Below, piece after piece: positions 1 to 42,426 of a stretch of DNA of 42,426 nucleotides; the first letter of the stretch is position 1; every line of letters starts with the position of its first letter. The stretch is from Acidobacteriaceae bacterium. Lineage in GTDB: Bacteria; Acidobacteriota; Terriglobia; Bryobacterales; Bryobacteraceae. Under the pieces are notes generated by a model. That model worked only from the letters and a program-made list of their open reading frames with translations. It was not told the DNA's origin and searched no databases. Position numbers and translations under genes: made by a program. The stretch spans positions 1 through 42,426 of the forward strand of contig JAFAUR010001058.1 of the NCBI GenBank assembly GCA_019243205.1, given 5' to 3'.

Positions 1-2
1 AC

Positions 3-287
3 TTCGCGCCTGTAGTCAAGGATTTCGCAAAAGAAGGATTTCCGCTGGTAGGCGGGCGTTTGGATTACTTAGATGGCAGGCCGGTGGCTGCACTGCTTTA
101 CAAGCGACGCCAGCATGTCATCAATCTGTTCGTCTGGCCATCCGACAGAGCCAACGCTACTCCCCGGAAATTCGTCATCAAAGGCTTCAACGTGATTGCC
201 TGGGTTCAAGATGATATGAACTACTGGGCGGTCTCGGACCTAAACGGCAGCGAGTTGGAACAGTTTGCTGCAGATCAGCGAAAGTAG
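3..287 (+). CDS. Anti-sigma factor-like protein, C-terminal part (cut by window edge)
   Basis: The reading frame is open from the first bases of the window and ends at TAG, so only about 94 C-terminal residues are present and the true start lies upstream. The segment contains VGGRLDYLDGRPVAALLY, then RRQHVINLFVWP, a KGFNVIAW stretch and YWAVSDLN near the end. This order is the recognisable C-terminal periplasmic part of transmembrane anti-sigma factors (zinc-finger anti-sigma family, RsiW-like) that sit beside ECF sigma genes. The N-terminal zinc-binding and membrane segments are outside the window, so the assignment rests on the tail only. A sigma factor gene upstream would be expected. Confidence 0.65.
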   Translation, partial: FAPVVKDFAKEGFPLVGGRLDYLDGRPVAALLYKRRQHVINLFVWPSDRANATPRKFVIKGFNVIAWVQDDMNYWAVSDLNGSELEQFAADQRK

Positions 288-332
288 ACCAGGCGTGAAA
301 GCGCCTCAGAAACCTGATACCGTGGAACCCTC

Positions 333-515
333 ATGAGGGCTTACCTGATCACGACCGGCGCGCTTTTCGGAATACTGGCACTGCTGCATGTGTGGCGCAT
401 CATCGAGGAGAATCGGGCCTTGGGCATGGAGCCATGGTTCGTTCTCATGACGGTGATCTGCGGAGCTCTATCGCTTTGGGCTTTTCGGCTGCTGTCACGA
501 CTGCCGCGAGCTTGA
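333..515 (+). CDS. Small two-helix membrane protein
   Basis: A 60-residue protein with two hydrophobic stretches (about residues 4-22 and 35-53) separated by a short polar loop with the sequence RIIEENRALGMEP. It starts with ATG 45 bp after the anti-sigma-like gene and on the same strand, so the two may be co-transcribed. No strong Shine-Dalgarno sequence is visible. The layout resembles widespread small hypothetical inner-membrane proteins, whose function is unknown. It has no catalytic motif. The protein is likely real because of its clean helix-loop-helix pattern and gene-like spacing, but no role can be given. Confidence 0.55.
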   Translation: MRAYLITTGALFGILALLHVWRIIEENRALGMEPWFVLMTVICGALSLWAFRLLSRLPRA

Positions 516-700
516 CGGGCTCGGTCATCCCTCCTACTGCGCGGAAAGGATCAACGATCAGAGCGAGCAGCAGGAGAGCCACGATAGCACGGCCAGCACG
601 AGGATTGTTGCTCCTTGCCATTAATAAGAGCTGGAGGACAGCGAACAGCGCGGCGGCCGCATATCACAACGGCATGTATCGCCCGAGCTGCCAGGTTCAT
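445..700 (-). pseudogene. Possible frameshifted small membrane protein
   Basis: On the reverse strand an ATG at 700-698, preceded by a GGGA ribosome-binding-like sequence, opens a frame reading MNLAARAIHAVV. Dropping one base at about 664 joins it to a hydrophobic frame (YAAAALFAVLQLLLMARSNN, then a second helix around IVALLLLALIVDPF) that runs to a TGA at 447-445. Read as one chain it would be a two-helix membrane protein of about 84 residues, 29 bp downstream of the GH65 gene. As written, the first frame stops early and the second lacks a start. It overlaps the end of the opposite small gene. It could also be chance open sequence. Confidence 0.3.
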
Positions 701-729
701 AATTCCCGTTATATCCGAGCCGTCTGCTG

Positions 730-2820
730 CTAGCGCGAGGGCGGGACTGTGAGGGTCTCGCGTTTGCCGCGGACCGTGATATTTTTGAGCGTCAGGCGCG
801 AAATGCCGGGCGGCAATACCGGTGAAAATTGCTGTTCGAGTCCGTTTGCCGTCAGCCGCAATCCTGTGTAGCCGAAGACGAACTGCTGAAGAAAGGCTCC
901 GGCGCCGGTTATAAAACTGATGTTCTGGTTGCGCGGCGTCTCGGCAATGGCGTTGAACGGAGGACGCAGATAAGGCCCGCTAAGCGCATCGAGTAAAGTT
1001 CGGATCGTCGGCCGGTCGCCGATTTGTGCCGCGAGAATCGGATAGAACTCAGTGCCCATCATCGCGCCTGAATGACCCTCCTTCACGCGTTGCATCATGG
1101 CCTGGACGGCATGACGTGTTTGCTGCTCCGGGAAAGGCCGGGAAAGCGGGAACCAGAGCAGCGCCGAATCGCTATCCGGGAGATACATCCTGGCCGCGAC
1201 ATCCTGCCATTTCGGATTTGTTTTTTCTTTCAACGCGCGCGCGGTTGAGACCGCAAGCTCGAGGTTGCGTTTGGCGACAGCATTCGTGTACGGATCGTTG
1301 CTTACTCCTATCTCCGACTCATTTACAGCGACGACGTTGCCGATGATGTAATGCTGTCGTTTCGCGTCGTAGGTCACGCGGCTGGACCAGAAGTCGGCCG
1401 TATCGCGGAGGATCGGCCAGCAATCGCGCTCGAGCCATGTCGCATCACCAGTAGCCGCCCAATACTGCCAGCTGGCAACGGCCACATCGCCGTTCACGTG
1501 ATTTTCAGAGCTGGCATTTTGAGCAGCGAAGCGTGGCGTGCTTTCCGCACCGTCGGGACCGGCTTCCCACGGATACATGGCTCCCGCATAGTGATTGCTT
1601 TTTGCGTTCTCACGAGCGACAGCCAGAGTGCGCGAGCGAAATGCGACCATCGGCCGCGCCAACTCGGGATGGAGAATTAAAAGCGGCGGGAACATGAACG
1701 TGTCCGCGTCCCAGAAGATGTGGCCATAGTAGCCGGCCGAACTCAGCCCCATGGGTGGCGTGCTGATGTCGAGATCCTCGCGCGTACTTGCCAGCAAATA
1801 AAACAGCATGGAGTGGATGGTACGCTGCAGCGCGGGATCGCCTTCGACGAGGATATCCGTGTCCCAGAGGCGATGCCATTTTTCGGCACTCGCTTTGAGA
1901 AGCGTCTGCCAACCGCTGGCACGCGCGGATTCCGCGGCCGTTACGGCACGCCGGCGCGCATCATCTTCACCGATGGTGATCGCCGCGAATTTCGTGAAGG
2001 TATAGGTTCGTCCAGCATGCGCTTCAACAGTCAGGTCGGCTTCGGCGGATTCGCTGTCCTGATGCACAGCGCACTTCGGGGCTCCGGTCCATTGCATAGC
2101 GATCGCCTCCCCGGTGACCACTCCAGTTCCGGGTGCGATAGCAGTCAAGGATAAAAGCGCCCGGGGGGACGAACGAGTTGCATTGAAATCTTTTGCGTCC
2201 AGGTGTCCGGGGTACCAGATAGCCCATTGATTCGTTCGGGCTTCGCCTTCCAGAGTTTTCAGCTGTGCCAGCGGATAGCGGTGAGGCGGCGCCCAATTTC
2301 GTAGCGGCAGGCGGACGCGGATAGGTCCGGAAAAATTTGGAATGATCGTTAGACTCGCGCCTGCCAATGTTGGATTATCTCGCGCGACAAATTGTTCGAC
2401 TCGAACCTGGACTGACTTGCCGTGATCGTTCCAAACGTAAGCGGTCTGCAGAAGACCGTCGTACATGTTCAGAGTCTGGCGGTAGGAATCGACCGATGTT
2501 CCCGCATGCAGCCATGCAGCGCCGTTGAAGATTGCGAACTCGTTCCAGTTAGGCGCGGCGGCGATGCGCGGTACATCGCCATTCGAGTGATCGTAGACAC
2601 CGGCGAGAAATGACTCAGACGGTTCGATGCCGAGTGGAGAACTGACGAGTGAGATGACGCCATTGCCGAGATAAGCGGGCGTGTAGGGTTGAGGACTCGT
2701 TGCTTCGAACACGAAAGACGACCGGTCCTGAGCGAAAGCGGAAGAGTGAAGCAAAAACAGCAGGATAAGTAGCGGGCCCGCCTCGAGGAAAGTCCCGCTC
2801 AGTGCCCTGCGTATCGGCAT
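730..2820 (-). CDS. Secreted glycoside hydrolase family 65 protein
   Basis: I take the start at 2820, giving 696 residues that begin with a signal peptide (MPIRRALSGTF, a Leu/Ile-rich core, then SSAFA|Q near residue 30). The open frame extends further upstream but only inside the receptor gene. The (alpha/alpha)6-barrel motifs of GH65 are present: FWDADTF at 369-375, ENHVNGD at 439-445 and SNDPYTN at 507-513. The catalytic-acid loop reads NESE at 500-503, so Glu501 aligns with the general acid of maltose and kojibiose phosphorylases. The phosphate-binding Ser-rich region of phosphorylases is not obvious; instead EGHSGAMMGTEF is found at 581-592. With a secretion signal this favours a periplasmic hydrolase acting on alpha-glucosides (acid-trehalase-like) over a phosphorylase. 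The start ATG overlaps the receptor stop as TGATG, so translation is probably coupled. Confidence 0.8.
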   Translation of the reverse strand: MPIRRALSGTFLEAGPLLILLFLLHSSAFAQDRSSFVFEATSPQPYTPAYLGNGVISLVSSPLGIEPSESFLAGVYDHSNGDVPRIAAAPNWNEFAIFNGAAWLHAGTSVDSYRQTLNMYDGLLQTAYVWNDHGKSVQVRVEQFVARDNPTLAGASLTIIPNFSGPIRVRLPLRNWAPPHRYPLAQLKTLEGEARTNQWAIWYPGHLDAKDFNATRSSPRALLSLTAIAPGTGVVTGEAIAMQWTGAPKCAVHQDSESAEADLTVEAHAGRTYTFTKFAAITIGEDDARRRAVTAAESARASGWQTLLKASAEKWHRLWDTDILVEGDPALQRTIHSMLFYLLASTREDLDISTPPMGLSSAGYYGHIFWDADTFMFPPLLILHPELARPMVAFRSRTLAVARENAKSNHYAGAMYPWEAGPDGAESTPRFAAQNASSENHVNGDVAVASWQYWAATGDATWLERDCWPILRDTADFWSSRVTYDAKRQHYIIGNVVAVNESEIGVSNDPYTNAVAKRNLELAVSTARALKEKTNPKWQDVAARMYLPDSDSALLWFPLSRPFPEQQTRHAVQAMMQRVKEGHSGAMMGTEFYPILAAQIGDRPTIRTLLDALSGPYLRPPFNAIAETPRNQNISFITGAGAFLQQFVFGYTGLRLTANGLEQQFSPVLPPGISRLTLKNITVRGKRETLTVPPSR

Positions 2821-5800
2821 CAGAAGGTGATATGTGCGCCCAGCATCATATTCCGTTTCTGCGATGTCGGACCGCTTTGGATATCGGAAATGATTCCGCC
2901 ACCCGCGCCGGTGTTGATGGTGGTGGCGGGAAGAGCGAGATTGGTGTTGTTGAAGACGTTCAAGACGTCCCAACGCAGTTCAAGCCCAACGCGCTCGCCG
3001 AATTTGAATCCTTTCGAAAGCTGCCAGTCGGCCTGGAAGAAGTGCGGTCCACGAATCGAGTTTCGGCCCGCATCACCAAACGTATACGCCGGCGGAATGG
3101 TGTACGCGGCCGGGTTGAACCAGAGGTTCGCGTTCTGGTTGATACCGGCGAGCGGGTCACCGATCTGCTGCGGGCGGCTGTTTTCATCGGAATTCAAAAA
3201 CGAGTTGTTGTTGAGGGCGGGCGAGAAGGGCAGGCCGGAGTACCAGCTTGTTATCCCGCGGAAGGCCCAATTGGAGACGATAGCGCTGGTGACGCGACCG
3301 CCGCCGGAAATGTACTTCCGTCCTTTCCCGAACGGCAGCTCGACCGTGTGGGCGAGAGTGAAGGCGAACTCGCGATCGAAATCCGCCGGCCCGTAATCTG
3401 CCCGTGCGTTCTGATTATTCGTTGGCAGAGGAACACTTTCCTGCGCGTAATCGAGAGCGCGCTGCCAGGAGAAATTAGCGAGGATGGAGTAGGCCGCGGA
3501 GAACCGCTTGTTCAACTGAGTTTGCAATGCGTTGTAGTTGCTGCTCGTACAGTCGCATTTGTCGTTGATGGGCTGGGACAGGCCATAGGCCTGATACAGT
3601 GGACGACGGGGCAAAAGCGGCCCGGGTCCGGGAGGCGCGGCATTCAGAGAGAACCCGCCATTGAGGTGACGGCCGACGTTTCCGACGTAACTCACGGACA
3701 TCGTCAACTGCGAGACAAGTTCGCGCTGGATGGTGAAGTTCCATTGATCGGAGTATGGAATCTTCTGGTTCGCAGGAATATACGGTGTGCTGATGCCATT
3801 CGGCAACGTCAGGCGCCCGTTAGACGGAATGGTCGGGAAGACGACGGCGGGTGGTGCCGTCGTGATGGGGAACACGGCCTGGAACGGCGACGATGACGTC
3901 AGATTCTGGTTGACGATCGACGGGTAGACATCGGCGGCGAGATTGTTGAACGTCCAGCCGAACGTTCCCTGCGCGTATCCGCGACCGTAGCCCATTCGGA
4001 CCACGGTTTTCTGATCGGGCGCATAAGCGATGCCGAGACGACCCGAGAAGTTGCGCCATTGCGTCTCCTGATTAGCATTCAGGGAAACGCCGCCGACTCC
4101 CGGGATATACACGGTATTGGTGGGTTCGTCATAACGACCGCCCTGGCCGGCATTCAATGAGTAGTCCGGGAACCAGATGTCCCAGCGCACGCCTACGTTG
4201 AGGGTGAGCTTCGGAGTGACTCGCCAGGTGTCCTGAACGAACGAAAAAGAGCGGTTCTGGCGGTCTTCCTGGGTGGTGGTAGCCTGAGCGAATCGCGCAA
4301 AGCTGGCGGGCAGACCGAGCAGGAAGCTGGCGAGAGGGAAGCCGCTCCCGGAGTTGGTGGCCGAAGACGTAACGGAGCCAGTGAAGTTGTAGACTCCTGC
4401 GCGGTGATTATCGCTGGGCAGGCGCTGGTTCCACGCTTGCTCCCAGGTGCTGCCGAACCGAAAGGTATGATTACCGGAAACTTTCGTCCAATTGTTCACG
4501 TAATCGAAGACGGTTTCTCGTTCGGTTAAAGGGCAGTTGCAAGAGTATCCCATGAAAAGCGAACCGCTCAGTTGAATATCGGGAAGACCATTCGTATCCG
4601 GGCGGTTCGGGATGTTCAATCCGGGAATGCCGACGGTATTTGCGAGTTGTGTCGTTTGATCCTGCGCCGAGACGTTAACGCGGTACCGCGAGAATCCGAC
4701 ACGGATGTCCGTCAGGAGCGTGGGGCTTACGGTGATCGTCGCGTCGCCGGCGGCATTCTGGTTTAAGGCGTCGGACAGGCCGGAGAACCCGAGCTGCGGG
4801 AAAGCAGGACCGCCGTACAGACCGAACGGACCCGGCGCCGTGATGTTCGATTGCAGATAGTCGTAGCGACCGAAAGCGTGGACCTTGTTACCTCCGCTGA
4901 AATAGTCGCCGCGGATGTCGAATTGGTTGGTCGGATAATCTTCGACCGTGCTAGTGGCGTAGTTGTTAGCCGTGGGGTTGGGGTTGCTGACGTTCGGCAG
5001 CGGAAGTGCGTTGATCAGGTTGTTGATGGGCGTTGGGATCAGGGTGCTCGGGATGGTAGCGTTTGGAAACGGGCTACGGCCGGTTCCGTCCGGATTGCCG
5101 GTGAACGGATTGTAGATGGTGACCCCCAGATCGCTTAAGTTGCCGGTTCGTTCCGCCGGCGTGAGTACGCGTAGAGACTGAGAAGCGCCGATGCGGCGTT
5201 GAGTGCCCTGGTAATCGCCGAAGAAGAAGAGCCGGTCTTTCTTGATCGGGCCGCCGATGGATCCGCCAAATTGGTTCCAACGAAGTTCGGGAATGCCGTT
5301 GTGTGGCGGCGCAGGCGTACCCGGCGCATGAAGTCCCTGCGTAAAGGGATCACGGGCCTGAAAGTAATCGTTTTGAAGGAATTCGAATACGGTGCCGTGG
5401 AATTGGTTCGTACCGGACTTGGTTTCCACGCTGATCACGGCGCCGGTGGCGTGGAATTCGGCGTCGTAGTTGCTAGTCTGGGCTGTGAATTCAGCCACGG
5501 AGTCCACGGGCGGGTTGACCATTGTGATACCGAGAACAACGTCGTTATTGTTCATGCCATCGAGCATATAGTTCGTGTTGGCGAACAGCTGTCCACCGGT
5601 ATTGACCAGAGTCGATTGCTGAGGGTTCTCGCTGGGCGCGTGCTGGTAGGTATTGATGACCGACCCCGGCGTCAGTAGCGCCAAGTTGGTGAAGTTGCGA
5701 TTTGTCACCGGCAAAGAAGAGATCTGACCGGAAGTAAGGTTCGTTTCGACCACGGCGCGGTCTGTTTCGATGGCGGGCGGCGCGGCTGTTACGGTAACTT

Positions 5801-6164
5801 CCTGCGTTTCATTGCCTACCTTAAGGGAGGCATCGACTCTGGCGGATTGACTCACGGTAACAGCAACGTTTTGCTGCACGTATTTCTGGAATCCCGAGGC
5901 GTTGATTGTGATGGTGTAAGTACCCGGCTGGACATCCGCCTGAGTGTAGTTACCGGAACTGTTGGTTGTTGTCTGGTACGTGACTCCGTTCGTGGTGTTT
6001 TGTAGCTGGACGCCGGCATTTGGCACGCCCCCGCCACTCGGATCGGTAACGGTGCCAATGATGCTCCCCGACACGGCGGTCTGTGCGGACATAGTGCTCG
6101 CCAGGAATATAGAAAGAAGCGAGCAAAATACGAGCGCAAAGAAGCTTCGCGGCTTCAATCTCAT
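2820..6164 (-). CDS. Oar-like TonB-dependent outer-membrane receptor
   Basis: A protein of 1,114 residues with a Sec signal peptide (to about residue 27, ending SAQ), a carboxypeptidase-regulatory-like beta-sandwich (about 33-110, IIGTVTDPSGGGVPNAGV), a plug domain (about 120-250, with the motif SAEF-like DSVAEFTAQTSNYDAEF) and a long beta-barrel ending in the terminal Phe (AHITF) expected of outer-membrane barrels. Such receptors are abundant in Acidobacteriota and import or bind oligosaccharides or peptides with TonB energy; the ligand is not readable from the sequence. A good Shine-Dalgarno (AGGGGGA) precedes the ATG. It is the first gene of a pair with the GH65 enzyme, overlapping it by one base, which suggests the ligand is a glucoside cut by that enzyme. 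Confidence 0.88.
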   Translation of the reverse strand: MRLKPRSFFALVFCSLLSIFLASTMSAQTAVSGSIIGTVTDPSGGGVPNAGVQLQNTTNGVTYQTTTNSSGNYTQADVQPGTYTITINASGFQKYVQQNVAVTVSQSARVDASLKVGNETQEVTVTAAPPAIETDRAVVETNLTSGQISSLPVTNRNFTNLALLTPGSVINTYQHAPSENPQQSTLVNTGGQLFANTNYMLDGMNNNDVVLGITMVNPPVDSVAEFTAQTSNYDAEFHATGAVISVETKSGTNQFHGTVFEFLQNDYFQARDPFTQGLHAPGTPAPPHNGIPELRWNQFGGSIGGPIKKDRLFFFGDYQGTQRRIGASQSLRVLTPAERTGNLSDLGVTIYNPFTGNPDGTGRSPFPNATIPSTLIPTPINNLINALPLPNVSNPNPTANNYATSTVEDYPTNQFDIRGDYFSGGNKVHAFGRYDYLQSNITAPGPFGLYGGPAFPQLGFSGLSDALNQNAAGDATITVSPTLLTDIRVGFSRYRVNVSAQDQTTQLANTVGIPGLNIPNRPDTNGLPDIQLSGSLFMGYSCNCPLTERETVFDYVNNWTKVSGNHTFRFGSTWEQAWNQRLPSDNHRAGVYNFTGSVTSSATNSGSGFPLASFLLGLPASFARFAQATTTQEDRQNRSFSFVQDTWRVTPKLTLNVGVRWDIWFPDYSLNAGQGGRYDEPTNTVYIPGVGGVSLNANQETQWRNFSGRLGIAYAPDQKTVVRMGYGRGYAQGTFGWTFNNLAADVYPSIVNQNLTSSSPFQAVFPITTAPPAVVFPTIPSNGRLTLPNGISTPYIPANQKIPYSDQWNFTIQRELVSQLTMSVSYVGNVGRHLNGGFSLNAAPPGPGPLLPRRPLYQAYGLSQPINDKCDCTSSNYNALQTQLNKRFSAAYSILANFSWQRALDYAQESVPLPTNNQNARADYGPADFDREFAFTLAHTVELPFGKGRKYISGGGRVTSAIVSNWAFRGITSWYSGLPFSPALNNNSFLNSDENSRPQQIGDPLAGINQNANLWFNPAAYTIPPAYTFGDAGRNSIRGPHFFQADWQLSKGFKFGERVGLELRWDVLNVFNNTNLALPATTINTGAGGGIISDIQSGPTSQKRNMMLGAHITF

Positions 6165-6280
6165 AGTTCCCCCTGATACCCAGATTGTGCAACCGATTTA
6201 CATCTGCAGCTACCGTTAATATCCCCAGGTAACACATATCGGAATGTAATTCGCTTTGCAGATCAGTGGAGGTGTGTGCG

Positions 6281-6319
6281 CAGGCTTTTGCATGCGTTTT
6301 CGACCGGAATCAAAGCCTG
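6281..6319. repeat. Inverted repeat between MDR gene and receptor gene
   Basis: CAGGCTTT (6281-6288) and AAAGCCTG (6312-6319) form a perfect 8-bp inverted repeat around a 23-base loop. It lies just past the end of the trpD-MDR pair and upstream of the receptor gene. There is no T-run, so it is either a weak terminator for the upstream pair or a regulator site; the sequence does not decide. Confidence 0.3.
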
Positions 6320-6333
6320 AACCGGCCTAATCG

Positions 6334-7341
6334 TCAGAACGCGAGGCAGATTTTGCCGAAATGGCTTTGGCCCTCCATGTAACGGAGAGCCTCTTTGTAC
6401 TCTGTCCACGGGAACACTTTGTCGACGACGGGCTTCATCCCGTGGAATTCGATCGCGCCGTTCATTCGTTCGAACATAGCCCGTGAACCGACATAGATAC
6501 CCTGGACGCGAAGGCTGTTGACCAGCATGTCCCGAGGACCAATGGACGGTTCGCCCCCGGACAGGACACCAATGATACTCACGGCGCCCCCCGTTCGTAC
6601 GGCGCGCACGGACTTGGGCAACGTATCACTGCCGCCAACTTCGATCACATGATGGACACCTAAGCCGCCAGTGAGCTTGCGGGCTTGGACCTCCCAGTCC
6701 GGGTTAGTTTTGTAATTGATCGTTTCCGCAGCGCCGAGTTCGCGAGCGCGAGAAAGCTTCGCATCGCTGCTGGAGGTGACAACCGTCCGAAGTCCGGCAG
6801 CAACGGCGAATTGCAGAGCGAATATCGACACACCGCCTGTCCCTTGAATGAGGACGCTTTCGCCAGGCGCGAGGTGTGTATGTTCGAACAGGGCATGCCA
6901 CGCCGTGACGGCGGCACAGGGAAGTGCGGCAACTTCGACATCCGACAGAGAAGCCGGCGAGGATACAAGACCGTCTTCGGAGAACACCGCTAATTCCCGA
7001 AGGACACCATCTATGGAACCGCCGAGAGCGGACGCACCTTTTTCGCGGGTAGGAGGTCCATCGATCCACGTCTGCATAAAGATCGGTGCGACGCGATCAC
7101 CCTTCTTGAACCGTGTCACGCTGGAACCGATCTCTTCAACGACTCCAGCGCCATCGGAGAGAGGGACCATCGGACGCTTCATTTTGGGGTTATATACACC
7201 CTTCACCACCATCAGGTCGCGATAGTTCAGCGAGGCCGCTTTCATCCGGATGACTACCTCGTGTTCGCGGGGAGGCGGCGCTCCGCGATCACCCAGCGCG
7301 AGACTGTCGATGCCGAATTCGCGGATTTCGAAAGCTTTCAT
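6334..7341 (-). CDS. MDR-family NAD(P)-dependent oxidoreductase, zinc-less quinone-oxidoreductase type
   Basis: A medium-chain dehydrogenase/reductase of 335 residues. The N-terminal GroES-like domain contains ASLNYRDLMVVKGVY (36-50) and LSDGAGVVEEIG (61-72), and the Rossmann domain carries the nucleotide loop QGTGGVSIFALQ (166-177). The Cys and His ligands of the catalytic zinc site found in true alcohol dehydrogenases are missing (the usual Cys before DGAG is Ser62), so a zinc-independent quinone or enone reductase is more likely. The substrate is unknown. Its ATG overlaps the trpD stop codon (ATGA), which makes the pair translationally coupled, although the family has no established role in tryptophan synthesis. 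Confidence 0.85.
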   Translation of the reverse strand: MKAFEIREFGIDSLALGDRGAPPPREHEVVIRMKAASLNYRDLMVVKGVYNPKMKRPMVPLSDGAGVVEEIGSSVTRFKKGDRVAPIFMQTWIDGPPTREKGASALGGSIDGVLRELAVFSEDGLVSSPASLSDVEVAALPCAAVTAWHALFEHTHLAPGESVLIQGTGGVSIFALQFAVAAGLRTVVTSSSDAKLSRARELGAAETINYKTNPDWEVQARKLTGGLGVHHVIEVGGSDTLPKSVRAVRTGGAVSIIGVLSGGEPSIGPRDMLVNSLRVQGIYVGSRAMFERMNGAIEFHGMKPVVDKVFPWTEYKEALRYMEGQSHFGKICLAF

Positions 7342-8369
7342 GCCTTGATGGATGCGGTGAATTCGACCAGTGCTTCGAGCTTACGGCGCGCGGCTCCGTT
7401 GTCAATGGATTCGATCGCCGTGGCCACGGCACTTTTCAAATCCGGAGCCTGCTGTGCGACGAGCAGCGCGGCGGCGGCATTTGCGACTACGATGTCGCGG
7501 CGAGGTCCGGCATCACCGTTGAGAACGGAGCGAATGATCTCTGCGTTCGTAGCAGCGTCACCGCCCGCTAGCGCTTCGAGAGACGCTTCCGGCAAGCCGA
7601 AGTCGGCTGGAGACCAGCGCCCTTTCTGAACACGTCCTTCCTCGACCTGAAACACGGTTGTCGAGCTCGTTGTGGAGATCTCATCGAGGCCGTCGCCGCC
7701 GTGGACCACGAAGGCTCGCTCGATCCCGAGACGGGCAGATGCCAGGGCCAACATCTCCGCCGCACGTACAGAAAATGCGCCGATGAGTTGGACGCGGGCA
7801 CGAACCGGGTTTGTCAATGGGCCGAGCAGATTGAAAACAGTCCTTCCTTTTAGAAGGAGCCGCGCTTCCTGCGCGTGACGGACAGCCCGGTGGAGAAGCG
7901 GAGCGTATAGAAATCCGATGCCGGTTGTCCGAATACATTGAGCGACCTGATCGGAGGGCATATCCACAGGAACACCGAGAGCTTCAAGGACATCGGCACT
8001 GCCACACTGGCTCGAGATGCGGCGGTTGCCGTGCTTGGCGACACGAAGTCCCGTGCCGGCAACCACGAAAGCGGCGGCGGTGGAAATATTGAAAGTGCTC
8101 GTGCCATCGCCACCCGTGCCACAGGTGTCAAGCAACGGCTCGTCCGTCTGATCTATGTCGACGGGTTGGCTCATTTCGCGAATGGCGGTGGCGAAGCCGA
8201 CAAGTTCGGCCACAGTTTCGCCCTTACGACGAAGGAAGCTCAGCACGTCGGCGATACCTTCGGTGTTCATGTCGCCCGAAAGCATACGGTGCATCAAGTC
8301 GTAGGCTTCCGGTTGGGATAGATGAACGAAGTTCCGGAAGGGAAGGTGAGACGCGCCTCTACTGCTCAT
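7338..8369 (-). CDS. trpD: Anthranilate phosphoribosyltransferase
   Basis: A 343-residue enzyme for the second step of tryptophan synthesis: anthranilate plus PRPP to phosphoribosylanthranilate. The PRPP-binding loop DTCGTGGDGTSTFN lies at 81-94, KHGNR at 112-116 with SS..GSADVLEALG following, and VHGGDGLDEIS further on; these are the signature motifs of the family and the length is usual. About 17 residues precede the conserved start of the fold, so the ATG at 8369 gives a slightly long N-terminus; no better start is visible and no clear Shine-Dalgarno is present. No other trp gene is in the window. It is divergent from the aroF-type DAHP synthase gene, so two aromatic pathway enzymes share a 249-bp control region. 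Confidence 0.95.
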   Translation of the reverse strand: MSSRGASHLPFRNFVHLSQPEAYDLMHRMLSGDMNTEGIADVLSFLRRKGETVAELVGFATAIREMSQPVDIDQTDEPLLDTCGTGGDGTSTFNISTAAAFVVAGTGLRVAKHGNRRISSQCGSADVLEALGVPVDMPSDQVAQCIRTTGIGFLYAPLLHRAVRHAQEARLLLKGRTVFNLLGPLTNPVRARVQLIGAFSVRAAEMLALASARLGIERAFVVHGGDGLDEISTTSSTTVFQVEEGRVQKGRWSPADFGLPEASLEALAGGDAATNAEIIRSVLNGDAGPRRDIVVANAAAALLVAQQAPDLKSAVATAIESIDNGAARRKLEALVEFTASIKA

Positions 8370-8438
8370 GACTGGTTGAAAGAAGCAGTGGCGGCGCCGT
8401 TTTGGTTCCCATCGCCACGCTAGCGTAATTAGCCATTC

Positions 8439-8450
8439 AGTGTAAACACT
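8439..8450. promoter_or_regulatory. Candidate operator between trpD and DAHP synthase genes
   Basis: AGTGT-AA-ACACT is a 5-bp inverted repeat in the 249-bp region between two divergent aromatic-pathway genes. It does not match TrpR or TyrR sites well. No T-box, leader peptide or clear -35/-10 pair was found in this region, so regulation remains unread; this site is only a candidate. Confidence 0.2.
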
Positions 8451-8618
8451 CTATTGTGAACCAGGGGCCTGAAAGAACCGGGGACGGAAGGCGGAATGAA
8501 CTGTCTTCAGAACAGCTGCGCAATTCGAGAATGAAGGTACTTCCCCGATTTTTTCATACCTGTGCCCATCTTACGCGGTTGCGGGTCCAGTACTCTGGAA
8601 TACTAAGGGGAACTGATT

Positions 8619-9659
8619 GTGCTCGTCGTGATGAAGGCCCAAGCGGGCCCGCCCGAGATCGCGCGCGTATGTGAACGAATCGAGTCGCTGGGATACAAAG
8701 CGCATATAATTCCGGGCGAGCAGCGCACCGCAATCGGGATTACCGGGAATAGCGGGCCATTAGACGCGGCGGATTTTGAAGATCTGCCGGGAGTAGCGGA
8801 AGCTATCCGCGTTTCCAAGCCTTATAAACTCGTCAGCCGCGAAACGAAACGTGAGAACACCACAGTGCGAGTGCTCGACGTCCCCGTAGGCGGCGATGAA
8901 ATTGTGTTGTGCGGCGGACCTTGCTCCGTGGAGGGCCGGGAACAGATCCTGGAGGCGGCACGGGCGGTAAGGGCGGCCGGAGGACAACTGCTCCGCGGCG
9001 GAGCATACAAGCCGCGCACGTCACCCTACAGTTTCCAGGGCCTGGGCGAACAAGGCCTCCGATACCTGGCCGAAGCGCGAGAAGAAACGGGGCTCGGCAT
9101 CGTGACCGAGGCCGTGGATGTGGAAACGTTCGATCTGGTCGAGGCATATGCCGATTGTGTGCAGATCGGGGCGCGGAATATGCAAAACTTCTCGCTGCTG
9201 CGAAGGGCAGGACGCTCGCGAAAGCCCGTCCTTCTGAAGCGTGGAATGTCTTCCACTCTGGAGGAGTTCCTCATGGCTGCGGAATACATCCTGGCCGAAG
9301 GCAACTACAACGTGATTCTGTGCGAGCGAGGTGTACGGACATTTGCCGATCATACGAGAAATACGTTGGATCTGAGCGTGGTCCCCGCGGTGCAGAACCT
9401 GAGCCACCTGCCGATCATCGTTGATCCGAGCCACGGGACCGGCAAACGGGACAAAATTGCACCGATGTCACTAGCGGCAATCGCGGCGGGGGCATCGGGA
9501 CTCATCGTGGAAGTTCATCCCATGCCGGAACGCGCACTCTCCGATGGTGCGCAGAGCCTCGATCCGAAACAATTCGGAGAGCTGGCCGAAGACTGCAGAG
9601 CGTTGGCGGAGCTGCTGACCATGAGACGCCGACTCGCGAAGCTACCAGTCACAGTCTAG
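8619..9659 (+). CDS. aroF: 3-deoxy-7-phosphoheptulonate (DAHP) synthase, type I-beta
   Basis: Condenses phosphoenolpyruvate and erythrose 4-phosphate, the entry to the shikimate pathway. The 346 residues comprise an N-terminal ferredoxin-like domain (about 1-70, MLVVMKAQA...), as in the Thermotoga and Bacillus type I-beta enzymes where it mediates feedback control, and a TIM barrel with GGPCSVE (99-105; Cys102 is a metal ligand), [15 protein letters not shown] (127-141), [10 protein letters not shown] (269-278; His272) and VEVH (Glu298). Translation starts at GTG, supported by AAGGGG eight bases upstream. It is followed 60 bp later by sucC on the same strand. The feedback ligand (Phe, Tyr or prephenate) cannot be told from sequence. 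Confidence 0.95.
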
Positions 9660-9719
9660 CGCCGTTCACGAGCTAAACTAGCCTTTGGCTCAAGCGGTCT
9701 TAGAAGCCAATAGACACCT

Positions 9720-10877
9720 ATGAAAATTCATGAGTACCAGGCGAAGGCGATCCTTGCCAAATACGACGTGCCTGTTCCGCGTGGGGAAGTAGCGTACACC
9801 GTTGAAGAGGCCGAAGCGGCTGCAAAGAACATCGGCGGCAGCGTTGTTGTGAAAGCGCAGATCCACGCCGGCGGTCGCGGTAAAGGAGGCGGCGTCAAAA
9901 TTGCCAAATCACCCGCTGAAGCGGCTGAGATCGCCAAGAAAATGATAGGTATGACTCTGGTGACCCATCAGACGGGACCGGAAGGCCGAGTCGTTCAGCG
10001 TCTCCTGGTCGAAGAAACGCTGCCGATTGAACGGGAGCTGTATCTGGGCATTGTGCTGGATCGCGCTCTCGGTGAGTCTGTTTTCATGGCTTCCAAGGCG
10101 GGCGGCATGGAAATCGAGGAAGTCGCAGCGAAGACGCCGGAACTGATCCTCAAGGAGCCGCTTATTCCGGGCACGCCGCTGCAGCCGTTTCAGGCAAGAA
10201 AGCTGGCGTTCGAGATGGGCATACCGGCCGCGAGTGTGAATGCCGCGGCGGCAGCGATGATCGCGCTCTCGAAGGCATACGGAGCGATCGACGGCTCGCT
10301 CGCTGAGATCAATCCTTTCATTCTGACGAAAGATGGCAAGGTTTACGCGCTCGATGCAAAGATCAACATCGACGACAACGCGCTATACCGGCACAAAGAC
10401 TTGCTTGAATTACGAGACCTGAACGAAGAAGATCCTCTCGAAGTAGAAGCATCGCGGTTCGGTTTGAATTACATCAAGCTCGACGGCAACATCGCGTGCA
10501 TGGTAAACGGAGCAGGGCTCGCGATGTCGACAATGGACATCATCAAATACGCGGGAGGACAGCCGGCCAACTTCCTCGATGTGGGCGGTGGCGCGAATGC
10601 GGAGCAGATCAAGAACGCGTTCCGGATTCTGTTATCGGACCAAAGTGTAAAAGCTGTTTTGATTAACATCTTCGGCGGAATTCTACGATGTGACACTTTG
10701 GCGAACGGCGTGGTTTCGGCAGCCGGCGAGCTTGGGATCAAAATCCCCGTCGTGGTTCGGATGGAAGGCACGAACGTCGAACTGGGACAGAAGATTTTGA
10801 CTGAGTCCGGCTTCAATTTCACGGTAGCGAACGGGATGAAGGATGCCGCAGAGAAAGTAGTGAGACTAGCAAAATGA
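9720..10877 (+). CDS. sucC: Succinate-CoA ligase, beta subunit
   Basis: The nucleotide-binding subunit of the TCA-cycle enzyme that converts succinyl-CoA to succinate while making ATP or GTP. At 385 residues it has the usual length. An ATP-grasp domain starts with [12 protein letters not shown] and carries [16 protein letters not shown] near residue 45-60. The C-terminal CoA-ligase domain shows [23 protein letters not shown] and LINIFGGI. The last codons overlap the sucD start (ATGA), so the two subunits are coupled for equal synthesis. No strong Shine-Dalgarno is visible before the ATG. Confidence 0.96.
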
Positions 10878-11755
10878 GCGTTCTGGTAAATGAAGACACG
10901 AAGCTCCTGTTCCAGGGATTTACGGGACGCGAGGGGACTTTTCACGCCGAACAGGCGATCAACTACGGGACGAAGGTAGTCGGCGGAACGACACCGGGCA
11001 AAGGCGGGCAGAAACATTTGGATCGCCCGGTGTTCAACACCGTGGAAGAAGCCGTTCACCAAACGGGCGCAAACGCTTCAGTGATTTTCGTGCCTCCGCC
11101 GTTTGCGGCTGACGCGATCATGGAAGCCGCGGATGCGGGACTACCACTGGTGGTGTGCATCACGGAGGGCATTCCTGTGAACGACATGATCCGCGTCTGG
11201 GCGTATCTGCAGACGAAGCCGGCAACGCGTCTGATCGGGCCGAACTGTCCAGGAGTGATTACGCCCGGCAAGTGCAAGATCGGCATCATGCCGGGGCATA
11301 TTCACCTGCCGGGACATGTAGGGATTGTGTCGCGCTCGGGCACCCTAACCTACGAGGCGGTCGGACAGTTGACGAAACTCGGTATCGGGCAGTCGACTTG
11401 CATCGGCATCGGCGGCGATCCGATTATCGGAACGTCGTTCACGGATGCGATTCAACTTTTCAATGAAGACCCCGATACGCACGCCATCATCATGATCGGC
11501 GAGATTGGCGGAAACGCCGAAGAGACCGCCGCAGCATACGTGAAGGCGCATGTCCGGAAACCTGTGGTGGGATTCATCGCCGGTCAAACAGCGCCCCCTG
11601 GACGGCGGATGGGACATGCGGGCGCAATTATCTCGGGCGGTTCAGGCAAAGCGGAAGACAAGCTGGAAGCAATGAAGGATGCCGGCATCACTGTGTGCCC
11701 CTCTCCCGCTTTAATGGGCGAGATGATGCAGCAAGCGATGCAGGCGAGAGCGTAA
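10874..11755 (+). CDS. sucD: Succinate-CoA ligase, alpha subunit
   Basis: The 293-residue CoA-binding and phosphorylated subunit. The phosphohistidine site is seen in [10 protein letters not shown] (His248), the CoA-binding Rossmann fold at [10 protein letters not shown] (15-24), and [16 protein letters not shown] at 122-137. It starts within the sucC stop (ATGA), and ndk follows 20 bp downstream, giving a sucC-sucD-ndk operon. Length and motifs are typical and nothing is odd. Confidence 0.96.
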
Positions 11756-11775
11756 AGAGGACACGGGAAGAGTTG

Positions 11776-12195
11776 ATGGCTCGAGAACGGACATTTGCCA
11801 TGATCAAGCCCGACGCGGTGGCGAAGGGCCACACGGGCGAGATCCTGGCGTTGATTGAAAAGCACGGATTTCGCTTCGTCGCGATGAAGACCAAACGGAT
11901 CAGCAAACCCGAGGCAGAAGCTTTCTACGCGATTCACCGCGAGAAGCCTTTTTTCAGTGGTCTGGTTACGTTTATGACCGAGGGACCTGTACTGGTACTA
12001 GTGCTGGAACGAGATGAGGCAATCGCGAAGTGGCGCGAGGTGATGGGCGCGACGAATCCTGCGAACGCTGCGGAGGGAACGATACGCAAGCTTTACGCCG
12101 AAAACATTGAACGGAACACGGTGCATGGATCGGACGCGGCGGACACTGCCGCCCAAGAAATACCTTTTTTCTTCAGCACAGCGGAACTTCTCTAG
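11776..12195 (+). CDS. ndk: Nucleoside diphosphate kinase
   Basis: Transfers phosphate from ATP to other NDPs through a phosphohistidine. The 139 residues begin [15 protein letters not shown], the canonical N-terminus, and contain the active-site NTVHGSD motif with His117 and GTIRKLYA in the Kpn-loop region. The frame is open further upstream inside sucD, but the ATG at 11776 with a GGAAGAG Shine-Dalgarno is clearly the start. It is the last gene of the sucCD operon. The association fits the reported physical complex of Ndk with succinyl-CoA synthetase in Pseudomonas. It ends in front of a strong hairpin. Confidence 0.96.
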
Positions 12196-12204
12196 AAACA
12201 CAAA

Positions 12205-12241
12205 AGCGGCGGGAAGCGGAATCTTCACGCTTCCCGCCGCT
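12205..12241 (-). terminator. Strong hairpin terminator between ndk and the sigma factor gene
   Basis: A perfect 14-bp stem (12205-12218 with 12228-12241) and a 9-base loop. Read on the reverse strand, the stem is followed by TTTTGTGTTT, which makes it a good Rho-independent terminator for the sigma factor gene. On the forward strand no T-run follows, but the stem could still stop or protect the ndk transcript. Confidence 0.8.
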
Positions 12242-12277
12242 ATGCGCGGGTCGGCCGAAACGACCATCCGGCACGAA

Positions 12278-12829
12278 TTATGCGACTTTAGGCTCAAGTG
12301 CCGGTACATCGAGGGCGCTTGCAAGGGCCCGCTTAGTCTTCTCGGCAAGATTTTTGAGCCTGGCGTGCTTCGGACGGCTCAGACGGCGCTCGACACCACG
12401 CCGGGCCCGGAGTAATCGAATGCGAACGGCTGTTTCGGACCAGCCATGCTGGCGCGCGATTTCCTGTACTTTATAGCCCTCAATGTAATGGCCTTCGAGA
12501 ACCACGCGATCATTCGGCTTGCAATCGTTGAGAATGCGCTTCACATCGATAGCGGCCACATTCATCCGTGGAGGTGCTTGCAATTCCGGCAATGTCTGGG
12601 TCTGCGGCTCACGGCGCAGAAAGGTCCTGTGAATATTAAGGGCGATACTGTTCGTCCAAGTGAGAACGAGATTGGGGTCTCTGAGTTGTTCTCTGCGCTC
12701 CCAACCTTTTGCCCAGGCGGCTTGCGCTGTATCGAGCGCGGCATCGTAGGACAATCCCCGCGAAACTAAGAACCGCACCGTCAAGTTGAAGCCTCGCTGA
12801 TAGGCCTTCCCGTACTCTTCTGTGGTCAT
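12278..12829 (-). CDS. ECF-type RNA polymerase sigma factor
   Basis: A 183-residue protein with a weakly conserved sigma region 2 (about 8-72, with the helix ALDTAQAAWAKGWERREQL) and a clear region 4 helix-turn-helix (about 93-150: NDRVVLEGHYIEGYKVQEIA, then GWSETAVRIRLLRARRGVERRL). This is the two-domain layout of extracytoplasmic-function sigma factors, which redirect RNA polymerase to a small regulon. A Lys/Arg-rich tail follows (151-183). No anti-sigma gene is adjacent, so how it is held inactive is unclear. The ATG at 12829 is preceded by AGGAG and GAAG stretches. The first regulator alternative, a plain LuxR-type protein, is less likely because of the region 2 remnant. Confidence 0.75.
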   Translation of the reverse strand: MTTEEYGKAYQRGFNLTVRFLVSRGLSYDAALDTAQAAWAKGWERREQLRDPNLVLTWTNSIALNIHRTFLRREPQTQTLPELQAPPRMNVAAIDVKRILNDCKPNDRVVLEGHYIEGYKVQEIARQHGWSETAVRIRLLRARRGVERRLSRPKHARLKNLAEKTKRALASALDVPALEPKVA

Positions 12830-12865
12830 TTATTCTTCACCGCTCCTGTCTTTTTTTGCTAAGTC

Positions 12866-13135
12866 TCAAACACGATTTAGAGCTCGTGAGAGTTGACAAC
12901 CTCTTGCGGTCATCCGAGTGATCCGACTGCTATCACCAACGGTATATAGGTAGGCAGTTTTGTGGCCAAGCATGCACTTGAGAGTATGAGGCTGGGTGCT
13001 GAGGCGGGATAACCGATTTGAATACAATGGCTTCCAGGGCATACCCAGGTATTCAGACAGTAGATCTTCCACCTTCACAGGGACGCAATTCTTCCCGCCG
13101 GGTGCAAAAATTTCTAGACGGCGCATCGAAAACAC
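12866..13135 (-). CDS. Hypothetical small basic protein
   Basis: An 89-residue open frame upstream of the sigma gene and on the same strand, 36 bp away. It would start at GTG 13135 with AAAAGG five bases ahead, or at ATG 13126. It contains no membrane segment or known motif; the second half is Arg-rich (SSRITRMTARG). I do not recognise the family. It may be a real small gene co-transcribed with the sigma factor, or chance open sequence in the spacer between sigma gene and tatA. Confidence 0.3.
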   Translation of the reverse strand: MFSMRRLEIFAPGGKNCVPVKVEDLLSEYLGMPWKPLYSNRLSRLSTQPHTLKCMLGHKTAYLYTVGDSSRITRMTARGCQLSRALNRV

Positions 13136-13271
13136 GAAACCTTTTCAGGCTAGGATAAATGCCTAGTGAAAAGTAGGAGGGAAATTCCCCAGGCAGATTG
13201 TGCGAGGGACAGGGAGGATCTGCCGGCATCGTGAGGCGACCCCTAACCAGCGCAGAGAAGTGGACCGCGGT

Positions 13272-13466
13272 TTATTTGGCTTCTTCGGCTTGCTTCGGTT
13301 CAGCCTTTTCGGGCTCTTCCGAAATCTGCTTCATGCTGTCGCGGAACGAGCGAATTCCCTTTCCCAGCCCTTGGCCGAGTTCAGGCAGCTTTTTCGGGCC
13401 GAATACAAACAGCGCAACAACCAGCACGATGAGCAGGTGCTGCGGCTGCAAAAGATCATGAAGCAT
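13272..13466 (-). CDS. tatA: Sec-independent protein translocase subunit TatA/TatE
   Basis: A 64-residue subunit of the twin-arginine export pore. It has one N-terminal membrane helix ([12 protein letters not shown], about 11-22), the conserved [10 protein letters not shown] hinge (22-31), an amphipathic helix ([13 protein letters not shown]) and an acidic charged tail ending EEAK. The frame runs further upstream but ATG 13466 with AGGAG ahead begins the conserved part. tatB and tatC are not next to it, so it is a stand-alone tatA, as in many bacteria with a separate tatC. Confidence 0.93.
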
Positions 13467-13508
13467 TTGGGTGGTTCTCCTGAGACGGTCACCATCGACC
13501 GCATTTTT

Positions 13509-13514
13509 AGTATA
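13509..13514 (-). promoter_or_regulatory. Candidate -10 box for tatA
   Basis: On the reverse strand TATACT lies 43 bp upstream of the tatA start codon. No good -35 hexamer sits 16-18 bases further up, so this is only a partial promoter match. Confidence 0.35.
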
Positions 13515-13589
13515 TGACGGTTGTAAGGGGCAAATGGAACTAAACGGACCTCCACGTGGCAGTAGCAACAAACACGCGAGAGGGGTCGG

Positions 13590-13618
13590 TTGACAACCTT
13601 CTGACGCTCCGCTATAGT
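13590..13618 (+). promoter_or_regulatory. Sigma-70 type promoter of the rpsA operon
   Basis: TTGACA (13590-13595), a 17-base spacer and TATAGT (13613-13618) form a near-consensus housekeeping promoter. Transcription should start near 13625, leaving a leader of about 75 bases before rpsA. The leader is AT-rich and contains a 4-codon open frame (ATG at 13661, TAA at 13673-13675). Confidence 0.85.
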
Positions 13619-13699
13619 TCTGAAGTACTGTTCTATCAACAAGTTGACGATCACATTTGAATGTTTTCGAGGTAAATTTTAGCGCTTTTCGCGGTACAA

Positions 13700-15469
13700 A
13701 TGGCCGGTGCTTCTGATGAGTTCATCGAGTTAACGGAAGCCGAGGATAGCAGCGACTATCAGGCATTCCTGGACGATTACAGCAGTCAATTCGCGCCTAA
13801 CGAGCGCGAGATGCTGCATGGGCACGTCCTCAGTGTGTCTGAGAAGGAAGTGATCGTTGATATTGGCCGGAAGATAGAGGGACTCGTTCCGGCCGAGCAG
13901 TTTCCGCAAGTCGAGGGAAAACCTGCGGTCAAGCCCGGCGATGTAATCGAAGTAATGTTCGACCGGAGTGGTGAGCAGGTAGAAGGTTACATTCTGCTCT
14001 CCTATGAGCGGGCACACAAGCTACAGATCTGGGATCACCTAGAAGCTGCCGCGATGGAAGGCAAGGCGATAACCGGGCGCGTTGTCAGCAAGGTAAAAGG
14101 CGGGCTGGCTGTAGATATCGGGATTGTCGCGTTTCTTCCCAGCTCTCAAGTCGAGGTTAGGCACGCGAATCTGGATGGTTACCTTGGGCGGGAAATAGAG
14201 GTCAAGATTCTCAAGCTGAACCGCCGGCGGGGGAACGCGGTAGTCTCCCATCGCGTGCTGGTAGAGAACGAGCTCCAGACGCGTAAGGCGGAAGCCCTGG
14301 CCCACGTATACGAAGGCGCCGAGGTCACAGGTCAAGTCAAAAATCTCACTCCCTACGGAGCCTTTGTCGATCTGGGCGGGATCGATGGCCTTCTGCATGT
14401 CAGCGACTTGAGCTATGGTAACGTGACACATCCTTCGGCCGTGCTCCAAGTAGGCGAGCAGATCACCGTCAAAGTGCTCAAAATCGACCGCGAGAAAGAA
14501 CGCATTTCTCTCGGCCTCAAACAGATGCGACCGGATCCCTGGCTGGATATCGAGAGCCACTATCCACGCGGAAGCAAAGTAATCGGCCGCATCGTGAGTG
14601 TGACCGATTACGGAGCTTTTGTGGAGTTGGAGCCAGGCGTTGAGGGCCTGATCCATATCTCCGAGATGACCTGGAGCCGCCGCATGAAACATCCCGCAAA
14701 AGTGGTAAAGGCAGGCGACCAGGTGGAGGCCGTCATCCTGGATGTCAAGCCTAAGGAACGGCGGATTTCCTTGGGCATCAAGCAACTCGAGGCGGACCCC
14801 TGGACCACAGTGGCTGACCGCTACAGCATCGGTTCTGTGGTGGAAGGCCGCGTCCGGAAACTCGCGGACTTCGGCGCCTTCATCGAAATCGAAGAAGGCG
14901 TGGACGGCCTCGTGCATGTGTCCGACATGTCCTGGACAGCGCACGTCAAGCATCCTTCGGAACTGGTCAAAAAGGGGCAGATCGTGCAGGCGGTGATTTT
15001 GAACATCGATGCACCGAACCGGCGGCTGTCGCTTGGGATGAAACAGCTGCAACCGGACGCATGGGAAACGTTCTTCCGAACGCACCAAGTGGGCGACCTC
15101 GTGCGGGGCCGGGTTTCAAGGACCGCCGTTTTCGGCGTATTTGTGGAACTCTATCCAGGCGTTGAGGGTCTGTGTCATCGATCGGAAATCCCTGGAGAAA
15201 AGGGGCGCAAGCTCGGTTCCAGGAATCATGAAGAACCAGCCCTGGCTATCGGCGAGGAACACGACTTCAAGGTAATCAAAGTTAACGAAGCGCAAAAGAG
15301 GATCGGGTTGAGCTTGCGCGCGGTTGGCGAAGACGATGAGCGGGAGCGGTTGCACGGATATAGCCGACAAGCGGTCGCTGCGACATCGACAGTAGGGAAT
15401 GCCATCAGGCAGCAGAAATGGCGGGAGCACCAGGACTTGAGCGAAGGAACAGGTTATGACGAAAGCTGA
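13700..15469 (+). CDS. rpsA: 30S ribosomal protein S1
   Basis: A 589-residue protein with six S1 (OB-fold) RNA-binding repeats at roughly 37-105, 122-190, 207-276, 292-363, 379-449 and 466-545. Repeats 3-5 carry the strong signature [15 protein letters not shown] or its variants, and the first two are divergent, as usual because they bind the ribosome. S1 helps unfold and load mRNAs. The ATG at 13700 has no Shine-Dalgarno close by (a GAGG lies 27 bases upstream), consistent with the non-canonical start region and autoregulation known for E. coli rpsA. The last 14 bases overlap the HU-like gene. Confidence 0.95.
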
Positions 15470-15803
15470 GTTGATCGAGGAAGTGTCCAAAGTTGTCGAA
15501 ATGACACGCAAAGACTCGGAAACAATCGTTGAGACCATTTTCGACAGCATCGTCAGCAGCCTGCATAAAGGTGAAAAGATCGAGATCCGCGGTTTCGGTA
15601 GTTTCCGAACGCGGCAGCGCCAACCGCGAGTGGGCCGAAATCCGAAAACCGGATCGCGCGTCGAAGTTCCCTCCAAGCGGATTCCTTATTTCAAGCCGAG
15701 CAAAGAGCTGCGGGACCTGGTGAACCATTCGGCAGCGAACGAGAACGCGTCGAACTCCTCCCATCAGACAACGACGCTCGTCGGTGAACACGATAAGGCT
15801 TGA
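15456..15803 (+). CDS. HU/IHF-family DNA-bending protein
   Basis: A 115-residue nucleoid protein. The HU fold occupies the first 90 residues: [17 protein letters not shown], then GEKIEIRGFGSFRTRQR and the beta-arm GRNPKTGSRVEVPSKRIPYF with the intercalating Pro. A polar tail of about 25 residues (Asn/Ser-rich) extends beyond the usual end. Its ATG lies inside rpsA with AAGGAA upstream. In E. coli ihfB directly follows rpsA, so this is probably an IHF-beta-like member, although sequence alone does not separate HU from IHF here. Confidence 0.92.
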   Translation: MTKAELIEEVSKVVEMTRKDSETIVETIFDSIVSSLHKGEKIEIRGFGSFRTRQRQPRVGRNPKTGSRVEVPSKRIPYFKPSKELRDLVNHSAANENASNSSHQTTTLVGEHDKA

Positions 15804-15817
15804 CTCAGCTTTCGGAG

Positions 15818-16318
15818 ATGAACCGGTTGTGGACGCCTTGGCGATCCACTTACATGAAGGAAAAGAAGGACAGCGACAGATGCATTTTCTGTGCCGCGGC
15901 GGCTGCTCCGATTAGCGAGGATCCGAATAACCTTGTTACATACCGGGGCCGCCACTGCTTTGTCATTTTGAACCGCTTTCCGTACACAAGCGGTCACTTG
16001 ATGATCGCGCCTTACCAGCACGCTGCGCGTCTGGGAGAAATGCCCGGCGAGACCACTCATGAAATGGCGGATCTCGCTCGTGAGGCTGAGAGTCTGCTGC
16101 AAATCGCATACAATCCCGATGGATTAAACATTGGACTCAACCTGGGAGAGGCAGCCGGGGCGGGCATTGAGCAGCACGTGCATATGCACGTACTGCCGCG
16201 CTGGAAGGGAGATGCGAATTTTATGACCAGCATCGGCAATACGCGCATCATCCCCGAAACCCTCGAGCAGACCTACAGCAAGATCAAAGAGGGTTTCGAG
16301 CGGAAAAGTAAGAGCTAG
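15818..16318 (+). CDS. HIT-domain nucleotide hydrolase/phosphorylase
   Basis: A 166-residue protein beginning MNRLWTPWRSTYM, the usual N-terminus of the bacterial branch annotated as HIT or Ap4A phosphorylase-like. It contains a CxxC pair (Cys22, Cys25) and the histidine triad HVHMH at 120-124, whose middle His is the nucleophile. Likely substrates are dinucleoside polyphosphates or nucleoside phosphoramidates. An alternative TTG start at 15800 overlaps the HU stop (TTGA); I prefer the ATG because the family begins there, although the GGAG next to it is too close to be a good ribosome-binding site. It is the third gene of the rpsA run and ends in the same CTAG as the opposite gene. Confidence 0.88.
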   Translation: MNRLWTPWRSTYMKEKKDSDRCIFCAAAAAPISEDPNNLVTYRGRHCFVILNRFPYTSGHLMIAPYQHAARLGEMPGETTHEMADLAREAESLLQIAYNPDGLNIGLNLGEAAGAGIEQHVHMHVLPRWKGDANFMTSIGNTRIIPETLEQTYSKIKEGFERKSKS

Positions 16319-16638
16319 CGGATATTGATGTTTATCAGAGCGTTGTCCGGATGGCTATGGCGCCACCGCCAGTATGATGCGCGCTGCGCGTCTGTCGCGC
16401 GATCCCAATCAATGTAATTGTGGTGTTGCTCGTTCCAGTAGATCCGCCACGCTCGCTGCTCGTGTTCGTCCCATTGATGATAGTCTTTGTGAGAATTGTC
16501 GTAATAGCCTCTCCCGTCGCGATAATCCCGATCATGATGCTCGTCCCTGTCATGATGATCGTCACGGTCCTGCGCATACAAGGCAGCCGGCGCGATAAGA
16601 GCGACGCTGAGCGGTAAGACAAGTAGAATTCTTTTCAT
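16315..16638 (-). CDS. Secreted His/Asp-rich small protein
   Basis: A 107-residue protein with a signal peptide (MKRILLVLPL..., cleaved near ALYAQ at 19-23), then a low-complexity acidic/histidine stretch with HHDRDEHHDRD (28-38), followed by aromatic and His-rich sequence (DYHQWDEHEQRAW, QHHNYIDWD, SYWRWRHSHPD). The GGAGG Shine-Dalgarno ten bases before ATG 16638 fixes the start. Similar proteins are common in Acidobacteriota but have no known function. The His/Asp content suggests binding of metal ions in the periplasm; this is an inference. Its stop codon shares CTAG with the HIT gene. Confidence 0.75.
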   Translation of the reverse strand: MKRILLVLPLSVALIAPAALYAQDRDDHHDRDEHHDRDYRDGRGYYDNSHKDYHQWDEHEQRAWRIYWNEQHHNYIDWDRATDAQRASYWRWRHSHPDNALININIR

Positions 16639-16669
16639 TTTGATGATTCCCTCCAACTCCACTCGTTAG

Positions 16670-16760
16670 ACTTTTCGCTCGCACGAGGTGTTTCGGTGCC
16701 AAGACCGCTCGAGGGACTGGCCTCCAGTACGGGTACGAAAAAAGTTTGAAACTTTTCGCT
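16670..16760. repeat. Ten-base direct repeats and a palindrome upstream of the His/Asp-rich gene
   Basis: ACTTTTCGCT occurs exactly at 16670-16679 and 16751-16760. The second copy is part of an inverted repeat AAAAGTTT-G-AAACTTTT (16740-16756). Both lie upstream of the secreted His/Asp-rich gene and could be regulator-binding sites or a hairpin in its leader. Confidence 0.35.
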
Positions 16761-16820
16761 TACAGGGTCTACGAACGTAGAGAAAATGGGGTCGATCTGG
16801 CACTATAGTTATTTAGCTTC

Positions 16821-16964
16821 ATGTTTGACTGGTCACTCGACCCGCGGTCGCGCCTGGCATTGTTATGCCTCGTCACGGCCTTTTACTTCTGGAATAACGA
16901 TCTGTTGTTCTTCACGTTCGTTCTGATGGCCGTCTGCACACGCTTTGGCTCGCAGGTTTTCTGA
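16821..16964 (+). CDS. Very small hydrophobic protein, 47 residues
   Basis: Begins MFDWSLDPRS, followed by two hydrophobic stretches (about 11-24 and 28-40) broken by FWNNDLLF, and ends with a short basic tail. There is no Shine-Dalgarno, but TATAGT at 16804-16809 lies just before it, so transcription would begin only about five bases upstream of the ATG, giving an almost leaderless message. No family is recognised. It occupies most of an otherwise gene-free stretch between the His/Asp-rich gene and the HAD gene. It may be a genuine small membrane protein. Confidence 0.4.
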   Translation: MFDWSLDPRSRLALLCLVTAFYFWNNDLLFFTFVLMAVCTRFGSQVF

Positions 16965-16976
16965 GCTGCACGGTCC

Positions 16977-17648
16977 CTAAGCGCGCGCGAGCGGTGACTC
17001 GTAGTACCGGTTCAGTAGATCCTCAGGCCCGTCGAAGATTGCAACACACCCGGCATTTCTGAGATCCGTTTCCGGAAATCCTCCGCATCGGACGCCCACA
17101 GTGCGGAGGCCGGCACGCTTGGCCGCTTCGGCATCGTGGGGACTGTCACCGACAACAATTACGTTCTGTTTTTTAACCCCATCACCTAACCGGCTAAGGG
17201 CAGCTTCGAAGATGTCGGGGTACGGTTTAGACCGCTCGGCATCAGCAGAAGACGTATGCGCGTGCACTAAGTCTTCAATTCCCGCGATGCGCTCGAACGT
17301 GCTTAGTTCATCTCCTTTGGAAGAAGAGGCAATTCCGAGCTTCTGCCCGTTGGCGGCTATGCGCTCGAACAGGTCGCGGACGCCCGGAAACGGTTTGACC
17401 TGCGGAAGGAATTTGCGTTTGAAGAGATCACTCCGGTATTCCGAGATTTGTTTGCCTTTCGTTTTCAGCTCTTCCGGGCTGAGGAAGACGGGTAGGAGTT
17501 GGTCTCCTCCCTTTCCGATCTGGCTTCGAATTCGACTGAATTCGAAGTCATATCCAAAATGAGCAAAAGCTTCCTGCCAGGCTTGGGCGTGAAGGTCGAC
17601 GGAGTCGAGAAGCGTTCCGTCCATATCGAAGATGATGGCGTCCACCAT
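16977..17648 (-). CDS. HAD-superfamily hydrolase (beta-phosphoglucomutase-like)
   Basis: A 223-residue cytoplasmic phosphatase or phosphomutase of HAD subfamily IA. Motif I is FDMDGTLLDS (Asp8 nucleophile, Asp10), motif II SSS near 108-110, motif III Lys141 in SKPYPDIFEAAL, and motif IV GDSPHDAEAA (167-176). A helical cap (about 15-90) is inserted after motif I. The substrate is probably a sugar phosphate, but the family is too broad to say which. ATG 17648 has an AGAGG ahead. It is divergent from the topoisomerase gene. Confidence 0.87.
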   Translation of the reverse strand: MVDAIIFDMDGTLLDSVDLHAQAWQEAFAHFGYDFEFSRIRSQIGKGGDQLLPVFLSPEELKTKGKQISEYRSDLFKRKFLPQVKPFPGVRDLFERIAANGQKLGIASSSKGDELSTFERIAGIEDLVHAHTSSADAERSKPYPDIFEAALSRLGDGVKKQNVIVVGDSPHDAEAAKRAGLRTVGVRCGGFPETDLRNAGCVAIFDGPEDLLNRYYESPLARA

Positions 17649-17738
17649 GAGTCCTCTCCATGGACTCGCGCAGCACGCCTGCGGCTACAAAGGTTCTGAA
17701 CGTAGTGTTTCAGCTTGTACTTGCATCCAATAACGAGA

Positions 17739-18821
17739 ATGTCTACGGCTTCGCATGTAGGTCCGGCTCTGCCGGACGAGGTGAAATCGGCTGAGAAAGC
17801 AGGACTGCGCTATGTAATTCCGGGCGGCGTCGGAATACGCCGCAGGAGGGCGGGTGCCGGGTTTGTTTACCTGGACAGACATGGAAGGGCCATCAAAGAC
17901 GAGCCAACTCTGAAACGCATCCGTTCGCTCGTGATTCCTCCGGCATGGAGTTCCGTTTGGATCAGCCCCGATCCAGACGGGCACATCCAAGCAGTCGGGC
18001 GTGACGCGAAAGGACGAAAGCAGTATCGTTACCACCCCGCGTACCGCGCCGTGCGCGACTCCGTGAAGTTCGACCGCATGCGAGCGTTCGGGGAGGCTCT
18101 GCCTCATCTACGCAGGATCATAGGACAGGACCTCGCCCGGCCTGGGCTCCCGAAGCGCAAGATTCTCGCGGCAGTGGTCAAGCTGCTGGAAACTACATAC
18201 ATTCGAATCGGGAATGAAGAATATGCCGAGGAGAACGGCTCGTTCGGATTGACGACGCTGCGAAACCAGCACGTGCAGATTTTGGGCGAGATGTTGAAGT
18301 TTAAATTCCGTGGCAAGAGCGGGCAAGTTCATGAGATCACGTTGGAAGATAAGCGGCTGGCGCGAATTTTGCGCAAATGCAAAGACATCCCCGGGAGTGC
18401 CCTCTTCCAATACATCGATGAAGAGGGTCAGCCTCAGACGATCGAGTCGGGCGATGTGAACGAGTACGTACGGGAAATCAGCGGGGGCGATTTCACGGCG
18501 AAAGATTTTCGTACCTGGGGAGGAACCTGTCTGGCTGCGAGCTATCTGCTCAGCCGGTGTGCAGCGGATAAGGAAGGCGAGAACGGTCCGACAAAGTCGG
18601 CGTTGGTAGATGTAGTGAAGGACGTGGCCGCAAAGTTGGGCAACAAGCCAGCAACGTGCAGGAAGTACTACATCCACCCATCCGTGATGGATTGTTACTC
18701 GAGCGGCGAGATTTGGGAATACGCCGAGAAGTATCGCGACAGCCGCAGCAATTATCTTTATGAGCAGATTGTCATTGGGCTCATCACACCCATGAAGAAG
18801 GCGGGGATCAAGGTGGCCTGA
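17739..18821 (+). CDS. DNA topoisomerase IB (poxvirus/eukaryote-like)
   Basis: A 360-residue monomeric type IB enzyme that relaxes supercoils through a 3'-phosphotyrosyl intermediate. The N-terminal domain ends near residue 115, and the catalytic domain shows RIGNEEYAEENGSFGLTTL (156-174; Arg156), FRGKSG (Lys193), DFRTWGGT (Arg258) and CRKYYIHPSV, where Tyr311 before IHP is the probable nucleophile. I take the ATG at 17739; a TTG at 17715 would add eight residues without conserved sequence. Bacterial members are accessory rather than essential. The SIS gene follows after 27 bp and may be co-transcribed. Confidence 0.92.
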   Translation: MSTASHVGPALPDEVKSAEKAGLRYVIPGGVGIRRRRAGAGFVYLDRHGRAIKDEPTLKRIRSLVIPPAWSSVWISPDPDGHIQAVGRDAKGRKQYRYHPAYRAVRDSVKFDRMRAFGEALPHLRRIIGQDLARPGLPKRKILAAVVKLLETTYIRIGNEEYAEENGSFGLTTLRNQHVQILGEMLKFKFRGKSGQVHEITLEDKRLARILRKCKDIPGSALFQYIDEEGQPQTIESGDVNEYVREISGGDFTAKDFRTWGGTCLAASYLLSRCAADKEGENGPTKSALVDVVKDVAAKLGNKPATCRKYYIHPSVMDCYSSGEIWEYAEKYRDSRSNYLYEQIVIGLITPMKKAGIKVA

Positions 18822-18848
18822 TGCCACCCCGGTAGATACGATAGAAGC

Positions 18849-19430
18849 ATGAAATCAGAAGTGATGGCGGGCCCAGAACAGCAGTTTCTGACCGCGTATC
18901 GTTCGAAGTTGTATCAGGCGCTCGACCGGATCGACCTCGATCAGGTCGAACGCGTCGTTCAGCTCTTAAAAGACGCCCGCGCCAATAATCGCCACATCTT
19001 CACGTGCGGCAACGGCGGCAGCGCTTCAACGGCTTCGCATTTCGTAACCGACATGGTAAAAGGCGCCAGCTATCTCCGCGACCAACGATTTCGCATCATC
19101 GCTCTAACGGATTCAATGCCGACCATCACGGCTTACTCGAATGATGTAAGTTACGACTGTGTTTTCACGGAGCAGCTGAAAAATTTCGCAGAACCGGGAG
19201 ATGTGTTGATCGCAATCAGTGGGTCTGGGAACTCACCGAACGTGGTATGCGCGATTGAATACGCCAGATCGAGGGGATGTTCGACCGTTGCGCTTACCGG
19301 GCGAGATGGCGGCAAGCTCGGTCGAGCAGCAGACGTTGAAGTACGCGTGGCAGAGGAGCATATGGGCAGAATCGAGGATGCGCACCTCATCATCTGCCAC
19401 ATGATCTGTTACTACTTCATGGAAAACTAG
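18849..19430 (+). CDS. SIS-domain sugar-phosphate isomerase, GmhA-like
   Basis: A 193-residue sugar isomerase-fold protein. The loop CGNGGSASTASHFVTDM (53-69) matches the sedoheptulose 7-phosphate isomerase family (GmhA), and SGSGNSP holds the phosphate-binding Ser. The catalytic Glu of E. coli GmhA in QHFAAE aligns with Asp68 here, a conservative change. EDAHLIICHMI near the C-terminus corresponds to the region with the second catalytic His. It may begin heptose synthesis for envelope glycans, fitting the neighbouring glycan genes, but other SIS isomerases are possible. Its stop shares CTAG with the flippase-like gene on the opposite strand. Confidence 0.82.
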   Translation: MKSEVMAGPEQQFLTAYRSKLYQALDRIDLDQVERVVQLLKDARANNRHIFTCGNGGSASTASHFVTDMVKGASYLRDQRFRIIALTDSMPTITAYSNDVSYDCVFTEQLKNFAEPGDVLIAISGSGNSPNVVCAIEYARSRGCSTVALTGRDGGKLGRAADVEVRVAEEHMGRIEDAHLIICHMICYYFMEN

Positions 19431-20494
19431 TCGGCAACCAAGCTCTGCTCTCGGCCGTGGATCGTGACAGTTTCCAGCGCCGGGGCGATAGTCTTGGCCT
19501 TCTTAAATTTCACAAGCGCGATCAGGCCCCAGATGCCGATCATGACGTACATGAGCGCCTGGAATAAAAGAATATAAGCGATGGAATCCGTGCGACTGAT
19601 GCCGAACGGTGTCAGCACGCTCACTGCTACAAACTGGTAAATTCCGACGTAACCTGGAGTCGAAGGCAGTGCACTGCCCAGACCGAGTCCCGCAATCAGC
19701 AGAAATGCTATGGGGGCGTTGATGGAGACTCCCAACGCCTTCGCGCCGATCATGGTCGTGACCGCATCGAGGCACCAGATGACACAAGTGAGCGCGAGGA
19801 AGCCGCCCAGCCTTTTCAGATCATGGAAACTCCGGATCCCGCGGAGGATATGTTCGATCAAATGCTGCAGGCGCTCGCAAATGTTTTGCGGAAGCGGCAG
19901 CGCCTTCAAGACGGTTTTTGAAACCTTATCCAGGTAAGGCAAGGTTGCGAGCGCCAGGATGCCGCAAGCACCGGCTATCGCAAACGGCTTCGCCGCTGCC
20001 GCCAGCCACCCAGGCCGAAAGGAAATCGTAAGCAGCACAAGTGCGCTGATTGTCACAAGCGCAATTGCATCCGCAAGACGTTCGCAAAGCGCGGTCGTCA
20101 ATACAAACGCTTTGCTCAAACCGGAACGTGAGCTGATCATCAGCGTGCGCACCACTTCCCCAGCCCGCGCGGGCAAGAAATTGTTGCCGAAATACCCGGC
20201 AGAAGTGGCCCAGAACGCTGTCGAGACGCTGATATTGCCCTCAGCCTTCAGGAGAATGCGCCAGCGAAAAGCGCGTAGAAATAGGGCGGTTGAGAAGATA
20301 GCGCAGCAAAGCAGCAGAAACGGAACATTCGCATGTGCGAGAATCCGGCCCACGCGGGCCCATTCGATGCCTCGGAGGGAGAAATAAAGCAGGATGGCTG
20401 CGAGGGCGATCGCAAACACAGTTGAAACAAAACGCATGCCCAGGCGAGTGCCGGTAGCCCTCGGTGAAGGTTCGCTATTCTGAGGAAAATCCAA
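19427..20494 (-). CDS. Flippase-like integral membrane protein (UPF0104/LPG synthase TM family)
   Basis: A 355-residue polytopic membrane protein with about eight helices. The family hallmarks are RAFRWRILLKAEG near 73-85, YFGNNFLPARAGEVVRTLM (100-118) and SALPSTPGYVGIYQF in the C-terminal half, where the Pro-Ser-Thr-Pro-Gly motif is diagnostic. It lacks the lysyltransferase domain of MprF. The TTG at 20494 is preceded by AGAGG seven bases upstream, which decides the start. It is the last gene of the glycan operon, so moving a lipid-linked sugar across the membrane is a reasonable inferred role. Confidence 0.82.
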   Translation of the reverse strand: MDFPQNSEPSPRATGTRLGMRFVSTVFAIALAAILLYFSLRGIEWARVGRILAHANVPFLLLCCAIFSTALFLRAFRWRILLKAEGNISVSTAFWATSAGYFGNNFLPARAGEVVRTLMISSRSGLSKAFVLTTALCERLADAIALVTISALVLLTISFRPGWLAAAAKPFAIAGACGILALATLPYLDKVSKTVLKALPLPQNICERLQHLIEHILRGIRSFHDLKRLGGFLALTCVIWCLDAVTTMIGAKALGVSINAPIAFLLIAGLGLGSALPSTPGYVGIYQFVAVSVLTPFGISRTDSIAYILLFQALMYVMIGIWGLIALVKFKKAKTIAPALETVTIHGREQSLVAD

Positions 20495-20570
20495 AATCGT
20501 ACCTCTATCTACTCTCGCATTTTCAGCTACAAATTCCTAGCCGCTCCCACCCCCGTTGGGCGTAACGATA

Positions 20571-22085
20571 CTACAGCTTAGGAGCATTTACGAGGTACAA
20601 ACGGTAGGGGCCCACCCAGCCAAGAAGTTCAATCTGTGCGCCTTCAGATTTCAGCGCGTTATACATCCAATACTCCCCGTACAGTAAGAACTGCGTATGG
20701 GTGCGGCGAAACTGGAAGTAATCCGTCAACGGCCATCCTGTCCAGCGATGAATGGCGAGAGCGGCCAGGGCGGCGTTATCGTTTCCCGCAAACCTCAACA
20801 TCGATTCCCGGCTGGTAATCATGATGAGGCGAGATGAAAGCCACGCCGGTCCGTAAAGATGAGTGCGCATAGCGAAGTCAAAGTCCGGGCTTACCAGGTC
20901 GAGATGAGGGTAGCGGTTCAGCAGATCCGGGTTTTCGCCGGCCCACTGCGACGAAGGCGAAAACGCGGGCTGCCGAGCTAAATCGATGTAGCCGATTTGG
21001 TCGACTATGAGCGAGATGAAGAGAGCTCCTAACAAAGCCGTGCGATTTCCGCCTGCTGCGTAATAGATGGCGGCTCCGACGAGAATGGCGACGCCGATAA
21101 TCATGTAGATGGCATGCCAAACCCGGAAGGTATTCGACGCAAGTCCGGCTGTGGAGAACACTAACAAGGGCGAGAGCGCGAAGGCGGAGGCAACGACCCA
21201 TTGGTAAGGACGAAGCCCATCGACGCGGCCTGGATCACGGAACACGAATCGCAGCGTGACGGCGACACCGAGCGCGGTAAGCGCAACAGGATAATTTAAC
21301 GAATTGAGAAACGTAAGACCTAAATCGCCCGCGCTGAGCGGGTGAAAAGGGTGAGCCCGATAGATGGCGCCCGCGGGCAGAAAGGCGGCATAGATGGGAG
21401 CAGCGACTAGAGCAGCAGCGGCGAGAGACGTCCAGACGGCCCAATCGATCGCGCGCCTTACGGCTGAGCGTACCAACTCACCGAGCACGATCGGAACGAT
21501 TCCGAATGCGGCGTAGTAGTGCAGCAGCATTGCCGCTTCTGTGGAAATTCCCAGCAAAACAATCCAGAAGCGTCTGTTCACACGGGCCTGAGCTGCCCTG
21601 TCCCACGACAGTAACGCGGCGGCGAGAGCAGCGATTAGCAGAGAATATGGCCGCGCCATGGCGCCATACTCAGCATGCGGGCTGCTCGCCAAAAGTTCGG
21701 CCGCTATGAGTGCTACTCCGAATCCGAGCCAGTCGCGGACGACTCCGAACAGTGCGGCTGCTGCAATACACATCCCGAGGATGGATGGGATCCGCACAGC
21801 AAGATCCACGGGGACAGGGAGATGCGCGAAAAGAAAGCTAACGATCGGGAATAAAGGCGGATCGACATTAAGCGGTTCCCGCCGTAGCAGCGTCAGAACA
21901 GTCTGAAGATTCGCGGATTGCGCGGATATCCGCGCCATCAGCTCGTCTGTGTTGAGCGGGGTGTGGAGCGCGCGGACGAGGAGATCAAAGCAGATCAATG
22001 CCAGGAGTGCAAACAGGGACAGCTCTTCTCGCTTGGGCGTAAGAGCGAGTCGGAGGTGAGCCGTTCTCCTGGTGCAGGAACTCAA
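20571..22085 (-). CDS. GT-C type membrane glycosyltransferase (ArnT/PMT-like), copy 1
   Basis: A 504-residue protein with about ten membrane helices and a soluble C-terminal part (from about 390). The first extracytoplasmic loop holds the acidic pair Asp47-Glu48 (PLNTDELM), the position of the catalytic acid in the GT39/GT83 class that uses polyprenyl-phosphate sugars. DPPLFPIVSFLF follows, a PP motif common in the class. The TTG at 22085 begins 11 bases after the preceding stop; no better start is visible. The acceptor is unknown. It lies in the six-gene operon after a similar enzyme; the two are probably diverged paralogues. Confidence 0.72.
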   Translation of the reverse strand: MSSCTRRTAHLRLALTPKREELSLFALLALICFDLLVRALHTPLNTDELMARISAQSANLQTVLTLLRREPLNVDPPLFPIVSFLFAHLPVPVDLAVRIPSILGMCIAAAALFGVVRDWLGFGVALIAAELLASSPHAEYGAMARPYSLLIAALAAALLSWDRAAQARVNRRFWIVLLGISTEAAMLLHYYAAFGIVPIVLGELVRSAVRRAIDWAVWTSLAAAALVAAPIYAAFLPAGAIYRAHPFHPLSAGDLGLTFLNSLNYPVALTALGVAVTLRFVFRDPGRVDGLRPYQWVVASAFALSPLLVFSTAGLASNTFRVWHAIYMIIGVAILVGAAIYYAAGGNRTALLGALFISLIVDQIGYIDLARQPAFSPSSQWAGENPDLLNRYPHLDLVSPDFDFAMRTHLYGPAWLSSRLIMITSRESMLRFAGNDNAALAALAIHRWTGWPLTDYFQFRRTHTQFLLYGEYWMYNALKSEGAQIELLGWVGPYRLYLVNAPKL

Positions 22086-22096
22086 TCGATATCACT

Positions 22097-23695
22097 TCAT
22101 TCCGGGTTGGGGGACCGCGCCTCGAATAGCCAAGCCCCGCCTTGCCGCGCGACCACTCTGTCGAGTAATCCCTTGCTAGCGAGCCAATCGGTCATCACAT
22201 CGGTCGAGATTCCGGTGTGGAGGATATAGAAACGTGGATATCTGGCGAAAAAGGTTGCGGCATCGGTTATGGGCAAATCGGGGCGGATTGGAATCCAGCG
22301 CTTTACCTGGTTCTCATTGGTCGGGTCAGGACTGACAACTCCCGCGGGCGCTGTGACGTACACGAAGCGAGACCTGGTCGCGGGCGGAGCCGATTCTTCC
22401 AGCTGAAGAAATTGAAGACCTTCTCCGATCACGACTGGAAGTGACCTGTCCGTCCGGGCCAACATGGGCTGCAGGTAATCTGCTCTTTCGCCGAAACTTG
22501 GAATGTCCATGAGAGTCATCGAGCAGGCTATCAGGACCATGAAAGGCCCGATGATTCGGATGGTCGACAGATGACTAACGACGCAGGCGGCCAGAATGGA
22601 GAAACCCAGACACCCAATCAGGCAGTAACGATCATTGAAAGTCTTTGTGACGAGACGAGCGACGATGAAGATGCACAATGGGAACACAACCTCACAGAAA
22701 GCTATCACGTATAGGTTGGTCCGGCTCTTCTCGGTCGGTCCTGCCGCCACTCTGAAACTCGATGCCTTCAGACCGCGCGACCCGCTCAGGGCGTAAGCGG
22801 CCCCGAGCAGAACAATTGTGGAAAGAAGAAAGAGCACGTGCTGTCCGCTGAACAGGAACAGTTTCATGTACACGAAGCCGAGTGCGGATATTTTGGGCCT
22901 AGCGTAATAGGAGCTGCCCCAAGTATCGCCGGCATTGAAGCGGCTGAGAGTTCTGAGTAGCGGCAACCAGGCTAGCGAGCATAAGCCGGAAACAATAAGC
23001 GCAATCCAAACTGCAGGTCGCACTCTGGCGTGAAGCATCGACCACACGAGTTCCATAGAGCCGAGGCAGACCACGAAGAGCGCCGCATAGAAGTGCAGTG
23101 ATCCGGTGAAGGCGAGGAGGAGTGCAATCCCCGCGACGCGCCAGAACGAGATGCCAGTCCGGTCGAGATCGTCCCAGAGCAATGTGGCAAGGGCAAAACA
23201 AGCAACTAGCAGCGCATACGGGCGTGCCTGCAGAGCGAAAAAGGGCAGGAATCCTAATAGCGCGAATGTCACACCAAAGGCGGCTGAACTGATGTCCAGA
23301 TAACGACGGAGAAGCGTGAACAGGCAAATGCCGGTGACGATATGAGCGAAAACCGACAATAGCCGGTAAACCAAGTAGCTATCTCCCGCAACAGCCGACA
23401 AGTAATGAAGCAGGAGGTGGTAAGTTGGCGGCGAGAATTCGGCACCGTGCGCCAGTGCCGAGTAGATAGCAGCAGCGGATGGCAAACGGGCGACCCACAC
23501 CGCAAGGACCTCATCCATCCAAAGAGGGTTCGAGGCGGCAGCCCGCAAAATAACAACGAGATCGCAGAATAGAAACAATACAACCAAGGCCAGCACTAAT
23601 CTATCGCCGGTCAGCGCCGCTCCTCTCCATACACGGACGCGGTTGCGGTTGGTCGTGGAAATTTGATCGGTATCGATTTCGGTGGGCGCAGCCAT
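22097..23695 (-). CDS. GT-C type membrane glycosyltransferase (ArnT/PMT-like), copy 2
   Basis: A 532-residue polytopic membrane protein. The first outer loop reads SNPLWMDEVLAVW with Asp61-Glu62, followed by FSPPTYHLLLHYL, as in the GT39 superfamily. About ten helices run to residue 430 and a periplasmic C-terminal domain follows. ATG 23695 comes one base after the epimerase stop, so the genes are coupled; a longer TTG frame overlaps the epimerase and is unlikely. Polyprenyl-phosphate sugar is the expected donor, supplied by the GT2 in the same operon. Confidence 0.75.
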   Translation of the reverse strand: MAAPTEIDTDQISTTNRNRVRVWRGAALTGDRLVLALVVLFLFCDLVVILRAAASNPLWMDEVLAVWVARLPSAAAIYSALAHGAEFSPPTYHLLLHYLSAVAGDSYLVYRLLSVFAHIVTGICLFTLLRRYLDISSAAFGVTFALLGFLPFFALQARPYALLVACFALATLLWDDLDRTGISFWRVAGIALLLAFTGSLHFYAALFVVCLGSMELVWSMLHARVRPAVWIALIVSGLCSLAWLPLLRTLSRFNAGDTWGSSYYARPKISALGFVYMKLFLFSGQHVLFLLSTIVLLGAAYALSGSRGLKASSFRVAAGPTEKSRTNLYVIAFCEVVFPLCIFIVARLVTKTFNDRYCLIGCLGFSILAACVVSHLSTIRIIGPFMVLIACSMTLMDIPSFGERADYLQPMLARTDRSLPVVIGEGLQFLQLEESAPPATRSRFVYVTAPAGVVSPDPTNENQVKRWIPIRPDLPITDAATFFARYPRFYILHTGISTDVMTDWLASKGLLDRVVARQGGAWLFEARSPNPE

Positions 23696-23696
23696 C

Positions 23697-24557
23697 TTAG
23701 GATGAATGGAATGGTAAAGGTTCAACTCCGTACTTTTCCATCTTCGAAAAGTCGGGTTTTAGATTTTGGTAAATGAAGCTGATAACGCTATCGCTACGGA
23801 CTGGCAGTTTGATTTGCATTAGTTCAGATGTCCTTAGCCCGCCGTAAAGGATTCGCCACGGAACGGGTATAAAAGTAACTTTGCGGCCCTCCTCCTCAGC
23901 TATTAAGGAAACAATATCGCGGAACGGCCAAGCCTTCGGATGAGCAATCGTCAGCGGTGACGGTTCCCCGTCGAAATCGCCTGCGACTGCGCGGGCAATA
24001 ACCTGCATTAGGGTTTTCTCATGTAAGAGGTACTGGGGAGCGCGTCCGTCGCCAATCAGCGGAATAAGTTTGCTCTTCCGAACCTGTTCTCGGATCGTTC
24101 CGAAGATGCCCCCGGAATGGGGACCAAACACGAGCCCGGGGCGAAGAACGGTTCCGCCCATCGAGTTGAACGTATCCTCCACTTCGAGCTTGGAGCGTCC
24201 GTATGCGGAGTGGCAGCCCGGAAACGCGCTGATGGTTGAGATAAAGATAAACCGAGATACTCCGGCGCGGCCCGCCATCTCAAGAAGCCGGCGGGACCCG
24301 GCGACACTGGAACCCCGCAGTTCGTCGAGGCTGTTTGCTCGCATGTCCCAGGCTGCGTGCACTAATGTCGTCACTCCGCGAGCACGCAATGCACCAGAGA
24401 TATCGGTCGCCGCTTCCAACTCCCACTGCAAGTCGTTTCGGTTTCCCGGCCGGCGCACAAGCGGCACAACTGCCGCTTGCGGCGAGATTGCATCCACAAT
24501 CAGTGAACCAACATAGCCGGTTGCGCCAGTAACCGCACAGACTTCGGAAGCAGGCAT
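23697..24557 (-). CDS. NAD-dependent epimerase/reductase (extended SDR)
   Basis: A 286-residue extended short-chain dehydrogenase with the Rossmann loop VTGATGYVGSL (9-19), Ser/Thr in ISTISAF (106-112) and the catalytic YGRSK (Tyr119, Lys123). The C-terminal half binds the substrate, normally a nucleotide sugar or lipid-linked sugar. It lies between the GMC oxidoreductase (4-bp gap) and a GT-C gene (1-bp gap). The pairing with a flavoprotein oxidase suggests it re-reduces a keto-sugar made by that enzyme, as DprE2 does for DprE1, but the sequence does not show the substrate. Confidence 0.82.
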   Translation of the reverse strand: MPASEVCAVTGATGYVGSLIVDAISPQAAVVPLVRRPGNRNDLQWELEAATDISGALRARGVTTLVHAAWDMRANSLDELRGSSVAGSRRLLEMAGRAGVSRFIFISTISAFPGCHSAYGRSKLEVEDTFNSMGGTVLRPGLVFGPHSGGIFGTIREQVRKSKLIPLIGDGRAPQYLLHEKTLMQVIARAVAGDFDGEPSPLTIAHPKAWPFRDIVSLIAEEEGRKVTFIPVPWRILYGGLRTSELMQIKLPVRSDSVISFIYQNLKPDFSKMEKYGVEPLPFHSS

Positions 24558-24561
24558 TGCG

Positions 24562-26154
24562 CTACGAGTAAGCGTTCAACATCGAGCCGATGCGGTAAGC
24601 ATTGGCCATAACGCTTAGAGTGATGGTTGTTGCCGGAATGGACGGGAATATAGTCGAATCCACGGCGTGGATCCGGCTCAAACCCGCCGGTCTCCCGAAA
24701 ATATCGCTTTGGCCGCGCGTGGGAGTGTTGGACATGGGGAAAGTTCCCCCGGAATGAAACCCGCGTCCGGGTCGACCGGCCTTGAACATCGGGACAAGCG
24801 GCACCAATCCAGTAGTGCCCATGAGACCCGATAGTTTCTTGGTCACTTTGCGCAGAATTTTCTGAGTCTCCGGTTTCGGCATGCCCCGGAGGTGGAGAAA
24901 GTCCGTTCCGTTTTGCATGCGAAGAGTGAGGTCCATATCAGGCGAGTGAGCGGAATGCAAATAACCCTGAAAGAGCAACAATCTACCGACAAATGTCTCG
25001 AACGGGAAGAAACGCTTCAAAGGTCCAAGTTTGTCGACCACGGGTTCTCGAAACAGCTCGTTATACGTATAGGTCTGCAGATGAATCGTGTAGGGGCTGA
25101 TACCGCGATCGAGGACTTCGATAAACAGTTGAGCCAGGGTGTGTAGCCGCTCGGTTGCCACGTCGCTAGTACCCTTCACGCGCAATAACGGCAACAGGAA
25201 GTACTGCGAATCGCGAAGCTTCACAGCAGAGTCGTACCAGCCTAAAGAGCGTAGCAGGACAGCGGCGGTCCCAAGGACGCCCGCGCCCACGAACACTCGA
25301 TCGCCCTGCATCCGGATTTCCCCGCCCTGGGCCTCGATTCCCTGAATGGCGACACCTGTCGCATTTTCCTCGACCGTCCGAACTGTGGTACCTGGGCGAT
25401 AGTGGAAATGAGGATGTTTGAGCAGATCTGACAAAGTGGAATCGACGGAGTAGATGAGCCGATGCGGGCACCCGTACATGCAAAGCCCACAGGCCACACA
25501 GCCGGACGTGCCATTCAGCTGCGCCTTCACGGCCAGCCTGGCCACTCCAAACGAGATGCCTTCCGCTTTCAGCTTATCCCGCCGCCTTTCGAGGTCTGCG
25601 AGCAGCCCCTGTGCCTGACGGCTCATCGGTAGAGGCGTATACCGATCGCTGTACAAAGGGAAATCGGCTTCCAGATCATCGCGACGGGCCGCGAGTGGCA
25701 TCCAACGAAACACAGCGCGGTAGCCGGGCTCCAGGTCCTGCTGCGTGATCGGCCAGTCCTCCAAGTCGCGCTGCAGATAGGGAAGGACTGCGCTTCCCCA
25801 CACGGTGCTGAGCCCACCTTGTGCGTATGACGGTCTGGATTCCGATCCTTCGCATCTCACCGGAGTTGCTCCCGGGAGCAGACGGTACGGGAAGTCAGAA
25901 CCGTAAGCCAGTTTCAGGGGAATACCGGACGCGCCCGCACTCATGCCGTCTTTCATGAAAGCGACTGATTCTCCCGTCCATTCTGCCGGTGCCCGCTGTG
26001 CGACTTCGAGGATTTTCTGCAGACGTTGCGGCTCGATCGTCTGACCGGAATCGAGCATAGTGACTTCGGCACCGGCGTCCAACAAACCTTTCGCACAGGC
26101 GACACCGGCGGGACCGGAGCCAATGACGAAGATCAAGGCAGGCCCCCAGGGCAC
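24562..26154 (-). CDS. GMC oxidoreductase with a ferredoxin-like cysteine motif
   Basis: A 530-residue FAD enzyme that oxidises an alcohol group. The ADP-binding loop is VIGSGPAGVACAKGL (10-24) with an acidic end MLDSG; the C-terminal GMC signature includes FHSGGTFPM, VDSTIFPSIPATTITL and a final helix. Cysteines 219, 222, 225 and 229 form CVACGLCMYGCP, the CxxCxxCxxxCP pattern. Bacterial FAD-dependent glucose dehydrogenases of this family have a [3Fe-4S] cluster in a comparable Cys motif, so an Fe-S cluster and an external electron acceptor are plausible. No export signal is seen. The GTG start lies 12 bases after the GT2 stop; with the following epimerase it could remodel a lipid-linked sugar. 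Confidence 0.83.
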   Translation of the reverse strand: MPWGPALIFVIGSGPAGVACAKGLLDAGAEVTMLDSGQTIEPQRLQKILEVAQRAPAEWTGESVAFMKDGMSAGASGIPLKLAYGSDFPYRLLPGATPVRCEGSESRPSYAQGGLSTVWGSAVLPYLQRDLEDWPITQQDLEPGYRAVFRWMPLAARRDDLEADFPLYSDRYTPLPMSRQAQGLLADLERRRDKLKAEGISFGVARLAVKAQLNGTSGCVACGLCMYGCPHRLIYSVDSTLSDLLKHPHFHYRPGTTVRTVEENATGVAIQGIEAQGGEIRMQGDRVFVGAGVLGTAAVLLRSLGWYDSAVKLRDSQYFLLPLLRVKGTSDVATERLHTLAQLFIEVLDRGISPYTIHLQTYTYNELFREPVVDKLGPLKRFFPFETFVGRLLLFQGYLHSAHSPDMDLTLRMQNGTDFLHLRGMPKPETQKILRKVTKKLSGLMGTTGLVPLVPMFKAGRPGRGFHSGGTFPMSNTPTRGQSDIFGRPAGLSRIHAVDSTIFPSIPATTITLSVMANAYRIGSMLNAYS

Positions 26155-26166
26155 GACCCCAGCACG

Positions 26167-27414
26167 CTAAATCGCTGCCACCTCGGCAGACGCATACTCT
26201 TTTAGTGGACCATTTGCGTGGTGGCGTACGCTCAGCGCGAGAGTGCTCATGAGAAAGCTGGAAAGAATGATTTCCATCCCGAGGCTCATAGCGATCGACG
26301 AGGGAATCACGAGGCGAGCAATGACCTCCGTGTCGAGTTCTCCAAAGCCGTGCTGACCCCATGAGATCACGGCGTAGATAGCGAGCACCAGTCCGAGCAG
26401 GAAAACCACGATTCCCGCTGCCAACCCACCTTCAAGTGTGAGCTTACCGAAAAGCAAGTCCTTAGTTGCCGTAGGAGGGTAGAGTCCCTCCTGCACAGCA
26501 TAGATGCGCGAGAGCATGGAAAACAAAATGGCCTGGAAGCCGATAACGATAAATGAGCCGCAATAAATGAGTGTGTCAAGGCCGAGCCGCACTCCATCGA
26601 CGGTGACTGGCTGCGCCGTCAGAATGGCACCGACCATCAGCCCCAAAAAGAGAAGAGCCAGGCCCGGATATAGAAAGAGCCAATTGGGACTGAAGAGCAA
26701 CATGAAACGTAAATGCCGCCAGCCGTCGCGATACGGTCGGAGGTGTGGCGGACGCGACCGCCCGTCAGGACTCAGCGTCGTGGGGACCTCTGCCATACGC
26801 ATGTTCATGATAGTGGCCTTGATGACCATCTCAGAGGCGAACTCCATGCCCGTGGTACGAAGGTCCATGCGATTGAAGGCAGTTTTTGAGAAGCCCCGAA
26901 TGCCGCAATGGAAATCTCCGACAGGTGCACGGAACAGCACCTTGCCAATCGCAGATAAAACGGGATTGCCGATATAGCGATTCTTCCAGGGCATTGCGCC
27001 CGACTTTATTTCGCCAGTGAAGCGGTTCCCCATCACCAGATCGTAGCCTTCCCGGAGCTTCTTGAGAAATCCGTCCAGATTAGTGAAGTCATAACTATCG
27101 TCCGAATCGCCCATGATGCAGTAGCGCCCGCGTGCAGCTTGAGTAGCGCCGTAAAGAGCCGCACCGTAGCCCCGCACCGGGATGGCGATGACGCGCGCGC
27201 CGGACCGCAAAGCTATTTCCTGCGAGCCATCCGTTGAGCCGTTATCACCGATGACGATTTCCCCGCGCACACCCGATCGCTGCAGGTAACCGTCGGCTTT
27301 CCTGATGCACACTTCCAGAGTTTCGGCTTCATTGAGGCACGGCATGATGATCGACAATTCGATCTCGGAATTGTCGTCTTTCCTGCTGAGCGCTGGCGTT
27401 AGGTCCGCTTTCAT
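26167..27414 (-). CDS. GT2 polyprenyl-phosphate sugar synthase with membrane anchor
   Basis: A 415-residue enzyme with an N-terminal GT-A catalytic domain (SIIMPCLNEAETLE at 21-34, IGDNGSTDGS at 55-64 and the metal-binding DSDDSYDF at 103-110) and a C-terminal membrane part of about four helices (243-266, 280-300, 329-350, 365-392). This matches the dolichol-phosphate mannosyltransferase/GtrB type, which loads a sugar from a nucleotide donor onto polyprenyl phosphate. It is the first gene of the six-gene operon and would supply the donor for the GT-C enzymes. No strong Shine-Dalgarno or promoter could be identified in front of it. Confidence 0.87.
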   Translation of the reverse strand: MKADLTPALSRKDDNSEIELSIIMPCLNEAETLEVCIRKADGYLQRSGVRGEIVIGDNGSTDGSQEIALRSGARVIAIPVRGYGAALYGATQAARGRYCIMGDSDDSYDFTNLDGFLKKLREGYDLVMGNRFTGEIKSGAMPWKNRYIGNPVLSAIGKVLFRAPVGDFHCGIRGFSKTAFNRMDLRTTGMEFASEMVIKATIMNMRMAEVPTTLSPDGRSRPPHLRPYRDGWRHLRFMLLFSPNWLFLYPGLALLFLGLMVGAILTAQPVTVDGVRLGLDTLIYCGSFIVIGFQAILFSMLSRIYAVQEGLYPPTATKDLLFGKLTLEGGLAAGIVVFLLGLVLAIYAVISWGQHGFGELDTEVIARLVIPSSIAMSLGMEIILSSFLMSTLALSVRHHANGPLKEYASAEVAAI

Positions 27415-27725
27415 TCTGAAGCGACCGCTGCCGGAAAAGTTTTCACTATTCGGAAACGATGAGTCCAGTTCGACAGGACTGACGAATGCGCGACCACCCG
27501 GGACGGTAGAGCTAACTGTTGACAGAGCAGCGAGTTGAGTGGCTCCTTCGCGATAATCAGCAGAGCAACAACCTCTTGAACCAAGTTTGGCTGCCCTCAG
27601 GATATCAGCAAGATCCTGGCTTCGTAAAGTCGCGGTAAAGGAGTACTTAAGGCCTTGAAATGTTTCAGAAACGAGATGAATCCAGTATTGTTTCCCTGAT
27701 TTTTGGGTGATAATGATCGGTTCTC
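27415..27725. other. Divergent intergenic region between the glycan operon and a GT-C gene
   Basis: About 311 bases without a recognisable gene. Towards the right, TTGTTT (27688-27693) and GATAAT (27709-27714) spaced by 15 bases form a weak promoter candidate for the downstream GT-C gene. For the reverse operon no convincing promoter was seen. A reverse frame of 57 codons ends in the GT2 start codon but has no recognisable sequence. Confidence 0.4.
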
Positions 27726-29573
27726 ATGTGTAATGCTTCACAAATCCGGAAACTGCGGATTATAGCGTATGTCGTGATTCTCGCGCTGGGAATTGCTCAA
27801 GCATGGGCCACGCGGCACATCATCTTCTCCGACGGGATCTCATATTTGGAGATAGCAAGCGCTTACCTGCGCGGAGATTGGGCGAACGCCATTAATTCGT
27901 ATTGGAGCCCGTTCTACTCCTGGTTGATTGCGGCCACCCTATGGCTGTTAAGGCCGGGCCCTTACTGGCAAGCGTCCGTATTACACATCGTCAACTTTAT
28001 CGCGTACGCGGCCGCGCTGGTCGCTCTCGATTTGCTGATCGGCGAGATCCTGAGAGCCATGCAGGTAGATGTATCCGGCCCGAACAAACCGTTGTCTCCC
28101 TGCACCATCTACGTCGCGGCGTATACCGCGTTTCCTGTCGCAGCGCTCGGAATCATTGGTTACAACTCACCTGACACTATCAGTGTTGCGCTGATGCTTC
28201 TGCTAAGCGCACTCATCTTGAAAGTCCGACACATAGCGGGCTTTCCGATGATGTTTGTGCTGATCGGGGTAACTTGTGGTGTCTACTATCTGGCCAGAAC
28301 CGGATTTGCCCCTTTGGTTCCGCTTTGCATTCTCGCGGTGCTGATCCCTCTCCGGCACAGCAACAGATCGTTGCTGAAACCGGCAGCGGTAATGACATTG
28401 GCAGTTCTGGCAACATGTGCTCCGTTTGTACTGGCGATCAGTCACAAACAGCACCACTTCACGATCGGCGAAGCCGGGAAGCTGACGTACGGATGGGAAG
28501 CTTCGGGCGCGATCAGGTTTACACATTGGCAGGGCGAGCCCCATGACATCGGAGTGCCGACACACCCGACCAAGAAGATCAGCACACATCCGGATGCTTA
28601 TGTCTTCGACGGACCGGTGGGTGGTACGTATCCTCCTTGGTTCGATCCAACGTACTGGTACGACGGCATCAAGCCTAAGCTGAAACCTGCGCTGCAGCTT
28701 CGAGTATTCTCCATCGGCGCTCTGCTCGTCATTCGTTTGCTGCTGGCATCTCCGATAACAATTCCGTGCATCATTCTGATAGCGCACATGGGATTGCTGA
28801 TATGGTTGCGGAAACTATGGTCCTTCTGGCCCATGCTTCTCCCGACGATTGCCGGCCTTCTTCTGTACTGCCTGGTGTATGTCGAAAAGCGCTACATCGC
28901 TTCGAATCTCATTGTCATTTGGCTTGCCGTCCTTGCCAGCATTCGAATCCGGGGCGAGAATTGGCAGAATTGGGCCAACCGCCTGACGCAAACATTATGC
29001 CTGGTCTTCTTCGCATATTTCCTGTATTCGCGCGCTTATCCGCCCGTTGCAGGGTCTCTTTGGGACCTCACTCATCTTCGGGAACACGACAAGAACCTGA
29101 ATTATATGTTCGCGGAGCGTTTGAAGAACCTGGGATTACAAGCTGGTGATAAAGTCGCCTTCATCGGCATCGGGACGAACGCGGATTGGGCGCGATTGGA
29201 TGATGTTCGGATTGTCGGTGAAATACCGATCGTTTGGCAAAGGCCTCAGAAACTTCTCGACAATTACCTGATCGAGAATTCGGAGCAAGTGCGGGCATTC
29301 TGGAAAGCCGATGCTACTGTACGCAAACACATCCTGGAGGAGTTCAGAGGTGCTGGAGCGGTGATGGTGGTGACCGACGGTCTGTATAACAAGAACTTTC
29401 CTCCCGAGTGGAAACCAGTTCTCACTCCTATTGAGATTGGAAAACCTCGCTTCAAGGACGACATTGATTACGAGCGGCGCCAGAATTGTCGTTATGTTTG
29501 GCTCGTATCTCCGCACACCCAACCATCGACATCGGCCGGAGCGAACCGCCGATCAGACGGCAAGCGCTCGTAA
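27726..29573 (+). CDS. GT-C type membrane protein, copy 3
   Basis: A 615-residue polytopic protein. The first helix (11-29) is followed by TRHIIFSDGISYLEIASAYL with Asp36, the acidic position expected in the first outer loop of GT-C enzymes, then NSYWSPFYSWLIA. Ten or more helices extend to about 440, and a soluble C-terminal domain (about 460-615) ends basic and polar. No Shine-Dalgarno is visible before the ATG. The exact family is not recognised, but the plan is that of a lipid-linked sugar transferase. A degenerate second copy of its N-terminus lies just downstream. Confidence 0.65.
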   Translation: MCNASQIRKLRIIAYVVILALGIAQAWATRHIIFSDGISYLEIASAYLRGDWANAINSYWSPFYSWLIAATLWLLRPGPYWQASVLHIVNFIAYAAALVALDLLIGEILRAMQVDVSGPNKPLSPCTIYVAAYTAFPVAALGIIGYNSPDTISVALMLLLSALILKVRHIAGFPMMFVLIGVTCGVYYLARTGFAPLVPLCILAVLIPLRHSNRSLLKPAAVMTLAVLATCAPFVLAISHKQHHFTIGEAGKLTYGWEASGAIRFTHWQGEPHDIGVPTHPTKKISTHPDAYVFDGPVGGTYPPWFDPTYWYDGIKPKLKPALQLRVFSIGALLVIRLLLASPITIPCIILIAHMGLLIWLRKLWSFWPMLLPTIAGLLLYCLVYVEKRYIASNLIVIWLAVLASIRIRGENWQNWANRLTQTLCLVFFAYFLYSRAYPPVAGSLWDLTHLREHDKNLNYMFAERLKNLGLQAGDKVAFIGIGTNADWARLDDVRIVGEIPIVWQRPQKLLDNYLIENSEQVRAFWKADATVRKHILEEFRGAGAVMVVTDGLYNKNFPPEWKPVLTPIEIGKPRFKDDIDYERRQNCRYVWLVSPHTQPSTSAGANRRSDGKRS

Positions 29574-29633
29574 CCCCCGGCTTTCGTAGCTCGCATTCGA
29601 ACTCTGCGTTCCCTCATCTGAGTGCGCTCAAGA

Positions 29634-29651
29634 CGACCCTAGCGAGGGTCG
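29634..29651 (+). terminator. Short hairpin downstream of GT-C copy 3
   Basis: CGACCCT and AGGGTCG form a 7-bp stem around AGCG, 60 bases after the stop codon. Only a weak T-rich stretch (GGCTTTCTT) follows, so it is a poor or Rho-assisted terminator at best. Confidence 0.3.
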
Positions 29652-29690
29652 CTCCGGCTTTCTTCCGGTGCCAAGTGTATCCGTTCAAGA

Positions 29691-29900
29691 TTGGCAACGG
29701 CTGTCGAAAAAAACTCGCAGGTTGTTGTCTTGCAGACGAGAAAAATCTTGTGCCTACTTCTTGTGATCGTAGTCATCCTGTTAGGCGCAGCAGAAGCTTG
29801 CCAGACGCGTCATGAATCATTTCCGACGGAATTTCTTGTGTGGAAATCGCTACTGCGTACGCACACGGACCCAGCGCCCGCTTGAATAGGTCCCTCATTG
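29691..29900 (+). pseudogene. Degraded duplicate of the GT-C copy 3 N-terminus
   Basis: One frame reads TRKILCLLLVIVVILLGAAE and then ACQTRH up to 29813; shifting frame at about 29816 gives IISDGISCVEIATAYAHG. The intact gene at 27726 has RKLRIIAYVVILALG, then ATRHIIFSDGISYLEIASAYLRG, so the fragment is the same N-terminus with a frameshift. After that the match ends, with a possible trace LNRSLIAA against INSYW...SWLIAA, implying an internal deletion. No long frame follows. It is a tandem-duplication relic squeezed against the next convergent gene. Confidence 0.65.
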
Positions 29901-29915
29901 CTGCCTCGCGTGACG

Positions 29916-31565
29916 TCAGGGAGTCGGCGGCAGAAGTTTGTAAATCAAAACAGAGCCGAGCGGGTGGGCAGAGCCGTTTGAAAATTGTCCGAGCAACCTA
30001 AAGCGCGCAGAGTGATCGATCGCCTCTTGCAACAGGCGAATGTGATCGAATCGGTCAGCGCTACTGAAGTTATCAACCGCTACAGCCGTTACGCCGTGAC
30101 TATCGAGATACTGCAATAGCTGCGATGGAGAAGAGAAGAGGCAGCGGTAACTAGAAGCATCCCAATTCACGTGCGCGAGGGTCTTCGTCGCACGCAGGAT
30201 TGTGCACCTTGGGTAAGGTTGCAGCATTGCCATTTCGGAAATCAGCAGTCCTTCCCCAATTGAACCGGAAGAGACGAGCAGGGTAGCACTTCGAAGAGAT
30301 GGTTGATTGCAGATGAACCGCGCGGCTTCATCGTAGCCGTAATGCTCGTCGCGCGGAATTTGAAACGTAGTGAGGAAAAACGAAAGCGCTGCGACTGACG
30401 CTGTCAAAAAGTACCGCCAGTTCAAGGATTGTGGCAGCGGCAAGCGCCCTGCAAACCACTCGCCTCCGACAAACAAAAACAGAACGAGCGCGGGTGCCGC
30501 GATGACCATCTTCCGATTCTCCACTCCCGCGGGAACGAGCGAGTGAAACAGCCAGACGGCTATGATGAAGCTGAACATGGTAGCAGGCCCCGGCGAAACG
30601 CTCACGCGTCGGACCGCGGGCTTGACGACCAGCAGGCCTATGCCCAAGAGCGTAAGGACGGTCAGCGCGGGGCCGCCGATTTGCTCCAGGATGACGAGGA
30701 ATTCACCCAACGCGGAAACGGTGTAATCCAGGCTCGGCTTTTCGCCACCGGTCCAGCCCTGCTCGACCAGCCGCATCGTCATGAACTGCCATGGGAGGCA
30801 CAGGACAGTGACGATAGCCGCCGCTACCCAGAGTTGCGGACGGCGCAGCAAGTTGAACTTGCGTGTCAACAGAAGTGTGATGGGGGGCACCAAAGCCAAA
30901 AGCCAACCGCTTCCCTTCGTCAGAACTGCAAGCGAGAAGAACAAAGCAAACAGGAGACAGGGACGCCACTGTTCCGTTTCCATATAGCGCGCAAAGAATA
31001 CGGCCGCCAGGAAACAAGTCAAGACGAGCAGGCTTTCGGCCATTTCCTGATCGCTGTAAGTCTGAACCAGCGGCAGGCAAACCGTAAGCAAGCCGGCAAA
31101 GAAAGCCGCCACTGGCTTCATCCATCTGCGCGCCTCCGAATACACAGCGAAAGCCAATAGAGCAGAGGTGAATGCAATCTGGAGGCGAACTGCTGCGCGA
31201 GAAATCGAAAACAGCAGCATCCAAACCGCTTGGAATAAATAGAACAATGGCGGCCAATGGCCGAGTGCCACTTTCGGGTAGTGCTGGTAATAATCCCGTG
31301 CAAACTGCATCGGCGAGACAGGCTTCAGCCCAGCGATGTAGTTTCGAACCATAACGGACGTGACATAGTGCGCGGGCTCGTCCGGGTACCCGCCAAACTC
31401 CGCATGGTAGGCGCCGCTCGCTAACTGAAGGAGCACAACAGCCGACAGAAACGCGAAGAAAACAGCAAGGTGAATACGAGGTGAAGTGCGGTGTGGCCCT
31501 AGAACAAAGCTAGTTTCATCAATTCGCTTCTCCGTCACCACATGGAGCTCGTTTTCCAGAATCAT
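29916..31565 (-). CDS. GT-C type (GT39-like) membrane glycosyltransferase, copy 4
   Basis: Taking ATG 31565 the protein has 549 residues. A short cytoplasmic N-terminus leads into a helix at 32-50 and a loop with GGYPDEPAHYV, whose Asp62-Glu63 is the likely catalytic acidic pair; GHWPPLFYLFQAVW then matches the GT39 pattern. Eight to ten helices follow and the soluble tail ends KLLPPTP. Upstream in-frame starts (ATG 31613, TTG 31673) exist, but they approach the divergent gene and lack Shine-Dalgarno sequences, as does the chosen one, so the start is uncertain. It would use a polyprenyl-phosphate sugar. Confidence 0.72.
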   Translation of the reverse strand: MILENELHVVTEKRIDETSFVLGPHRTSPRIHLAVFFAFLSAVVLLQLASGAYHAEFGGYPDEPAHYVTSVMVRNYIAGLKPVSPMQFARDYYQHYPKVALGHWPPLFYLFQAVWMLLFSISRAAVRLQIAFTSALLAFAVYSEARRWMKPVAAFFAGLLTVCLPLVQTYSDQEMAESLLVLTCFLAAVFFARYMETEQWRPCLLFALFFSLAVLTKGSGWLLALVPPITLLLTRKFNLLRRPQLWVAAAIVTVLCLPWQFMTMRLVEQGWTGGEKPSLDYTVSALGEFLVILEQIGGPALTVLTLLGIGLLVVKPAVRRVSVSPGPATMFSFIIAVWLFHSLVPAGVENRKMVIAAPALVLFLFVGGEWFAGRLPLPQSLNWRYFLTASVAALSFFLTTFQIPRDEHYGYDEAARFICNQPSLRSATLLVSSGSIGEGLLISEMAMLQPYPRCTILRATKTLAHVNWDASSYRCLFSSPSQLLQYLDSHGVTAVAVDNFSSADRFDHIRLLQEAIDHSARFRLLGQFSNGSAHPLGSVLIYKLLPPTP

Positions 31566-31694
31566 ATTGATTTCGGAGAGATCAGAGAAGCCAATGCAGC
31601 CATTCCCTATCATACTTGTGGAACGTCTCAATCTCACGAAAAATCTTATGGAGTTATTCATCGAGTGAATCAATCAAGGGTATGCTTCGAAACA

Positions 31695-32978
31695 ATGAAT
31701 GTGGTTGATTCCTCATTACGGGATTTCAGAACATCGGGAGTCGCTATCTTCCTTGTCGCGCTCACCGTACGCATCCTTTTCATCGTATTTGCTCACCCGT
31801 ACCACGACCTAAATCGGTATGAACTAGAACGCACCGCAATCTCTCTTGCAACACAGGGTCTCTATGGAAATCCCTATGCGATTCCTACCGGGCCTACAGC
31901 TCACGTATCGCCTGGATACACAATTTTGCTAGCAGGAATTTTCCGAATCTTTGGCACCGGCACGCTCGCCGAGATCATAAAAGAAATCTTTGCGTCGATA
32001 GTCACTTCGCTTGCTTGCGCGCTCCTGCCGTGGGTTGCTCAGAATCTCCGGATTTCACGAGAGGCGGGTCTTCTTTCCGGCATGTTTTCAGCACTGCTGC
32101 CGTTGAGCCCACTGGTGCAGATTGATGGCGACTGGGAGGCTCCCTATACGGCGCTTGCCCTCATGTTGGTGTGCGTGTTGACACGACGTCTCTGGCAGGA
32201 CAGGGTCCTAAGCAATCGACAGGCAGTCATGAACGGATTCTGCTGGGGCATGAGTTTACTATTCGCTGGTGCATTGCTAGCACTATTCTTTATCCTTTTG
32301 GCCGCGGGGTTCTGGTTTTGTCGGGCTGGAGGTCTGAAGAGATATTTGCGTTTTGCATGCGTTGAAGCGGCTATCGCTGTTCTGTGCCTGACGCCCTGGG
32401 CCGTCAGGAACGAACGGGCACTGAGAGCGCTCGTGTGGACGCGGTCAAATTTCGGCCTCGAACTGCGCGTGTCAAACAACGACTTCGCTTACCCGGACCA
32501 GCGATTGAACTCTCTCTATGGTGTTTATAACCGCTATCATCCGCTGCAAAGCCCGGAAGAAGCAGCCAAGGTGCGAAACATGGGCGAGATTTTGTATAAC
32601 GCCCAGGCCGCAGCTGCCGCGAAAGACTGGATACGAAATCATCCCCGGAAATTTCTCGCCTTGTGTGTCGGCCGGTTCCGTTGCTTCTGGTTCTATCCCG
32701 ATCCGTCAAGAATCAAAGCGATTCTCATGGGAATTGTAGTGGTACTTGGTGTTGCGGGCCTCTACAGTGAATGGAAAAGCGATCGATTGACCGCCGCTCT
32801 CCTGACGACTGTGTTGATCATCTATCCACTCCCAAGCTACCTGGTGCACGTTGGCGTGCGGCAACAATATCCGATCCAGTGGATCCTAACTCTCCTTGGG
32901 GCGGGTCTAGTGGTGAGATGGGGACGGCGCTGGGTATCTCGTCCGTCCCGCGTTGAAACGGTGACGCCCGCAGCTTAG
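31695..32978 (+). CDS. GT-C type membrane protein, copy 5
   Basis: A 427-residue polytopic membrane protein with helix one at about 14-33, an outer loop with [16 protein letters not shown] (Asp38 and Glu43 are candidate acids), then [17 protein letters not shown], as in GT39-like families, and eight or nine more helices. The C-terminus is short, so it lacks the soluble domain of the other copies. I chose ATG 31695; the frame is open upstream but that part overlaps the divergent gene and is not hydrophobic. Its TAG overlaps the TAA of the opposite flavoprotein gene. Confidence 0.68.
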
Positions 32979-34597
32979 GCGGCGGATACTTCTTCCTGCT
33001 CCTCTTCGGGCACAGCCTTTTCCTCGTGATATTCCTTTTCGGTATTGAGGGCCCAAAGATTGTCGCGGCTCCGGACGTTGGCAATGATGTTGTCCACTGC
33101 GGTCATCGCAGTCAACATCGAATGGTCCTGGTTATTGTATTTATGCATTCCGTTGCGCCCGACCAGGAATAAATTATCGAACTCGTTAACCCACGAGATC
33201 ACTTCCGGGAAGCGATCGTATGAGCCGAAATAAGCGGGGTACGTTTTGGGAACCCGAATGACGGTTGCGTCGATCACATCGCCGGGATCGAGAATGTTCA
33301 TGGATGAGAGTTCGCTTTTAGCGAGTTCAATCATCTCGGCATCGGTTCTCGTCCACAGCGCATCGTTCTCATTGCAGAAGTACTCGAGTCCGATCCAGAT
33401 GTGGTTCGGATCGGCAACCAGCGCTGGACTCCAGTTATTGAAGATCTGCAAACGGCCGACGAGAACATCAGGCTCCTGGATATAGATCCAGTTATCTTTC
33501 ACTAATTCGCCTGACGCTTCTCGCAATTTGATGCGGTTGCACAGCACTCCAACGGTGATGAAGTCCCGGTAGACAAGGCCGTCAGAGATTTCGCGAACAG
33601 CGGGAGGCGCCGGCGGATTCATCGAGGCGACGAGTTCCTTAACCGGCATGGTCGAAAAGAAATAGTCAGCCTCAAACGATTCGGTTTCGCCGGTCTGCGT
33701 ATTGTGCGCGTGTACAGCCGTAATCCTGTTATCTGAGTGATGAAGTTCCTTCACCTCCCAATGCATTAGAATCTTGCCGCCCATTTTGGTGACCAGCTCA
33801 GCGACCTCTTCCCACATTTGACCGGGGCCGTACTTCGGGTACAGGAACTGCTCAATGAGCGAGGTCTCGACATCTTTTTGCGCGATGTCCGCCTTCTTCT
33901 TCGGCACCAGTTTTTTGAGGATGTGAGTGATGGTCTTGAGAATGGAAAGACCTTTGATTCGCTGGGCGCCCCATTCGGCACTGATTTCGCGGCAGTCAAT
34001 GCCCCAAACTTTCTCCGTATACGACTTGAAGAACGTCAAGTAGAGTTCGCGGCCGAAACGGTTGATAAAGAACTCTTCGAGATTTGTTTCGGGCTTGATG
34101 GGGAACATCAAAGCTCGCAAGTAGCTGATTCCGATCTTGACCGTTTTCCAGAGACCCAGCTTCTTGAGTGTATCCGCGCTCAACGTGATCGGATAATCGA
34201 AGAACTGGCGCATGAAATAGATGCGCGACTTCCGGTGCCGCACAAGCATGACACGATCGGCCTCATCCGGATCAGGCGCTTGGGGCACTGTCAAAACGCT
34301 TGTAGTCTTGCGTTGGTAGGTGATTTGAGCGCTACTCCCTTGCACAGCCTGCATGGGCAGGATCTTGAGCCACCATTGCATGACTCGATCCGACTTCGAA
34401 AAGAAGCGGTGGCCGCCGATATCGATACGATTACCTTTGTACCTGACCGTTCGTGAAATGCCGCCTATGTAGTCGCTCTTTTCGAGCACAAGCGGTACGA
34501 TGTCGGTTCTTGTAAGTAATTCGTATGCGGCGGTGAGCCCGGCAGGTCCGGCACCGATGATCACAGCGTGCTTACGCTGGTTGGGAGATGACGTCAT
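32975..34597 (-). CDS. FAD-dependent oxidoreductase, UDP-galactopyranose mutase/amine oxidase-like
   Basis: A 540-residue flavoprotein. The FAD-binding loop is [15 protein letters not shown] (13-27) with acidic Glu39, then YIGGISRTV (43-51) and [11 protein letters not shown] (59-69), the arrangement seen in UDP-galactopyranose mutases and protoporphyrinogen-oxidase-like proteins. The C-terminal [18 protein letters not shown] contains the second FAD motif. A charged Glu-rich tail ends the protein. Such proteins often occur in envelope-glycan loci and are annotated only as NAD(P)/FAD-dependent. Its AAGGAG Shine-Dalgarno fixes ATG 34597. The substrate is not readable, and true mutase activity is uncertain. 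Confidence 0.8.
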
Positions 34598-34688
34598 AAA
34601 CTCCTTTGTCTCAGTCTACGAAGTTGCTGTTTTTGATTGCAAATTCCTGGCCGGATTGGCTGAGGCGAGGGGGAAATACAAAGCAGCT

Positions 34689-34715
34689 CTAATAGGATAG
34701 CTGTTTTCAATTCAA
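34689..34715 (-). promoter_or_regulatory. Candidate promoter of the FAD oxidoreductase gene
   Basis: On the reverse strand TTGAAT (34715-34710) and TATTAG (34694-34689) are separated by 15 bases, in an AT-rich patch about 95 bp upstream of the start codon. The spacing is short, so the match is weak. Confidence 0.3.
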
Positions 34716-34787
34716 TCCGTATTACAGGAATATACTTAGCCCCTGACGAATATCCGTTGGTGCAGTAAGTACTGTGTTGTGACCAGC

Positions 34788-36923
34788 TTAGGGCTCGACC
34801 CAAACCGCTGCTTGACCCGGAGCAAGTTGGCGTTGGCCCACCAGGATTTGGGCGCGCGGAGACGCAGGTATCGCTTGAGGATCGCTGGCGAAATTGGTGC
34901 CGACCCAGAACCCGTCACGCCAATCGACAAGAAAATCCGGCTTAAGGTCTGAGGGATTCACACCGGCTCTCTGGTACACACCACGCAGCAGAGAACGTTC
35001 GACTTCTCCGTCTTCGGTATCCACACCTATATAGGTCACGCTGCCTCGGCCAACATTCCGGGTCACAGCAGCCGCGCGGCCGGAATAAAACTGATCCGCA
35101 TACTGGGCCAGGATTTTTGTGCCTCCGGCGGGATCGAGAATTTCTCCCCAGGAACCCCAGGTATAGGTTTGTCCTTCAGCAGTGACGTGACCGTTCACAG
35201 CTGGCGGCGGTGTATCGTAGAACGGAATTTTCGCTCCGATCAGGTCGACAATCGGCTCCGCCCATGGGCCCTCCCAAAGGTGCCCGTGTTCGTCCTTTTG
35301 GGCAGTTCGACAGGTAAGCACAAGATGACCTCCACCGGCCACATAGCTCTTCCAACGCGCGACGAGTTCCTGCGTCACCAGTTGATATGCAGGCGCGACC
35401 ACGAAGGGATATTTGCTGAAATCACGGTCATCGGCTAACACATCCACAGGCGCCATCATCGTCTTGAGCGCTCGATAGTACCGCATCCAATGGGCTTCGG
35501 TGCTCCAGCGCGCGGTCTGTTTATGAATCTCTATATCGTACCGGCTATCGAAATTGATCAGAAACGCCGTGCGGCGAGCCGCATATGCACGGGGCTCGGC
35601 TGCATCGGCCCGATAATGCTGCCTCAGCTTGATGACGTCTGCCATGGCCTGAGCATATTCGCGTCCTCCCGGCGAAGGAGTGACCCCATCGGTTTCCGCC
35701 AAACCTTTGTGATACAGCTCGGAACCAAACAGCGGCTGCCGGTAGCGATACGTGCACACGATCTGCGCACCCGCACCGAACGCACGCAGGATCCACATAT
35801 GGATTGCACCTGGTTGCGGCCAGGGATTGTACTCGCCCCAGTTCACCTGGCCGGGCTGCAACTCCATCAGCCCCGAGGGTCCACCGAGATTACGCATGAA
35901 GTCATGCATGAACGACATGATGGAGGCGCTTCCCAGACGGAATCCCAACGAGCCGTCGAGCAATTCGCCGTGGACCGGGTAGTGCGTCCAAGTGAAGGCG
36001 TCGAGCGTGCGTTCGGATAGAGCCGGATTGACGTCTTCATGCATGCTCATGAAGTTGGTCGTGATCCATTGATTCTTGGAGTAACGACGGATCGCATCGG
36101 CCTGCAGCTGGATATACCCCGCGGCTTCCTGAGCAAACCAGCGGCGGAAATCGAGAGCCGCGTGAGGGCTAGGATCGGCCACTAATGTTTCCGCGTTCGG
36201 TATATCGATCTGATCGAAATTCTGGTACATGAGCGACCAGAACGCGCCGCCCCATGCCTGGTTCAAACGGTCGACACGTCCGTATTTCTCGCGGAGCCAG
36301 TCGCGGAAACGCAGCGTAGCCGCCTTCGAATAGGAGAATCTGCGTCCATAATGACTGAGCTCGTTGTCGATCTGCCAGCCCCATACGCGTTTGTCGTTTC
36401 CAAACCGCTTGGCAAGCTCGGTATCAATCTTCGTGACGTATTCGCGATAAACGGGTGAACTCCAATCGCCTTGCTCCCGGCTGCCATGATCCATCGTTCG
36501 ACCTTCGGCATCCACCATGAGAATTTCGGGATGTTCCCGACTGAGCCAGATGGGGGGCGCCCCACTCGGAGTACAGAGAATTACCTTGAGTCCGTTTCTG
36601 GCGGCGAGCTCGACATTTTTTTCTAGCCAGTCGAAATCGAATTTCCCTTCTTCCGGCTCCATGAAATACCAGGCAAACTCACCCATGTGGACAAATTCCA
36701 TCCCAAGCTTGCGGATGTTCGCCATATCGCGGGCCCATTGCGATTCCGGCCAGGCTTCGGGATAGTAATAGACACCGATCGTCAGCATGTCTTTCTTCGG
36801 AAACCAATCGGGATTTCTCATAGCGGCCGGCTCTGGCTGCCCGTACAGACAAGTCGTACTCAAAAGAAGCAGGACAAAGCAAACAGCGGAAAATCTTGTC
36901 TTCGATTCCACCAAGATCAACAT
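34788..36923 (-). CDS. Secreted beta-galactosidase, glycoside hydrolase family 42
   Basis: The protein, from ATG 36923, has 711 residues. A signal peptide (residues 1-28, ending CLYGQ) precedes the TIM barrel, which opens with TIGVYYYPEAWPESQW (48-63). The acid/base is Glu188 in WQIDNELS and the nucleophile Glu354 in LMELQPGQVNW, both typical of GH42. A flavodoxin-like trimerisation domain with VVAPAYQLV and a small C-terminal beta domain follow. Longer in-frame starts (to 36992) overlap the divergent alpha-galactosidase gene and would bury the signal peptide. It probably cleaves terminal beta-galactosides in the periplasm or outside. Confidence 0.9.
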   Translation of the reverse strand: MLILVESKTRFSAVCFVLLLLSTTCLYGQPEPAAMRNPDWFPKKDMLTIGVYYYPEAWPESQWARDMANIRKLGMEFVHMGEFAWYFMEPEEGKFDFDWLEKNVELAARNGLKVILCTPSGAPPIWLSREHPEILMVDAEGRTMDHGSREQGDWSSPVYREYVTKIDTELAKRFGNDKRVWGWQIDNELSHYGRRFSYSKAATLRFRDWLREKYGRVDRLNQAWGGAFWSLMYQNFDQIDIPNAETLVADPSPHAALDFRRWFAQEAAGYIQLQADAIRRYSKNQWITTNFMSMHEDVNPALSERTLDAFTWTHYPVHGELLDGSLGFRLGSASIMSFMHDFMRNLGGPSGLMELQPGQVNWGEYNPWPQPGAIHMWILRAFGAGAQIVCTYRYRQPLFGSELYHKGLAETDGVTPSPGGREYAQAMADVIKLRQHYRADAAEPRAYAARRTAFLINFDSRYDIEIHKQTARWSTEAHWMRYYRALKTMMAPVDVLADDRDFSKYPFVVAPAYQLVTQELVARWKSYVAGGGHLVLTCRTAQKDEHGHLWEGPWAEPIVDLIGAKIPFYDTPPPAVNGHVTAEGQTYTWGSWGEILDPAGGTKILAQYADQFYSGRAAAVTRNVGRGSVTYIGVDTEDGEVERSLLRGVYQRAGVNPSDLKPDFLVDWRDGFWVGTNFASDPQAIPASPRAQILVGQRQLAPGQAAVWVEP

Positions 36924-36928
36924 ATTAT
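36923..36928 (+). promoter_or_regulatory. Candidate -10 box for the alpha-galactosidase gene
   Basis: TATTAT lies 23 bases before the GH36 start codon and overlaps the GH42 start codon on the other strand. No strong -35 hexamer sits at the right distance (TTCGAT, 16 bases up, is a poor match). Confidence 0.25.
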
Positions 36929-36951
36929 GTCTGGAACGTAAAATCGAGACC

Positions 36952-39144
36952 ATGCGCCGAATCTTTCTCTGCCTGGCCATTACGGGTTTCACCCTGGCGT
37001 TGCCTTTGTCTGCTCAAAGTATTCAGTTTGACCAAGCGCGCAAGCTTTGGCTTTTGACTACGGCGCACAGTTCATACGCCATGGGAGTTGCTCCGAGCGG
37101 GCAACTGCAGCATCTGTACTGGGGGCCGGCATTGTGGCGAATAGCGGACGTGCCCGCTGCTTCTCCGCGTGCTGATGTTTCTTCATTCGATCCTCACGAG
37201 ATGCTCGAGAACGAAGAATACGCAGGTTGGGGCGGACCGCGCTACTACGAACCTGCATTGAAGATCACGCGAGCGGACGGCAATCGTGATCTCGTGCTGC
37301 ACTATGTTTCCGGCAACACGGATGGGAACAAGCTGCGGGTCGTGCTCAAAGACATTCGCGACGAAATTGAGGTCACGCTTTCCTACACGGTTTATCGCGA
37401 AACGGACATGATCGAGCGGTCGGCAGCAATCCGCAACCGCACGAAGCAGCAAATCACCATCGAGAGCGCTCAATCAGCCACCTGGTACATGCCACCGGGA
37501 ATCGGTTACCGCCTTTCTTACCTCAGCGGTCGCTGGGCGGCAGAAACACAGCTGAATCGCGAGCCTATCCACGAGGGCATGAAAGTCATCGAGAGCCGGC
37601 TAGGACACACGGGTCACAACTTTAATCCCTGGTTCGCAATCGACGACGGCAGCGCCGAAGAGACACACGGACGAGTGTGGTTCGGAGCTCTCGCCTGGAG
37701 TGGAAATTGGCGTTTCTCGATTGAGCAGACCCCGTACAGGCAGGTAAGGGTAACGGGTGGACTCAATACCTTCGACTTCGCGTATCCCTTGCGTCCCGGC
37801 GAAATACTTCAAACGCCCGAATTCTATGGTGGTTTCACGGACAGCGGTTTCGGCGGGGCCTCCCGCTGCTTGCACGATTTGGAACGGACCCACATCGCGC
37901 CGCACGGTCTGAGTGCGCGTTTACGGCCCGTCCTCTACAACTCATGGGAAGCAACCGAATTCAACGTGGATCAGCAAGGGCAGGAGACATTAGCGGATAA
38001 AGCCGCAAAGCTCGGCGTCGAGTTGTTCGTGATGGATGACGGCTGGTTCGGGGAACGGAACACGGACAAAGCCGGCCTGGGCGATTGGTTCGTCAACAAG
38101 AAAAAGTTCCCGAACGGGTTGGACCCCCTGATTGAGCACATCAATAAGCTTGGAATGGATTTCGGATTGTGGGTCGAGCCCGAAATGGTGAATCCGGATA
38201 GTCAACTGTACAGGGCGCATCCGGATTGGGTCATGAATTTCCCCGGCCGGCCCCGCAGCGAGTTGCGCAACCAACTGATATTGAATCTGGCTCGCGATGA
38301 CGTCAAAGAATACATCTTTTCGGTGCTTGATAGGCTGACGACCGAGCACAAGATCCGTTACCTGAAATGGGATATGAACCGGACCTTCAGTGAGCCGGGG
38401 TGGCCAGAAGAAAAGCCTGAAGCGCAACGGGAACTCTGGGTGCGCTACGTTCTGAATTTGTATGACATCATTGACCGGCTGCGCGCCAAGCATCCCAACC
38501 TGGAAATCGAATCGTGCTCCGGGGGCGGCGGGCGGGTCGATCTCGGAATTCTGCGGCGCGTCGACGAGTTCTGGATTTCCGACAACACCGAAGCGTACGA
38601 TCGGCTGAAAATCCAGGAAGGCTTCTCGGAGGCGTATGCGGCGAAGTTCATGTCCGCATGGGTCACGGATGTGCCGAACACGAACGGGAGGACTACCTCG
38701 CTGAAATATCGCTTTCTGGTAGCAATGCAGGGCGCGCTAGGAATCGGAGCCAACCTGAACAAGTGGTTAACCGAAGACACGGAACTTGCAACCAAGATGG
38801 TCACGCTCGACAAGCGCATTCGGAACACAGTTCAGAACGGCGATCTGTACCGGTTGCTTTCACCTCGAACGAACGACGTAACGGCCAACCAATATGTAGC
38901 GAAAGGCGGGAAAGAGGCAGTTCTGTTCGCCTTCCGGCACGCGCAACAGTACAAGACGGGCGTCGCGCCCATCCGTCTGGAAGGCCTTGATCCTCGCGCA
39001 ACGTATCGCCTCGAATCAATCGACCGCGCATTACTGGAGAAGAACAGTGTGCTCAGCGGCGCCTACCTGATGGGGAACGGCATATCGCTAGATCTGATCG
39101 ACGACTATGACGGTACGGCAGTACTGCTCCACCGCGTTGAATGA
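36952..39144 (+). CDS. Secreted alpha-galactosidase, glycoside hydrolase family 36
   Basis: From ATG 36952 the protein has 730 residues: signal peptide (MRRIFLCLAITGF...LSAQ, 1-22), an N-terminal beta-sandwich (about 25-310), and the TIM barrel with DDGWFGER (362-369), the nucleophile Asp474 in KWDMNR, ESCSGGGGRVDLGI (520-533) and the acid/base Asp544 in SDNTEAYDR. These residues are the complete GH36 set, so raffinose-type alpha-galactosides are the likely substrates. The frame opens earlier, inside the GH42 gene, but the signal peptide and a GAG-like ribosome site mark this ATG. It is divergent from GH42 with only 28 bp between start codons, and a receptor gene follows. Confidence 0.93.
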   Translation: MRRIFLCLAITGFTLALPLSAQSIQFDQARKLWLLTTAHSSYAMGVAPSGQLQHLYWGPALWRIADVPAASPRADVSSFDPHEMLENEEYAGWGGPRYYEPALKITRADGNRDLVLHYVSGNTDGNKLRVVLKDIRDEIEVTLSYTVYRETDMIERSAAIRNRTKQQITIESAQSATWYMPPGIGYRLSYLSGRWAAETQLNREPIHEGMKVIESRLGHTGHNFNPWFAIDDGSAEETHGRVWFGALAWSGNWRFSIEQTPYRQVRVTGGLNTFDFAYPLRPGEILQTPEFYGGFTDSGFGGASRCLHDLERTHIAPHGLSARLRPVLYNSWEATEFNVDQQGQETLADKAAKLGVELFVMDDGWFGERNTDKAGLGDWFVNKKKFPNGLDPLIEHINKLGMDFGLWVEPEMVNPDSQLYRAHPDWVMNFPGRPRSELRNQLILNLARDDVKEYIFSVLDRLTTEHKIRYLKWDMNRTFSEPGWPEEKPEAQRELWVRYVLNLYDIIDRLRAKHPNLEIESCSGGGGRVDLGILRRVDEFWISDNTEAYDRLKIQEGFSEAYAAKFMSAWVTDVPNTNGRTTSLKYRFLVAMQGALGIGANLNKWLTEDTELATKMVTLDKRIRNTVQNGDLYRLLSPRTNDVTANQYVAKGGKEAVLFAFRHAQQYKTGVAPIRLEGLDPRATYRLESIDRALLEKNSVLSGAYLMGNGISLDLIDDYDGTAVLLHRVE

Positions 39145-39347
39145 GACCCTTGCGTAGGCTGTAGCTGACGTGATCATCCGCAAACAGCAACCTGTCAGGT
39201 GCGCGGTATGCACGTTTCGCTCGAGCCTCAACTGCTGGTCAAACGAGCCCGGGTGCAGTCCCTGCGTGGTTCGCAGTCGTTCACTCGATCAAAACGCAGC
39301 CGAAACATTCGTTTAACATAAACTCGTTAGGCTTTTTTCGGGGTTCT

Positions 39348-42300
39348 ATGAAGCGAATTTATATCTGTGCACTGGTGTGCCTGCAATTGGTGGGTGCGGC
39401 GGCGATGGCGCAAGTTTCTGCCGGTCTCGGCGCGATTACCGGGGTTGTCACTGATCCTACCGGAGCGGTCGTTCCGGACGCCCAGGTTTCGATCGACAAT
39501 CAGCAGCTCGGAATTCACCGCGCGCTGAAGGGTACCGGCGCGGGCGTTTTCGATGCAGCGGCATTGGTCCCCAATAGTGGATATTCCGTGACGGTTCGAG
39601 CAACAGGGTTCAGCGAGTATAAACGGGAAAATATCACTGTCTTGGTGGGACAGAATGTCAGAATTCCTGTTTCATTGGCACTCGCATCATCGGCGAGCCA
39701 GGTGGAAGTATCCGCAACCGCGCCGATTGTCGAAATCCGCACGGACGTGTCCCAGAATGTCACCGAGCACCAGATTGACAATTTGCCGATCAACGGGAGA
39801 CGCGTAGATTCCTTTGTGCTCCTTACGCCGGGCGTGGTTCCGGACGGAACGTTCGGTCTGTTGAGCTTCCGCGGCATTCCGGGCGGAAACAACTTCATGA
39901 CAGACGGCAACGACACCACCGAGACGTTCTACAACGAGAACGCCGGGCGAACCCGTATACCGACACAGATTTCGCAGGACGCCGTTCAGGAGTTCCAGGT
40001 TTTGACAGATGCCTACTCAGCTGAGTACGGAAGAGCGCTTGGCGGGGTCGTAAATACCATCACTCGCAGTGGCAGCAACAACTTCCATGGAACGGCGTAC
40101 TGGTTCTTCCGTAACAGAACGCTCGACGCACGCGATCCGTTTGCAAGTTTCAACCCAGCGGAAGCCCGGCATCAGTTCGGCGGAAGTCTGAGCGGACCTA
40201 TTGTCAAAGACAAGCTGTTTTATTTTGTCAACACCGAGGAGCAACGCCGGAATTTCCCCCTGGTTTCGAGCATCATCAACCCGTCGATCATCAACAGTAC
40301 AACTGAGACCTGGGTCGGCTGTACAGTCAGTGCTGCGCAATGCAATGCGGCGAACAACACTCTGAAGCGATTTTTCGCTACTTTGCCCCGAACAGCGGAC
40401 CAGGACACCGCACTGGGCAAAATCGACTGGCGTCCGACAGATCGCAATTCCTTCAGCTTCAGCCTCAATTACCAGCACTTCCACTCTCCGAACGGGATCC
40501 AGACCGGGGCGGCCGTCACAAACGGCGGAGCGCTTAACAGCAACGGCAATGATGACGTAAATGTTCGTTATGGCAGGGCTGACTGGACTTACATCGTTTC
40601 TTCCAACATAGTGAATGAGGCCCGCTTTGGATGGTTCAAAGACCGGCAGTTCGACGATGTCAACAGCGCGCTGATTGATCCCACCTTTGGTGCGATCAGT
40701 CTGACCGTCGCCGGTCAAGCGATAGGCGCCGGTAATTACCTGCCCCGGCTACTTCCCAGCGAGAATCGGTACGAAGCGGCAGACAATCTCTCCTGGACCG
40801 TGGGCAAGCACAGCTTCAAGTTCGGGTTCGACTATTTCTGGACCGAGGACTACACGAATGAGCTGATAAACGGAAACGGGAGCTACAGCTTTCCGAACGT
40901 GAACACTTTTGCACTCGATTACACGGGCAATTTAACGGGCAGGAAGGACTATACGTCGTATACGCAGGCTTTCGGCACTCGAGGCGTCGACACCGTGCTG
41001 AACGAAGTCGCCGGATTTGCTCAGGACCAGTTCCGTGCTACACAGAATCTGACACTCTACTACGGAGTGCGGTATGAGCACACGTTCTTCCCGACTCCCC
41101 CGATCGTGAATCCGGCTTTCCCCCAGACCGGCCGCATTCCGAGCGACGATCTCAACATCGCCCCGCGAGTCGGGTTTGCACTCAGTTTGAACAAAGACCG
41201 GACTGTCGTACGGGGCGGGTATGGAATCTACTATGCCCGTTACCCCGGAGCCATGGTGAACTCGTTATTCATAACGAACAACCTCTACCAGCAGACTTTC
41301 ACCTTGCAGACCTCTAACCCGGCGCAGTTGCCCGTCTCACCGGTGTTTCCAAATCTTCTTCCTGCAGCGATCGGAACTCCAGGCGCCGCAACGGTCGGCT
41401 TCGCTCAGAACAATCTGCGTACACCATACAGTCAACAGGCGGATTTCGGCGTCCAACAGGCGCTCGGCTCTAACACCAGCATCACGCTGAGTTATCTCTG
41501 GAGTCGCGCAGCGCAAATGCTGACTGTTCGGGACTTGAATTTCCCTACACTCCCGAGTCACACCCTCACCTACAACATCCTCAACACTGCAAACCAGGTC
41601 GTCGGCAGTTACACTACGCCGGTCTATCTGCTCTCGGATAAACTGAACCCGAATTACTCGCGCATTCTCGAAGTCGACAACGGCGGAAACAGCTATTACA
41701 ACGGCTTCACCGCCCAGGTTCAGCACCGGCTCTCGCACGGGTTCGAGGGCAGTCTGGCCTATACCTGGTCTCATGCCATTGACACCAACATGGGAACAGC
41801 TTCCAGTAACTTGTTTCTCGGCAACAACGCCCCGACTACTCTTTTCAACGGCGACTATCAAGGAAACAAGGGCGATGCCAGTCTTGATCAGCGTCAGAGG
41901 CTGGTCATCAACTGGGTTTACAGTCCGGTGTTCACGTCGAAGACCGATGCCGTATCAAGGTTGCTGATTAATGGTTGGCAACTCGCCACGATAACTACCA
42001 TCGCGACCGGACAACCGATGACGGCGACGGTGAATATCTCGAATGCTCCGACGACGGCGCAGTTGGCAGCAGCAGGCATCAACTCTCCGCTCGCATTCTC
42101 CGGTTCAACGATGAACGGATTCGGCGGGTCGAATCAGGTTCCGTATCTGGCGGTGAATACTCTTCGGCTGAATAACATCTACCGAGTCGACGCTCGCTTA
42201 ACCAAGATGCTTCCGATTACCGAGCGCTGGAAAGTCACCCTGAATTTCGAGGTCTTCAACCTCACGAACACGATTGCCTACACTTCCATAAGTAATCGGC

Positions 42301-42425
42301 AGTTCAACGCGAACGGGCTGAATTTGGTTCCGGCAAGCGGGTTCGGCATTTACACGGCATCGGCTGGTTTCCCTGACGGAACGAACGCGCGTCGAGCGCA
42401 GGTGAGCATCCGAATCGACTTCTGA
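39348..42425 (+). CDS. Oar-like TonB-dependent outer-membrane receptor, second copy
   Basis: The complete 1,025-residue receptor ends one base before the window edge. It shows a signal peptide (MKRIYICALVCLQ..., to AMAQ at 22), a carboxypeptidase-regulatory-like domain (about 28-110, GAITGVVTDPTGAVVPDAQV), a plug (about 115-240, ending EFQVLTDAYSAEYGRALGG) and a long barrel closing with SIRIDF and a terminal Phe. Compared with the first receptor it is shorter and only distantly alike in the barrel. It is separated from the GH36 gene by 203 bp that hold a small CTGCG/CGCAG hairpin but no clear promoter. It presumably takes up galactosides released or processed by the neighbouring enzymes. Confidence 0.88.
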   Translation: MKRIYICALVCLQLVGAAAMAQVSAGLGAITGVVTDPTGAVVPDAQVSIDNQQLGIHRALKGTGAGVFDAAALVPNSGYSVTVRATGFSEYKRENITVLVGQNVRIPVSLALASSASQVEVSATAPIVEIRTDVSQNVTEHQIDNLPINGRRVDSFVLLTPGVVPDGTFGLLSFRGIPGGNNFMTDGNDTTETFYNENAGRTRIPTQISQDAVQEFQVLTDAYSAEYGRALGGVVNTITRSGSNNFHGTAYWFFRNRTLDARDPFASFNPAEARHQFGGSLSGPIVKDKLFYFVNTEEQRRNFPLVSSIINPSIINSTTETWVGCTVSAAQCNAANNTLKRFFATLPRTADQDTALGKIDWRPTDRNSFSFSLNYQHFHSPNGIQTGAAVTNGGALNSNGNDDVNVRYGRADWTYIVSSNIVNEARFGWFKDRQFDDVNSALIDPTFGAISLTVAGQAIGAGNYLPRLLPSENRYEAADNLSWTVGKHSFKFGFDYFWTEDYTNELINGNGSYSFPNVNTFALDYTGNLTGRKDYTSYTQAFGTRGVDTVLNEVAGFAQDQFRATQNLTLYYGVRYEHTFFPTPPIVNPAFPQTGRIPSDDLNIAPRVGFALSLNKDRTVVRGGYGIYYARYPGAMVNSLFITNNLYQQTFTLQTSNPAQLPVSPVFPNLLPAAIGTPGAATVGFAQNNLRTPYSQQADFGVQQALGSNTSITLSYLWSRAAQMLTVRDLNFPTLPSHTLTYNILNTANQVVGSYTTPVYLLSDKLNPNYSRILEVDNGGNSYYNGFTAQVQHRLSHGFEGSLAYTWSHAIDTNMGTASSNLFLGNNAPTTLFNGDYQGNKGDASLDQRQRLVINWVYSPVFTSKTDAVSRLLINGWQLATITTIATGQPMTATVNISNAPTTAQLAAAGINSPLAFSGSTMNGFGGSNQVPYLAVNTLRLNNIYRVDARLTKMLPITERWKVTLNFEVFNLTNTIAYTSISNRQFNANGLNLVPASGFGIYTASAGFPDGTNARRAQVSIRIDF

Positions 42426-42426
42426 T

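Follow-up and report, generated by a model that had tools for sequence, protein, structure and literature searches.

A GMC-fold flavoprotein with a reductase or aminotransferase partner as a candidate module for editing polyprenyl-linked sugars

The window, as the whole analysed stretch of 42,426 nucleotides is called here, contains a gene for a flavoprotein of the GMC fold together with a gene for an extended SDR. Comparison with related loci shows that the fixed unit is the GMC gene plus a reductase, or the GMC gene plus an aminotransferase, and not the six-gene operon in which the pair is found in the window. With slightly better than even confidence, the pair is read as part of a pathway for editing lipid-linked sugars, in which a GT2 would load the sugar, the GMC protein would oxidise it and the SDR would reduce it to the epimer.

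Results

The six reverse-strand open reading frames of the operon and the gaps of 12, 4, 1, 11 and 76 bases between them, as given in the earlier note, were confirmed from the list of open reading frames. Together with two neighbours they are:

26167 to 27414, reverse strand: GT2, by family a polyprenyl-phosphate sugar synthase of the DPM/AglJ type, with about four C-terminal TM segments
24562 to 26154, reverse strand: predicted FAD dehydrogenase of the GMC fold, with the Fe-S-type cysteines C219, C225 and C229 plus C222; alternative start at TTG 26136
23697 to 24557, reverse strand: extended SDR, probably of the NADPH type and proposed to reduce a ketosugar
22097 to 23695, reverse strand: GT-C1, polytopic and GT-C-like, homologous to GT-C2; crude TM count 10
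20571 to 22085, reverse strand: GT-C2, PMT_2 family (Pfam PF13231, E 1e-9)
19427 to 20494, reverse strand: UPF0104/LPG_synthase_TM flippase-like protein (Pfam PF03706, E 2e-53; NCBIfam TIGR00374 above cut-off)
27726 to 29573, forward strand: polytopic protein divergent from the GT2, no Pfam family; candidate GT-C partner of the GT2
18849 to 19430, forward strand: GmhA-like isomerase with a SIS domain, convergent neighbour; possible sugar supplier only

GT-C1 starts at ATG 23695, the listed frame extending to TTG 23725. The true start of the GMC gene may be TTG 26136 rather than GTG 26154, because several relatives have M(I/V)(Y/F/C)V(I/V)GSG as their N-terminus; the gap between the GT2 and GMC genes would then be 30 bases.

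The GMC protein matches the Pfam families GMC_oxred_C and GMC_oxred_N only at E-values of 6e-4 and 1e-3, under the family cut-offs; with profile and fold taken into account, the N- and C-terminal domains, the FAD Rossmann motif and the catalytic His of the family are all present. The profile of its family matched an FAD glucose dehydrogenase in the PDB at E 1e-25, and the best PDB match of the AF2 model (pLDDT 95.5) among those listed was 6a2u_B (Z 32.6). Among the matches listed by profile and fold, the closest solved relatives are three sugar-active enzymes, namely FAD glucose dehydrogenase, fructose dehydrogenase and pyranose oxidase, followed closely in fold by choline oxidase, a non-sugar GMC enzyme (Z 28.9). 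C219, C225 and C229 of the window protein align with the Fe-S cysteines 212, 218 and 222 of the FAD glucose dehydrogenase BcGDH (PMC6719666). The motif Cys-x5-Cys-x3-Cys, which binds a 3Fe-4S cluster in enzymes of the BcGDH/FDH type, occurs in the window protein and in 88 of 91 alignment rows, a conservation that is partly built in for the 80-locus sample, as this sample was drawn with patterns including the motif. Among the 12 loci found without a motif pattern (L051 to L062), it is present in 8 of the 11 aligned ones; L055, L057 and L062 lack it and L060 lies outside the alignment. The catalytic His (His467) is found in 89 of 91 rows, including that of the window, and is missing in two. Where BcGDH has the second catalytic residue of the GMC family, Asn519, a Thr is found in 70 of the 91 members. 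The proximity of the window protein to Fe-S sugar dehydrogenases and its retention of all three cluster cysteines make an activity as dehydrogenase more likely than one as oxidase. Neither a small "hitchhiker" nor a multihaem cytochrome partner gene was recognised among the window proteins scanned, and no gene for an electron acceptor of the dehydrogenase was seen. As in many relatives, the FAD motif of the window protein lies at most about 12 residues from the opening of the frame, and because no space is left for a signal peptide the enzyme should stay cytosolic.

The GMC protein is not of the DprE1 family, as Pfam, profile and fold all point to GMC and neither ALO nor FAD_binding_4 is among the Pfam matches of the window proteins at E up to 0.01. 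Elsewhere in the genome a single ALO-family match exists, which was rejected as a DprE1 since its protein has an N-terminal leader and is presumably similar to alditol oxidase.

For the SDR of the window, Epimerase (PF01370, E 2e-13) is the best Pfam family, next to a match to 3Beta_HSD; PF00106 is not among its matches at E up to 0.01. GxxGxxG, Ser/Thr and Tyr-x3-Lys are all present, as would be expected of a competent extended SDR, and Ser/Thr108, Tyr119 and Lys123 are kept in 55 of 56 rows including that of the window, the last row being gapped there. Arg35 is found alongside Tyr119 and Lys123, and the enzyme is probably of the NADPH type. The nearest folds to its AF2 model (pLDDT 96.4) among the matches listed are SDR subunits (39 kDa) of complex I and UDP-sugar 4-epimerases.

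At 62 of 93 related loci an SDR gene lies within 500 bases of the GMC gene or is fused to it, and at a further ten it lies within 2.3 kb. A DegT aminotransferase, which is of the sugar-aminotransferase type, is found within 1 kb of the GMC gene at nine loci, five of which also have a GNAT acetyltransferase. Within these distances (up to 500 bases or fused for SDR, up to 1 kb for DegT), both partners were present together at none of the 93 loci. Two MAGs of Verrucomicrobia encode GMC-SDR fusion proteins of 833 and 834 aa, and both parts were recognised by Pfam in the one fusion that was scanned. On the GMC tree (90 rows) the partner switched between SDR and DegT at least four times. The gene sets occur in records of Acidobacteriota, Verrucomicrobiota, Actinomycetota, Cyanobacteriota, Chloroflexota, Pseudomonadota and Woesearchaeota. 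Granulicella aggregans M8UP14 (L067) is one strain that has both the GMC and the SDR gene.

The flanks (about 1.5 kb) of 31 control GMC loci, two of which are the same place, gave no match to the SDR, GT2 and DegT profiles, compared with 60/93, 34/93 and 9/93, respectively, within 1.2 kb of the GMC gene at the related loci; since SDRs adjacent to GMC genes had served to build the SDR profile behind both the counts and the control, the control speaks for this kind of SDR and not for SDRs in general. As the pair recurs in many phyla and the profiles are silent at the control loci, the adjacency of GMC and SDR is more than chance. The oxidase/reductase pair of the earlier note is thus retained as a pair, while its first member is better called a dehydrogenase in view of the cysteines shared with FAD glucose dehydrogenase.

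That SDR and DegT replace each other and never occur together, that GMC and SDR can be fused and that the partner has switched repeatedly would be best explained by a ketone intermediate common to both sets. An aldehyde could take the place of this ketone if the GMC protein, like aminoglycoside GMC oxidoreductases, oxidised a primary alcohol at C6 or C7 and its partner acted on the product. The GMC profile does match a PDB chain labelled 6'''-hydroxyparomomycin C oxidase (C-glycoside oxidase according to the title of the entry), and a DegT partner would suit an aldehyde no less than a ketone. We nevertheless regard this as very improbable, as the reductase, the commonest partner, would merely undo the oxidation, and as the hydroxyls oxidised by two nearer relatives, fructose dehydrogenase and pyranose oxidase, are those of the ring. 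Marginally less credible still is an action of the pair on a lipid alcohol, such as the polyprenyl chain, instead of a sugar: GMC and SDR families include enzymes for sterols and fatty alcohols, reflected here in the 3Beta_HSD match of the SDR and a match of the GMC profile to cholesterol oxidase in the PDB, but neither the exchange for a sugar-type DegT with GNAT nor the nearness to sugar dehydrogenases fits such a substrate.

The GT2 of the window, with a GT2 domain (Pfam PF00535, E 2e-21) and C-terminal TM segments (crude count 4), is nearest to DPM, AglJ, PpgS and ArnC; the match to NCBIfam AglJ (E 6e-39) is below the equivalog cut-off, and such scores fix no sugar. In the PDB it matches the DPM synthase 5mlz (E 3e-8). 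It is 47-70% identical to 18 GT2s from GMC loci of several phyla. The earlier note had named GMC and SDR genes that are not conserved next to the GT2 as a refutation of its idea, and this case did not arise: the pair occurs in many phyla, is fused in two genomes and has a GT2 within 6 kb at 57 of 93 loci, 36 of them with a member of the window's own subfamily. Near GMC genes there are also 19 GT2s of greater divergence, every one of which matches the model for dolichyl-phosphate hexose transferase; they match further GT2 models too, such as PgaC_IcaA (17 of 19). No GT2 match was present within 6 kb at the other 36 of 93 loci.

A GT2 dedicated to the GMC protein was considered and rejected. In a draw of 297 genomes of the phylum only two (G000 and G242) have both, and with the window's own genome excluded the two do not occur together beyond chance (1/10 versus 39/286, p 0.77). 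A GMC family member is absent from 39 of the 41 GT2-positive genomes, which speaks against the six-gene operon as the fixed unit.

On one tree, GT2s found with GMC and SDR, with GMC and DegT, and without GMC interleave, with at least ten changes. This interleaving, and the occurrence of the GT2 without any GMC, suggests that editing would follow loading on the lipid; the interleaving would be expected if the loaded sugar stays the same. Oxidation followed by reduction or amination could instead take place on a cytosolic nucleotide sugar or sugar phosphate, the GT2 then transferring the finished sugar to a lipid or acceptor. Nucleotide sugars are indeed the substrates of many of the solved enzymes closest to the SDR and DegT proteins studied here, GMC loci exist that have no GT2 nearby or that have a GT9 gene adjoining GMC (three of 93), and on Rhizobium plasmids the GMC-SDR pair belongs to a gene run that also has an apparent set for nucleotide-sugar supply. 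Such a route would, however, require repeated changes of donor specificity within the one interleaved GT2 subfamily, and we know of no nucleotide sugar that serves as substrate of a GMC enzyme; we consider this route unlikely, though it deserves to be taken seriously.

Candidates for a lipid-phosphate-sugar synthase, a flippase and a GT-C are all present in the window, but GT-C and UPF0104 genes are poorly kept with the GMC pair, and the six-gene operon was rejected as a conserved unit. GT-C1 has no Pfam family and is 30% identical to GT-C2 over 217 aligned columns (E 4e-6). Among 127 polytopic open reading frames near GMC genes (iterated search, E 1e-4), these two found only each other, and the proteins at 29916-31673 and 31542-32978 found no relatives. 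PMT_2 was matched in only 23 of 67 polytopic neighbours, and the profile of UPF0104, which we take to be the same family as LPG_synthase_TM, matches 12 open reading frames in 94 loci, counting two loci that supplied members of the profile. Relatives of the forward-strand protein at 27726-29573, which lies beyond the interval covered by the earlier note, adjoin close relatives of the GT2 in L065 and in five of 20 loci with GT2 only, making it a better candidate for the partner of the GT2 than the GT-Cs or the UPF0104 protein of the window.

The SIS gene beside the operon matches the NCBIfam phosphoheptose isomerase (E 1e-43, below cut-off), and its profile matches a single open reading frame among 94 loci. 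A SIS gene also heads the Rhizobium run that holds GMC and SDR, and another contig of the window's genome carries a set of epimerase, nucleotidyltransferase/HAD and GHMP kinase that matches this run. These findings pointed to heptose as a general substrate, which was rejected because the kinase occurs in the phylum at chance level both with GMC (3/10 versus 44/286, p 0.20) and with GT2 (6/40 versus 41/256, p 0.64); for the window's organism alone, heptose may still be the substrate. The same genes, and the GT9 that adjoins GMC at three loci, could also indicate that the pair modifies a sugar within an already completed glycan or glycolipid, such as a heptose placed by GT9, the closeness of the GT2 reflecting shared polysaccharide loci. 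With the kinase at chance level and a GMC protein that should be cytosolic, this appears quite improbable.

Discussion

Gene order, partner swaps, fusions, conserved residues and predicted folds lead us to infer the following reactions, stage of lipid attachment and order of steps for the favoured editing pathway. The GT2, judged by its family, would transfer a sugar from a nucleotide sugar to polyprenyl phosphate at the inner leaflet, and the GMC protein, a predicted Fe-S sugar dehydrogenase, would oxidise one secondary hydroxyl of the lipid-linked sugar to a ketone, with electrons passing from FAD through the Fe-S cluster to some acceptor. The NADPH-type SDR would reduce the ketone from the opposite face, giving the epimer, or, at the related loci with DegT, the same kind of ketone would become an amino or, with GNAT, acetamido sugar. 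The finished donor would then be flipped and used by a GT-C enzyme. Taken in full, as a modular remodelling of polyprenyl-phosphate sugars by a cytosolic Fe-S GMC enzyme with SDR or DegT and GNAT, arisen independently of DprE1/DprE2, the idea is plausible but somewhat less likely than not. To our knowledge, the route with DegT would be the first in which an amino sugar is built while on the carrier lipid.

The gene set would work like DprE1/DprE2, the best-known lipid-linked sugar epimerisation and a target of anti-tuberculosis drugs, without being a member of that system. Both have a flavoprotein and a nicotinamide-dependent SDR near genes for polyprenyl-phosphate sugar and GT-C enzymes, and in both oxidation and then reduction would act on a lipid-linked sugar. 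DprE1, however, belongs to the FAD_binding_4 and ALO family and DprE2 is a classical SDR (PF00106), whereas the window flavoprotein has the GMC fold with Fe-S cysteines and its SDR is extended and probably NADPH-type. The window GT2 is of the DPM type instead of a ribosyl transferase, and relatives of the GMC protein are fused to SDR or partnered by DegT. Gnu/Z3206, likewise an extended SDR acting on a polyprenyl-linked sugar, epimerises undecaprenyl-PP-GlcNAc alone through a transient ketone and bound NAD, whereas oxidation and reduction would here be divided over two proteins or domains.

With the catalytic subunits of BcGDH and fructose dehydrogenase the window GMC protein shares fold, three Fe-S cysteines and catalytic His, but identity over the fold alignments is only 14-17%, no "hitchhiker" or multihaem cytochrome gene is recognised in the operon, there is no signal peptide and the catalytic Asn is mostly Thr in the family. 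The three-component systems of extracytoplasmic glycosylation (GtrA/B/C) also combine a lipid-phosphate-sugar synthase and a GT-C, sometimes with an auxiliary epimerase; the window GT2 differs in being AglJ/DPM-like. For the Citrobacter pentofuranose systems, the auxiliary epimerase ORF13 is thought to act after loading, and the parts of that account consulted mention no GMC dehydrogenase or DegT (PMC11127046).

Titles and abstract openings among the literature matches listed did not describe lipid-linked sugar synthesis by a GMC protein paired with SDR or DegT, which is weak evidence of absence as preprints and most subscription papers lay outside the scope of the search. If the favoured pathway is right, lipid-linked sugar epimerisation has another, unrelated solution that is spread over many phyla, and the swap of partners makes its ketone intermediate directly testable. 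The gene set would then predict unusual epimeric or amino sugars on many unstudied cell surfaces, and GMC genes with SDR or DegT may be a general means of remodelling sugars before their incorporation into the cell surface.

The operon and its surroundings

The earlier note had described six reverse-strand genes at 19427-27414, encoding a GT2, a GMC oxidoreductase, an SDR, two GT-C enzymes (GT-C1, GT-C2) and a flippase-like UPF0104 protein, and both their positions and their spacings could be confirmed on the window sequence. The family assignments were upheld by family-model matches with three qualifications: the Pfam match of the GMC protein is weak and becomes firm only with a profile made from relatives; GT-C1 has no Pfam family and is homologous to GT-C2; and, as several relatives begin at the FAD motif, the true GMC start may lie 18 bases downstream of the annotated one. 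The note had left out a divergent gene that is now a candidate partner of the GT2.

27726-29573 (+), divergent polytopic GT-C candidate
29916-31673 (-), polytopic gene
31542-32978 (+), polytopic gene (one of these two is a PMT_2)
730-6164 and 34788-42425, flanks with GH65, GH42 and GH36-type glycoside hydrolases and two OMP_b-brl_4 outer-membrane proteins

As two further polytopic genes follow the GT-C candidate, the glycosylation region may extend past 29573.

The GMC and SDR proteins

FAD glucose dehydrogenase (E 1e-25) and a pyranose oxidase (5e-17) were the top relatives of the GMC profile among solved structures, with fructose dehydrogenase lower in the same list (2e-12). For the AF2 model (pLDDT 95.5) the closest folds are those of the FAD glucose dehydrogenase BcGDH (Z 32.6; 469 residues at 3.4 Å) and, tied with it, fructose dehydrogenase (Z 32.0), followed by pyranose oxidases and choline oxidase at about Z 29. 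C219, C225 and C229 of the window protein align with Cys212, 218 and 222 of BcGDH, the 3Fe-4S cluster ligands according to an excerpt of PMC6719666. All three cysteines are kept in 88 of 91 aligned GMC rows, the motif having been contained in the scan patterns; of twelve loci found without it (L051-L062), eleven were aligned and eight have the cysteines. The catalytic His is present in 89/91 rows, and the position of its partner Asn is held by Thr in 70 and by Asn in seven.

The SDR rows contain Tyr119 and Lys123 in 55 of 56 cases and Arg35, which follows strand 2, in 47. An Arg at this place favours NADPH, which fits a reductase role. The SDR model (pLDDT 96.4) most resembles the complex I SDR subunits of 39 kDa (Z up to 27.3, 278 residues), with UDP-glucose 4-epimerases next (Z up to 24.9, 252 residues). 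In complex I, this subunit binds its NADPH at the surface of the membrane, a setting that would suit a lipid-borne substrate.

Conserved neighbourhood of the GMC gene

In an initial search covering the window's genome and its relatives, 60 genomes in all, only two full-length distant GMC relatives turned up besides the window's, both with an SDR adjacent or one small gene away. A GMC match was found in 63 plasmid records, and the four inspected, one from Azospirillum (36%) and three from Rhizobium (28-30%), all have SDR neighbours. Among 297 genomes of the phylum, 14 were above the profile threshold and 11 of these, the window's included, hold clear family members; a single one occurs in the window's genome. 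Scanning one genome per species found 125 encoding stretches, and the 80 loci kept from them span many phyla and include two Woesearchaeota. The resulting set of 94 (80 + 12 + 2) is treated as 93, L054 and L133 being a single contig; the sampling of taxa is uneven, with many Verrucomicrobia and Rhodobacteraceae, so locus counts are not independent events. The L054/L133 record is titled Acidimicrobiia; genome search places the contig in the window's phylum and its nearest GMC relatives are Acidobacteriota records; a label may be wrong.

When ORFs within 5 kb were clustered de novo, with the GMC group and groups of short, unlabelled ORFs resembling antisense shadows set aside, the SDR ranked first (62/94 loci) and the GT2 second (57/94). 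By profile, an SDR lies within 500 bases of the GMC gene or is fused to it in 62 of 93 loci, and a GT2 within 6 kb in 57; GT2s of the window's kind (at least 150 bits) occur in 37, in 36 of them within 6 kb. Separate, well-scoring SDR genes lie downstream on the same strand in 49 of 53 cases, and 13 of 52 same-strand separate SDR genes overlap the GMC gene by 4 bases. At 31 control loci encoding other GMC proteins (two of them the same place; with flanks of 1.5 kb or the contig's extent, one longer) the SDR, GT2 and DegT profiles gave no match, a control valid for this kind of SDR only, since the SDR profile was built from GMC-adjacent SDRs.

Other arrangements were also seen. Mainly in Rhodobacteraceae and their kin, the order is SDR, a protein with 8 TM segments and some 480-500 aa, and GMC, in some with an extra ORF (L122, L126, L129, L130, L132, L135, L136, L138, L140, L142). 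A GT9 gene, heptosyltransferase-like, adjoins GMC in L031, L103 and L107; the latter two have no GT2 within 6 kb and L031 has one 4.3 kb off. These loci perhaps differ in acceptor or stage. Next to some GMC genes lies a gene for a small protein of roughly 145-157 aa; the likeness of the L055 copy and of the Rhizobium SDR tail (L032) was judged by eye only.

L002:1019-1492, small protein, matching no Pfam family
L055:8837-9271, small protein
L052:10794-12182, small protein seemingly joined to the SDR C-terminus
L032:8781-9998, Rhizobium SDR with the tail counterpart

Exchange of SDR and DegT

In nine of 93 loci a DegT gene lies within 1 kb of GMC, and no locus has both SDR and DegT (probability of zero overlap by chance 2e-5, relatedness ignored). 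Neither is present at these distances in 22 loci, of which ten have an SDR inside 2.3 kb and some others are on short contigs. All three scanned DegT neighbours belong to PF01041; for L123, which was set against solved structures, sugar aminotransferases are the nearest relatives. In five of the nine DegT loci a GNAT gene or domain is also present (L054, L086, L118, L123 and, weakly, L121). L077 and L090 encode single GMC-SDR fusions of 833 and 834 residues (GMC 3-527 in both; SDR 547-807 and 547-824); Pfam found both parts in the L077 protein, the one of the two that was scanned, with GMC_oxred_C below its cut-off. The GMC tree (90 rows, quick method, no bootstrap) requires four or more switches between SDR and DegT. 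As an SDR can reduce and a DegT aminate a ketone, this repeated swap points, by inference, to a ketosugar intermediate common to both modules.

Possible sugar supply genes

In the inspected Rhizobium plasmids the GMC-SDR pair lies in one gene run with SIS, GT2, UPF0104, an epimerase, a nucleotidyltransferase/HAD fusion, a GHMP kinase and a polytopic protein, the last absent from one of three gene tables. The isomerase, phosphatase and kinase have the GmhA, GmhB and HddA models as their top match or one of their top matches, with scores short of the cut-off. A corresponding row of epimerase, fusion and kinase lies on another contig of the window's genome (C384; L194:6710-10054), where the fused nucleotidyltransferase also matches HddC, and a GmhA-like gene adjoins the window operon. 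The link of such genes with the GMC pair is not general.

The GT2 and the proposed stage of sugar editing

The window GT2 is 47-70% identical to 18 GT2s of GMC loci from several phyla. Another 19, more divergent GT2s near other GMC genes all match a dolichyl-phosphate hexose transferase model, most also matching general GT2 models. The window's GT2 subfamily occurs in 41 of the 297 genomes, only two of which also have a GMC family member. On a GT2 tree of 57 rows (quick method; 20 of the 39 GMC-less places covered), GMC+SDR, GMC+DegT and no-GMC contexts interleave, with at least ten changes between GMC and no GMC. Such interleaving suggests that the GT2 would load a common sugar, with GMC modules gained and lost around it, and favours, without proving, editing of the sugar after loading onto the lipid. 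Because relatives of the GT-C candidate at 27726-29573 adjoin the GT2 in L065 and in five of the 20 loci that lack GMC, the two look like a base unit.

The set is taken to work like DprE1/DprE2, the pair named in the earlier note, and not to be a member of that system. An excerpt of PMC11127046 describes DprE1/E2 and ORF13 as auxiliary epimerases acting after loading; its authors knew of no further epimerases in systems that make O-polysaccharide side chains. Compared with these, the window set would be another solution, made of different families.
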